From Lineus longissimus (Eukaryota; Nemertea; Pilidiophora; Heteronemertea; Lineidae): 64,000 nucleotides of DNA. Of the stretch, positions 1-64,000 are shown one piece after another; position 1 is the first letter of the stretch, and each line of letters begins with the position of its first letter. A model generated the notes under the pieces. It saw only the letters and a program-made list of their open reading frames with translations, was not told where the DNA came from and made no database searches. Made by a program: the position numbers and the translations under genes. Location: assembly GCF_910592395.1 (NCBI RefSeq), contig NC_088315.1, positions 18,945,219-19,009,218 on the forward strand, written 5' to 3'.

Positions 1-237
1 TTTAACATCGCCGGTGTAGAAGTAGAATATGTCCCCCTAGAAGAGTGTCCGGCCCTATTGTATTCTGACGGATTATGGTATATGATTGTAGAGGATATGA
101 CTGTCAATACCCCGGAGATTTCAGGCTTTGAACAACTGGATACAGATGATTTTTCAACGAATTTCCGCCGCGTCACATTTATCATTCTCGTGGTTGGATG
201 CACACAACGAACATTATGTTATTTACACTTCTTTTAG
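1..237 (+). other. Open reading frame running in from the window edge, uncertain
   Basis: Frame 1 is open from base 1 to the TAG at 235-237, giving an acidic 78-residue stretch (for example VEVEYVPLEECPALLYSDGL). The opposite strand is also open over part of it. It lies just 3' of the last visible LRR exon. It has protein-like composition, but no clear splice site or start, so it may be a chance ORF. Confidence 0.2.
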
Positions 238-3200
238 GGACTGGAGGTTGTGGAAAGTCCCTGACTTGACGTAGGTCAGCGAGTTGCTATGAAGATGGAT
301 GAACTCTATGACAGGAAGTGACGTTGGCGTTGTAATGGCCTCTGGAATGACCTTGAACCTATTGCCACCCATTTTTCTGAAATAAAAAGGAAATATTTTA
401 CAAAAATAGAATGAGGTGAAAAATGTTGGAAAGGTGACATGACGCAACAGTGTTTCACTTCAGTATCTCAACTGAGAATCTTATAGGAATCTTATCTAAC
501 TTCTTTGCTTGGGTAAGCATATTTTGAAGTTCACATGAAGTCGCCGAGAGTAAAAAGGTAAGCAATGACGACTTACAGCACCCTCAAGTCCTTCACACAG
601 TCAAACGCCTTGGCGGGAAGTGTAGTCTCGTCGAGGAGGTTGGAGTTCAGTTGCAGTACCCTGAGTCGCTTCAGGGCACAGAACTCATCCGGGGTCACTA
701 GCTTGATCAAGTTGTTTGCAAAGTTCCTGGAGACAAAGTAAGTTTAAAAAGAATTGGAAGCTCAGAGTAAAGTGTCAGTTAGAGACATACATTTTTCATT
801 TTTTGTCAGAAATATAAAAAGGTGCACAATTTTTCGGTTAATGTTCATGTACTTACAGTTCGTTGATGTCGGGCGTCGTCACCCATTTCTTATGTTGCCT
901 CATTCGGATCACTCCCGCCGTGGCCATCAGGGGAGGGTACGCCTCTAGGCCGTACTCGGTCGGGTTGCGAATGCGATTGTTGTCCACATGGCTAGAAAAC
1001 AAGGCAGCTTGATTGATCTGATGAAAAACAACGGCCTATGGAACATCAACCGTACGGATGGGCCTAGGCTGCACTCTAAAACTAGGAGTGCTTCGAGGCA
1101 CGCCTAGTGTCATAGCTCGCCGCTCACACGGTACCCCGCACAACACCCCTAAACAGGGTGCTGATACAGCACCCCATTATAAAGGGTGCCGTGGGTTAGG
1201 GTGCTATGAATAGGGGCGCCATAGCAAATAGGGTGCTATAACTCAGGGTGTGGTCGGAGCTGGGGGCGCCTTTGGGCCCTCCCCAAAAGAATTTAAGGGC
1301 CAAATATGCATTTTCCTGGCACCTGGACTTTGTGTCAACATCGTTGATTTCATCTATACTTACACAGATTTCAGATTGGGCCATTCCTCATTTGACAAGG
1401 CTGGGTGTGGGAAAGTTTTCAGGGCATTTGTCCCCAGGTATCTGAAAGAAAGGTTAACGCACCGTGAAGAGGAAAGAAAGCGCTGCAAATCTACGTGTAT
1501 GACGATGACAATGAGGACAGTGATTATGGGCGCAGGGATCCAGTCGATGATGTCAGGCCGGTTGTTAATTGTTTTCCATGATCTTAGTCTAATTAGAATG
1601 ATCAAATGTATTAGAGAAGATGTTTGAACAATTTACGACTTAAGTAAGAGGTATTTGAAACTGCTGATGTTGAAGAATCACCCCCATCCCCAATTTCAGA
1701 TGTATTCCACAACGTTTTTTTGCGCCATCCCTTACAGAGTCGTCAATTTCTTCATGTTTGCCATGGAGCCCGACATGACGGCTGCCATCTTGGGAACTTG
1801 ACTGTGTAGGATCAGAGTCCGAAGCTCGGGGTTGTTCTCGAAGCTTCTCCGTATTAGAGTCTGCATTCGATTACCGTGGAGATCTCTACAAATAAAACAA
1901 TATGGAAGTATGAGCTTCGCATAAGCCGAGTCTTTCAAAACAATTTATTTGAAAGACTCTGGCATAAGCTAATCGAGAAAAAATTATGTCATTTTTAAAA
2001 TAGTTGCAACGACTCCGGTGCAGTTGCGTACGTCGTTATTAAAGATAGCGATTGATCAGCCAGATACCAGAGTTCTTCAATGTACATTATGGATCACTTT
2101 ATGTCCAGGGTTAAGCGTGTGTTTTCTGTGGGTTGTGGCCAGTGAGGCTGATAGATCGCTATAGAGTTGTCGATTCGGATATCATCACCAGCCTGTACCG
2201 CATCCGGGACCTCATGTCGTAATGGACGTCTATACTGGCAGAGAGAATATCCTTCGATCTGCTTGGAGAGTGTCGATAGGGCAGACACATGTATTCATCC
2301 ACCATCGGAAATGTGGCGCAGTCAAATAGAGCTTATCAAATGTCATGTTGTGATAAATACATGGCTGGGGTGGATCAAAGTGGAATTAATTCTCAATCTG
2401 TGGTTTATTCCAAATCAACAGAGTCAGGCCATCACAGAAATATGCTTTTTGATAAATATGTTTCAGAAAATGTTGTCTGACTGGTCTGTTTAGAACCTGT
2501 AGGGCCATATCAATGCGCGAGTGTCGATTTGACGGATATGCTGTACAGAAAGTCATTGTTTCTCAGACAATTGGTATTGAAATGTTGTAAAATGTTATTA
2601 TGATATTGGTAAAGGGTTCTTCTTAACACAAATACAATTTGGTGATGATTGATCGGCCCTGGGGGTACTTTTTCAACGAAAACTTATGTGCAGCAATGTA
2701 CACGTAATGTACACAGTCTCTAATACAGAGCTCTGGCCTATAGAGACTGACAGCAGCGTATCGTTTACCGTAGGCCAAGAGGGAAGGTAAACCGGTGTAC
2801 GGATGGACACATCACTTACAGGTGAACCAGCTGCGGCAGGTTACTGAATGCTCCAGGGGCGATGTACTGAAGCCTGTTGTCATGAAGCTCCCTGAAACGA
2901 GAAGAAGCATTTTAAAAGAGGTTCGTTTGACCACTGGCGTAAAGACCAGCGCCTTCTGTGTTTTTTGTGTCACAGGTGGATAGAAATAAACTCTGGCTAT
3001 AACGCCTGTAGATCAGCAGTGCATTTCGTCTCTATTCCCAGTAGTGATGGATAAGTAAGGGTCACTTTTGGTTCATGGACAATGTGATGGACAGCACAAA
3101 AGTTTTCAGTAAAAAACAATCTTTTTTGCAACTGGGAAATACATGGTAACACATTCCAAGATGGCAGAAAAACTAGTTTTTTCTTCTGAGATATACAGAT

Positions 3201-6200
3201 CCAACTTTGTTTACGCCATTGTACGTCTCAAAGGTACATGTACACCAAAAGCGGGCCTACCAATTTCACTGAAGAAAAACCAAGGACACGTAAAAGATAA
3301 ACATTGCCAAGCAGCTTCGCCTGTACTTACAGTATCTTGAGGTATTTCAACTGCGAGAATGCACCCGGTTGCACATAATTAATCAGGTTACGACTGAGGT
3401 TGCTGAAACGGAGACAGAGATTTTGTGACGGCCACTTAATAAAGTTTTAAGCCGTTTTCCCCTAAAAACGGTGCTTTCTACATGCTCATAACTTTTTCCG
3501 ATACGTAATCCGGGAGGAACGCTTTCAAAGCCAAATAGACATATCCTAGCCTGTCAAACCATGACATTTTCGTTGTACGTAATGCATGATAATTTCAGGG
3601 TTTGGGGGATGATTTTTGACGTATTTTAACCCGCGAGTCAGCTTTTTCAACACGACGGGTTGAATGGAGCCTCAAAACCACATAAGTAAGCCAATTGGAC
3701 TGAAACTTCATCATTTTCTTCATTCTAAACACACCTTATTCTCAATTTTAGAAAAGTTATATCTTAAATGGAAAATACCATTCAACTGGTACGGTGAAAC
3801 CACGCATTGATCTCAAACTGAACTATTTTCGTGCGTGACCTGACGTTATGCTTAAAAGGCTTTTAGACTTGGTCTACGTGAAGTTCACGTCGTCACTCGT
3901 AAGAAGCTCCAAGGTAGAGCAGATAAAGTTATACATCAAGGCGCCAAACGGCGTCTCCCCTCACAGGGCATCGAAACTACTAGTTATAATCAAGATTGTT
4001 AGCGAAATTAAATCATCGCTTGACAAACACAACCCAGGTTGTTCAAAAGCAAAATAGTTGCGTTATCCCTAACGGTTACGTTAAGTAACCCTTGACGTTA
4101 TCTCTTTCAGTTGACCCATTAAAAATTTCACGTTAAGACTGAACGACTCGGTTATAAACTAAGCTGGTTTTGACAACCCAGGCCTCTAATCGTGTATATA
4201 ATACATACTCACAAGTGCATTAGCTGACTTCGATCCCCGGACAAGCCCCTCAGATGCGGTATCGATATGGACTTCAATTTGTTTCTCTCAATATTTCTGG
4301 AACAAAGAAAAACATTTTTTTCAATATTACACATAGTTTAGTAACCATTTCGTCACCTAAGAGCCGAAACTGAATGATGTCGAGTTGTAATTGAATGTAT
4401 TTTATGAAAAATCAAAAATGGCGGTTTTTACTCATTGAAGAGTTAGGGGTGGAATATAGCAGCAAAAAACAGCCCTGAGTCGTTGTACTAACATGACCGC
4501 TAAACCCATTTACCGTACTCACAAAAACTTCAACTTCTTCATGTCTTGTACTGCATCTGATGGAAACTGGAAGAACTCGTTGATTGCCAAACTCCTGAGA
4601 GATTAGAAAGTGCATAGATACGATCAGTTCGCCTGGATATACGGATCCGAATCGGTAAAGCTACTGCTGAAACCTATCTGATTGAGATCAAGGTAATTAG
4701 CGACAACACTAATCGAGGCATGTTCAACTCCAATGGAAAATTCGTCCTGTTTTATGCTGGCGAAGCACCAAGAAATGTCCGCGCAAACTGTTTAGTTTTG
4801 TAACTCGTGTGCACATCCTCACATCAGATGGAATGATCAAGGATCAGAGAAGAACTCGACAAGAGAGGATAGAAATCCAGGTGCTGAACATGCAGGAAAT
4901 GGAGACGAGTTGGTCGCGCTCTGAGAACACCAGGGGCCAGCATTGCGAGCCAGGCTCTCAGACGGAACCCACAAGGGGAGCGATAGGTAAGCAGATCCTA
5001 CAGCACATGGAGGCGATCCTTAATAGATGAAGTCCCTGTCGCGTTCATGGAGGCACACTGAGGCAGCCGCAGAAGACCGTAAGGGTCGGAGGACGACGTA
5101 TGCTCCGATTGGAGCCAGCGGGTGTAAGCCAAGTGAGTAGAGATTGTCAGGGTCAATTTGAGAAACGTTTAAGATGGTCAACAAATATGATGCTTAATGG
5201 AGGAGCCCAAAAAAATTGAATTGAGATACTAATGGGTTTATAAAGCCATTAGAGCTCTCATCTCGCGCGTATACAGTAAGTGAGGAATTCATCGTTACTT
5301 ACAGATACTCCACGTTGGTTCCTGTGAAGTACTTGTGAGGCAACCAGTAGAGTTTGTTCTGGACCAAGGATCTGAAAGATAAACAGGATCTCAATTACTG
5401 ATCATTCCCAAGAAATTCAGGACGGAAACGACACATGGACACAATGGAGTGAAATGTATGAAGAAAGAAAAAGGTAATATTAAAAATGACTATAAAATGT
5501 ATCGGAAGAATACGTACATTTCCTTAAGTGTGGATGGCCACGTGTAACCCGCGTGTAGAGTGTTCATCGACAGTTTGCAATCATGAAGCATTCTGGAGAA
5601 AGAAAAATATATCAAAATAAACATTTAACCTCAAAATACTTGCAGAGGGGATACCAGCAGGAGAAGGGGGCCACTTGGTGGACTCCAGGCGCTTATGAGT
5701 ACCATTCTCCGCGCAGATCGATTGATATTCTCTCTCTGCCAACACTGATCGCCATCACGCCGCGTGGTCACATGTGCGTGACGAGACCTGAATCAATCAA
5801 CCAATCAGCGATCGGTCATCCCCAACAAAGCTTAGACAGAAAACACTCGCACAAGACAAGACATCAAAGGGTGGAATGTGTTTTGTAGGTTGTGAGTGTC
5901 AATTATTACGAGGTATGTCACTCTGGTATGCTCAGGCACCCATGATTCTCTCCAAGAATCTTGGAGTGGTGGGTCCAAAATGGTCGCCCGTGTTAGCAGT
6001 CACGGAACGACGTCATCTGTTCAATAAATCTAGTTCAGGGGAAAGGAAAACTACGCTCTACTTACACTTTTGCCACCTTTGTCTTGGAGAGATTTGGGAT
6101 ACCAGTCTTGATAGATGTCTTCCACATTTCACTGAATTCAAAGAAGAAGGTGATATAATGTATGACATACCGGTGTTACCTCTCTGGTTGTTCCCTATAG

Positions 6201-9200
6201 TTTAATGTTACACTCAAGAGTTAAAATTTTAATAACCCCCTTTAAAAAGTGATGATTTAAGGCATGGTTCTTTAAATTACATTGGCGAGGAAGCAACCTG
6301 CCGGTGCACACGACGGCTGCCGAGAAAAAAAGGAGACCCGTCCATCAGCACTGATCATGTGCTGCGCGTGCCTTCATGGCAACCGTCCCGCGGAGACATC
6401 GGGTTCCCACACCACACTGTGCCGCGGAAAAACATCAGAATTTGACCTCAATGGCATTCGTCAATCCTTAGCTTTGAAAAGGTATTGACTTACAGAACAG
6501 CCAAGTTTGGTGCTTTATCGAATGCATCGGTGGTGATGTTCTCCAGGCTTCTGACATTGTAAACAGTCCTAGAAACACAAGAATCAGGGCGACGTCACTA
6601 AAAATGCTGAATGTTATTAGAACTTAGAAAAAAGGGTTACAGAGGGGTGCTATGGCGGTTCAAAGACCCCCAAGGTGCTCATTGGAACCCTCGGAGAAGG
6701 AAGCCTAGGGTGCCCTGGGGTGCTAATTTTAAATGAAAAATTATCAGAGAAATCACACATTTGTTGACAAATAACTCCGTTCAGTTGATGCATGCGCCGG
6801 TCACCGATCCAAAGGTTGACCGCGCTCAACGTTGCTTAACTTCCACTCTGGGGCCAACGCGCCAACCACTGGGCCATAAAGGAATTCCCTCATGGCCGGC
6901 GGGTTAAGCCGTGCCACATACCTGGGGATACTATACAATGCACATGTTTCAGTCTTGTCAGAATGTCGATGCAAAATGAATGTTTTATGAATTTGGAAAC
7001 ATATATAAAGGTGTTAACACAAGATAAGGGGTGCAACATAGCACCCTACAACACCCTTCTGGAGGAGTGCTACCACGGCGACAAAATGAGTCTCCAAAAC
7101 AGTTTTGTTCCTTCACTATTGGTTTTATTGTGTAACTGAAGAACCCCGCTGCTGAAGAGTAGGCGAGTCTGCAAACGTTCGTCCTGAGGATTTGTCGTGA
7201 AAGATACCAGGAACCCTGCCAAACTCAGTAAAATACGCGTTCTTGAAAGCTACTTACATGGATCTGACACCTGCAGTTAGCGTTTCATTGGTGATGTTCG
7301 GAAAAGAGATGTGACTGAGTTGTCTGCAATTAAAATAAGGCCGGGTCTATTTGGCAAGCCGCTCGCCGAACAGGCATCTTTTTTGTCCTGTTTGGAGAGC
7401 CGCTTGCCATTAGCACCAAAAAGCCACCCTGTTCGGCCAGCCGGGCTTGCCAAACAGGTAAAAAATCTACCCTGTTTGGCGAGCTGAAGACTTTACTTTA
7501 ATATTAATGAGTTCGGCTCTCCATTCAGGACAAGAAAAAGTCGCTGTTTTGGTAAGCCGGGCTTGCCAAGTAGTCACTTCCTTAAAATAATGGGGAGGTT
7601 AAGAAACATCACGAGAATGAGAACGATCTGTAAAATTCATATTGCGTTAGAGTGGTCCGAGGAGATTTCAAAACAAACAAACCCATATTGAATTGCGACT
7701 ATGATTTACGAAGACGATTTATTTGTATTCGCGTACCTTTGATCCATTCGATTGCAAGAATTCGTAATCATTATTCATAACCGTTGTTTGTAAGGGATGC
7801 GGAAACCGGCCGATATTGGTGGGCAGAGCTGATACTCCACGTTCAATATACACAAAGTCAAATTAGCAAAATTTGAAGGATGACGGTACTCACAGTTGTC
7901 CCGCCGAGCAGCCTTTGATGATACCCTTGGCCCTGTCGTAGCAGCCTCCTTCGTACATGAAGTTGATCACGGGATTGCCTTCCGATAGCATATACGGCGC
8001 TGCCACCCACGAGCTTGGGAACGACCACATCCCGTAGAACATGTTGCCCGCTTGAACATAAGAGAAGCTGTGTTTACATTTAGTAACGCCTCGAGGTAGA
8101 TGCCATTTTGGATTTTCGGAGGTCACATTTTTGCTACAGATTTCTGCCAATAATTTCTTTCTCCCATATTGTTTTTGGATGGCAATTCCTCGAGCCACGA
8201 GAAAGATGTGAACATAACGTGTTTGTTTGTAATTTTGGCGAATAATTGCTTTCGAAAGGCTTGCAATGCGTCTGGACTTAACAGTATGCAGCATGCTCCC
8301 AAAACAAAGTTGTACTCTAAAATGTATACACATGGGTAGAAAGAATAGAAAAAGGGTCGTACCTCCATCCGGGTATTTGATTCCCTGGGGTCTGTACAAA
8401 CTATTCCAATAGGAGGCGCCACTGCACATGCAATGAGATGGCGCTCCGTACCATCGCTGCATGCAAAGCAGACATCAACACAAGCGTCGCCACGTCAAGA
8501 TATTCCATCATGTTCAAACAATTTCGCCGAATCCGGGTTATTTATCAAGTTTGTAGACTTTTTGAAAACAAAATTTTACTCGCCGAGATAACGGCGTGAG
8601 CTGATCAGCGAATTAATTCCAAGAAAGCACTTCAAAAAAATATATGAAAACGGGTTCCAGAATAATTCATACAAGCTACAGTTCATTTTGAGATGATCAC
8701 ATACGTTTAGCGAACATGACAGTTAGCTTAATTGTACCGTACTGCATGATGTATTCATTTGTTTTTAAAAACGTGAAAAATAAGATATACACAAGTAGGA
8801 AATAGTTTCTCGGGAAAAAAATCAAAAGTTTTAGCCTCGAAAACTGTCTAATCTATAGTCGATAAGATTTAAAACGTCGATATTACGTCGTTATCGGTGA
8901 TAAATTATGATATGAACCCGTTCCTAAAAGTTTTTCTCGGTGCGCTATCGATCGGCATTTTTTGAATAACTGTCGCGTCGTGACCATATTCATGCACAAC
9001 GGATGTCCAAATAGTGTGCCATTTTACCGTGGCGAAATAATGCCTCCTCTTGCAAAAAAAGACTAAAATGTTTGGGGGCAGTGAAGTATTTCGTATAAAA
9101 AAACTTTTTTCTTGCTAAAAATGACTAAAATGGCCGGGAAAAGTTACAAAGACTATTCATTGCGCTTCAGACGGCTTGTTTCTCACACACGATTCCTTTA

Positions 9201-9450
9201 CAAATTGATTGGAAGTTCTCCCATTAAAAAGTGGCGATATAACGCATAATGTTCTCACTACGTGGCGATACAATATCGCGCAACGTTACTTACCTCCATC
9301 CGGGTAGTTTATTCCCTGGGGCTTGTACAAACTATTCCACCAGGAGGCGCCACTGCAGCGACAATCAGCTGACCCGTGCCACCAGTAATTCTGGCCGAAA
9401 GCAGGCAAAGCACAAACGAGCACGATGGTCACCAAAACAAGATATCCCAT
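227..9450 (-). CDS. Secreted/surface leucine-rich-repeat protein, 5' and central part (3' end beyond window)
   Basis: Exons in transcript order: 9294-9450, 7894-8050, 7258-7323, 6494-6568, 6066-6131, 5518-5592, 5303-5371, 4523-4594, 4213-4296, 3331-3402, 2820-2891, 1736-1885, 1364-1441, 857-991, 577-726 and 227-376. They sum to 1628 nt (at least 542 aa) with no stop. The first exon starts with a signal peptide (MGYLVLVTIVLVCALPAFGQ) and ends in phase 1. The second is rich in Trp/Tyr/Met and has Cys pairs. Every later exon is phase 2-2 and carries one or two LRRs, e.g. ELHDNRLQYIAPGAF at 2820-2891 and NLSRNLINYVQPGAF at 3331-3402. Most exons are 66-84 nt, some 135-150 nt. Donors are mostly GTAAGT or GTGAGT. 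One-LRR-per-exon phase-2 structure is known from LRR receptors such as the LGR type, but no transmembrane exon lies in the window, so the class is open. An acceptor-like site just upstream of the ATG (TTCTTTTAG) suggests a 5' noncoding exon. Confidence 0.85.
6790..6936 (-). mobile_element. 5S-promoter-like SINE, copy 1
   Basis: About 147 bp in inverse orientation, inside an LRR-gene intron. Read on the minus strand it runs from TATAGTATCCCCAGGTATG through GGCCATGAGGGAATTCC and TGGCCCAGTGGTTGGCGCG to GAAGTTAAGCAACGTTGAGC and a TCGGTGACCGGCGC-like end. The last part resembles box A and box C of 5S rRNA genes. Three further copies lie in the window. Confidence 0.7.
7333..7583. repeat. Nested inverted repeats built on a CTGTTTGGCAAGCC motif
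   Basis: Within about 250 bp the motif (variants of TTTGGCAAGCCGGGCTTGCC) occurs several times in both orientations, so the stretch can fold into several alternative hairpins. It lies in the LRR-gene intron between exons 7894-8050 and 7258-7323. It is probably a MITE or several nested MITE copies. Confidence 0.55.
7630..7706 (+). repeat. Dispersed repeat fragment (family shared with 14582 and 17335)
   Basis: The stretch AAATTCATATTGCGTTAGAG ... CCCATATTGAATTG recurs at 14583-14650. A longer part of the same family appears inverted at 17335-17490. Confidence 0.6.
8363..8456 (-). other. Duplicated copy of the first LRR-gene exon, without signal peptide
   Basis: This segment lies in the intron between the first two LRR-gene exons. 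It encodes CSGASYWNSLYRPQGIKYPDGG-like residues (split here as CSGASYWNSLYRPQG then IKYPDGG), almost the same as CSGASWWNSLYKPQG then INYPDGG in exon 9294-9450. The donor position is conserved (GATGGAG followed by GTAC). Upstream there is an acceptor-like TTTGCATGCAG rather than a signal peptide. It could be an alternative exon or a relic of a local duplication; its phase-0 start does not fit the normal exon 1 to exon 2 junction. Confidence 0.55.
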
Positions 9451-9504
9451 TTTGGCTTTACGGGCTCTAAAAGAATTTTTAAATAAATGGTACATGTACG
9501 TCAC

Positions 9505-10935
9505 TAAACAAATTTAAACGCTTCCTCCAGTATAAAGTTATTTCCAAGCGAACTTAGGCGATCCAGTTTCGACTACAAGTCACGTGAACTGTTCATTATT
9601 TTGTAGACGATTTCTTGAGATAAGTGGTTTTGATGATGATGTGTCGACGCTATTTAGCCGGCTGTTGCACACGGCATATATCATTTAAGTTAGGCCTTTT
9701 GTACAGGTGCCCCTCAACCGCTCAATAGAGTCGACACAGTAGTTTTGACACGTTTATATCAAAAGTAGTTTGTTAGAACTTTTCACTTTCTCACACAAGG
9801 TGGATGCTATCATACGATGGTACTCTCTGATAATTTTTTTATCCTTCTTATTGACACAAATCCATAGAATGGATACTTCCTTCAAGGGGTTGAAGCACTA
9901 AGGAATGAGAAGACGAATATACAGCCACCAACTTCAACGGCCTGACCGCAAATTAGATCCAGATTCCAACGAGGCGATATGTCGTCCTTTTAGCCGGGAA
10001 ATCACGAAGAAATCTATCCATTTTATAAAAAAACTCAAAATAACTAAAAACGCGTTAAGATGCCGTATTGTATCACTCGAAGAGCCAAATTACTGTCTTT
10101 TATTTACATAATCATTTCAACTTAGAAATTGTATATATATATATAGATGGGTCCATAAAACTATCGGTAATCCACTCCTGCAATGTACAAGCATTTGATG
10201 AAAGTAATTTTGTTGCTTACTCCAACATGAAATGTATCACAACCTCAACTACGAAATATTCCAGACAATATCGTTTATTAAGATATAATCTGCACTTAAA
10301 TTCATAGCAATCTTTGTTGTAAATGCTCTGATTTCATTGCTCTAAGACCTGTTGTGAATATTCAATTCAAAGATAGATATCATGTACACATGATCGTTTG
10401 ATTCCATTCAAAATGTCCAATTTGGATAGATAATGGGTTGGTAACACCAAGCTGTCCGATGGTCATGACGTCATAGTCCTGCCTCGCCTTCGTTTCGATT
10501 TCCTAGTCACTAATGAAGTGGTCTTATATCAGAAGAACTAGAGTGTTACCATTACGTTTCTTTATGCAAATCCAATTGTTGCTTTTGATGAGCAAACTGT
10601 AGAAAGCAACATCTTTGCGCATTTAATTTTTGCTATTCGCAAAAATTTCAGAAAAAAAATTAAATTTCACGATCATTATTTTGGCGGCGGATAACGATAT
10701 TTCTTCCCGTTTTTCGTATTAAAAATTATTTTCGCGATTTTTATTTTCGCGAATCAAGATCCGCGAAAATTAAATGCTCGAGAAAATGTGGCGGTTTACA
10801 GTATTGTATAAATGTACAGTCTAATGTGTGGCCAAGGAGTGGTACAAAACCCTTTAATTTCACAAAACATGTTTATTCATATTCACGTAGGCTTACATTA
10901 AGTTTACTAGACAATAGGCACTTTTCAAATTTAAG
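9505..10935. other. Spacer between LRR and PEF genes; no gene recognised
   Basis: AT-rich spacer with short simple sequence (TATATATATATA at about 10133). Several short ORFs are present, but none has splice sites or recognisable protein character. The 10620-10800 part has a palindromic A/T-rich stretch with repeated TTTTCGCGAA-like motifs. Confidence 0.4.
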
Positions 10936-10940
10936 TACAA

Positions 10941-11288
10941 TTAAATGAAAGTTGTGCCTCTGGCGTACCTCGCCCCGTGAAAAGGAGTTAAGATCTGAAA
11001 TGCATTGATAAATCCAAAATCGACAATTGGATGATTTTCTACAAAAAGGTTGTAATGATAATCCTTATCTCCCTGGAATGGTGGCCAAACATTTGTGTCA
11101 TTATCAGCTTGAAGCATCTCAGAACAGGACTTGCTAGTCACAGCAGAAATATTAACTGGAGACAAGACCACCATTGATTTTTTAAGCCTTTTAGCAGTTA
11201 AATTGTCAATGTTTGACCGCGACGCATCAAATACTGCGCGGGGTTGTGAATCTGAAATTTTGATATGATATTCCGGACAGTCGGGCAA
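10941..11288 (-). other. Possible terminal coding exon, product unrecognised
   Basis: A 115-codon open frame on the minus strand ends in a normal stop at 10941 and has balanced, non-repetitive composition (for example KDYHYNLFVENHPIVDFGF). It is open upstream to a TGA near 11320. The only candidate acceptor (CTACCAG) is weak and no partner exon was found. Confidence 0.3.
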
Positions 11289-11681
11289 GTAAATGGTGAA
11301 AAATAAACTGGTAGTTGATCACGGAAATTTTTGATAATCGACACATTAGACAGACATTGATATTTCCACTCTTTTCAGCCAACTGGCAGAAAAAACTCAA
11401 AACACGCCCCCTATTACCAAATTAGCAAAATTCGAAATTAATTTTTTCATCAAATAATTTCTTTATATCTGTAGACTTGCCACAACAAATCTTTTTTCAA
11501 TACCTCTCCAAATATGTACTTGAGAGTTAAAAACATGCACTCGTCTAATTGATAGGCCCTCGACCCTCCAACCTATGAATATTCATTAGTGGTATTGTCT
11601 CACTGTATATATTGTATCAAGAGGCCGCCATCATGGGCTAGCCATATTTCCGAGGAATATATCGAGGGACTCGAAATTCGG

Positions 11682-11924
11682 CTAGGGAGTTTTCGCAAAT
11701 CCCCCGAAACGCCAACACGAACGCCTATCCCATTGTTAAACCTCGTGAACGAAGTCGAACAATGCGATAGGCGTTCACATGGACGTTTCGGGAGCTTTGC
11801 GAAAACTCCCTACAAAGCCCCCGAAACGCCAAAACAACGCCTGTCGATCCCATTGTTCGATATCGTGTTCAGTAGCTCGCGTTCGCGCTGGCGTTTCGGC
11901 GGCTTGCAAAAACTCCTTAATACG
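11682..11924. mobile_element. Two adjoining palindromic MITE copies
   Basis: The first copy is a long inverted repeat from TAGGGAGTTTTCGCAAATCC to GCGAAAACTCCCTA, with internal arms CCGAAACGCC and CGTTTCGG. A second, diverged copy follows directly and ends in AAAACTCCTTAA. A relative lies at 16685-16815. No coding capacity. Confidence 0.65.
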
Positions 11925-12802
11925 AGATGACTCGGAAACTGGATTTGGCCGGTAGTTCCCATCTGAACTAGTATGTATTGATATTGCTCAGCTAACAGAC
12001 AACGCGCGTCAGTATAAAATTTCAGTATGGTTACTCCCGCATTTCGGATTCGATTCTCCCCGGATGCAGAAGGGATGCGGCGTTGTTAATAGACAGTCAC
12101 ATCAAGCAGCAACAACAGTTTTGATTTGTCATTGTGACTTTATGCTTTTGTGCCTCTTGAATTTATCATCGAATTCATTTATCGATTCATCAATGAAAGG
12201 CCCTTAACCGCCAGATGTCGCCCCATATTTACATGCATGTATGATAGTGAATTAATATGTGACCCACTTCAGCACTATCTCCTTTGTAAATGTTGTAGAA
12301 TTTCTGTCGATCTGCTGTGTATGACATTGTATGCGATCACATTGCGTACATGTTCAGTTCGTGTTTGTATATACCAGTCTAAACGCTTATAATTCAAGAA
12401 TAGGGCCTATACTAATTCAGCGAAAGCATTGGTCTTTACATGGATTTGTTCCTTCCTGTCCTGACGGTGGATAGGCCTATGCTGGCCAACTACTGCAATA
12501 TAGGCTTCCTCACATGCTTGGACGTTCTTCGTCACACTGACCTCAGAAGGCTGTACCATTCCGAGTTACCATCAATTTTGCTGGAGTCCGTTTGACTTCT
12601 CGTAGAGATTTCCAGAGAGACTTTCTTTGGTCGGACACTCTTTGCTGATCCTTGAGAACACGCGAAAGAGAAAGGGCCAAGCTACCATCAATTTTTCTGG
12701 AGACCTATATGCTACTGAAAGATTGACAGGGGCAGCTCTTTTTGGCCGGACACTTGTAGCCGGTCCTGAGACGACAGAGGAGTCCGTGGCGCGGCAGTGG
12801 TC

Positions 12803-15800
12803 ATGTTTGCTGACGGTGGGGCGGAGGATCCCTGGGGAAGGAGCGGAGACCCCTGGGCGAAGCGAGAGGCATCGCGGCGAAGAACTCTCAAACGATACTA
12901 TGACAAACGAAACAGGTAGGTATAGACACATTCACATATGCCCTTAGGCTTTATTTTTTTCTTGCAAACGCACTTGTTGGTCTAAAAATTGGTCCGAATA
13001 ATGGACCGAACAAAAGACCATGAGGGTGACGTAAAAAGACAAAACAAACTTGATATGTCGGGTCTATTGTTAGCCGAGGTATAGGTAGGTCTCTTGCAGT
13101 GAATTGAAATTGTATAAAGCGTATAACATTGCGTATAGGCCTATAATTTGTGTCAAAATATTCCCCTTATCTGTATATTAACCATAAATAAATATCAATC
13201 ATTATGATGTACATGTAAGTTGTCGATAAGGTATCGAGTCGAGGTGTGCCTTGTAATCACACTCACTGTAACGTTCAATTCTAAATAAGAGGAGTAGAGG
13301 TTTTGCCATTTTTGTAATTGCACCATTGGAGAAATGCAAAGAGGCCAGATCCCTGTTAATGCAAAACAGCCTACCAATCATGTTATTCTTTCAAATCCAG
13401 AGATGAAGATGATGATGGTCCAACAGAATCAGAAATCCGCAAACCCGTAGTAAGTGTGCGAAATGACAGCCACCATACTCTCAAAGTACACTCTTGTAGA
13501 AAGTAGTCTTAATGTTGTATTGAAAAGAAAATCTTGCCAAAAAGTCAAAATCACACTTTTCACAAAAGTGATACACTATCACATGCAATCTGATACCTCT
13601 TTTTTCAGCCGAGGCCGGAACGCGTGTACGACGACGCTAAGAAGGCCGAGGCAATGAAGGAAGCCTTCTATCAACTTGCTGGCGAAGACAAAGTGATTGA
13701 CGCTTATGAGCTCAAGGCCATTCTCAATGCAGCATTTAAAAAAGGCAAGATCAGGAACAATTCCTTCTTGGAAGATGCTTGAAATAGGCAATATAAAAAA
13801 TGGCCCTTCACGCAAAACAAGGGTACCAAAACAAGCCTAACATGTGTCAGTAGGCCTATTCCACTTTAACACAGCTCGTCCTTGGTCATGTATTGCCCGA
13901 GATTCGGCTAAGTAATGAGACTGTGGGTGACAACGTGAAACCCGTGTAAATACAACTTAAAGTGAATTTTGCACGATCAACGAAAATACCTTCTCCTTTC
14001 ACGTTTAGATCACCAGCGCAGGTCATGTTTTGTAATAGATTCGCCCTGATTCAGCAACGCGCCTACGGGGATTCGACAGATAACTCGACGCATCGACAGC
14101 TTTTAAACCGACAGAGGCGGCCAGGGGAGGGATCGATTGTGTTGCGCCTGCGCAATTCACTTTAACTGGCATTCTCTTCGTTACAGACTTTCCGTTCGAC
14201 GGCTTCAGTAATGAGCACTGTCGGAGTTTGGTCGCCTTGATGGACGTGGACGAATCTGGTGCTTTGGATGTGGACGAGTTTATAGCGCTCTGGGACCATC
14301 TCAAGAAGTGGAAGGTGGGGACAGAAAAGAAGAGAGGGGTCCATAGGCCCACTCGTAGAAGTAACACAAATATGCGCCCGTGAGGTTTATTGGTGAAGTG
14401 GAAAAAGAAGAAATGGGACAGGCGTTGGCGATGTGGGGCTTTACGAAACTCCCTTTTAAAGAAAATCCTGTACGGGACGCATTTCTGCGTTGGCCAAAAG
14501 ACCACTCTTTAAAATTTTCAAAAGTTCAAAAAGTGCAGTTTGGGGTTCAGGTTGCTAACGACCTCGTTTGGGGAAAATCTTGAAAATTCATATTGCGTTA
14601 GAGTGGTCTGATGAGAGTTCAAAACAAACAAACCCATATTGAATTGAGACTGGTGAAAAAAGCAGTATTGCCGGCGTCTATTCCACTTGTATTGCATATA
14701 CACTGTACACTGTACGCAATGAAAAATGCTCTGAACAAATTTCGTAAACGAGGCGATTTACTAGAAAATAGTGAGGTTTCGCAACCACCCGGTTAGGCCC
14801 TTCGACGACGTTTATCTATTGTTCAGGTAAACTCACACAATAGATAAACGTCGTCGTAGGGCCTAAACGGGTGGTTGCGAAACCTCACTAATCTTCCGAG
14901 TCTGCCGGGAAAAGTCCTTCAGCTGAAACTTTTCTCAAAACTGACCATGAATATTGCCCTTGAAAACGGTCGTAGATAAAGTATAGGCTACTTGTGGCAT
15001 ACCTCGTAGCTTTTCGTAAGGGTTGCGAAACCAGCCTATTTACGTACTCGGTACGTCGAAGTTCGTTGCTCTTCGTAGAGTGATGCGAATCCTCTCTACT
15101 GACACTTGGTTCCGTTTCTTCCAGGGGTATTTCGAGGTCTATGATATCGACAGCAGTGGCAATATGAGTGCGTATGAATTGAAGAATGCTTTACGTGACC
15201 TTGGTAAGTGTTAAAGGCGGACATTGGGGTGGTTTCGATGAGGTACGATTAGCGAACATGCTGTACGATTGCAGAAAAGAAATTAGGCGTCAATACCTTG
15301 TACATTAATTATGTCACGACATAATAATGATTTGGAAAAACTAACGCAAGAGATATATTCCTGCAAACATTCGTTTTTCGTGGATTCTGATTTTCGGAAA
15401 TAATTATCGTGAGCAGTTATTATTAATTGGAAAACCGAAAGGAATTAGTAGTCCGCTCCATCAGAAATTTTCCCCTCGGCAAAAATTAAAGAGGCGCGAA
15501 TATTTAGCTCTTCACGGTTCTCTGAAACAAACCAATCGGAACCGTGCATTTTACTTGCTTTTTGAGCCCACAATGCAACAAAAAAACTTCCATCGAACAA
15601 ATTAACACTTCACATATCCCATCAGAATTAAGGTGCTTGGTGTATCGTACGCGCCGGTCACCGATCCGAAGGTTGACCGCGCTCAACGTTGCTTAACTTC
15701 CGCTCTGGGGCCAACGCGCCAACCACTGGGCCATAAAGGAATTCCCTCATGGCCGGCGGGTTAAGCAGTGCCATATACCTGGGGGTACTATACACTTGGA

Positions 15801-17035
15801 ATTGGAAAACAGGGCGTACGCCGTGTTCTTGGCGAAAGTAGTTAATCGCTGATACGACGGAAGTGGTTCTCCTTTCATAAAACTGTGACACTGAACTGCA
15901 GTCCGTATTTTACAGATTATAATGTTCTTTTCAGGTTTTTATCTCAGTGGTCATATATTAAAGTTGATAATCATGAGATATCGGCGACGGAACAGCAACG
16001 TCGAGTTTGATGACTTTATTCTCCTCTGCTGCAGATTGCAATCAACATTTGGTGAGTTTTCAGCCAAATAAGAGACCCCCATATCTTCCTCTGGTATCCC
16101 AACTAATCTAGCAAGTATCCACCTTCGCTAATGTGGGCGACACCGCTCTCAAAACTCCGCGATTCGATTCTGCCGTGGCCGGAGATACCGCTGCTAGACT
16201 GGGGAGTTCCTCGAAAATTATGCCCACACTTCGTTGAATCTACAGCATTTTGCACAATTATGTAAAGTGTGCGATCATTCTGGTGTCCTTACCAGACTGA
16301 TAGTCGCTTTCATTTTCTTCCTACGCTATGCAAACTATCCTATAGTCCACTATAGTTCAGTGATGCATTTATTGAATGAGTTAACCCAAACAAATCCAGG
16401 AACTGCGTCAATTAATGATAATTATTAAGCTTTCCGCTTTTTTATTCATTTTATTTACAGACATTATATCCGTGTGATTTGCGACAATGTATTTGGCAAA
16501 ATGCATCTCTTTTCAGACACAATAGAAGCCATGAAAAATGCAGAGGGGAAAGTTGAAATGGACTACGATCTGGTAAGAATTGAGGATCAACAAAATAATT
16601 TTGTGTTATATCATGAATTTTAAAACCGTAAATTCCAAAATGGCCCGGCCTTGATTCTAGGTTTATGCGCGATTTGGATTGATAATAGGGAATTTTCGAA
16701 AATCCTCTGAAACGCCAACGTCACCTTGAGCGCCTATCGGACCTTTCGAAGAACGATGACACACAATGGGATAGCCGTTACGTTGACGTTTACGGGGCTT
16801 CACGATAACTCCCTAATAATGATAACGTCTGTTTTCGCATGACCATCGCCAATCTCAATCCCTGATTGGGCAAACAACGTCACGTGACCGGTCCATGAAA
16901 ACATATGCTGCCCGAGATAGAGGGATTGCCGTGACTTTTGTCGCAATGACAACTGCACCTTGAACAACTTACACAATTTTCGTTCTGACTTTTGCCTTTA
17001 CTTTCCAGTTTATGAAAACAGCGCTGTTCATGTGA
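12803..17035 (+). CDS. Penta-EF-hand protein, calpain small-subunit-like
   Basis: Exons 12803-12915, 13401-13449, 13609-13744, 14187-14314, 15125-15203, 15935-16051, 16517-16572 and 17009-17035 join in phase to 705 nt, 234 aa plus stop. The N-terminal ~55 residues are polar and charged. Then follows a PEF domain like the calpain small subunit/domain IV: AFYQLAGEDKVIDAYELKAI (EF1), SLVALMDVDESGALDVDEFI (EF2), VYDIDSSGNMSAYELKNAL (EF3), a degenerate EF4 around NSNVEFDDF, and a C-terminal ...FMKTALFM. EF2 and EF3 keep the Ca-binding D-x-D-x-S-G pattern. PEF proteins bind calcium and dimerise through EF5. The third exon uses a GC donor (AAAG/GCAAGA). The ATG at 12803 is inferred: the frame has a TGA 30 bases upstream. 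If a weak acceptor at about 12783 is used instead, this could be the C-terminus of a larger calpain. Confidence 0.82.
14582..14775 (+). repeat. Dispersed repeat, full-length-like copy
   Basis: About 190 bp in a PEF-gene intron, from AAATTCATATTGCGTTAGAG through TGCATATACACTGTACACTG to AAATTTCGTAAACGAGGCG. An inverted copy lies at 17335-17490 and a 5' fragment at 7630-7706. No ORF of note; probably a non-autonomous element. Confidence 0.6.
14774..14891. mobile_element. Palindromic MITE
   Basis: Near-perfect inverted repeat with arms of about 50 bp, starting GTGAGGTTTCGCAACCACCC and ending with its complement. A short spacer holds TTCAGGTAAACTCAC. It lies in a PEF-gene intron, and related ends occur at about 15010 and 39300. 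Confidence 0.7.
15647..15792 (-). mobile_element. 5S-promoter-like SINE, copy 2
   Basis: Inverse-orientation copy, very close to copy 1 (GCGCCGGTCACCGATCCGAA ... GGCCATAAAGGAATTCCC), in a PEF-gene intron. Confidence 0.7.
16685..16815. mobile_element. Diverged MITE related to 11682-11924
   Basis: Starts TAGGGAATTTTCGAAAATCC and ends CACGATAACTCCCTA, with internal GAAACGCC and CGTTTACGGGG arms. It lies in the intron between the 16517-16572 and 17009-17035 PEF exons. Confidence 0.5.
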
Positions 17036-18167
17036 AGACATCCCACCATTGCCGAGGATCAAGACGACGTTTCAGTATTATGAAAATAAGTTATTAGAAA
17101 TATATTTTTGTATTATCCGTCACACCGTCCAAATGTTTCGTACGGCAATACTCCACCTGAGAGTTCACGCCTTGGTGTGTGCTCCTCCACAGGCATCGGA
17201 CGTGTTCATATAAACAATGATACTGTTAAACTATTGGCTCAAGTCAAATGCCTGTGGAAATCGACAGCAGGTTGCATAACACGATTTAGTAGTGTAGATA
17301 GATGTACATCGTAGTGAGGCAGTCACCCAATCAGCAGACTCGGAAGATTATTTAGTAAATCGCCTCGTTTTCGAAATTTGTTCCGAGCATTTTTCATTGC
17401 ATACAGTGTACAGTGTATATGCATTACACGTGGAAACGACGCCGGCAATACTGTCCGAGAGAATATACTTCTTTCACCAGTCTCCTTCATTCACTCCCGC
17501 GGTTGGGGTCGAGGTTACCTGGACTATGCTTCCCGAAATTGGTGGCTTGCATTGGAACTAACTTTTTCCCCTTGTCCGTCATTAAAGGCATTCAAGTGTA
17601 TTTGTCAACCATGACTATCTCCTTTGTCCCTCCACCATAAGGCCTAGTTTCCCCTTATGACATCACTATTTCGGACACTCAGCGCCCCATTTCTGGAAAG
17701 GTGTATAGCCTCGAAAAATCCAGCCGACGATTCGAATGAAGCATCATCCGGAGTGTCCAGATCGCTCGTTCCTGGAACGAAATCAGGAATTGGGACCCGG
17801 TTTAGGCCTGGTGCCCGGTGTTAGTGCCCAGGGTTCTGTATCATGATAGTGAGGGTGCCTGGTTCTATGTGTCCCAGTGGTAGGGGGCTGGTGTTTGACA
17901 CTCTCTCATATCTTACGGCACTTTCGGAAAGCCTACTCCTAACCTAACCGGTGCCTACAGCTGGGATCCACGTACAAAACTGTGACACGATTGATGATCC
18001 ATACGTGTTGCACTGTATCTTCATCCGCGGGCAAAGAAGTAAAAAACGCAGACTTGAAGTTGCGGTTATTTGCTATTTATTCATGCATCAAGTACGCGGT
18101 AATTGAAATTTGGAATGCTTTGCTAAACTACTGGAAACTAGATCCACATATGCTTTCGCGGCAAGAT
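17036..18167. other. Spacer after the PEF gene
   Basis: Contains the inverted repeat copy at about 17335-17490 and otherwise unique sequence. The short ORFs here lack splice signals and look accidental. Confidence 0.4.
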
Positions 18168-19983
18168 CTATTTGCTCCCGAAGATATTTTCAGACGTCAA
18201 GTCTTCGTCCCAGACCGGGTAAGGCGTGTACGATGGACACGGGTTGGTCCTGCTGAAGTAACTCACGCTCCAGTTGTCGTTCCTGCTGTCGCAGCTCCAC
18301 GGATTCTCGTAGCCGCTGGCGCTGAAGTAGACTGGGTTGGGGGCATAGCTCGGGCATGGGTTGTTGCCTGCGAAGGTATGGGTGCTGGTGTCATGGGAAC
18401 GACTATCGCAACTCCACATGTTGTAACCGCTAAAAGTAGACGAAATTATGAAATGATTTTGAGAAAATTATGAAATTAATTACAAAAGTTCTACGTGTAC
18501 ATGTATATACATAATGAACATTTTTAAATTAATAAGAAAATGATTTAATTGCGCATTAAGTAGAAACATGAAATTGAACTGGAAAATTTGTTAACACTTT
18601 CAGTTCCGGAGTTGTTTTGGTCACGTTATACACTCTTAGAAATAAAAAAAAATCAGCTATTTAGAAAAATATTTAATGGTTTTTCGGCAAAACCACAATA
18701 TGCCCCTGTAGAGATTTTTCAGCAAGTGAAAAACAGTTCCAGGCGCTCGCCGCGATGCGGTACCACCTCCCAGTCCCAAGCCACAGACGTTTCCGGCTAA
18801 TGTCATGTTTGTGGTTGAAAAAGCTAAATTTCGACTTAAGGAATTGAACCCGAGGCGGAGGACATTGGTTGAGTTACCAAGACACTCGAGGGTGGAGCTA
18901 AAATACAGTCCAAACCCGAGCCGACGAAATTTTAGCTCCACCCTCGAGTGTCTTGGTACCTCAACCAAGGTCCGAAGCCGAGGGTTCAATTTCTATTCTA
19001 AAATACCTCAAACTTAAAAAGATAGGCCACGAAAATAACTTCAATATGTGCGAATTTGGCAAATTCCATCCATCGCCGGCCCGGCCGGAGCGCCGGTAGC
19101 GCCGTTGTTTACATTATGTTACGGCAACGTTACAGAAAATGAGGCATGTACATTTTGTACAGCGCGCATATAGGAAGTCCGCATCGGCTCGCTCTAGTGA
19201 TGCTAAAATCCGCGCAAATGGGCTATTTGGAGCGTTTTTCTCGGCAAATATGTGTAGTGCTCATTAAAAAACTTAGGGTGGTTGATGCTTCCTTGACTGA
19301 TTTGTGTTTGAAGCAGTGTTTTGAGAGCCTCAAACTTCTGAAGTGAGCTGAAATTCCATTGACGTGACGTGTGCATGGTTTCCACATTTTAGTGCAACCC
19401 GAGGGAACTTTGGTAGAGCATCTTGGTTGCGTGTCCAAAACACTCCGCTCTCAGAACGAGGCTTATGCATTTTCCATTTACAAGTTGACTTTACGGTACC
19501 AAGGTATTTTAGAATTTCCTCTATCATTCAAATCGACGAAGAATATTTTTATTAGCCGTTTTTCACCAAGACTCCCGTTGTTTCGTGACGGCATCGACAC
19601 ACGTCTAGTTTTTAAAGCGCAACTGACCCAAATCGGTGAAACTTGGAATTTGTGGTATTTGGACACCTGTCTACACAATGGCATGGTCGAAATTCATATT
19701 CGGTGTTTAAATTAACGTTAGTCGACATTTTCAAATGTGATTCGTGTTCAATTTTAAGATTTTTGAACGGACGGATTTAGTCATCAATAGCTTGCCGAAT
19801 AGATGGGTAAAGATGTGATGACATGTATTGATAGTTTTTTTCCTCAAATTACCAATAACTGGGTATACAGTTTCGTTAATTTTGTGATATATCTGGTTTG
19901 TGGGATCGTTTGCACACTTACCTGCACTCGGCGACCAGGATCACCGCGAGGGCCGCGAATATCGAGATTTTCCAAAGTGCCAT
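18168..19983 (-). CDS. Small secreted cysteine protein with two internal repeats
   Basis: Two exons, 19922-19983 and 18168-18429, joined in phase (GTAAGT donor, CTTTTAG acceptor), give 107 aa and a stop. Exon 1 is exactly a signal peptide (MALWKISIFAALAVILVAEC). The mature part is two copies of about 40 residues: GYNMWSCDSRSHDTST with NNPCPSYAPNPVYF, and GYENPWSCDSRNDNWS with TNPCPSYTPYPVW. Each has a WSCDSR motif and a CPSY motif, so one Cys pair per repeat. The domain is not one I recognise. A TATA-like box lies about 90 bases upstream of the ATG. The protein is presumably exported; function unknown. Confidence 0.75.
18846..18992. mobile_element. Long palindromic MITE
   Basis: Inverted repeat with arms of about 60 bp (GAACCCGAGGCGGAGGACAT ... 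and GAGGGTTCAATT), separated by a spacer of about 20 bp. Inner arms CACTCGAGGGTGGAGCTAAA recur in weaker form near 32380-32450 and 52160-52250. It lies in the intron of the small secreted protein gene. Confidence 0.75.
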
Positions 19984-20070
19984 AGTTGATTCGGGCAGTT
20001 GCTGCGAAAGTTTGTTCTGACAATTAGATTCAAGCTCGACGTAAGAGTGCCCGGCCGAGGTCCTGTGGTG

Positions 20071-20080
20071 CCTTATAAAC
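20071..20080 (-). promoter_or_regulatory. TATA-like box of the small secreted protein gene
   Basis: GTTTATAAGG on the minus strand, about 90 bases upstream of the ATG at 19983, a plausible distance for a promoter with a short 5' UTR. Confidence 0.45.
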
Positions 20081-20275
20081 AAAACCTATTCACTCTCTGT
20101 CTTTTAAATGGCGTGTGTGCACATCTGCATCCAACTTTTGAGATTTGATAAGGCTGTTTAAGCATCAATACAGTTTGTCAACAATTTATTTACTTGTACG
20201 GACCTGTGCCAACAGAGCCGTCGCTCTATTTTGCCACCCCCTCGGTAGTTTTTGGGAGAGCTTTGGATTTAGTGA

Positions 20276-20579
20276 TTGAGGGCCGTTTACACACGCAAGC
20301 AAAAACCCAATGAGATCCGATCGAATCCGAATGCGGTTTAAATTTTCCTCGTGTAAACGCCAAGTATTGGGGACTCATGGGTCGCATGTGGTCTGATTGG
20401 GTCTCAAAGTAGACCATCATTTAGATGGTAGCATCGAGTCTCATCGGGTCTGGTCCTCATCGATCCTGATCAATTGGTCGTGTGAACGCGATCAGGTCTG
20501 ATGTTGTCCAATGGGGACCACGGGGCGGATCTGATCGAATTCGAATGCGGTTTTGGGGGCACGTGTAAACGGCCCTTAC
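20276..20579. mobile_element. MITE with GGGCCGTTTACAC terminal inverted repeats
   Basis: About 300 bp bounded by GAGGGCCGTTTACACACG and CACGTGTAAACGGCCCTT. The subterminal motif GATCCGATCGAATCCGAATG (left) recurs at the right end as GATCGAATTCGAATGCGG. No ORF. The type resembles short hAT-like elements, which is inference. Confidence 0.65.
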
Positions 20580-20831
20580 TCATCAGCGGACAACGAGGCG
20601 TTTCACTGGCTTGATTGCGAGATTTCTCGTCTGACACGCAAACATCACGTTTTGTTATGATAACGACTGTATTTGTTAAGTGGATAAAAGAATAACTGGC
20701 CGGGATAACAATTATCTTATTTTTTCCTCAATATACAAAAATGTACATTGTATTGACATTGCTCAGTTTCCAGACAACACGCGCATCGGCAGAGCTTACG
20801 GAGTGTCTGAGCAGAAGGTCCGTCATATATG

Positions 20832-20965
20832 TATAGTACCCCCAGGTATATGGCACGGCTTAACACGCCGGCCATGAGGGAATTCCTTTATGGCCCAGTG
20901 GTTGGCGCATTGGCCCCAGAGTGGAAGTTAAGCACCGTTGATCGGTGACCGGCGCGTACAATACA
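20832..20965 (+). mobile_element. 5S-promoter-like SINE, copy 3 (internal deletion)
   Basis: Forward copy from TATAGTACCCCCAGGTATAT to CGGTGACCGGCGCGTACAA. It lacks about 20 bases between GTTGA and TCGGTGACC, that is, the spacer between the 5S-like A and C boxes. It lies 110 bp from copy 4 in the same orientation. Confidence 0.7.
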
Positions 20966-21079
20966 TCTGGCAGACCTTCCCACGCGATGCGAGCTCTGGA
21001 TTTGTAGTTCGGTACTGAGACGCATGAAGCGCTAATTAGGATCGAGGACGATCCATCTCTGTCCGAAGGGGGAATGATG

Positions 21080-21226
21080 TATAGTACCCCCAGGTATATG
21101 GCACGGCTTAACCCGCCGGCCATGAGGGAATTCCTTTATGGCCCAGTGGTTGGCGCGTTGGCCCCAGAGTGGAAGTTAAGCATCGTTGAGCGCGGTCAAC
21201 CTTTGGGTCGGTGACCGGCGCGTACA
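21080..21226 (+). mobile_element. 5S-promoter-like SINE, copy 4 (full)
   Basis: Forward copy with the full 3' half: GAAGTTAAGCATCGTTGAGC, then GCGGTCAACCTTTGG, then GTCGGTGACCGGCGCGTAC. Compared with animal 5S rRNA, the order GAAGTTAAGCA / GGTCA / TGGGTGACCG is the same. Upstream is TGGCCCAGTGGTTGGCGCG, which resembles a tRNA A box. Confidence 0.72.
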
Positions 21227-21649
21227 AGACAATATACATCCGCGGGTGGTGTAGGTGATCCATTTGGGCCGACCGTGTTGGCACATCCTAAAGAAATCCG
21301 GAGTTAAAGGCCTACGCCATTCGTTAAATATTTTAAACTGATAATCTAAAAAAGTTTCAAATTGTGTAAATACATACTAAATAATGCCGTGCTGTAAACA
21401 GATATACAGATGCTATAAATACTAAGATTCAGCGAATTTGTATGCATAATAACTTCACTACGGCATTGTGTATAAATGCATTTCTATTTTCCTGGACCAC
21501 CAGTAATTACGAACGGTGTGCACTATTAGTGTTTATTGCTTTCATCCCTGTCCAGTACAAGGCCGGATACGAACATTAACCCCTGATGACGTTTCGATCA
21601 TTTTTTTTTTGATTTCAAGCATCCATGAAATTGCTTCATTTGAATTTAT

Positions 21650-23371
21650 TTACAGTGACCCAAAAGGACTGTGACATTTACTTCTGAAACCGACTATAGG
21701 TAGGTGACACGAAAAATATTAGGTATTTTGATCTTTAATGACTTCCAAACTGTATCTTTAATTTTTACCAAATTTCTTCCAGATGTAGCTGACACCAATA
21801 ATTGTGTGTCCAGGTAGTTTGATTTCAGTATTTGCATCCGTATTTGCGCAATAAGCATTTATATTTTTCAGTCCTTTTTGAACCCAAACAGGTTTTATTG
21901 AAAGACCACAGTCTGTGATAAACTACCCATGATTATCGTGATACCCTTAGGGTATTGTAACATTGATTTTTGCTCCTTTTTGTAAGATAATCAAAGCCCT
22001 TTATGATAGACCAGCTAAATGAGTTGAATAATTGATCTATATCGATTGCTAGATAATTAATCAATATATATATGGTATTGAAACACAATCATATTCTGTC
22101 CACGATACTTCGAGTGTAACCTTGAACGGGGATTGCTCGTTCGTGGTGTCTATGGCAGTGTCATCAATCAATATCGCCGTTTTGCGAGTTAGCCGATTCC
22201 GGCGAGAACCCTCTCAAAACTCCCCGATTCGACTATGCAACGGAGATACGACCGCAATTGCGGTGCCGACAAGTGGTCGAATACACAGCATGTAAAAAAT
22301 ATCCGAGCGATATCTCGTTTAATCTCGCGTACCGATTTTCAAGTGGTGCATGTGACGTTGTCACCAGTCAGGCAATAATCCCGGTTTCGCGAGTTGTCGC
22401 CAATTCGCCGGTTGGGTGTCCTTCAAAGAGATCAACAAGGACATGCGCAGACGTGCCTTTTTGCGCAACTCAATTTTCAGAAAAGACGCAGCTGAATCTT
22501 GGGGCAACTCGTAAATCTAGCTTCGGCGGACGTGACTTGGACAATAGTGGCACAGCAGCAAATAAGCGACGATAGCCAGAAGTTGCGACAACGTTCGATC
22601 TGCTAATGAACAGGGATTCTTCCTCCTCCAAGGAGGGTTCGAGTTTGACGTGCCACTACGGTTAGGCGTCACTTGTTTATTTTCTTTCCTATTGAGTGTC
22701 ATCGACTAGACGTGGAGTCCACGCTGACTACTCATGTTTCTCACGTTGATGTGCATTTTACTTTCCCTGCTATAGACGTAGACAAATACGAAGGATGGAC
22801 CTCGGTTTTACGTCTCATTCGAAGGACTGTAAAGAGCTAGTATCTCTAGACCCTTGAAAGCAAGGCCAAATTATCCAGAAATACAATCCCGGGATCTTCG
22901 CGGGATCGAACCTGCACCATATTGCTTTGTAGCCAGCTGCACTTTCAACCACTAGGCTATGATGCGCCTTACTCCGTGGTTCACTACTATTGTACGATTC
23001 TGGCAAAGCAGAATCTTTTGAATCTGGGCAAAGTAGGTAGTTTTAGATACTTCATACTTGGACGTTTTAGATGGAATATAACCTGTTAAACAACTGGTTC
23101 GATCATTGTGTAAAATCTCCAATATTCTGCGAGCCAGTTTCTCGTGAAATGAACTATAGTCTCGTGAATTCAATCAGCGCCAAACTGCAGTGGCACAAAA
23201 GTAGACAACGAACACAGGAATTAAAGAAGGGATTTTAGGTTTAATGATATATTACCTTTTGAGGTTAGCAACCGTATCTGCTGTCGATTCCAGAGAATCG
23301 ACCAAGGCCCGGTTGTTCAAAACTTGACTTGGCGTGAGTTTTAAATGGTCGTCATCGCCTGCAGTTCCGGC
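21650..23371 (-). CDS. Two exons of an unrecognised minus-strand gene
   Basis: Exon 23256-23371 is open and protein-like (DDDHLKLTPSQVLNNRALVD then SLESTADTVANLK), with a GTAATA donor and phase 2 end. A phase-compatible terminal exon at 21650-21683 (TCGGTTTCAG acceptor) adds SKCHSPFGSL and a stop overlapping an AATAAA polyadenylation signal. The junction creates a K-R pair, so the tail could be a cleaved peptide, but this is speculative. No first exon or signal peptide was found. The large exon is fairly secure; the terminal one less so. Confidence 0.45.
22609..22990 (-). mobile_element. tRNA-derived SINE-like element
   Basis: Read on the minus strand, the head has TAGCCTAGTGGTTGAAAGTG (A-box-like) and GGTTCGATCCCG (B-box). 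The body, 22609-22845, is repeated without the head at 26990-27216 (TCCTCCTCCAAG ... CTCATTCGAAGGACTG). Confidence 0.55.
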
Positions 23372-24117
23372 CTTCAGACTTAAAGAGTCAGTGGCAGGTT
23401 TTCAGGAAACAGGCAATTAATTCTGTAACCATTCAAGCCTCCCAAGACCATTTTCCATGACAAGGGTCAATGGCGGCTTATAGAATAGACACCGTGTTTT
23501 TGCTACTTAAAATTTGTGATGGTCGAATCTCTGATGGTCGATATATTTGGCTGTTGATTTCATGGCATCGTGAGGAAGGCAGGGGTTAATATTGAAATTC
23601 AAGATGCGGCCGCTAGGGGACGATTTTCAGATGTCACCCATCTTGGAATTAATGAGTATACTTTTACGATAAAGTACATGTGTACACAATTTGGTGCTTT
23701 TATATCATTTTTTCAGGATTTTATCTCTTATCGCCTGGACTGCTAGATCCCTTCAGAAATTATACGCTCTAATTGCTTATATTTACAACCATGTACCTAT
23801 GGGTAAAGCAAGAGCACGCCATTCGTATCTCATCGCAGTTCAGGAAAATAGAAATGCATTTTTAAACTTGAAGTCATGCACGTCACGGCTGGCGCGTAAT
23901 CGTCCCGAGTACACCACGGAGCAAGTCAATTATTGAATGTACGTAATGTACTACATAGCCAAGTATTTAAGGTATTTGTGCATTACTTATCATTCTTTCA
24001 ATTTGTGAAAATGACGCCGGTGCAAAAGGAATGGACGTCCTAGGAATGCAGGACCCCATACAATAGCTGTGTATTGTCAACGAATGTGGTTAATGGTTTG
24101 GTTAGGGTTAAATACAT

Positions 24118-24300
24118 ACCTGCGATTTAAATCGCATGCGACGATAATCGCTCGTTTGCGGTGGTCATCGCGACCTGCAATCAATATCTTACCCAACAAT
24201 TACAGGTTTTACCTGCAGACGCGAAGAGTTTTTTGCCGCACATAGGAGCAATTATAATCGCAGGTCGCCGCGATTGAAACTGCTCGTTTGCGCGATAATT
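24118..24300. mobile_element. MITE-like repeat with GCGATTTAAATCGC ends
   Basis: Inverted motifs GCGATTATCGTCGCATGCG-like and CGCCGCGATTGAAACTGCTC around CAGGTTTTACCTGCAGACG. The inner motif recurs near 37385-37460. Confidence 0.4.
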
Positions 24301-24434
24301 AAAACCTTCGTGACGTATGCGATTTATTCCACCTTGTCGATTGAATTCAGTGTTATTTCATCAAAGGAAACGAAATATGGAGTTTCTTGCTCTTTATGCC
24401 CTCAACCATTACTCTACAATCAAATAAAGTTGAA

Positions 24435-26949
24435 ATGTTGCAGTTCAGGTACACAACCTTCCTCGTCTTCCTAGCAGAAAAGGCCCTTCTCGCAAGAGAT
24501 CAGACGAAGCATGTGACGTCATTCTTGGCATGCGCAATAATGTGCATGCACATTGAGGATTGTCAAACATTTAACCCGATGTGGGACGGCGATGCATACA
24601 TGTGCCAAATAAGTCAAACACGAGTGAGTTGTATGAAGCAAGAGCGCGGTTACTTTGACTGCGAAAATAGCAAGATATACAAGAAAAAGGTACAGTATAG
24701 GCCTACATTATCATATCCCACTGCAACTTCTGAAAAGCTGACTATTAGCTTATAGTCACCTACACAACATGTATACTCTACATTATCATATCCCACTGCA
24801 ACATCTGAAAAGTTGACTATTAGCTTATAGTCACCTACACAACATGTATACTCTACAGTATCATATCCCACTGCAACATCTGAAAAGCTGACTATTAGCT
24901 TATAGTCACCTACACAACATGTATACTCTACATTATCATATCCCACTGCAACATCTGAAAAGCTGACTATAAGCTTATAGTCACCTACACAACATGTACA
25001 CTCTACATTATCATATTCCACTGCAACATCTGAAAAGCTGACTATTAGCGTATAGTCACCTACACAACATGTATACTCTACATTATCATATTCCACTGCA
25101 ACATCTGAAAAGCTGACTATTAGCGTATAGTCACCTACACAACATGTATACTCTACATTATCACATTCCACTGCAACATCTGAAAAGCTGACTATTAGCG
25201 TATAGTCACCTACACAACATGTATACTCTAAGCTCTTAGTCAAATCTGTCAGACTGGAGATGGGCCCTGAACACGTTGCACGCGGAGATGTCACGAAATC
25301 TGGCTGTGCGTGAACACCATCTTGATCACCGAGGTTTTGCATCTTATTAGGATTTTGGCATAAATTAAAATACAGGGACCCTTGAACCTGTTATCTGCTC
25401 TGGAACAATGCATTCCATACACAACAATAGACTGCTAATGTAATAGTCTTGCAAACATCTCCCGCTGGACTGGTAAAATTGATCCATAAACTGTACAACA
25501 TTTACCTTGTGGGGAATAACCCTGGGTCCTATATCTTTTTGCCTGGCCGAGAGAAGATCATAATCTCAAACTCTGCGAAGAATTTTTTTATCAGATGAAT
25601 AAGGAAGATTTGTCGTTGGAAACTTGGCCAATATGCATAGCTATTTCAGATTTGGCTGGGATGGGAATTTACATGTGGTACTGGCTGCCTGTGCACTGTC
25701 ACACAAAGTCTGGCCTGAAACTGAAATTAAACAAAAACCGAACACGACTACGGAATCAATCATGGGTACCCCGACTACGTTTAAAGGGAGTGTGATAAGA
25801 CCGTGAGGTTCAGGAGGCGTGTACAACGGCAGAGAGAGAAGGGGTCTTTTTATGTTCTCAAAATGTGCTGGTAAGTGGTGGAGGCAGGGAAGGGAATGAA
25901 GTTGTAGCTTAATAAACTTGAGCGTTATTCTTCATTATTCTCAGGATGTGATTTTGAATTTGAACTACCGGTTAAAACGTAAGTTTTCCGTCCTGCCACC
26001 AATTCGTTCAGAAAGGCACGGCCTCGTCACCATAAACGACCAACGCATTATATATTTTTACACTAACCATCCAATACCCTACAGTTACCTGATTACATAC
26101 CTAACCGACAACTCTAAACTGCAGTTCCGACTGGCCTACAATACGTCATTCTACCGGTCTAACATTTTTGGAGGTTCAATTTTTAAATCGTACATGATTT
26201 TCCTGAAGTACGGTCCAAAACCTTTTAAACTCATTCTCTTCGACTTTATAAAACGTAGGGTCACAAAAACCACAATACCAAAGTCCGAAAAATGCCTCTA
26301 CACATCCGCATGGTTCTCGGTTTTCGTAACTGTTCAGCAAAAGCTTGCCATCATTTGTGAAGTGCCGTATCAACGGTTATCTTTGACCATATATGATCAT
26401 GGTTTCATGAGGGATGCTAAGGAATGGCGTTGGTGGAACAAAAGGGTGATCATTCTTCGTACTGGATCAGCTGCCGGCAATGTCAGAGCTGGTGCTCAAA
26501 TTACCATCCGCTTCCTGTACAAGAATGACTTGGTTATGATGATGAACCATCGCAATAAATATACACACTTTAGAATATTCCTCGAGTCAAACGGCTACCG
26601 AGTGTCGGCGGAGAAGTACCAGTTGCCACGATTTATAACAAACCACTTCTGCGATTGTGGTATCAACACGTCTCGGCGTTTGTGTATGGTCCAATCTGAG
26701 TATAGAGTTATTGGCGCTCTGGAAATCAAACTTGAAAACAAATGCCGGAGAAAAGCCACTACAGATTTACAATACCGTATCCAAGTTTATCGTGTTACCA
26801 TGGGTCTTCGCGCCAGGGAACCCTGGGATTTGAATATGACTGTATTCATCCGCGAAAGCAAAGACTTGGTACATTTGGTGTCAGACCTGAATAAAACAGA
26901 AACTGTGCGGTTTGTCCATGTTTATTCAGTCAGTGATTCGACATTCTGA
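24435..26949 (+). CDS. PAN/apple-like exon joined to an orphan all-beta-like terminal exon
   Basis: A first coding exon (24435 or 24475 to 24689) ends in phase 0 before GTACAG. It encodes an apple/PAN-like half domain: SFLACAIMCMHIEDCQTFNP then YMCQISQTR, with the typical C...C...C-x-TFN...C spacing. A short phase 0-0 exon may follow at 25814-25870 (EACTTAEREGVFLCSQNVL). The terminal exon starts at 25945 after TTATTCTCAG, phase 0, and runs 335 codons to the stop at 26947-26949. This last part is one uninterrupted frame rich in alternating hydrophobic and charged residues with many V-x-V/I-x-Y strands; I do not recognise the family. PAN domains bind protein or carbohydrate outside the cell, which suggests an extracellular protein. 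The intron holds a 7 x 75-bp minisatellite. The join of the PAN exon to the terminal exon is inferred from phase. Confidence 0.6.
24706..25230. repeat. 75-bp minisatellite, 7 copies
   Basis: Unit starts CATTATCATATCCCACTGCA and ends CATGTATACTCTA; copies start at 24706, 24781, 24856, 24931, 25006, 25081 and 25156. Units differ by a few substitutions (TAGCTTATAG versus TAGCGTATAG). Because 75 is a multiple of 3, the minus strand stays open as a repeat of 25 residues. It starts 16 bases after the PAN exon donor. Confidence 0.95.
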
Positions 26950-26989
26950 CTTCTTCTTCAGCGTTCGCTCCGCACTATGAGGTGATTTT

Positions 26990-27216
26990 CTCCAGGGAGT
27001 ATTCCTCCTCCAAGGCGGGGGAGCGTTCTTGCGTGCCACTACGGTTATGCGCCTATTGGTTTTATTGGCGTCGTGACTCCGACTTCGGCGAGAGGTTGAG
27101 TCCACGCAAGCTAATCATGTTTATCACTTGGTGGGGCTTTAACCTGCCCTGGCATAGATACCAGATACAGCGAACCTTGATTTAAGTCTCTTCGAAGGAC
27201 TCTGAAGAGCCAGGAA
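26990..27216 (+). repeat. Headless copy of the 22609-22845 SINE body
   Basis: Shares TATTCCTCCTCCAAGGCGGG, GCGTGCCACTACGGTTATGC and TCTTCGAAGGACTCTGAAGAGC with 22609-22845. It lies between the two tandem orphan terminal exons. Confidence 0.6.
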
Positions 27217-27289
27217 TTTTAGTGACCACTGTCACCGCCCTGAGACCTTTTCATTTCACTTTAATAAAGCAATCGACCTGCATGCATGT

Positions 27290-27612
27290 TAGGGTAGGTT
27301 TCCACGGACGCGAGTTTGCTTGAATCGCACAGCGCGTGTGCCAATCGCAGAACCGAATCTTTTGTATGGGAGCTTGGGTGTGCAGTGGGGCCAGGCCATC
27401 GCGTGCGTTGTCACAATCGCACTCAGTGGAAATCTACCCGAAGGCGGGAGACTTAAAGTAGGTTCGCACTCAACGCGATTTCACTTGAATCGCACAGCGC
27501 GCGCGTAATCGCAGAGAACCAAATCATTTGTTTGGGCGCGTGGGTGTGCAGAGGCGTAAAGTTACAAGGCCATAACGCGAATGTTGTCACAATCGCATGC
27601 AGTGGCAACCTA
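27290..27612. mobile_element. Two tandem MITE copies with GTAGGTT...AACCTAC-type ends
   Basis: About 150 bp each (27290-27440 and 27462-27612). Both begin GGGTAGGTTTCCAC or GTAGGTTCGCACTC, share TTGAATCGCACAGCGCG and GTTGTCACAATCGCA, and end in a complementary GTGGAAATCTACC or GTGGCAACCTACCC. Confidence 0.65.
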
Positions 27613-27647
27613 CCCTTACAAGCAAATCTCTTTTGCTTTTGAAACAG

Positions 27648-28655
27648 GAGCGAAAATCAATGACTTTTAGATCAGAGGACGCGTATTTTAATCCTCCAAT
27701 TCGACTGTTGAAAATAGGATCAGATGATTTTGATTCGCTCTGGCAACCTGGGCTAATATTCGTGGGTTTACACACTGATGATGATCCACGGTATACAATG
27801 ATTGTTTATTCATATGATGAAGAGCACAATAAATTTCATATCGTTTCCAATGGAAAGTTTTACAAAAAAATTAGCGCTCTGTATTGGTTTTACGCATCCT
27901 GCATCATGATTGAGGCAGTGCACGATAGAGGGCGCGCTGTGGAATACTGGCTGTACAACATATGGACGAAAGAACTGACGAAAACGTTTTCATACACAGA
28001 CCCTTGTTCCTCTTATAATGGCTATGTCGTGAATGCAATGAAATTCGGCGATGGGGTCTGTAACATTTGCTGTGCACACAAATCGCCTCGGACGCGCGCC
28101 AGGAAAAACTATATCGTCGATGTTTATGTGAAAAATCCTGGTGGAACGGTCAACATAATACTAGTTAATGTCACCGTCATTCCATTAACAAGTGTCTGTG
28201 GTGGCACATTTATACGGGGAGGTGATATGATTGCGGTCGTGCAAACTAGCAGAGGAAAATCAAACTGCTTTTCGGCTGTTTTATACAGAAGAATTGACAA
28301 GTATAACAAACCCATTTACTATCCTTTACAAGAGCCAAGATGGATAAGTTTAGTTATTGCCTTATGGAACCGTTATGATGACTTCATTACTTTCTTATAC
28401 TTCGCGGGAAGCCGCCGAGCGATTAGAGAAGGGAGGCGGGGGTTTCTCAGGGGCGTCCGACTGGTCTGCTCGCAGGGGAAAGGTACGAAAGTATTTGAAC
28501 CCTTAAATATAAAACTTGTTAGAGGCTCAATCCAAAGGGAACACAAAAATGATTTTTCAATTACAAGGGATGGTAGGATACTCCTAATTATCAAGGATCA
28601 AGCTTATAGCAAAACCTATCGACCAAAATCAGTGAGAGTTTACAAGCGTTTATGA
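27648..28655 (+). CDS. Second terminal exon of the same orphan family (tandem paralogue or alternative 3' exon)
   Basis: Open for 335 codons from a phase-0 acceptor (CTTTTGAAACAG at 27636-27647) to the TGA at 28653-28655. It matches exon 25945-26949 along its whole length: GLIFVG.H versus GLVTIND, SNGKFYKKI versus NTSFYRSNI, WLYNIWTKELTKTF versus LILFDFIKRRVTKTT, FIRGGDMIAVV versus FLYKNDLVMMM, and a shared C-terminal V-x-VY. Identity is low, so the duplication is old, yet length and phase are kept and both are open, so both are probably functional. No PAN exon lies between them, so this may be spliced to the upstream exons as an alternative 3' end, or may be the last exon of a shorter gene. 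Confidence 0.6.
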   Translation, partial: ERKSMTFRSEDAYFNPPIRLLKIGSDDFDSLWQPGLIFVGLHTDDDPRYTMIVYSYDEEHNKFHIVSNGKFYKKISALYWFYASCIMIEAVHDRGRAVEYWLYNIWTKELTKTFSYTDPCSSYNGYVVNAMKFGDGVCNICCAHKSPRTRARKNYIVDVYVKNPGGTVNIILVNVTVIPLTSVCGGTFIRGGDMIAVVQTSRGKSNCFSAVLYRRIDKYNKPIYYPLQEPRWISLVIALWNRYDDFITFLYFAGSRRAIREGRRGFLRGVRLVCSQGKGTKVFEPLNIKLVRGSIQREHKNDFSITRDGRILLIIKDQAYSKTYRPKSVRVYKRL

Positions 28656-30889
28656 AATTGTAGGCCTGCATATACACTGAAACTTACAAAAACAGGCGGT
28701 AACCCCGATTGCCCATCAAAAAATGCCTCGATCCGCTGCGCTGTACACAGGGCCCATCTGCGGCCTCGAAAGAGGCCAGGAATTTCAGCCATACGCAATT
28801 TAGCCTACTGCGCAGCTTCTGCGCAGACGGAGGCCCCGGTTCTGTTTTGCATTCACTATGTTATGCCGTGCCCGTGCGTGGAGCTGTTTTTTAGGATAGC
28901 TGTTTGGAGTATGGCCAGACTATCACAGCGCTATTTTTATGAATGACCAGACGTTCACTAGGTGCACGCCCTATGCTACTTTCGAATCGGTCAATCACTC
29001 TGCGTTTGGCGATTTGTGATGTTAACAATGTGGAAATAATTCATGTGATAAAGTTGTTTCCTTTCGGCTTGGCGAATGAAACGCCACCATTCGAGGCCAA
29101 TTGCAACGGTTACCTATTTCGTCGACGACTGCAAGAATCCGGCAATGTTAGGTAGTAACCTATAAGGTTACGCGCTACAATAATACCCCCGGTACAGAAA
29201 AAAGCATTTGCGTGCAATTCTAAAAGACCTTAGTCACAGTATATCATTGTTTCTAATACAAAATACATTACGCCTCGTTTTGATCGGAGCGGTCTTGGTA
29301 TCGTAACCAATGACCGCCTGGGTAGGTATAAAATTCTGAATTTTAGCAGACGAATTATTTTCACCAAGAAGCAACGACTCAGCCCCACAAAACAATGTCA
29401 AGAACACGAGATTTTGAAGTATTCCCCGATATATTGGGATTTGTGAAGTAGGGAGGATACCCGAGGACTCTTTCGAGGTCGTCAGTCAGGATTCAGAAGA
29501 GGTCAAATTACGTCCAAAACCGTCGGGGAAGCGCCTCGGGTTTTGGACTGCATTTTCGGTCTACCCGAGCGGTCTTGATTATACAACCAATGACCGCCAG
29601 CTCGGTATTAATTCCTTAAACATCATACTGCTGTAGCTTTATGATTGGAATACTAATGACATTATCCCTGTGTTGCACAGTTGCAGTTCGATTTCGTATT
29701 TCTCAGTCGGTATCAAAACCTTTGATGCATCATCATGTAGCTACACTCCGGACGCAGTGGACCGGCCTCGTTCCTCACCCTAACCATAAGGAGATGAAAT
29801 TCGGATGACGCAATGGGCTGCCCACGGAGTCTAAATCCAGCTTACTGATCTGCGCCAGGCTTTTAAACAGGAAATGAGAAGGCACATTTCACCGTCCCGT
29901 GGAAATGTAAAAGGCAAGTTGAATCGCTGGTCATGCGAAATCCCCATTAGTGGTGGGTTGTTAGGCCTATGTTTTTTGCACACAATAAATGTTTGTTCTT
30001 AATTTGTGTTTCTGTTTCTCGTAGAACACATATTGGGAAAAACACGAGATAAGTGTTTTAATGTCACGGAGAAATAGGTAACACCACGTAAATGCGACTA
30101 TATTGTTGTCACGTCTGTCCCGTGCATGTCGTAACTCGAAGGAGTTCCCGTAAATATGATTGGCTGATACACGAGGCCAGTCTCCCAATGAGAGGACTCG
30201 CCTCCATTTCCTCTCAGAAGTGACCAACCGGAAGAGGCCAAATGGACGTGAGTCAGTTAACAGTGCTAGTATCACTAAGGAACCGTTACCTATGGCGCGG
30301 CGAGGAGATTGACACCAGACATGACTGTGCGGTATTTCACGGCCAGGCGGTCGCCATTTCGCCTATTCGCCTGGCCTGAATGTTCTTTTGCCCGCTCTCT
30401 CTTTCTCCCCTACCGCTGGCTGCGCTCTGCCTGGGAATGCTTCTGACAAATTCAAGATTGGACCTTCGTCACCGTATTACTCGAGTCTTCATCACACACG
30501 CTTGTGGAGTACAGTGTCGATGGCCCTTTTGAAATCCAGGAACTCCCATGGCCACTTGGCATGTCATTTCCTCAGAAAGAAAGTATCTTTTAGTATTGTG
30601 GTATACTGTAACTCTAACCTCAACGACAAGATCAGACTCTTGCACAGTGGATCCCCCTATTGTCAGATGTGGGGTAATGGAGGAGCCACTGTCGAAGAAT
30701 GAGATCAAGTGTGCTCTTGCCAATGCGCAGTCCCCGCTACGCCTTGCAATATGGCGTCATTCTTTTGCAGGGATATATTTCCGACCTTTTGAGGATTCAT
30801 GTAGGTTTGTCCATGTGACAGAGGTTGAGAATTGATGCCATTCTCCAAGCATCGTCAATGGTGATCATCGTTGCCAAGTCTCACTCGAC
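28656..30889. other. Spacer with repeats; no gene recognised
   Basis: Contains a pair of direct repeats (29286-29333 and 29567-29610, both with AGCGGTCTTG and AACCAATGACCGCC) around 230 bp that includes GAGGTCGTCAGTCAGGATTC; this looks like a small element. A dispersed repeat lies at 30115-30312, with a relative at 33865-34035. The ORFs at 30388-30835 have no splice context and look accidental. Confidence 0.45.
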
Positions 30890-31077
30890 CTACTGCGATA
30901 GTTTCAACGGGTAGATGTAAAATTCGACATTACGAAACGGAAGACCGGGAGACTGAATTGATGCCTTTAAAGATCCCGCCTTCTTGTAGAAGCCGTTTTT
31001 AAAAGCGTTCGTACCCTGATATACTTTTCCGTTCTGCCACTGACCTATTGGGGATTCTAACAAGTCAGGATCAAAAC
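30890..31077 (-). other. Possible terminal exon of a secreted protein
   Basis: Minus-strand frame of 61 codons from a possible acceptor (CCGGTTGATAG) to the TAG at 30890: FDPDLLESPIGQWQNGKVYQ ... VEFYIYPLKLSQ. It starts with two bases of a codon, so it is phase-compatible with the signal-peptide exon at 32941-33031, but the nearer exon 32141-32304 fits as well. It is either an alternative 3' exon, part of another gene, or a chance frame. Confidence 0.3.
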
Positions 31078-32140
31078 CTATCAACCGGTGGAAGACTATC
31101 AGGACAAAAGTAACACTTTTTGATGTAAAAATAACAATTTATATTTGATCCAAAGTCATTGTCCATGTTGCTTACAATTGAGTTTTCGTAGTCATGTGGT
31201 GGCGATGTCTAAAACTATGTGTCCATGGTGTCTCTTTTATTTGTTCTGACTGGCGACTGGTGAGGGGTTGCGTAATAGCATGGTTGCTCCGCGGCATAGG
31301 TGGAAATCTGTTCTGCCATTGTTTACCACCTCCAACAAGAACAACAAACCAGTACCAAAAACCCCTGCGAACAAAATGGTGCTCCTAAAACATATATCAC
31401 TTTGGCGCGTTCGATTACTGGCGCTGCTTAACCCGAAGTTACCCACCCCGCTCACTTCGCTCACTTCGCTCACTTCGGCCTGGCGCGCAATGAGGCGCCA
31501 GTGCCGGAAGGACTGTGGCGCCTACTCGCGCAAGCGCCGCGCTAGTAATCGAGCGCGCTAAAAGCAATAGTGCGAGTTATCCTGAACATTGCTGTGATTG
31601 GGTCGGCGACGGGGTTGGAATAGGGCAAGGTATGTCCTAGTTTTCGCCATCTACAATCCACCAGAGAGGCGTGCGACTGCCTGATGCTGGACCAAAACAA
31701 TTAAAAATCGCACGCATTGTGAAATTCGTTCGAAATCGCGTCGCCGCACATTAGTGGAACCTATTCTGTCCACAGACAGACTGGCGCGTGTGTATAGCCA
31801 GTCACATGTCAATTGCAAAGATTTTAGGTCATTTATAAAAGAATCCAAAAGGTCAAGGGTCGCTAGTTGCTGTAGCATTTTCACAAAAAAATGCTTTCAG
31901 TGAATTTTACAAACGTTTTCGTTAACATCGTCGAAACCGCTTCTTGAAGGTCGTCAGATCGGACCAATCGCATTTCAACATCACTCATTCAAGCCTTCAG
32001 CATCGTTCCTTGTATTCAGTTGATGTCGAAACTAGTATCATTTTATAATTCTGGAAAATAACATGGAACAAATATATTTTGCTTCCGATCATCCGTCACA
32101 ACATTAACATATATCGTCACGTGACATGGACGTGGTTTCC

Positions 32141-33031
32141 CTAGAAGTTTTTCCTGTCGCGTCGGTTCATCAGGTACAAGTACATTCGGATCAAATCGTC
32201 AAAACACTCCATGTCCTCCGAAGCCTTCTCGCCAGGGGGGCACGGCCGCCATTGCTCGGCCGATGACGGCCGGTCTAAGGTTCGCTTGGCTGTCTGGAAT
32301 CGATCTGAAAAAAAGATGAAAGTACGTGTAACAGTGACAATTCATACCGAACCGGAGGATGGTTATCTCACCAAAACCGCGACGGAAGAGCTAAAATGTA
32401 GCCCGGCAAGGTTTTGGCCAGTATTTTAGCTCCACTCGAGCGGTTTTGGTGAGACAATCCAACTCTTCAATCAAATTATCTATTAATGAGAATAAATACC
32501 GCGAAAGCCACTGATATCGGCGGCTGTATTGGCCTTTTGCTACCTTTGTTTCCCAGTGGTTATACGGCAATCAGAAACCTGCTTTTACATACTCCCGCGC
32601 AGCCCCGAAACTAGACTTGGTGATGATGTCGTTCTGTTACTGTCAATACAGGCCGCCTTTTTGTTTCACCGCCCTTTTAGATTATGGTGTCAGTTGAGCA
32701 CAGGCGCTTGAAAATACGAATCATAGTGTAATATGGATACACACAACCACGATGTCCGATCAAAGACAAAATGTTTTATTTGTACGCGCTGTCACTCGAA
32801 CAATTAGGGAATGATCGATCGCTAAGTGATTAATTAATCCTGATATTTTCAACCACCTGTGGCCACAAGGAGTTATGGAAATTTCTGTTGGCAGAGAGAG
32901 AATATCCTATTGGTATATACTTGGAGAGTGGCCAACTTACTGTTTCCCTGATAAGGTGCCGCGCATGTATACAAGAGCAGACAGGAGAAGATGAGGCAGA
33001 CGGCAGAAAAGAAGGACGCCCTGGTAACCAT
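32141..33031 (-). CDS. Candidate secreted peptide / prohormone precursor
   Basis: Exon 32941-33031 encodes a signal peptide (MVTRASFFSAVCLIFSCLLL, cleavage likely near YTCAAP), with an acceptor just upstream (TTATTTTACAG), so a 5' noncoding exon is likely. A GTAAGT donor in phase 1 joins to 32141-32304 (CTTTTTTTCAG acceptor), giving 84 aa and a stop. After the signal come a K-R pair, then a 47-residue segment with two Cys (RPCPPGEKASEDMEC), an amphipathic stretch (FDDLIRMYLYLMN) and an R-R pair near the end. Size and dibasic sites suit a neuropeptide or hormone precursor. The PGE-x-A...EDM...L...Y pattern superficially recalls the NPY family, but the C-terminus lacks the amidated R-x-R-F/Y, so I do not assign it. 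Confidence 0.6.
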
Positions 33032-33294
33032 AGCAGCAATGGGGAGTTCTGTAAAATAACGAAATAGATTAAAAATGTTGGTGAAACCGAAAAATAAAAT
33101 AAAACATATTAAAAATGTTATGGTGTAACTGAAAATGCTATGGACTATTTTTCTTTAAAAACACTATTTGATAAGATCAGGCGTTTCTCCACATAAGCTA
33201 CCACATTTCACGCAGCATTTCTCATGAACAAAGCTCTAAAAAAAACACAACTTTTTAAAGAGTGTACCGTAATCGGTCAGAATTCAATAGGGCA

Positions 33295-33480
33295 GGACAC
33301 CTTTTCCAGGGTACATATTCCACTTCTACACCGAGTTCGTAGGTTTGGCTTCGAATCGAACTGTTAACTAATGCAGTGTCCTTGAGTAAGGCACTTAATC
33401 TTGCAACTGCTCATCTCAACCCAGGAGTGCCATAAACGGGTACCAGTCGGAAATAAATCAATAATGTGAGTTCCCCTTAA
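33295..33480. mobile_element. SINE fragment resembling the metazoan 'Meta' core
   Basis: The stretch TCCTTGAGTAAGGCACTTAA ... CTCATCTCAACCCAGGAGTG ... AAACGGGTACC follows the widespread metazoan SINE core pattern (CTTGGG-x-AAGGCACTT...CTCA...ACCCAG...AATGGGTACC). A GGCTTCGAATCGAACTG stretch just upstream may be the B-box part of a tRNA-like head. Confidence 0.5.
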
Positions 33481-34192
33481 AAGTTTGAAGAGGGACTGGC
33501 AGGTAGATATCACGCTAATTGCTCTGGATATCAGACTTGAAACTACAACCTTTACCCTTTTTACCCATTTTTACTCATTTTACCATTTTTGCCCTTTTTA
33601 CCCTTTTTACCTACCGAGTCATGTTTCCATGAAGTGGACTCAAGACGAATGATGTGTGAAGCTGCACATCTCGCATATCAGTAGCAAAGTAGTACACTTG
33701 ACTAGCCCTACTTGGAACTATTTCTTAAAAGTTAGATCGGAGTCGACTTAGGCAAATTTGGTTGCGTTTATTTCAGTTTCTCTCGTTTGATGGGATAGCT
33801 TTCAGACATCGATCAAAGCGCGGTATTTTAATTGGACACGCATGGTATCGTGCATTGGCTCCTATACGTTTTGACAGGCTCTTCTCGTGGTTTGAAATAT
33901 CTACGAAGAGTCATGATTATTGCCAATCTACCAATGAGAGGATAGCTAGCATTTGCCCCGGAGCAAAAGTACACTAGTAAACAGTGCCAGTATCACGAAG
34001 TGACCGTTAGCAATGACGAGGCTAGGAGATTGGATTCTTGCGTATGACGCGAATCATTAACGATACTCTCCCCAAGTTTACTCAAAATCATCTTGACCAA
34101 GTTTTGTAATAATTAGCTAATGCAGTGGATTAGTCTTTATGATGTGGCCACTGCACATATGATCCCAAAATGATCCAAAGCCGATTAAAGGG

Positions 34193-34290
34193 ACAACTTA
34201 GGTATGAGATTTGTTTGTTTTTCATCCAAAAACGGCTTCCAGCAGGACCGTGATATCTCCGAACACTAAATAGGATCACTGAAAATCTTT
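34193..34290 (+). mobile_element. Fragment of the AGGGACAACTT repeat family
   Basis: Left-end fragment (TTAAAGGGACAACTTAGGTA ... AAAACGGCTTCCAGCAGGAC) of the family seen complete at 46815-47078. Confidence 0.6.
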
Positions 34291-34796
34291 AAACTACAAT
34301 AAGTACTTAAGCATTTTAAAAAGAAGAATGATAGAGGTTTTGCCACCATGGAGATACGGATCACGTCGAAATAGAGGCAACAGAGATCTGGTGCTTGGTC
34401 TGCAGTCGATATCTGTGACATCATGATAAATATTGGAAATCCCCAAACAAGCTTGCTGTAAGTGTAAGTAATAGATACAGTAATACAAGCGAAAAACGAC
34501 TGTAGCCGGGTCATTGAAATCAACAGTGACGTCACGTTGCCAACGATAATTCAACTTCCGGTTAGGCATTTGGAACAGGAAGAACAATTCCGATTGACGC
34601 CAAGATGGATTCGACGATGGATTTGGTAATTAACCTGATCACCCATTGAGCAGGTTTGGTCTTTGAGCCAACAATTGCATTTAACCGACGTGGACAGTTC
34701 GCAAATTTAGTAGGCTGTTTTTTAGACATCGGAAGCAGAAATCACGACGCAGGTTTCAGGTTTTCATACCAGCAGCGGACAACTTGGTTATGATGG

Positions 34797-35131
34797 CCTT
34801 AAAGGGGGATAACTTAATGCCATACGTTGATTTTTACTACAAAATGGCTTCCACCAGGACCGTGACTTCTCCACACAGGGTAATTGAAAATCATTAACTG
34901 CAATAAACAAAACGTTAGGATTGGGTGTAACCATAGACCTGTCTGAAATTTACAAGCCATGTCAGAAATCGCCTCGCGACACTGCCGAAATCTTGATCAG
35001 GGATCAACATAAGTGTGATAGTGCCCGTGAAAGTAGACCACCATGCAGTCCTCTTCGTCAACCTGATTAGTCTTTTACCGGGCGACAGGACGAGGCCAGT
35101 CCTCTTTGTCCTGAGTGTACGTCCCTTTAAT
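34797..35131 (+). mobile_element. TTAA-flanked non-autonomous element, AGGGA family
   Basis: Starts CCTTAAAGGGGGATAACTTA, carries AAATGGCTTCCACCAGGACC, and ends GTACGTCCCTTTAA. Termini AGGG...CCCT inside TTAA suggest a Kolobok-type TTAA inserter. Its 3' half (GTAGACCACCATGCAGTCCT ... CCTGAGTGTACGTCC) appears inverted at about 38960-39090. Confidence 0.55.
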
Positions 35132-35542
35132 TTAGAACGAAGAAACTTTAGAATTCCAGGCCAGTCGGATGAGCTCTGCTCAGCTGAGGATTAAGTGTAT
35201 AAATTAAAAATCTGAGAACTGGTATTTTCTAGAAAAACACAACTGAATGGAAGAGCAGTGAGTGTTTTTCGAGGGGATTTTGAGTATTACAAAACATTCG
35301 CAGTTTTGCAACAATTGGTACCGCGATTAGTACGATAAACGAATATTAAAGGTCATAACTGTGCTATGATTAGGTCGGGGAAAAGCGATTCCATGGTTTC
35401 TCGTCAGCCACTTTTAGGATGGGTAAGGTTTCCTTCAACTTTTTATCAGTAAAATCATGATTTTCCTGGTGAAAACACAAATTCATTGTATGCTTTGCAT
35501 GCTGTTTGACAGGATTTACCGTCCAGCCATGTCGATCAGCAC

Positions 35543-35624
35543 GGTAGCATGGCCGAGCGGTCTAAGGCGCTGGTTTAAGGCACCAGTCTCTTCGGAGGCG
35601 TGGGTTCGAATCCCACTGCTGCCA
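35543..35624 (+). tRNA. tRNA-Leu (anticodon AAG)
   Basis: 82 nt with all arms. The acceptor stem GGTAGCA pairs with TGCTGCC (one G-T). The A box is TGGCCGAGCGG. The anticodon stem CTGGT/ACCAG encloses loop TTAAGGC, giving AAG. The long variable arm (TCTCTTCGGAGGC-type) is typical of Leu tRNA. The T arm holds the B box GGTTCGAATCC. It has no intron and is followed by a T-rich tract. Confidence 0.95.
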
Positions 35625-35687
35625 AATTCTTTATTTTAAATAATGAAGAGGCATTGGAAAAGTGTCATCAGCAGGGGCTCAAACCCC

Positions 35688-35865
35688 ACAGAAGAACCTC
35701 CCTTGGCGGTGACCTCTGTTCGCAGGACACCCTCTCTATTGGGGACACTGCTTTTGGTCCATACTGGTGGTTTCCATTCACTTTCACCTCTGTAGTCCGG
35801 ACACCTCTCTATAAAGGACTTGCCAGTCCCCAAAGCGGTAATCAGAACCATAGTATCGATGTTTA
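35688..35865. mobile_element. Diverged copy of the TCTCTATTAAGGACACC MITE family
   Basis: Starts GAAGAACCTCCCTTGGCGG and contains CCTCTCTATTGGGGACACTG and CGGACACCTCTCTATAAAGG. Family described at 45706-45887. Confidence 0.55.
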
Positions 35866-36339
35866 GTGTCCTTATAAAGATAATAAGGTAAATTTCGCAA
35901 AAAACACAGAATTCAACTAGTCCCTGGATCTTAAGTGATTGGCGCGACCACATCGGCCAGGACTTTGTTTCATTATTTTCTCGCATTTGATAATCCTAAG
36001 TTTTTTATGACAAGACGTTCGTATATTAAAGGTCGCCTATAGAGAGGAGCTTAGGGCTAAACCGTCATCTTCAGGTGACTAATATGAACAGTTAAGGGAA
36101 TTAGTCGTGTTGTATTAATCATTAAACATATTCCCCAGGCGTGGATTTCGATACTCTACGATGGGAGAGGCCACTTGGCAACTTCGAGCATCTTAATCTG
36201 ACGCGCCTACTTGCTGCCGAAAGCAAGGTTCGCAAATCAATGTTTTTCGATTTTTCGTCTGTAGACCTAAAGACTGAATGGGAAATGACTTGATCATGTT
36301 GCTATTGTCATCCAGATTTTGCCAAGGAATTCTGCTCTT

Positions 36340-36690
36340 CAAGATTTGGGTGAAGCATAGGCCACTGAACCAAGGGTCAGTAAGGGGTTAAAAATTGTAA
36401 AATGTCCATGAAGGGTTGAGGTAGAAGTAGGAGAAGGAATCCACAGAGGTCCCGTAAGGGGCCGAAAGGTAAGAAACTTCAGCATTTTTATCACTTCACA
36501 GTTTCGCGATCCTGTACTTCAATGCACTACACGATGTACAAGGGGTGAACTTGTGGAGTGGGACTTTCCTACCATTCGGTCTCTTCTAGACCTCTTTGGA
36601 TTTCTTGGTCCTTCTTCCGCCTGAACCCGTTTACAATGTTTTAACCCCTTACTGACACTTTGATTCAGTGGCCTGTGGTTGAAGGTACAC
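36340..36690. repeat. Large imperfect inverted repeat
   Basis: The left arm (GGCCACTGAACCAAGGGTCA, GTAAGGGGTTAAAAATTGTAA, GGTCCCGTAAGGGGCCGAAA) matches the complement of the right arm (...TTTACAATGTTTTAACCCCTTACTGACAC ... CAGTGGCCTGTGG, given here as separate short pieces), with about 80 bp between. It is probably a palindromic MITE. It is followed at 36690-36785 by a CTTAGAAATA...GGTTTTTCGGC repeat shared with 18630-18745. Confidence 0.55.
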
Positions 36691-38323
36691 GCTTAGAAAT
36701 ACTAAAGAGTTCTTGAGAAAACCTCATTGGTTTTTCGGCCAACACAGATATGCACCCCGTAGAAGTTTTTTGGTAACGGAAATGTTAAGACTATTGCTTT
36801 ACGAACTTTGCTTGTGATACAATACGTTCATTTTCCCTTGCCGGAGGTCCTATCGACTATCATGGAAGTTGTTTCGTGGGGGTCGGTGCTATCAAGAACG
36901 TAGAACTATGGGAACTTCCGCATTAGGCGCGCGCGGGCTTTGCTTAAAGACAACGATAGGCCGTCTATAGGCCTGAATTCTGTTCAATGCGAGGCGAGGA
37001 CCAGCAAAAAAAGTAATGTTTAGTCAGCTTTGGGCTACAAGAAATCCATTTGATCAACCTGGCTATTCAAATAGCTATCTGGGTAATAAGAACAAGGTGT
37101 TAGCTCAGGTACTACGCAAGTAACCCAGTGAGTTGCGGGCGCCGAAACCGAGATTGTTGAACTTGCCCCAACGAACTACCGAATTGATAAGAATTATTGC
37201 CCTTTTACCGCTCATTGTGTCAGATTGGACAAGAACGAAAAAAAGGATAGTTAGCAATAGAAGTCGTTGCTGGCTTTAAGTCTGGGCGCTGATAGCTCAA
37301 GAGGTGCCCGCGAGATCATCGTACAGATGTCTTAAAATCTAACTTTTTTGTTCGTCCCACACAAAAGCGAGCCGCCAAAGAGCGATTTAAATCGCAAGTA
37401 ATCGCTGCATGCTTGTGCAACAAATGATCTCTCGTCTGCAGGTAAAACCGGTAATCGCCTAGTTCTGTCGCCCGCTCACGACTGTAACGTAGAGACGATG
37501 AGGATGACGAAATGGACTGCCCCAGGAGTCTGGTTGAACTGAAAATTCTTACCTGGAAAACGGGCGAAATGTCTGATCCCGGAGCAACCCGCCAACCCAA
37601 GAGATCTATAGAAACAGCACACAAATACAGCCTGGAGATGATTTTGATATGTCCGCCGTAAATTACTAGTAAGACCTGCATGTCGGATTGGCCGTCAATA
37701 GCTCAGAGATGAAAGCGCACAGCAGAAGATTTGTCCCCGGACATGCTATCCTAGGACATTTCAAACTTTCACACCGGAAACACACTTGCCCCCCTACGGC
37801 CACGCCTGTATAGTTCCCTCTCATTCATAACGCCAATAAAAGTGACTGGTCATTCAAATGCGAAAATACACCTACCTCCGCTTACGAACAAGTCCGTTAA
37901 ATCCAAGTCCCGTTTTGAAAATGTCACCAGATTTCTCGGATCCTAACTTTATAAGAACCTCTTTCCTCGCGCGGGTGATTATAAAAGATGGATTCTACTG
38001 GCGTTCCCCGGGGCCGAGTGAATTGCCTGGTAACTAATCGGCTCCGTAACTATCCGTACAATTATGTCCTACTTTCGGCCAGCGGGAAAAGCGGTAGTTT
38101 TCCGCGTGTTTGGTACTTTTGTCACGGATTTTCACAACTGCATCGACCTCGTCCCAAGTTACTTGTAACCATGTCGACAAGTAGACGAGGGTGATTCGAT
38201 GGAGGAGTCATTGCAAGAGTGACGGGTGCCCTTAAGAGTTATATATCGTTATTACTATAGTCTCCAAACAGATACGCGTTCCGTCTCTTTGATGCATAGT
38301 ACCCATACTCCATACCGACTTAC

Positions 38324-38437
38324 CAGCGGTGAACATCAATCCTAAAGTCTCCACCTTTCATGAAGGATGAATACGCACGACACTGGTAAATCGACATGCC
38401 ATGCGCGCAGTAATAGTAGTGTGTCGAGGCGGTTTTA
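38324..38437 (-). other. Possible coding exon, product unrecognised
   Basis: Open on the minus strand with a GTAAGT donor and phase 2-2: THYYYCAHGMSIYQCRAYSS then FMKGGDFRIDVHRW. Its composition is protein-like with two Cys. The acceptor (CATCTCCAAG) is moderate. No phase-compatible partner was found nearby; an open phase 0-1 stretch at 37876-37942 (VTFSKRDLDLTDLFVSG) and a GTAAGA donor near 37549 hint at more exons. Confidence 0.35.
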
Positions 38438-38514
38438 CTTGGAGATGAATACGCGCGCTTGACTATCATGCCTGCTTTGGAGCCTGGACAGAATCCAGCC
38501 CCATACTGATAAAG

Positions 38515-38606
38515 AGGCTGGGGGCCTCATTACTGACAACGAGGCTGTGGGTCTCATTACTGACAACGAGGCTGGGGGCCTCATTACTGATAACGAGGCT
38601 GTGGGC
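38515..38606. repeat. 27-bp tandem repeat, about 3.4 copies
   Basis: Unit GAGGCTGTGGGTCTCATTAC followed by TGACAAC; units vary between GGGGGCC and GTGGGTC. Confidence 0.85.
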
Positions 38607-38934
38607 CCAGGCAAATGTGAACAGGCCCACGCTCTACGGTATTTGTCCATTGGCTGCTCCGGCGATATATTTACAATATATGTACCCAAACTCAATGCGT
38701 GACGGGATAATGCCCTCAGCCCTTCATTACTTTTAAGAGTCCCTCTAGTAAAGGATGTAATTTTCTGTGTGAAACTTGAAACCCGCCACTCTCTGCTCAA
38801 GTTTTTGTCAACAAAGAAATTGGGATCCAATTTGCATCTATTTTGCTAAGGGTATCATAATCATCTTCAGGAGGAGGGGCCTGATTGGCCCGCAATGAGG
38901 TGACGGATGCGGCAAGACCGGATGTCCGCAGTCC

Positions 38935-39100
38935 GTCATGATTGTCCGTCATGATTGGTTGTTGGCCAAGACACTCGGACGTACACCCAGGACACAGAGG
39001 ACTGGCCTCGTCCTGTCGCCCCGCGGTAAAAGACTAATCAGGTTGACGAAGAGGACTGCATGGTGGTCTACTTTCACGGGCACTCTGACAACGGGATATC
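38935..39100 (-). repeat. Inverted fragment of the 34797-35131 element
   Basis: GGACGTACACCCAGGACACA ... GTAAAAGACTAATCAGGTTG ... CATGGTGGTCTACTTTCACG is the complement of 34985-35125. Confidence 0.65.
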
Positions 39101-39539
39101 GAGTTCTGTGACCAAATTAACAGTACAACTGAAATAGATCCTCGGAGTTAATAATTTTAATTTGTGGCGATAGCTCCCGCCACCGGAAAAGCAAAATGAC
39201 ATTTCCGGTGGCGGCAAACTAGGCTGCTGGGGTTTTTACGTCACCAGTGATGACGTCCGCAATACACCTCCTCTGAGTTTTTGAGACCCAAATGAAAGCT
39301 ACTTCGTCGTAAGGGTTGTGAAACCCGCCTTTCATGATTTTAGCCAACTTCATGCCCTGCAACGGTGATGTTGATGATTGCTTTTGCGATCCTGACTACC
39401 TTACGTTGTTGTAGCTGGGATGTACCCAATCGGATGTGAGTTAATGATACGAAGATTACCCGTATCCTTCCTGCCCCTCCAGAACACCTCGCAGCCGAAC
39501 AGATTGTTCCGCAGTTTCCGAAGCGACTATTGGTTTAGC

Positions 39540-39645
39540 CTTGAAGGGACAACCAGGGCATGAGCGATGTTGGTTTTTCATTACAGAAATGGCTTCCAGC
39601 AGGACCGTGACTTCTCCAAACAGGATAACTGAAAGACCATCATAC
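39540..39645 (+). mobile_element. Fragment of the AGGGACAACTT repeat family
   Basis: CTTGAAGGGACAACCAGGGC ... AATGGCTTCCAGCAGGACCG matches the left end of the 46815-47078 element. Confidence 0.6.
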
Positions 39646-40420
39646 TCCGGCGCACTGATAGTAGTGTGATGATGCGGCCCTACTGTATTACTGTATAATA
39701 TGCCCGAAAGTTATGTCTGCTTGGAGAATGAAAAACCACCTGGCAGAAAGGCAGGATCCAGTATGTGGTAGAGAAGAGCCTCAATGAATCAGCAGATTAC
39801 ACAAATTCTAACTGACTGTCTGCTTGGCAAAGCAGATTACCGGTATTTATGGAAGCGCAGGTCAGTTATAGTCAGTGTCAGAATAACATCACTCGGAAGG
39901 AACATGATCCATGGAATATGCAGCTGCACTGGTTATATTAGTAACTTTCTCCCGTTACTGGCTGTCATCAAAAATTTGCTTGGAGGTGAGGAGGTGGACC
40001 CGTTCATCATGAAATACCACCATACGGTCTTGCAGTGCTGGACACTTATAGATGTAACACCCGCTCATGAATATACGTCGATGTGTCATGCCGTCATCAA
40101 AGGGCAGGCCACGGTAACACCGAGGTGTTCCTTAAAACCTGGTTAAGTTTCACGTTGTTTTCCAGACTTCAATTAAAAGGAAACAAGTTATTAGTCTTCA
40201 TCACTTCCGTTCTTAATTTGAATCGAGAGTAGCTATTAGAGTAGTGGCTGCGAGACATTCCATCGCAATTGACTCGCTATTACTATAATCAGCAGTAGAT
40301 TACTGTTTAATCTGCTGCTGTTACTATTGCCCGAGAGCCAAGAAGTCTAATTATTTTATAAGTATGCGCATCTTTAGATGAGACATTTAAGGACCCCAAG
40401 ACAATGAATAATGAAGGGAA
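39646..40420. other. Spacer, no gene recognised
   Basis: A 120-codon plus-strand ORF at 39784-40146 has an ATG and a stop but no recognisable domain, signal peptide or convincing splice partner. I treat it as probably accidental. Confidence 0.35.
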
Positions 40421-41310
40421 GGCAGTCTCCTCCAACTCTAAGACTATAAATAGGCGACAGTCTCTCCAGGTCCCAGGTCAATACAAGTGAAGACAGGCTC
40501 CACCAACTCCCGAGTCTGTAAAAAAGGCAGTCTCCACCGACTCTAAGACTGCAAGAGTGGCGACAGTCTCTCCAGGTTCCAGGTCAGTACAAGTGAAGGC
40601 AGGCTCCACCAACTCCCGAGTCTGTAAAAAAGGCAGTCTCCACCGACTCTAAGACTGCAAGAGTGGCGACAGTCTCTCCAGGTTCCAGGTCAGTACAAGT
40701 GAAGGCAGGCTCCACCAACTCCCGAGTCTGTAAAAAAGGCAGTCTCCTCCAACTCTAAGACTGTAAAAAGGCGACAGTCTCTCCAGGTTCCAGGTCAGTA
40801 CAAGTGAAGACAGGCTCCACCAACTCCCGAGTCTGTAAAAAAGGCAGTCTCCTCCAACTCTAAGACTGTAAATAGGCGACAGTCTCTCCAGGTTCCAGGT
40901 CAGTACAAGTGAAGACAGGCTCCACCAACTCCCGAGTCTGTAAAAAAGGCAGTCTCCTCCAACTCTAAGACTGTAAATAGGCGACAGTCTCTCCAGGTCC
41001 CAGGTCAGTACAAGTGAAGACAGGCTCCACCAACTCCCGAGTCTGTAAAAAAGGCTGTCTCCTCCAACTCTAAGACTGTAAATAGGCGACAGTCTCTCCA
41101 GGTCCCAGGTCAGTACAAGTGAAGACAAGCTCCACCAACTCCCGAGTCTGTAAAAAAGGCAGTCTCCTCCAACTCTAAGACTGCAAGAGTGGCGACAGAG
41201 TCTCCAGGTCCCAGGTCAGTACAAGTGAAGACAAGCTCCACCAACTCCCGAGTCTGTAAAAAAGGCAGTCTCCTCCAACTCTAAGACTGCAAAAGTGACG
41301 ACAGTCTCTT
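40420..41310. repeat. 105-bp minisatellite, about 8.5 copies, with degenerate tail to about 41890
   Basis: Unit contains CAGTCTCCTCCAACTCTAAG, GGCGACAGTCTCTCCAGGT and ACCAACTCCCGAGTCTGTAA. Successive AGTCTCCTCC starts such as 40741 and 40846 are 105 bp apart. Beyond 41310, shorter degenerate GACAGTCTCCTCCAAC modules continue. The 105-bp period keeps one minus-strand frame open (35-residue repeats). Confidence 0.95.
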
Positions 41311-42446
41311 CAGTGGTGACAGTTTCTTCAGCTCCTAAAGCAGTACGACCGAGGACAGTCTCCTCCCACTTCCGAGAAAGTAAAAAGAAGACGTTATCCT
41401 CCCAACTCTCTCTACAGCTCCGAATACAATACAAGTGAAGAAAGTCCCCTCCAACTCTTCGTTAGACAAGTGAGGACAGTCTCCTCCAACCCCCAGAGAC
41501 GGTGAAGACAGTTACATCCAACTCTCATGACTGTGAAGAGTTAACTCCTGCTGCCAAAAATGTGTGCACAAGGATAGCTTGAAGCCTCCTCTGGTTACCA
41601 AGAATGCAAAATGAGGACAGCCTACAACATCCAGCTTTCAAGACTGAAAGTTAACGGACTGCCTCCCCTTGCTCCGAGGACTGCAGATATGAGGACAGCC
41701 TCTTTGCAAGAACAAATGTGAGAACAGCCACGTATAGATAGCCCTGAAGACATTAAGAGTAATGATGGCGCGTCCTCAATGAGACAATCTCCTTCAGAAT
41801 GTGCCAAGTAGAAATCCATTCGGGAGACAATCTTCAGGATGTGCCAAGTCTCCTACAGGATGTGCCAACAAGGACAGGATGTGCCTTCCTTCATTTCTCA
41901 CCTTTCTGCTGAGGGGTGGACCAAAGTCAACAAAATACTAAAGCCAAACTACTTATATTGCAAATGAAACAACTGGAGTATTTAATTCATCAATTCTTAT
42001 ATTTACAAAACATTACATGAGGTTATACTTTATGCAGCACTGGTGAATGTCCAAAAATATTTTTATTCTCCCAATGTTAATTTCAAATGGGCAAAGGGCA
42101 ATGGGTTGTGGACATGTCAATGTCAATGAGCCCCCCCCCCCCCCCCCCCACACCACAAACTCCTTTCCAATGTAAGATCTGGGGTTTCATGAAAACATTC
42201 GAGGACACCCTGTACACATATGGGAAGCACCTTGGCTGGGAGGCAACCGATGGTTACCAAGGCAACAAACAACATCTGGAGTTATGAAGGGAAATATTTC
42301 AATCATTAAATCTTTATTCCAATACTGAATTCTTTCAAACTCCTTATACAAAATGCAAGTACGTGTACTAATTTCAGATTGTAGTTATCAATTTATAAAT
42401 CTATTCTCAAAACCTATGTAAATCTTTTGCTTAGTTACAAGCAATT

Positions 42447-42560
42447 TCCATAATGGCAACCAATCTCAATAATGGCAACCAATCTCAATAATGGCAACCA
42501 ATCTCAATATTGGCAACCAATCTCAATAATGGCAACCAATCTTAATAATGGCAACCAAAC
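42447..42560. repeat. 19-bp tandem repeat, about 6 copies
   Basis: Unit AATGGCAACCAATCTCAAT. It directly abuts the 21-bp array to its right. A run of C at about 42130-42149 lies upstream. Confidence 0.9.
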
Positions 42561-42896
42561 TCTGAATTCACCATGGTAAACTCTGAATTCACCATGGTAA
42601 ACTCTGAATTTACCATGGTAAACTCTGAATTCACCATGATAAACTCTGAATTCACCATAGTAAACTCTGAATTCACCATGCTAAACTCTGAATTCACCAT
42701 GGCAAACTCTAAATTCACCATGGTAAACTCTGAATTCACCATGGTAAACTCTGAATTCACCATGGTAAACCCTGAATTCACCATGGTAAACCCTGAATTC
42801 ACCACGGTAAACCCTGAATTCACCACGGTAAACCCTGAATTCACCACGGTAAACCCTGAATTCACCACGGTAAACCCTGAATTCACCATGGTAAAC
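42553..42896. repeat. 21-bp tandem repeat, about 16 copies
   Basis: Unit GAATTCACCATGGTAAACTC plus T. Most units hold GAATTC and CCATGG palindromes. The right half has CC for CT (AACCCTGAATTC) and CACGG for CATGG, showing block-wise homogenisation. The period is a multiple of 3, so both strands stay open (7-residue repeats); these ORFs are not taken as genes. Confidence 0.95.
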
Positions 42897-42899
42897 AGG

Positions 42900-43675
42900 T
42901 GTAAATGTACATGAGGATTTCAGCATAAAAGCACTCACTGGTCTTCATTCATATCACCCATTATAACTCCAGTAACTTCAAATGGCACGAGCAGACATTT
43001 TTACAAAACATATTATGCTGGTGATAGATATGCACAATAGATCTGGTGAAAAATACAAAATCATCGAAAACTTATAATAATGATACAGGTCTCTGTCAAT
43101 CTCAATTACATCACTTCTAATTAGGCTTGAATCCAAGGGGAGGTAAAACAGGCACATGCTGTGTACATTGGGTAGGACAATGACCACATTAACATATGGG
43201 ACTTGCGATCAATGCAATTTTTGCTAAAAATCACAAAATGCTATAAAACATTTGGACGGATTGATAACAAAACACATGGTACAAAATAAACACCATCATC
43301 ATATGTGGAAGACTTTCTATGCACAGTATATATCTAGGTTGGAAGGAGGTCAGGAATGAATGGGTTAAGTTCTGGGCGGATTGCTTTCTAAATATTCGAA
43401 CCATAACAATATCAACAGGGACGGAACCAACAAATTTCTTGGCAAAACATTTCTGACGGAATGTCTTCTTAACTCAGGGCACACCAGTCCCAAATAAGTC
43501 GAACAACCGACTCCCCTATCACCAGTACATCTTCACAGAACACATCCATCAACAGACATGGAAGAACTCCTTTGCCAACGATGGCTGTCTAACAGGCCAT
43601 TACCATACTTGGTTTTCAATATGAAAACTGAAATCGGACTGTAGATCAAAAGATTCAGTAGCCACACTGAATCAC
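42900..43675. other. Unique sequence between minisatellites
   Basis: No ORF with splice context and no recognised repeat over about 775 bp. Probably intronic to the minus-strand gene. Confidence 0.35.
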
Positions 43676-43679
43676 TAGC

Positions 43680-44195
43680 TGGGGCCTTTGCCCTTTTGAT
43701 CACTTCCTTTTTGGTGTCATGGGCCAGACTAGGGCCTTTGCCCTTTGGATCACTTCCTTTTTGGTGTCATGGGCCAGACTAGGGCCTTTGCCCTTTGGAT
43801 CACTTCCTTTTTGGTGTCATGGGCCAGACTAGGACCTTTGCCCTTTGGATCACTTCCTTTTTGGTGTCATGGGCCAGACTAGGGCCTTTGCCCTTTGGAT
43901 CACTTCCTTTTTGGTGTCATGGGCCAGACTAGGGCCTTTGCCCTTTGGATCACTTCCTTTTTGGTGTCATGGGCCAGACTAGGGCCTTTGCCCTTTTGAT
44001 CACTTCCTTTTTGGTGTCATGGGCCAGACTAGGGCCTTTGCCCTTTTGATCACTTCCTTTTTGGTGTCATGGGCCAGACTAGGGCCTTTGCCCTTTGGAT
44101 CACTTCCTTTTTGGTGTCATGGGCCAGACTAGGGCCTTTGCCCTTTTGATCACTTCCTTTTTGGTATCATGGGCCACACTAGGGTCTTTGCCATT
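43680..44195. repeat. 50-bp minisatellite, about 10 copies
   Basis: Unit AGGGCCTTTGCCCTTTGGAT, CACTTCCTTTTTGGTGTCAT, GGGCCAGACT. Units are nearly identical apart from TTGGAT/TTTGAT; the last two units are more diverged. Confidence 0.95.
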
Positions 44196-45059
44196 TCGAT
44201 CATTTCTTTTTCGGTATCCGTAATAATGGAGGTCTGGAGCGCGTGAGAGGTAAGAACTTGGATCGCTGGTATGGATCATGGTGGCCTTGCGTCATCATCA
44301 GAGATATCTTGGTCGGTGATGTGAGCTCTGAAAACAACAAAATACAATTTTAGATGAAAACACATCAAAATATCACAAATCAGTCTAAATCTTTGGTATG
44401 TCAGGAAGAAGTTTGGTAAATTTTCACAGCCCACGAAAAAATTTAACTTCATGGAGTATTTGAATGGTGAGATCAAGACCCTTAAACTGCTTCACGTAAC
44501 CCTTCACGCAGAGGGATGTTCATATCATGCCTACGGAAACTAATTTTAGCTCAGCTGGTTTCAAAATCAATGCTCCGCAAGAAGCGAGGGGAGTCTACTG
44601 ACCTTGGGGTGTACGCGGGCCTTTGGATGAGCGAGCACGCACTTGACGCAAGGGACTCTGCAATGAGATTCAGAACAAATAAACAAGGCCATTTAGACTG
44701 GCATTATTCGGAATCAATCAGGTTTCTTTCGAAGTAAGGATGAACTACATGTAAATGGGCTCTTTCATAATCTATGGAGTGTTCACACTAAAACTAGAAG
44801 TGGAAGAAACCTAGGAGGTGAAAATTGGCTAGGAGGAGTTCCAAGTGAAAGAACTTGATACTCACTTAACTTGAGTTTTTGTGGAAAGGGAGTTTATAGG
44901 CAGAAGACATGTCAGGCCTGAAGGCCAGATTAAGTTCTGCAAATCGCTGATAGGTGCCTTCATTTCCCTTACTGTTCATGCAGGCCAAAGTGTCTCTGCA
45001 TGGATCTATGATGGTGATTAATCATCAATGTTCCATCAATGGGCCATCCATTGAGAATC

Positions 45060-45475
45060 CCCCTCATAGATCTATGGATGGAACCCATGGTCATATCAAC
45101 CATGGGCCCATCATTGATCTATGGATGGAACCCATGGTCATATCAACCATGGGCCCATAATTGATCCATGGATGGAACCCATGGTCGTATCAACCATGGG
45201 TCCATCATTGATCCATGGATGGAACCCATGGTCATATCAACCATGGGCCCATAATTGATCCATGGATGGAACCCATGGTCATATCAACCATGGGCCCATC
45301 ATTGATCCATGGATGAAACCCATGGTCATATCAACCATGGGCCCATAATTGATCAATGGATGGAACCCATGGTCATATCAACCATGAGCCCATAATTCAT
45401 TAATTGATCCATGGATGGAACCCATGGTCATATTAACCATGGGCCCATCATTGATCCATGGATGGAATCCATTAC
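45060..45475. repeat. 47-bp minisatellite, about 9 copies
   Basis: Unit GATCCATGGATGGAACCCAT, GGTCATATCAACCATGGGCC, CATAATT. Each unit has three overlapping palindromic stretches (ATCCATGGAT, CCATGG, CATGGGCCCAT). Confidence 0.95.
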
Positions 45476-45705
45476 AAATGATTTGACCGACCATCAAAGA
45501 AATGGTGAACCGATCTTTTTTTTCAGAATTCTGACATCTGTTACTCAATCGGGTTTGTACTTTGCTGCATACCTTCATTTTTATGGGACACACCGTCATC
45601 CGTTTGTAAAACTTGGTTTGGGATGATCATCATGGATCCATCCATAGGCCTCATCAATGATCAATGCATGGACAATTTTGCCCGTGTAGTCACCAAGAAA
45701 CGACT

Positions 45706-45887
45706 ACAGTGGACCCTCCCTTAGCGGACACCTCTCTATTAGGGATAACCTCTCTATTAAGGACACTAGTTTTGGTCCCAAATAAGTTGTTTCCATTCAA
45801 TTTGACCTCTCTAATCAGGACACCTCTCTATTAAGGACAGCACTAGTCAGTCCCAAGGGTGTCCTTAATAGAGAGGTTCTACTGTAG
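45706..45887. mobile_element. MITE, TA-flanked, CAGTRGAACCTC ends
   Basis: Bounded by TACAGTGGACCCTCCCTTAG and GAGAGGTTCTACTGTA; internal TCTCTATTAAGGACAC modules occur in both orientations. The TA target site and CAGT termini fit pogo/Tigger-like mariner relatives, which is inference. Other copies lie at 35688-35865, 46165-46335 and 54415-54614. Confidence 0.7.
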
Positions 45888-46164
45888 TTAAATACCCAAG
45901 CCGAACGGATTTAGAGGGTTAACGAATTGAAAGTTTTCTGAAATGTTGATTGGTGTCTGAGCTGGCAAAGTGCGGAAAAACATGTGCAGGTGAACATCCT
46001 GGTGAAATGAACACAGGTTAACAAACAAACCATAAGATATGCAATCAATTTTTGTTTGTACAGGTTGTCTCGGAAAAAGACTACAATGAGTTAAAAATGA
46101 TCTCATCCCGGCTTCTCCAAACCTGAAACACACAATTGATTATTTTACAGAATTAGAGTGAAAA

Positions 46165-46335
46165 CTAGGACACCCTCTCTTTTAAGGACACCCCATCTAT
46201 CAGGAACACTAGCTTTAGTCCCAATTTTTCCTTGTTTCCATTTAACTTGACCTCTCTAATAAGGACAACTCTCTATTAAGGACTGTAGTGGAATTGTCAT
46301 CCTCAGCGATGTCTTTGATAGAGAGGTTCTACTGA
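46165..46335. mobile_element. TCTCTATTAAGGACACC MITE copy, left end lost
   Basis: Begins in GGACACCCTCTCTTTTAAGG and ends GATAGAGAGGTTCTACTG. Same family as 45706-45887, 280 bp away. Confidence 0.65.
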
Positions 46336-46814
46336 TCTACAAACTCTCTTACAAATTTACAGATTTTCAATTTGACCGATTATAAAAATTCTTTAGATTT
46401 TCCCATCAAAATTTTTTTCGAGGGTCCTAAATTAAAATTGCAAACATCTGCGTGTTTTATTCATATCATTTCACAGAAATGAAAAAAATATTCGCCTCCA
46501 GAAAATAGAACTTTTTTAGATCTTGCAAGATATTCAGCAAACAAGGTTGGTTCAATTTGTGCTATTCTTAGTGGAGTCGGCGACCGACGGCAGAGCTATT
46601 TTCAAGAAGAATGACAAACATTACTTCTTTCCTCAAAAATGTCACCACTTCAAAGGGCCGTCAATGTTTATATCCTGCTTGTTCATGTCAAAATGTATTT
46701 CGTTGAAATACCATGCGACTCATCTCAACAATGTGTGACATTTGATTTTGAAAATGACTCATGAAAATACGAATAGAGAAATCCAAATATGGCCAAGGGA
46801 CTGTGTAAGAAGTC

Positions 46815-47078
46815 TTAAAGGGACAACTTGGGCATGAGATTGTTTGTTTTTCATACAAAAATGGCTTTCAGTAGGACAATGTTTTCTCCAAAACAGGTTG
46901 TAAACATAAACATGCATGAAATTCACAAGTCATATGCAAAATTGCCTCGCAACACTTGCTAAAAATCATTTTTGAGATCAGCACTAGTGTGATACTACGC
47001 ATAGCGGCGCATGGTGGCAGGCAGGGGCATTATCCACCAGGCCAGGTAAATCCCACATCCAAGTTGTCCCTTTAAGCT
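46815..47078 (+). mobile_element. Complete TTAA-flanked element with AGGGACAACTT inverted ends
   Basis: TTAA + AGGGACAACTTGGGCATGAG at the left and CATCCAAGTTGTCCCT + TTAA at the right; about 255 bp between the TTAA copies, no ORF. AGGG termini with TTAA duplication match Kolobok-type mobility. The terminal sequence differs after AGGGA from the autonomous element at 55782. Confidence 0.7.
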
Positions 47079-47224
47079 GTGGCCAGGGGGAGAGGAAAGG
47101 AACCTGTCTTTTTTTGTATTAAGTCGAGAACACCTGAGCCAACTTGGCTCAATATTGGCTCTTCAGACGATTATTGGTCGATTAGGCAGTAGTAGGAGGA
47201 AACCTACGCTGGCAAAGAGTCGCT

Positions 47225-47335
47225 CTCCCTCTCACATGAGTACAGGGGCAGACAGGGAATCAAACCTGGGATCTCAGAGGTGACAGGTGCCAATGTTCCC
47301 ATTGCATCATTCCAACAGTCTGTACCGATGTCCCC
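47225..47335 (-). mobile_element. Possible tRNA-derived SINE
   Basis: On the minus strand GGTTTGATTCCCTGTCTG is B-box-like, preceded by ATGATGCAATGGGAACATTG. Only a fragment is recognisable. Confidence 0.35.
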
Positions 47336-47634
47336 GTGCATTTTGGGGAAAGCAGCGCTTTTGCCACCTCTGCGGCTGGACCTTTAGGGATTTAATAGTC
47401 GAGTCACAGACACAAACAGGAGTTCTCTGCTCATCCTAATCAATTATCTCTCACTTTGTGTCATTTTTTCTGCGTCAGCCTCGACAGATTTGCATTCATG
47501 ACAGGAGAGACGCCAGGAAGTCTATCTTAGCGTCCTCGGAACAAACTTATAACGAGTTTGTTTATGCCAAGCAGACCAGCGGGGACGGGATGACTTCCTG
47601 GCTGGTGCTAACAGTGATACACCCTGCAAAATCA

Positions 47635-47760
47635 GCACCACACTTTCCGAGGGTATTCCTGGAGTTGGCACCACATTTTCCGAGGGTACTCCTGGAGTCG
47701 GCACCACATTTTCCGAGGGTACTCCTGGAGTTGGCACCACATTTTCCGAGGGAACTCCTT
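47635..47760. repeat. 33-bp tandem repeat, about 4 copies
   Basis: Unit GCACCACATTTTCCGAGGGT plus ACTCCTGGAGTTG. All frames stay in phase, giving short accidental ORFs on both strands. Confidence 0.9.
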
Positions 47761-47779
47761 GGTTTAAATAGGATTCCTT

Positions 47780-49040
47780 GAAATGTCATCCATTTTCCCG
47801 AGGTTGTCTTGCTAACAAGCCTAGTTTACTTAAATCTTGCACCACAAGGTGGTTAGATTCCTTCAGCTGAATGCAAGATGAGGTGTAGGTATGACTTGCA
47901 ATAACTTCCATAGCAGTGAAAATGCATCAATTTGAGACTTTTTCACCCGTCTACCCTTTGATACCAAATGAGGCACGGGAAATGAAGCTGCATTGTATTG
48001 AGCAGGTTATTTTCACAAAACTTTTATCAATCCCTCAATCTCAACAAATATTTTTAATACTACATTGTACTATATGTTGTGTAGGTTAGGGACATCTACG
48101 TGTCGCTTTCAAATTTGAAAGTTGAGACACACCAACATCAAAGACTCGCAACCATGTTGCATTTTTGTCGGAAGAGCCAAAGATATCTTGGTTTTTGTTC
48201 TATCCTATTCTTGGGACCAACAGCGGAAACTTCGTGTATAAATATAGCAATGCCCCCTTCTGATTTTAGGAGAATTCTGATAAGAATTTGCAACCAGGTT
48301 ACAAATAGAGCAAGATACCTTTGTCGGAAATTTTCAAAAATGATCGGGTGACTCACATGATCTGAGGGAGATTTTTGAAAGCGCAAATTTACAAATTACG
48401 AATGCAACCTAAAAATCTGATTTGTACAATCTGATCTTGACAATTATGTAGCTCATGTAAGAACACACTTCATAGAACATGTAATGACGTCAGTGGCATG
48501 GTTCGAGTGCCGGGATCATGATAAGGTGGTTGTGGGATTGACTCTCAGAAGTCGCCTGCTACTTAGTCATTGTGTTGTCTCAACAAAACAATGCCGATAT
48601 CGAAATACCTGGAAGTATTATCCTGAGATTACTCGGGTAGAAAACTCCAACACTTATTAAAAGGGTATCGTTTCCAAATCTGCTTGTTAAAAAGGATGAA
48701 AAAAAAGTTTTAATGGGTAATTGGAAGAAACAACAAAGGATACACTGCCAAAACCACTATTTAGATTTTTTTTAAATATTTTCAAAACTCACCATTTTTT
48801 AGTCACCAAAACTAACTAAAGAATCTTTGCGAAACCAGTCCCAACAGAATGTCATCAGGTTTTTTGGCATCCTATATTAAATGGTCCTACGAACTCATAT
48901 TTTAATTGACAAATGTCTTTGTGAGTAGCTTATCAGTATAAGGGCTATTGAGTCAATAAAGACCAAAGGGCTGCCTGAGGTGGGAAGTGGCAGTTGAGTG
49001 CCCTCAATCAAGGCCAGCCTAGCAAAATGATCATTCAATT
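47780..49040. other. Intron-like unique sequence
   Basis: About 1.2 kb without a convincing exon or tandem array. Overlapping ORFs on both strands at 48100-48386 lack splice sites of quality and are probably accidental. Confidence 0.35.
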
Positions 49041-49627
49041 TGCCTTACCAACACCCCAGAGGAATTTGTCCTAGTTCTGACTCCTTGGTTGAACTGCCAA
49101 TGCAAAGGAGGCCAAATTCAAGATGGCTGCCAAGGTGGCCATATTGAATGTGGGATCACTGCTGCATTGTCAAATGTTGCTTGAGTCACCAAAGGTGTAG
49201 GCATCATGTGACAGTGTGGGAAATTTGAATTTGAAAAACCGGCTTGCAGGCTGAAAGAATCACTGTCAATAGTGGTTTGGCGATGTACAATCTTCAAATT
49301 TCAGGAGTGACATACCTCACAAACAGTCACATGCAGTGGATTGGTGAATTTCACAAAATAATACTCCCAAGGTATTTCTCTGCAAAATTAAACGGCCATT
49401 TAGTCAAATTTAAAAATTATCTAATGGTTATTTGAGTGCCTGGGTATTAAAACTGCTAAATTAATGAATCTGTTTACACAAATGCATGCAATTAACAATT
49501 TTAGGGTAAAACAGATAATTAGAAAACAACATTTTGTCAGACCATCACCATGTTATCATTGTTACGAGCACCAGTCTTCTTGGATTGCAGATAGCATCCA
49601 TCACCAGTTCTTGCCACTCTCGTCCAA

Positions 49628-50095
49628 TAGACAGACAGAGCCCATAGATAGACAGAGCCTATAGATAGACAGAGCCCAAAGATAGACAGAGTCCATAGAT
49701 AGACAGAGCCCATAGATAAACAGAGCTCATAGTTAGAGAGAGTCCATAGATAGATAGAGCCCAAAGATAGACAGAGCCCATAGATAGACTGAGTCCATAG
49801 ATAGACAGAGCCCATAGATAAACAGAGCTCATAGTTAGACAGAGTCCATAGATAGATAGAGCCCATAGAGCGACGGAGCCCATAGATAGACACAAATTTA
49901 GACAGAGCCCATAAAAAGACTGAGCCCATTTATAGACCGAGTCCATAGATAGACAGAGCCCATAGATAGACAGAGTCCATAGATAGACATAGCCAATAGA
50001 GCGACGGAGCCCATAGATAGACACAAATTTAGACAGAGCCCATAAAAAGACTGAGCCTATTTATAGACCGAGTCCATAGATTGACAGAGCCACAA
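49628..50095. repeat. 18-bp-based minisatellite with higher-order units
   Basis: Basic unit TAGATAGACAGAGCCCAT with variants (TAGTTAGACAGAGTCCAT, ATAAACAGAGCT, GAGCGACGGAGCCC). A block of roughly 130 bp recurs (GAGCGACGGAGCCCATAGAT ... TTTATAGACCGAGTCCATAG), so a higher-order repeat exists. Confidence 0.9.
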
Positions 50096-50321
50096 CCCAT
50101 AGTATTATTGACAGATAACCGACCCTTCCCCAGTCTGACGCAGACGTACCTCAATGACACCCCACATATCCCACCGAAACTGGACAGATCCCTACGAAAT
50201 GAAAATCAAGACGATACAGTACAGAATGTCTCGAAAAAATGGGATGGACTATGATTCTGCTTTTTTTTAGATGTATTGCAATATTTAGAGGTGGCTTTTT
50301 AATTACCAAGACCAGATTTAC

Positions 50322-50381
50322 TCAGAGAGGTGGGAGACCCTCAGAGAGGTGGGAGACCCTCGGAAAAGTGGGAAACCCTCA
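50322..50381. repeat. 20-bp tandem repeat, 3 copies
   Basis: Unit AGAGAGGTGGGAGACCCTC(A/G), third copy diverged. Confidence 0.85.
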
Positions 50382-50479
50382 AGGAGCTTGTCGCTAATTC
50401 CCAAGGGTTCTCAGTGCAAAACAAGTTTTCAGTTCTGCTGCAACATTCAAGGAACTTAAAACGAACAAAGTTCATATCA

Positions 50480-51193
50480 ATAATGGCATCGGTGCTACAC
50501 TCAACTATTTCATATCAATAATGGTATCGGTGCTACACTCAACTATTTCATATCAATAATGGTAACGGTGCTACACTCAACTATTTCATATCAATAATGG
50601 TATCGATGCTACACTCAACTATTTCATATCAATAATGGTATCGGTGCTACACTCAACTATTTCATATCAATGATGGTATCGGTGCTACACTCAACTATTT
50701 CATATCAATAATGGTATCGGTGCTACACTCAACTATTTCATATCAATAATGGTATCGGTGCTACACTCAACTATTTCATATCAATAATGGTATCGGTGCT
50801 ACACTCAACTATTTCATATCAATAATGGTATCGGTGCTACACTCAACTATTTCTTATCAATAATGTTATCGGTGCTACACTCAACTATTTCATATCAATA
50901 ATGGTATCGGTGCTACACTCAACTATTTCATATCAATAATGGTATCGGTGCTACACTCAACTATTTCATATCAATAATGGTATTGGTGCTACACTCAACT
51001 ATTTCATATCAATAATGGTATCGGTGCTACACTCAACTATTTCATATCAATAATGGTATCGGTGCTACACTCAACTATTTCATATCAATAATGGTATCGG
51101 TGCTACACTCAACTATTTCATATCAATAATGGTATCGGTGCTACACTCAACTATTTCAAATCAATAATGGTATCGGTGCTACACTCAACTGAG
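50480..51193. repeat. 38-bp minisatellite, about 19 copies
   Basis: Unit TATCAATAATGGTATCGGTG + CTACACTCAACTATTTCA. Units are nearly identical over more than 700 bp, with single-base variants (GGTAACGGTG, GTTATCGG, TCAAATC), so it is young or strongly homogenised. Confidence 0.97.
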
Positions 51194-53680
51194 TCAATCA
51201 GTAAAAGACAACGTTAGGTGCGATTGTGTTTTCCAAAAGAAAATATGGGGGGATGGATTATAGCAAGGATGTCAAGGGGTGTTCAAACACAGGGAGGGCG
51301 CCAGAAACAAGTACAAATCTTTTAAAAAGGTTTAAAATTTTTAGTAATTTTTTTCAAAATATGTCAATTTTCACAATCATTTTACTGCCATTCTTCACAG
51401 CAGAAATGTTTGAAAATTGTAGGCCGCATGAAAGGACTTAAATGTGACCTCTTAACTCGACCATAACGTTGCGGCTGAATTTCACCCCTGCTCAAAAATA
51501 ACATGACCACTAGCGCCATCCCAGTAACCAATCATTACGGATCAGAAACGCTGATATCCTTACTGTGCGGGGGGCGTGCCGGGTTTGATTCGTCGGAAGG
51601 GGATACGATAAGGACCTCGACTCCACGAGGGGATATAGCTCGGTACGTTTGGCATGTTGTTGAAGAACTGAGGGGAGAGAAAGCGTGGTAAAGTTACGAG
51701 CAAAGCAAGGCGAAGCAGTGAGCATGATCTTGAGTAATAATTGGACAAAATTAAAGGACTTGGAGCATAATCAAAGGCATCTTTGGGAAAATTAAAGGAC
51801 TTAGAGCATAATTGAAAATAATCATGGGACAAAATTTCAGGGCTTGGAGCACACACGACATAAAGTGCATTTATTTGTGAAAATATTGAGTTGCTGACAT
51901 GAGCATACGGACAGTGCTGCCACCTATCATGAGAATCATGCATTAAAAATGTACTTTTATCCACTTAATACTCTAATAATTCTGAAACACCTTTGTAACA
52001 ATGTTTCATTTTTTCAGAATGGACTGTAGTGTACAAGTAATGGGCTCCTTTGATCAGACAACTATAACCTCTTGAGTTGGTATAAAATCAAAACATATCG
52101 AGTTTGTGACGTCACAGGATAGAAATTGACACCTCACTGTCGGTACTGGTTGTCTTGCCAAACACGGCCCGGGTAGAGCTACTATTTTGCCCAAAACCTC
52201 ATTTGCCGCCAACTCGACTCTGGCCCAGATTTTAGCTGCACCCTTGAAGTGTTATGTGAGACAACCATTACCTGTTTGGCATCAATTCCTTAAACCAACA
52301 AGCCATTTTAAGCGCACAGGAATCTTTAAGACTAGGTGATCACATTTACAGCTCAATTCAAAATTTCTCAACACTTCAAATTTCTTTCTTGCACGAGCGG
52401 ACAATTTTAGCATCATGTCGCTATCATTGAGCATCATGTCGCTTTCGCCGTCGGCATTCAATTTCATACTGACAACAACTCTCGTCAAATGATGATGTCG
52501 GTTGCGTAATTACTAACAAACAGGAAAGTGATCGTCAAGATGACATTGGGCAAAAACCTCGGGCGAGCGTTGCAGTATGCTAACAATAGCGTAATATCAC
52601 ACAATTAGAGAGAATCTACATCTTGAATCTTAGAAGCTGTTTTTTGGTACCGTTAACCCCCAATTTTTTTTTTTTTTTTTTTTTTTGCGGATTTCACGTA
52701 TAACTTGATTTGCGCAAATGTTTATCAGGAAAATTTTGTTTCTGTGAACAACAGAAGAAATCAAAACAAAAAATGCCCAAATGAAAATTATGAAAACAGA
52801 AATTGCGAAAATAAAATTTTAGAAATTTTGCAAATCGAAGAAGAAAAAAAAATGTTTTTCAGAAATTTTTGCAAATCGGGAAAGTAAAGAGCAACAACAA
52901 ATATGGTGGTTAACAGTGATTAATTCGACTTTGATTTCAAAGAAAAACATTTTGAGGTGGCCTAAATTAAGGTGACTTTATAGCCCTGGACTTTTTTCAC
53001 TCAATTTAACTCACTGCCTTGCCGAACTACATGTGTAGCAGGGTTTCCACCAGGATTAAATTTGAGGGGGGCAAAAAAAAAAAATTTTTCTGAAAATTTT
53101 TTTTTTTCTAAACTTTTATTTTTCTTAGAAAGGGTATATGACCCCTCCTGAGACGTTTTTTGGCCCTAAAACCGCTACAATAGGCTCCCAAATGCTCTTA
53201 TTATTTACTTATCAAATCATGAAAATTACTCATTTGACAGTAAAACAAACTTTAGTGCTCAAAATTAAGGGGGGATATCCCCCCTTGAAATATTTTAGGG
53301 GGGGATGAATCCCCCCCATCCCCCCTCTGGCGGAAACCCTGTGTAGAGGAAACCCTTAACCAGGGAATATTTACAACGTATATTGACTGTGAATTGACCT
53401 TCACCGGTGAGAACAGACCCTGCCTTGTTGGTGGGTAAACAAGATACTTTACAGAAAGCCACCACCAGGTGAAGGGGCAAGGGATTTGACTTTGAGGACC
53501 AAACCAACAAAAAAAGATAAGCTACTAAAAACTTACAAAATTAAATGCAAAAATTAACTGACTACAAATTAATTCCTATGCTTAGTTGCATTTTCAATCA
53601 AGCAGATAGAAGCAAAACCGTGTCATTATTAAAATTTTCATTTTTGCAAAATTTTCTGATTTAAAAAAAAGTGACTCCTA
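51194..53680. other. Intron-like region without recognised exons
   Basis: Holds a diverged hairpin repeat at 52155-52265 related to 18846-18992, a T tract at about 52661-52685 and A/T-rich low-complexity DNA to 53100. The stretch 53285-53340 is C-rich (GGGGGGATGAATCCCCCCC). No exon with good splice sites was seen. Confidence 0.4.
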
Positions 53681-53681
53681 C

Positions 53682-54719
53682 CTCTCCTTGTCTCTGTTCC
53701 GAGACCGGCTTCCCGTCCCGATCGCTGAAACTGCCCGTACTATCCCGCCTCTGCTCCCCGGGCCACCGAGGAGTCTCAACCTCGTCCCAGGACCCCTGTC
53801 CCTGCTCAGCGCGCGCGTTATTCCACAGTCTAGTCCGTTCCTCGTCCCCTGCGTTACCCAAATCAGCATCGTTGAAAAAACAACTCGATTTACTCCGCAC
53901 TGATTGGCTATCGTCAATTATCAAAGAATCCGTAGCACGCGTTTTTAAAACGCGTGTCGCTCCGTTGACGTGTTTTAACTTGCCACTCGCTTTATTCAAA
54001 TTAAGGTCGAGGTTACGTCTCTGCTCATTCATCACGTTTTCAAAGCGGACCTGACCTTTGCTGGTAACGACGATACGCTCCATTGGCTCGATCTGATGCG
54101 TTAACGAATTCCCGTTCGAATAATTGTCCAGGGTGCGTCGCACCGGCCCAGGTGGGGGTAAACTCCCCGCCGCGTTCCAAACACCCGAATTCTGAGAAAG
54201 CGACCCCCTCGACTCATCATACTGTTCAGAGGCGTGACTTTTATGCGTCTGTCTGTCCGAATATCTGCTAGCACTGCTGTTCGTTGACACCTGGTCACTT
54301 TGTCCGTCCTCAACAACCTGGCCAGAATCTGTCTTTTTATCATTTGTCCGTCCGTTACGATGTACGTCGTCTGAATTTTCCTGAGCTGAATTTGCCTGCA
54401 AAAGATATAGATATTACAGTAGGACATCTCTAGTAAGGACACCCTCAGGACTTACAATTGCTGTACTCAATAGAGAGGTGTCCTGATTAGAGAGGTCAAA
54501 TTGAATGGAAACAAGCAATTTGGGACCAAAAGTAGTGTCTTTAACAGAGAGGGTGTCCTTAATAGAGAGGTTGTCCTTGATAGAGAGGTGTCCGCTTAGG
54601 GAGGTTCCACTGTTGTTCCAGGATGTTGTTTTTTACATACCTCACTTGAGCCCTCTAGTTCCGCAGCAATACAGTTAACCTCCTCGTCAATCTCTCGCAC
54701 GTTGTCAACAATGTACTGC
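53682..54719 (-). CDS. Two internal exons of a minus-strand gene, intracellular low-complexity protein
   Basis: Exon 54641-54719 (TTTTATTTTGCAG acceptor, GTATGT donor) encodes QYIVDNVREIDEEVNCIAAE then LEGSSE. It joins in phase 0 to 53682-54395 (CTTTTGCAG acceptor, GTAGGA donor), 238 codons, Ser/Arg/Asp-rich and polar, with segments such as QIEPMERIVVTSKGQVRFEN and TRATDSLIIDDSQSVRSKSS. A weak upstream exon may lie at 55679-55715 (LLELTSSQNKRR), also phase-compatible. There is no signal peptide; it reads as a disordered, probably phosphorylated cytoplasmic or nuclear protein. I do not recognise the family. The intron between the two exons contains a MITE (54415-54614). The gene continues to both sides. 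Confidence 0.6.
54415..54614. mobile_element. TCTCTATTAAGGACACC MITE copy in an intron
   Basis: Bounded by TACAGTAGGACATCTCTAGT and GGGAGGTTCCACTGT; internal AATTTGACCTCTCTAATCAGG-type modules inverted relative to 45706-45887. Confidence 0.7.
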
Positions 54720-55976
54720 CTGCAAAATAAACGAGAAAGAATTCGGAAAAAAATACTTTCAAATGCAAGATTATATTCTGAGGCGAAGTTACAACTCTAG
54801 TTTCACTGATATAAGACAAAGGAATGTCAAAATGGTATCATCATACACCAAAATTCATGACCAGGGTGCTTTAAGAAATCTACAGAATGTTTTTTGCAGA
54901 AAATTTCAGAACTACTTCAGGGATATGACTAATGATGTAACCGGTGGACAAACAGGGGATTAGTAGCTATTGGGTTAAATCAGGGCATATTTAGAATCTT
55001 TAGATTTTTGAATTTTTTTAAATGGTCAAATTGTGAACCTAAAATGGTGCAAAATGTCATCCAAGTTTGAGCATTCAACAAACTGAGTGTGAACTGAACA
55101 TAACGGCCCAAAACATGAAGGAGATTTGTTGGTGACGTGCCGAGCACGTCATGCTTCATGTCCTCTCATGTGCGTATGACGTGCATGATACGTCATATAA
55201 AAATAAAGTATCAATTTCCTTAGAAAAAAGGTCTCCAATCATGGAAATCAACAGTGCATTGCAGGGCCCAGTTGCTCAGACCGTTTTAGAGGTATAACCT
55301 AGTTTAAGCTCAATTAAGCGTTATTTTCTACAGAAAATTTCATTTACAATAGTAGCGTTAAGATTTAACGCCCACAATATCGCTAACGCTGACTGGGCAG
55401 CCGGGTCCTGGATTCCCCACAACGCAAAACCAAAATTTCAGTGAAGTTGAATCCACACTTTCCTACCCTTGGCAGACATCATCTGTGCGTTGTAAGGAGA
55501 AAGTGATGGGTCCTAACTAACCTGAAAACGTCAAATTTGTGATGGTGAAATTGTCATTCATGCTTGCACACTAAGTGAGATTGATATCGTGGCGTTGTGA
55601 ATTTAGATGTAGCCTTGAGTAAACAGTGTTCTCCAACTCATTGGAAATTTCACAGTTTGACTTCGTGGGGCAGCATACCTTCTTTTATTTTGAGAAGAAG
55701 TCAGCTCCAACAAGCCTCAAACATGATTTTAGTGCACTCTAGATGCATTTCAAATGCTTTCTAGGGGCTAAAAAGCATTAAAGGGAAGGACCGGTGGTTT
55801 TTTACCATGCAATTATTGCTTGTATTTGATGCTTTGTACAGTAAACAACTCTCTCAAACACTTCGCCCCTTGTTTATCAAATTATTTTAACCCAAATAAC
55901 GGGACTTTAGACACTGCAAAACTGGCTGAAAACATCGTCTGCTAAGAGTGAGACTGCAGCGCCACCATCGGACAAG

Positions 55977-55984
55977 TGACGTCA
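55977..55984. promoter_or_regulatory. TGACGTCA palindrome in left subterminal repeat
   Basis: CRE/ATF-type palindrome 116 bases before the transposase ATG, mirrored at the right end. It is likely part of the transposase promoter, a transposase-binding site, or both. Confidence 0.45.
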
Positions 55985-56099
55985 CGGCATGTATCCATTG
56001 TATCCAGAGCGTCCATTTTATGTTAACAAAGCAGTGATATTGATATCTGGGTCGCGACAATTTTGCTATTGTGTGCCGATATTCTATTCAAAATCGTGA

Positions 56100-59000
56100 A
56101 TGCAGGAGTTTAGTGAGAGGCCGAAGAGGCAGAGGAGAGATGGGGGAACTCGCTGTGCCGCTTGGGGCTGCGATAAATCGAAATTAAAGGATGGTGTTGG
56201 AGTGTTCGAGTTTCCTGCCCGTGAGAAGTCGCCGGAAAGATTCGATTTTTGGTGCAAAGCAGTTCGGAGGACTCGCCAGGATTTCAAGTTCGTCAAAGGC
56301 ACATCACGGCTTTGTGGCGACCATTTCGATCGGGACCAAATCGATAACTGGATGCAAATCAGGATTATGTTGGAGGATAAGGGTCTAGAGGCGGCTCGAA
56401 AAATCTCGTGGAGGTTAGTGCCCAAGGCCAAGCCAAATCCGGACCTCTTCCCCAAAAGGCCAACCCATGGCACCCCTAGTCCTAACGTTAGGCCTTCTGT
56501 TTCTTCCTCTTCCTTCGCCGGTGGTTCAACCCCAAGACGACCCCCAACTTCTAGACCTTGGGCAACCAAAAAAGACAGGAGAAAGGTACGTGCATCATCA
56601 TACATTATTCTATATTTCATTGTATTTATTTCATGATTTAGTCTAGTTCGCCAACTTTAACTTACTTTAACTTAGCATAGCTCTAGCAATAGCATAGCCT
56701 AGCTAGGCCTAGGCCCTAGCCTACTACTTGTACTTAGACTAAAGTCATTGTCAGACAAGTAAACACACGTCATGTGAGTGTGTGGAATGGGAGGAGGGGG
56801 GGGGGGGGGGGGATATTTGCATTATCCCCAACCATTGAGTGTGAAATGTATTAGAATTTATGTATGGGAAAAATATAGGCAACTAACCCTAACCCTTACC
56901 CATATTGGGGGGATAATGCAGTTGAGTTAAGCCAATAAATTTATTATTTATGACCTTACCCCTGATAAAAATATTGTTCCATTTCAGAGGGTCAAAGAAG
57001 CCATGGAAGTATTACTTCCAAGTTCTGGAATTACTGAGTCAGCTGATTCCACTACAGCACCATCATCACCAGTACCAGGGCCATCATCATGTGAGGCAGA
57101 CTCAGAGGCGATGGAGATAGAATGCAATGATACAAACATGACAAAGTTGGTAAGAAACATGGCCATCCCACTCATTTCTTTTTTTCCCGAGAGTTGTCTC
57201 AATCAAATACTGCCATCATCACACATTGACATCACTTTCAGGAAAAGAATGATATCAAGTAATTGCAGTCTGACATTTGTCTGATTGGTGTCAATAACAG
57301 CTATACTTGAATTTGTGGAGCATTGTTGTCATGTCATGTTCAGTGCAGTACACATCATGTAGGCCAGCACATGGTATATTTTGTGTCTGAAATGATATTC
57401 CTCATTCTAATCTCAAATTTTTGTATTTCAGCCAGAGCTTGTGGATCAATACGTGCAGACTAAGAGAACGTCTTATCGTTCCTTTCACGTACAAGTTATG
57501 CCAAACACTTTTTCACAAGGTAATTTTAAGATTTCTTTGCAATATATGAAACATGCACAATGGATGAAAAAAATCTTGCCCCTCCAAAACCACAGCTGAG
57601 CTGTAAGTGTAAAGTCTTTGTAAATTTCATGAATTCACAAGTGGTTAATATACATGTATTTGCCAATCACAATGTCAATTATCTGGGTTTTTTTGTTATA
57701 ATCAATTCCTGTGGAGGTTGTTGTCATAACTGAAGCAGTTAAGTGCCAATCCGCTGTGCACAGTGAACTGAGTTAATCTTGGGATTTAGTACTAGCAAAG
57801 CAACTGTCTTGGACAACATGGACATGAGGATGTATGGACATGAGGATGTATTCTGGTATAGATGGTGCAATTCTTCAATTATGGCATTATGCATGTAGGC
57901 TTAATATAATGTTGCCCCTGTGTTTTCAGGAACTCAAACTGATACATGTAAATGTATGTGCAATTGTCCCCAGGGCTGTGACTTGCCAGATCCACCACTG
58001 GAGCCAGATGTTTGTAGTGGTACTGCCATGCCTGTTGAAACTGATGACGACTCGGTCATCGAGACAGAGGATGAAATGCATGATTCTGTTGATCCAGATT
58101 ATGAACCAAATTCAGCTGATGAATCTGATGATTGTGATGAAAGGGAATTCGAAGATTGGCAGAATGAAGTAAAGTAAGTGCTGCTGACTAATTCCTTTGA
58201 AAGTTAAGAATAATAACAAAGATTTCATGTTGAACTAAAGCAAATGGGTTTTCTCAGATTCTACTACTGAACAGCTACATGTATTTTGTTTTGGCAGGAA
58301 TACCAGATTGAGGACGATTTTGTTTCAGATGTGCTAGTATCAAATTGTCAGTTGTCTGTTTGTCCTTCATGTGTTGTAATTTTCATTTCCAGCAAAGACC
58401 CAGTCTCGGAGGAAAAGTATTTCGTTTTTCATTCTTGTCTGATGACTTTGTTTGCATCATGTCCAGTGTGTTCATCAGAATCATCGGGGCATATCAAAAG
58501 GATTGGAACTTTCATATCGATTGAGCAGCACTGCAGTAACAGTCAATGTGGATTTTCACGGTACGGTATAGTTTTCATTTGAGTCAAATAAGCCTATTTT
58601 TATGTCTCTTCATATGGACTGATAATTATCATTTCCTCATTACTGGTACATAAGCATTGTGGATTAAAATATTATTCGAGGAGTGATATTCCATTGTATA
58701 TGCATTGTAAGGTCATTTCTTCTTCCAGGGTTTGGCACAGCCAACCGATGTGTGGCAAGGTACCAGCAGGGAACATCCTCTTGTCAGGTTCCATACTGTT
58801 TTCGGGCAGCATACCAGCCAAAATTCTTCGTTTTCTAAAGTTGTTTGGTTGCCAGGCCTTCTCCAGGACAACGTACTTTAATCACCAGCGCATGTACCTT
58901 AGCCCAGCCGTGACAGAAGTATGGAGCAAAGAACAACATGCACTACTAGTTGACGTTAAGGAGAGTGATGCCCCTCTTGTCGTTGGTGGTGATGGCAGGT

Positions 59001-61506
59001 CGGATACACCTGGCCATTCAGCCAAGTATGGATCGTATTCCCTCATGGACCTTGACAATAAAAAGATCATAGCCATGGAGCTTGTCCAAGTAAGTTTTTT
59101 TCACCTCTATACCAAGTTATTATTGATATTGAAAAGTTTTTCTGTGGTTTTCCTCACAAACAATGAGAAACAAGGCATTAGGGCTGTTTGTAAATACTTT
59201 TGAGCCAGTGGTCTCAAGTAAATTAAAACCTTGCCTAAATAAGTAGAACTCACAGAAGTCGAATTTTGCCAAAGTCAAAGAAAAATCATAGGTCCAAAAC
59301 ATGGCACATGAAAGTTGTATTTACCGGTACCATGACATTTCCATTCCAGAGTACAGAGGTCAAATCTTCAGTTCATATGGAGAAAGAAGGGCTGATCCGC
59401 TGTGTACGCATCCTTGATGAAAATGATGTATCGATTAACAAGATAATCACTGACAGACATTGTCAAATACAGAAATGGCTCAGAGAAAACCTTGGGGGAA
59501 CTTCACATTTCTTTGATGCATGGCATCTTGCCAAAAGTAAGTACATGAAGCCTACATGTTTTCATACGGATGTAAAAAAATTAAATCACTAAATATTGAT
59601 TTCAGGCCACTCTACAATAATCTTTCACCTCCTGCACGGAGTGCTTAATGAAATTCCATCTCAGCTTGTAGGCCTATTGTATATGTAGACATTGTCAAAT
59701 ATTGTTTACCAGTACATGTAATGTGCATATACTGCTAGTGCTAGCCCTCGATTGTGTGAATCCATGACTTGGTACTTGGGTGTCATATGAATGTCTTATT
59801 TCCTTCTTGAGTTCAGCAAAAGACATGCAGAATTGTTCATTCAATCAATGGTTAATTGGGATTACTTTTTTCCAGATGTGAAGAAGAAGGTTCTGAAAAT
59901 TGCGAAGCTGAAAGGGTGCGAAATAGCTGCGGAGTGGTGTAAGGCCATCACCAACCACCTCTATTATGTGGCATCGAACACCCCTGAGGGTCAATCTGAT
60001 CTGATAATTGCCAAATGGAAGTCATTGGATAATCACCTTCACAACATCCACAAAGGTCATGGCAACCTGTTCCCCAAGTGTGGCCACGGTAGACTTCGAA
60101 AGCGACGACGCAACAGCAAAAAGTGGCTTACTGCAGGTATTGTATTTTAATGAATATTTTCCTGGGGGGGGGGGGGGGGGGGGTTCCATGTTATGGTAAG
60201 AGCAAACTTGTGAATTGTTCATGCTGTATGGGTAAGTTTTGTTTTCATTTTCAGGAACAAGGGTGTCCAATGAATTGACCAAAATCATCACTGCCCCAAG
60301 ATTAGTCAAAGATATTGGAAAGATATCCTGTAGTCAACAAACATCCGGAATTGAGGCGTTTCACAGTGTGGTGAACCATTTCGCACCAAAACAGATCCAT
60401 TTCTTCCCTGATGGCATGGAAAGCAGGTAGGACAGTTTTTGAATCATTTAAATAATCAGTGCAGTGATGCTGAACAGTTGGGCAGTGCATGGGGGTGCAA
60501 TAATGAAAACTGATATCCCCTAGCTACTGAATTCAATCTTCATGTACATGTTTACCAGTACGTACTTAACTTTAAACTTATTTTGTTGACATGAATGGCA
60601 CTATAACTATTATTGGCTTTAAGATGCCTATGGTTCACGAGTGGTCAATATGTTTGTTCCAGTGTACTTTCAATGCCACATACTGTAAATGCTCAAGTAA
60701 GCCAGCCAGCCACTGCCCAGTCACTGGCTTACTTCAGCTGTTACAGGCCTACGCTGTCACAGGCCTACGATGCATTTTCATTTTTTTTCTGTTTGATTTC
60801 AGACTATGTATTGCTGCCTTACATTATAATGAAAATGGCAAGAAGGAGCAGGCAGTCAACAAAGATGGGAAGGAGAGGTGGGACGTCTTCTTTCCAAAAG
60901 TGAAGAAGGGGGGTCATTCTGTTCGACCAGTGAGGAAAGAGAGCACATATGGTAAGTTCATGTACTTAACTCTGATCAGACCCATTACCACTCAAACAGT
61001 CCCAGCACTGCTATTAAACATAATTCTCCACAATAAAATACTGTGCTGTCATCTACAAGTGTCATGAATGTACAGAGTGTCAATGACTCTCACCAGAGTT
61101 TCAAGTAGGTACCCAAAGGAAGGGTCATTATAGACAGGAGCTGATACACCCCTTACCCCTCTTGCAATGATTGCTTACTTTTCCACATTATGAATTATTT
61201 CTTGCATGATTTTTCAAAGGAGCGAACATATTAGACTTCAGATTGAAAAAGAATTACTTTTGTTTCAGTATTATGAAAACTTTAATATTATTATTATTTA
61301 AACATATTTCTTTACATAAATTACAATGTCTATTTTTAGGCTATGCAAAGAGACTGATGGATGAAGCTCATCATAGATGTAAGAACAGCATGAAGATTAC
61401 AAACAAACGAAAACATGACTTTCTGAGTAGCAAATATGTACATCCTGATAAACGTGAAGCAGTAGAAGGCTACTTGGCGAGGTACAAGCGTTTCAAGAAA
61501 TTATAA
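56100..61506 (+). CDS. THAP-domain DDE transposase (Kolobok type), 11 exons
   Basis: Exons 56100-56585, 56988-57149, 57432-57519, 57930-58173, 58393-58560, 58729-59089, 59350-59536, 59876-60136, 60255-60426, 60803-60951 and 61340-61506 join in phase to 2445 nt, 814 aa, no internal stop. An N-terminal THAP zinc finger has C19-x4-C24 ... C72-x2-H75 (RCAAWGCDKSK ... SRLCGDHF), the sequence-specific DNA binding module. A Ser/Pro-rich linker follows, then a Cys cluster (DTCKCMCNCPQGCD), an acidic stretch, and CPVC...C-x4-C. The RNase-H-like catalytic core has GGDGRSDTPGHSAKYGSYSL (first Asp about 471), IITDRHCQIQKWL (second Asp about 538) followed by HFFDAWHLAK, and SGIEAFHSVV (Glu about 686). Introns are short with canonical GT-AG. 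It cuts and pastes DNA at the element ends. Its stop is 29 bases from that of the convergent gene. Confidence 0.9.
56796..56813. repeat. G homopolymer in first transposase intron
   Basis: Uninterrupted G run after GGGAGGAG; a similar run lies at about 60164-60183 in a later intron. Confidence 0.8.
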
Positions 61507-61535
61507 AGACCAGTCTGTTTGAACATTGAACAGTG

Positions 61536-63051
61536 TCACTGACTATTATTCCGCCTTTTTCTCTTAGTGCCTTTGTTCTTGAGTGGTGGATACTTAAAGC
61601 CCACAATTTCGCCTTCTGGAGGAAAAGTCTTACGGATTAAATGAACAGCACAGGCTGGTAATGGCACACGATTCCCTTCTCCAAGATATCTCCAACACCA
61701 TCGGATTAGTTGCCGATATGCAACATATCTGTATTTCCTGAAATGAAGAAATGGATTCTGTCATAGATGGCATAATTCAGGCCTGCGTGTACTGGTCAGA
61801 GCTGGTAAGGCTTGAATTCTAATGGAGCAGAAAATATGCTTGACCATTAGATAAAAATTATCTTTGTGGTTTAAAAAGGTTTACTGGTACAATGATACAC
61901 AACAAATTTGATGCCATATTGTTCTTCTTTTGTAAAAGTGTACACACTAATACAGTGAATAATTATAATTTAATAAAAAAATAAAAATAGAAGAAGTCTT
62001 CTTACAAGTTTATTGCTCCTGGCACTTCCTTCTTATGAAAGAGCCTGTATGCAAGCTGCAGGGACCAGACATCGAGGCAATTGCTGTGGAAAGCAGGATG
62101 GTCCGTTATGCATGCGATCTCTGGCTTGAAGTCACAGTTGTACTCCTCGAGTACTCCATCAATTGGGGCCTTCTCCCGGCAGCAGGCATTCTCCTCTGGT
62201 ATCAGTGAGTTAACACATTTCTTGTCACATTCGCACCTAAAAAATAATGAACATAATTATAATGTGTGTGGAGTGATGATTAGATTTTTTGAGGAAATAA
62301 CATTTGATAGAAACAACCACAACCAACCAACTCGCTATGCAACTTAATATGCAACTTAATATGCCACAGACTATATATCGCCAGAGACTGTAAATACAAC
62401 GACCTTTTATAAGGGTTTCTCGATTCTAGCGGGAGGAATTCACGAACGAACCACTACCAGTGGTCTATCATTATTCACATCCTGAGGTATTAAACATTGT
62501 TACTTAAACAGGACTAAGACATAGGCCCTATATAGTAGCTACAGTCAATATTGACTTCCCAACACTGACTGGAGATGAGTGCATTCACCTGTCATGCATG
62601 TAGTAGTTGTGTATATTTTTAGTGCGTCCATGTATGTAATGTAGGCTAGTGGATTTGTACATTGGGTGAACTGGTATCTTTGAACATGTTTAATTATGGC
62701 CAAATTCGACAATGATTCAACGAAAGATTTGAGAAACGATGACTGGCAACCCAGGACATTGAAAGGAAAAACTAATTACCATTTCGTTGTGGTCATTCGT
62801 TCCCTCCACTTGGCCATATTTGCGTCTTCCTCCGCGGATTCTGAAGACGAATTTGAAGAAAATTCAGAACTGCCATCTTCATCGCCGTGCGGCTCGAATT
62901 GGTATCCTTTCACCGCCCCACCGGCACCAATCTGTTCTTCGAACTCTTCCTCGTCAAGATCAATAGATTCGGAGTCCCTACTCTCATCGCTATCGTTGAA
63001 ATTATCGCTTATATCGGACAGACTTGAAGAATCATCACTCGAAGCCATCAT
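61536..63051 (-). CDS. P2X7-ballast-domain-like zinc protein carried by the transposon, 3 exons
   Basis: Exons 62780-63051, 62006-62236 and 61536-61737 join in phase to 705 nt, 234 aa. The first ~90 residues are acidic, Ser/Asp/Glu-rich (SDDSSSLSDISDNFNDSDES), with GYQFEPHGDEDGSSEF. The domain follows from W91: WCECDKKC, then ENACCREK, then CITDHPAFHSNC, then KYRYVAYRQLIRWCWRYLG and VPLPACAVHLIRKTFP ... GEIVGF. The order W-C-x-C-x3-C / C-C-x-E/K / C-I-T / A-Y-R / P-x-C / R-I-R-K-x-F-P / G-F is that of the cytosolic ballast domain of P2X7, where these Cys bind zinc. There are no transmembrane segments, so it is a free intracellular protein. Start choice: two Met in a row at 63051 and 63048; an in-frame Met further up at 63129 is less likely as it lies in the terminal repeat. 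Role unknown; it may assist transposition or bind nucleic acid or nucleotides. Confidence 0.85.
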
Positions 63052-63095
63052 TTTGCGTGGATCTGAACAGCTGATCGTAAATTGTATACATGCCG

Positions 63096-63103
63096 TGACG
63101 TCA
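63096..63103. promoter_or_regulatory. TGACGTCA palindrome in right subterminal repeat
   Basis: Mirror of the left site, 45 bases before the ATG of the ballast-domain gene, so each convergent gene has the same motif at its 5' end. Confidence 0.45.
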
Positions 63104-63394
63104 CGTACGTGTGGTGGCGCTGATGTCAAGTTTTTAGCAGACGACGAATTAAACCAAATTCAAGCCAAACAAATCGTAGAATTGTGATCAAATTAACAGT
63201 GCATTTCGATTAAAATGAATTGAAATTGATTTTTAAGACCCCAAAGCATATTTATTCATGAAGTTGTGGGTGAGGATTTGTCCTTCCCTTTAAGGTTAGT
63301 TTTAATAAGCTTTTTTACCACAAATCTTGAGCTATAGACAAAATCATTACTAGATTTTGACTTGTTGCCAGAATATTTCGACTTTAAGGCCCTG

Positions 63395-64000
63395 TTTGAA
63401 ATTTGACTTGGTTAGATCAAAATTTGACTTGGTAAGATCAAAATTTGACTTGGTCAGATCAAAATTTGACTTGGTCAGATCAAAATTTGACTTGGTCAGA
63501 TCAAAATTTGACTTGGTTAGATCAAAATTTGACTTGGTAAGATCAAAATTTGACTTGGTTAGATCAAAATTTGACTTGGTTAGATCAAAATTTGACTTGG
63601 TAAGATCAAAATTTGACTTGGTCAGATCAAAATTTGACTTGGTTAGATCAAAATTTGACTTGGTCAGATCAAAATTTGACTTGGTTAGATCAAAATTTGA
63701 CTTGGTTAGATCAAAATTTGACTTGCTTTGATCAAAATTTGACTTGCTTTGATCAAAATTTGACTTGGTTAGATCAAAATTTGACTTGGTTAGATCAAAA
63801 TTTGACTTGGTGGGATCAGACTTGACCTGGTCAGATCAAAATTTGACTTGGTTAGATCAAAATTTGACTTGGTCAGATCAAAATTTGACTTGGTTAGATC
63901 AAAATTTGACTTGGTCAGATCAAAATTTGACTTGGTTAGATCAAAATTTGACTTGGTGGGATCAGACTTTGACTTGCTTAGATCAAAATTTGACTTGGTG
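63395..64000. repeat. 21-bp satellite, about 29 copies, continuing past the window end
   Basis: Unit AAAATTTGACTTGGTTAGAT + C, with variants at one position block (GGTTAGATC, GGTCAGATC, GGTAAGATC, GCTTTGATC, GGTGGGATC). It begins about 100 bp right of the transposon end. Confidence 0.97.

Follow-up and report, generated by a model that had tools for sequence, protein, structure and literature searches.

Does the ballast-domain gene that lies beside a transposase gene in the bootlace worm Lineus longissimus, a nemertean, belong to a mobile element, and what might its product do there? We analysed a 64,000-nt stretch of this genome (NC_088315.1, positions 18,945,219-19,009,218 of the forward strand), henceforth referred to as the window, in which an earlier note had proposed a TTAA-flanked DNA transposon with a second gene for the ballast domain of the P2X7 receptor. 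The note had called the origin of this domain a puzzle and suggested that it may have reached the receptor by capture of a Kolobok-type element. That view of the origin agrees with Rump et al. 2020 (PMC7016195), passages of which describe stand-alone ballast proteins as ordinary animal genes and report conserved synteny of such genes (two marker genes; their Figure 6), but the origin has been less of a puzzle since 2022. According to passages of Kojima and Bao 2022 (PMC9587614), KolX of Kol0 Kolobok elements is clearly similar to P2X7 476-595, the association of ballast and Kolobok is found in other animals, stand-alone ballast proteins had gone unnoticed as Kolobok components, and P2X7 is the product of a fusion between a P2X4-like gene and KolX. 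Because KolX and the fusion were published there, the central claim was already known. Beyond that paper, we found no literature on KolX and Kolobok, Kolobok in nemertea or the P2X7 ballast as a domesticated transposon, and among the matches listed from 2023 on there was no P2X7 or ballast domain paper with Kolobok.

The element in the window is real and well preserved, and its explanation in outline dates from 2022. What our analysis adds is the nemertean case, a PYxFEP-type motif, a codon-splitting intron, mirrored gene starts with TGACGTCA and the similar divergence of the two genes; in the passages of Kojima and Bao 2022 and Rump et al. that we drew on, we found no description of the motif, the intron or the mirrored starts.

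Boundaries and gene content of the element

The element spans positions 55782-63289 and has inverted ends and a TTAA target-site copy on both sides (55778-55781 on the left, paired with 63290-63293 on the right). The left terminal inverted repeat (AGGGAAGGAC; 55782-55791, plus strand) begins with two purines and is matched by the right one (63280-63289, minus strand) at 10 out of 10 positions, or 14 identical columns including TTAA. Both the termini (AG... and ...CT, i.e., 5'-RR and YY-3') and the TTAA target-site duplication are as the Kolobok superfamily (Kol0 lineage) requires.

The transposase gene (56100-61506, plus strand) has 11 predicted exons and an unbroken predicted frame of 814 residues. 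Exon 1 (56100-56585, plus strand) encodes a THAP domain (residues 19-90; Pfam THAP E 6.9e-8), and exons 6-9 (58729-60426, plus strand) encode the DDE core with the motifs GGDGRSD, ITDRH, DAWH (DxxH) and IEAFH, which recur in the consensus of 24 transposase relatives and which, as read by eye, correspond to the DDD/E transposase with C/DxxH of the Kolobok superfamily. The Kol0 lineage is also marked by a zinc finger between DxxH and the last E and by the lack of a CCHC finger after the first D; by eye we noted a CGHG with histidines close by, and saw no CCHC in the stretch from the first D to the second. The predicted model of a transposase relative at 95% (LOC135489542) resembles the ISCth4, Hermes and P element transposases (Foldseek).

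The second gene runs on the minus strand, in agreement with the three-exon gene convergent to the transposase that the earlier note had described, and predicted splicing agrees with its extent (61536-63051). Exon 1 (62780-63051, minus strand) encodes an acidic, serine-rich N-terminus with the motif GYQFEP and is followed by an intron that splits a ballast tryptophan codon; exon 2 (62006-62236, minus strand) encodes the first half of the ballast (WCEC, CC, CIT), and exon 3 (61536-61737, minus strand; stop codon at 61536-61538) its second half (RYVAYR, IRKTFP) and a basic tail, KNKGTKRKRRNNSQ. Only 29 bp (61507-61535) separate the two stop codons, and at loci L031, L032, L033, L035, L037, L040 and L041 the two protein matches stop 35-44 bp from each other; because these convergent ends lie so close, the two transcripts probably overlap at their 3' ends.

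Judged by its sequence features (TTAA, RR/YY termini, DDD/E and DxxH motifs, KolX), the element is in all likelihood a full-length Kol0-type Kolobok. It shares TTAA, 5'-RR, DDD/E with DxxH and a P2X7-like KolX with the Kol0 elements as given in passages of Kojima and Bao 2022, from which it differs in its nemertean host, and the minus-strand gene at 61536-63051 is almost certainly its KolX accessory gene. We rejected KolobokP, a group with long terminal direct repeats, since its second gene encodes a His-Me finger nuclease and the one here a ballast protein (Pfam); our repeat search in the window covered inverted repeats.

Elsewhere in the window, a 21-bp tandem array (63399-63999; 28.7 copies, AAATTTGACTTGGTTAGATCA) begins roughly 100 bp past the right element end and reaches the window end, and minisatellite arrays with units of 17-105 bp occupy 24703-25230, 40419-41313, 42557-42896, 43682-44215, 45060-45472, 49627-50091 and 50471-51190. 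Two neighbouring plus-strand open frames of about 350 residues (25900-26949 and 27576-28655) had no Pfam match above cut-off, and a tRNA-Leu gene with anticodon AAG lies at 35543-35624 (ARAGORN; tRNA by Rfam).

The ballast domain of KolX

KolX is predicted to fold as a P2X7 ballast domain. Its ballast is recognised by Pfam (E 6.5e-11), it matches the C-terminal ballast of P2X7 (PDB 6u9v, 8trb, 9e3m) by sequence and by predicted structure over about 120 residues, and it has the zinc-type cysteines. P2RX7_C was the sole Pfam match up to E 1, with no P2X channel part found in KolX, and apart from P2X7 the predicted structure had no PDB match with E below 1 (Foldseek). The ballast cysteine and aromatic pattern without a channel, as the earlier note had put it, was thus borne out, and the comparison of a predicted structure with the P2X7 C-terminus, which it had proposed, gave a match.

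Unlike P2X7, KolX has no channel, carries an acidic N-terminus with a PYxFEP-type motif and keeps only part of the nucleotide site. Passages of Rump et al. 2020 (PMC7016195), and likewise of a 2023 eLife paper, state that the P2X7 ballast binds guanine nucleotide, the former naming R546, H547, R574, R578 and K583 as GDP contacts of the rat protein. In the alignment, KolX of the window keeps two of these five (R546 and R578) and not H547, R574 and K583; passages of the 2023 paper name two more contacts, of which L569 is conserved in KolX of the window and A567 is replaced by Val. The 60 aligned rows contain near-invariant arginines and cysteines; Arg171 (rat R546) and Tyr175 (Y550) are kept in all 60 and Arg203 (rat R578) in 49. 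In being short and having the ballast at its C-terminus, KolX is like nanor and other ZCD proteins, which passages of Rump et al. 2020 describe as host genes, whereas KolX lies inside a mobile element.

Genome copies and pairing of the two genes

The copy on C17 aligns in two pieces (99.72% and 99.45% identity) with no codon difference in KolX. Between the pieces lies a segment of roughly 297 bases, within intron 5 of the transposase gene, that is present in the C17, C6 and C12 copies and absent from the window copy (at 58684/58685). As the ends of this segment are not inverted repeats, we rejected it as a small transposon, and a deletion in the window copy is likely. The C6 copy carries more insertions, and the right end of the C12 copy lies outside the stretch fetched. 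We found TTAA with different flanks at the left ends of the C17, C12 and C6 copies and at the right ends of those on C17 and C6, which, with the TTAA copies and inverted ends in the window, bears out the TTAA-flanked transposon.

We fetched 20 loci, chosen among the best matches and in some cases with windows placed assuming a convergent layout, and 19 of them had transposase and ballast matches in convergent order. Two (L042 and L036) have only the last part of the transposase beside the ballast, and L034, which has an internal deletion, is fragmentary and gave no match to the transposase. To remove the selection bias of these loci, we made a count from positions only. Scoring the best 150 of 245 candidates in the ballast genome search gave 150 matches at 131 loci, and two transposase queries (best 150 of 463 and best 125 of 580 candidates) gave 121 loci. 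Among the matches listed, 70 of the 131 ballast loci had a transposase match within 10 kb, compared with chance means of 1.7 (maximum 6) for uniform placement and 3.0 (maximum 8) for shifts of 50-500 kb (500 runs). As many as 68 of the 70 pairs were convergent (transposase on the 3' side, opposite strand); the other two were on the same strand, one of them belonging to a nested neighbour. With the first transposase query alone, 56 of 131 ballast loci were paired among the matches listed, 54 of them convergently. The unpaired remainder among the matches listed (61 of 131 ballast and 52 of 121 transposase loci) is likely too high, because it depends on those matches and on two queries, and is not explained away in full; a remnant of the transposase is present in at least one of these ballast loci (L042), and solo copies of either gene may exist. 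Other copies of the element (those on C17, C6 and C12) thus carry the same second gene, which the earlier note had named as a check, and together with the 68 convergent pairs and the domain matches this supports its view of the ballast domain as an accessory protein carried by a Kolobok-type element.

One C6 site (C6:7829900-7844700, covering L033 and L036) is probably a nested insertion: only 236 bp separate the end of a window-family copy (C6:7830769-7841504) from the last transposase exon and KolX gene of a diverged element, and the 65-83% matches at C6:7822688-7823967 may represent the remaining transposase exons of that diverged element. At L042, two long frames (61-1494 and 8363-9788), retroelement gag/protease-like by eye, flank the diverged Kolobok copy.

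Divergence and selection

Transposase and KolX show similar divergence. Relative to the window, their dN values (transposase/KolX) were 0.21/0.23 (L035), 0.29/0.28 (L037), 0.32/0.34 (L038), 0.30/0.33 (L040), 0.30/0.29 (L041), 0.41/0.45 (L047) and 0.41/0.57 (L050), the last being an exception whose KolX value rests on 83 codons; these seven loci are not independent families, because L037-L041 are alike, as are L047 and L050. The transposase piece at L036 belongs to another element and was left out of the pairs. For KolX, dN/dS was 0.09-0.31 in eight diverged comparisons (L036 included); in near-identical copies with few changes it was 0.32 (L032) and 0.69 (L033), and it was undefined for C17. 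Given that dS is near saturation and that our codon filter (local identity of at least 40%) favours conserved stretches and lowers dN, we take the sign of dN/dS and not its value.

Relatives in other animals

A four-sequence profile search gave 126 KolX relatives, of which the best 120 are listed, from nemerteans, cnidarians, molluscs, echinoderms, a hemichordate, amphioxus, fish, arthropods, a brachiopod and an annelid. Some clusters at 90% are large (P0017, P0019 and P0090, with 13, 15 and 23 members), as expected of a mobile gene. NCBI gene numbers usually run along an assembly, and by eye we found four cases among the 24 transposase relatives in which transposase and ballast relatives have adjoining or near-adjoining numbers (Lineus 135489542/135489543 and 135493644/135493646, Ylistrum 132563537/132563538, Lytechinus 129278312/129278314). 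Since that order is only usual, this is a hint and not proof of neighbourhood, and the pair 135489542/135489543 probably joins two different elements at the nested C6 site. Scans of viral and prokaryote contigs, each with a single short peptide pattern and with 7 and 8 stretches inspected, yielded no KolX relative, which is weak evidence against ballast genes outside animals.

We built a tree from 37 of the 120 listed relatives, hand-picked by named taxon, and two rodent P2X7 rows. In it, P2X7 pairs with a single tick sequence (99/90), and the branch leading there is 2.98 changes per column long; this grouping is likely due to long-branch attraction. Because this branch is too long for trusted placement, we make no claim on the origin of P2X7 from the tree. 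The capture by P2X7 that the earlier note had suggested is in print, in passages of Kojima and Bao 2022, but the step from element to receptor is unsupported by our tree. Elsewhere in the tree, KolX of the shrimp Penaeus indicus (P0008) falls inside the nemertean clade (100/99 for the clade) and anchovy KolX groups with sea urchins (97/95); horizontal transfer or contamination are possible explanations.

N-terminal motif, intron position and mirrored gene starts

In KolX proteins a PYxFEP-type motif starts 28-50 residues ahead of the ballast. After exclusion of 70 of the 120 relatives, in which the N-terminus or a recognisable start is missing, it was present in 44 (loose) or 34 (strict) of 50 proteins, compared with 1.7 and 0.01 in shuffles; a text search of the literature for PYQFEP returned no paper. 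The codon split by the window intron is the first of the ballast (TG|G). Among 18 distinct ballast starts in the fetched loci, several of them near-identical copies, 16 have AG|G, the splice outside the window being inferred; of the remaining two, one is a start that had been counted before and was misread here, and one has CAT for CAG. With such an intron, the ballast would be an exon module of its own, able to be acquired separately from the PYxFEP motif.

The two gene starts mirror each other, in that a subterminal block with TGACGTCA is common to both ends and lies ahead of each start codon (55923-56002, plus strand, 5' of the transposase start, octamer at 55977; inverted copy at 63078-63156, minus strand, 5' of the KolX start, octamer at 63096). 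This octamer, which we take to be a CREB/ATF-type site, was found at most 300 bp before 11 of 13 placed transposase starts (compared with 3.9% of random 300-bp windows) and at most 70 bp before 8 of 13 placeable KolX starts (6 of 19 were not placeable), in loci that are not independent but form roughly five families, L038-L041 being without it.

Possible roles of KolX

Taken jointly, these observations make it probable that KolX is a Kol0-type accessory gene whose product has the ballast fold and serves as a zinc-bound partner of the transposase, with a possible pocket for a nucleotide or transposon end. In such a scheme, both genes would be driven from mirrored promoters at the two element ends, and KolX would meet the element's own THAP-DDE transposase, possibly via the conserved PYxFEP-type motif. 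While the element is excised or joined, its pocket (Arg171, Tyr175) would accommodate either a guanine nucleotide or the purine-rich end of the transposon, a role that falls to the built-in GTP-binding domain in the P element transposase. According to passages of PMC7776569, that transposase (THAP-DDE; 6pe2) needs GTP to place its transposon end, GTP being required in transposition of this type for end pairing and strand transfer; like it, the element's transposase appears to combine THAP with an RNase H-like core, but unlike its built-in domain KolX would be a separate protein, with no listed fold match for its predicted model. The Foldseek search with KolX listed no P element chain, so that the GTP parallel is an analogy; the P element GTP-binding domain, tried as a fold relative, had no match in that list, which does not exclude one. 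A nucleotide step is favoured by Arg171 and Tyr175 in 60 of 60 rows and by the listed Foldseek match between the transposase model and the P element transposase, and disfavoured by the three rat GDP contacts absent in the window. We found no paper on GTP use by Kolobok (literature judged by title and start of abstract). By analogy, we can only tentatively suggest that KolX gives its transposase a guanine-nucleotide step, and we regard it as unlikely that KolX would be a guanine-nucleotide cofactor subunit in trans, with the GDP/GTP and zinc site of P2X7 a relic of a transposition cofactor site.

Other explanations would not need a nucleotide, or even a transposition partner. KolX could be a DNA-binding or end-protecting protein that grips the transposon ends by its basic tail and zinc domain, with no nucleotide cofactor, as the tail in exon 3 and the near-invariant arginines and cysteines suggest; however, the close relatives P0004 and P0005 end soon after the ballast and lack the tail, and with no PDB match of E below 1 except P2X7 nothing points to a known DNA-binding fold, so that we consider this role possible but doubtful. 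A regulator or host-facing protein (e.g., a nuclear factor changing transcription of the element or of host-defence genes) seems rather improbable to us: the acidic, serine-rich N-terminus with its short conserved motif, the mirrored starts with TGACGTCA and the proposal that zebrafish nanor acts in transcription (passages of Rump et al., PMC7016195) are all consistent with it, but KolX stays with the transposase at similar divergence in several families, which fits a transposition partner at least equally well. That a nanor-like host ballast gene was enclosed by chance by an unrelated transposon is highly improbable, even though stand-alone ballast proteins have been described as ordinary animal genes (passages of PMC7016195), since the same gene in the C17, C6 and C12 copies with different flanks contradicts it; the single layout of 68 of the 70 paired loci among the matches listed and the association published for other animals (passages of PMC9587614) also argue against it.

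Implications

We found nothing in print on the function of KolX. With a complete gene pair and near-identical genomic copies, this function is testable with a natural element. Some invertebrate gene models named 'P2X purinoceptor 7-like' are likely transposon genes. For the P2X7 ballast, passages of the 2023 eLife paper call the functions of its GTP/GDP and zinc sites unknown, and the role of KolX in a transposon would be a direct lead to them.
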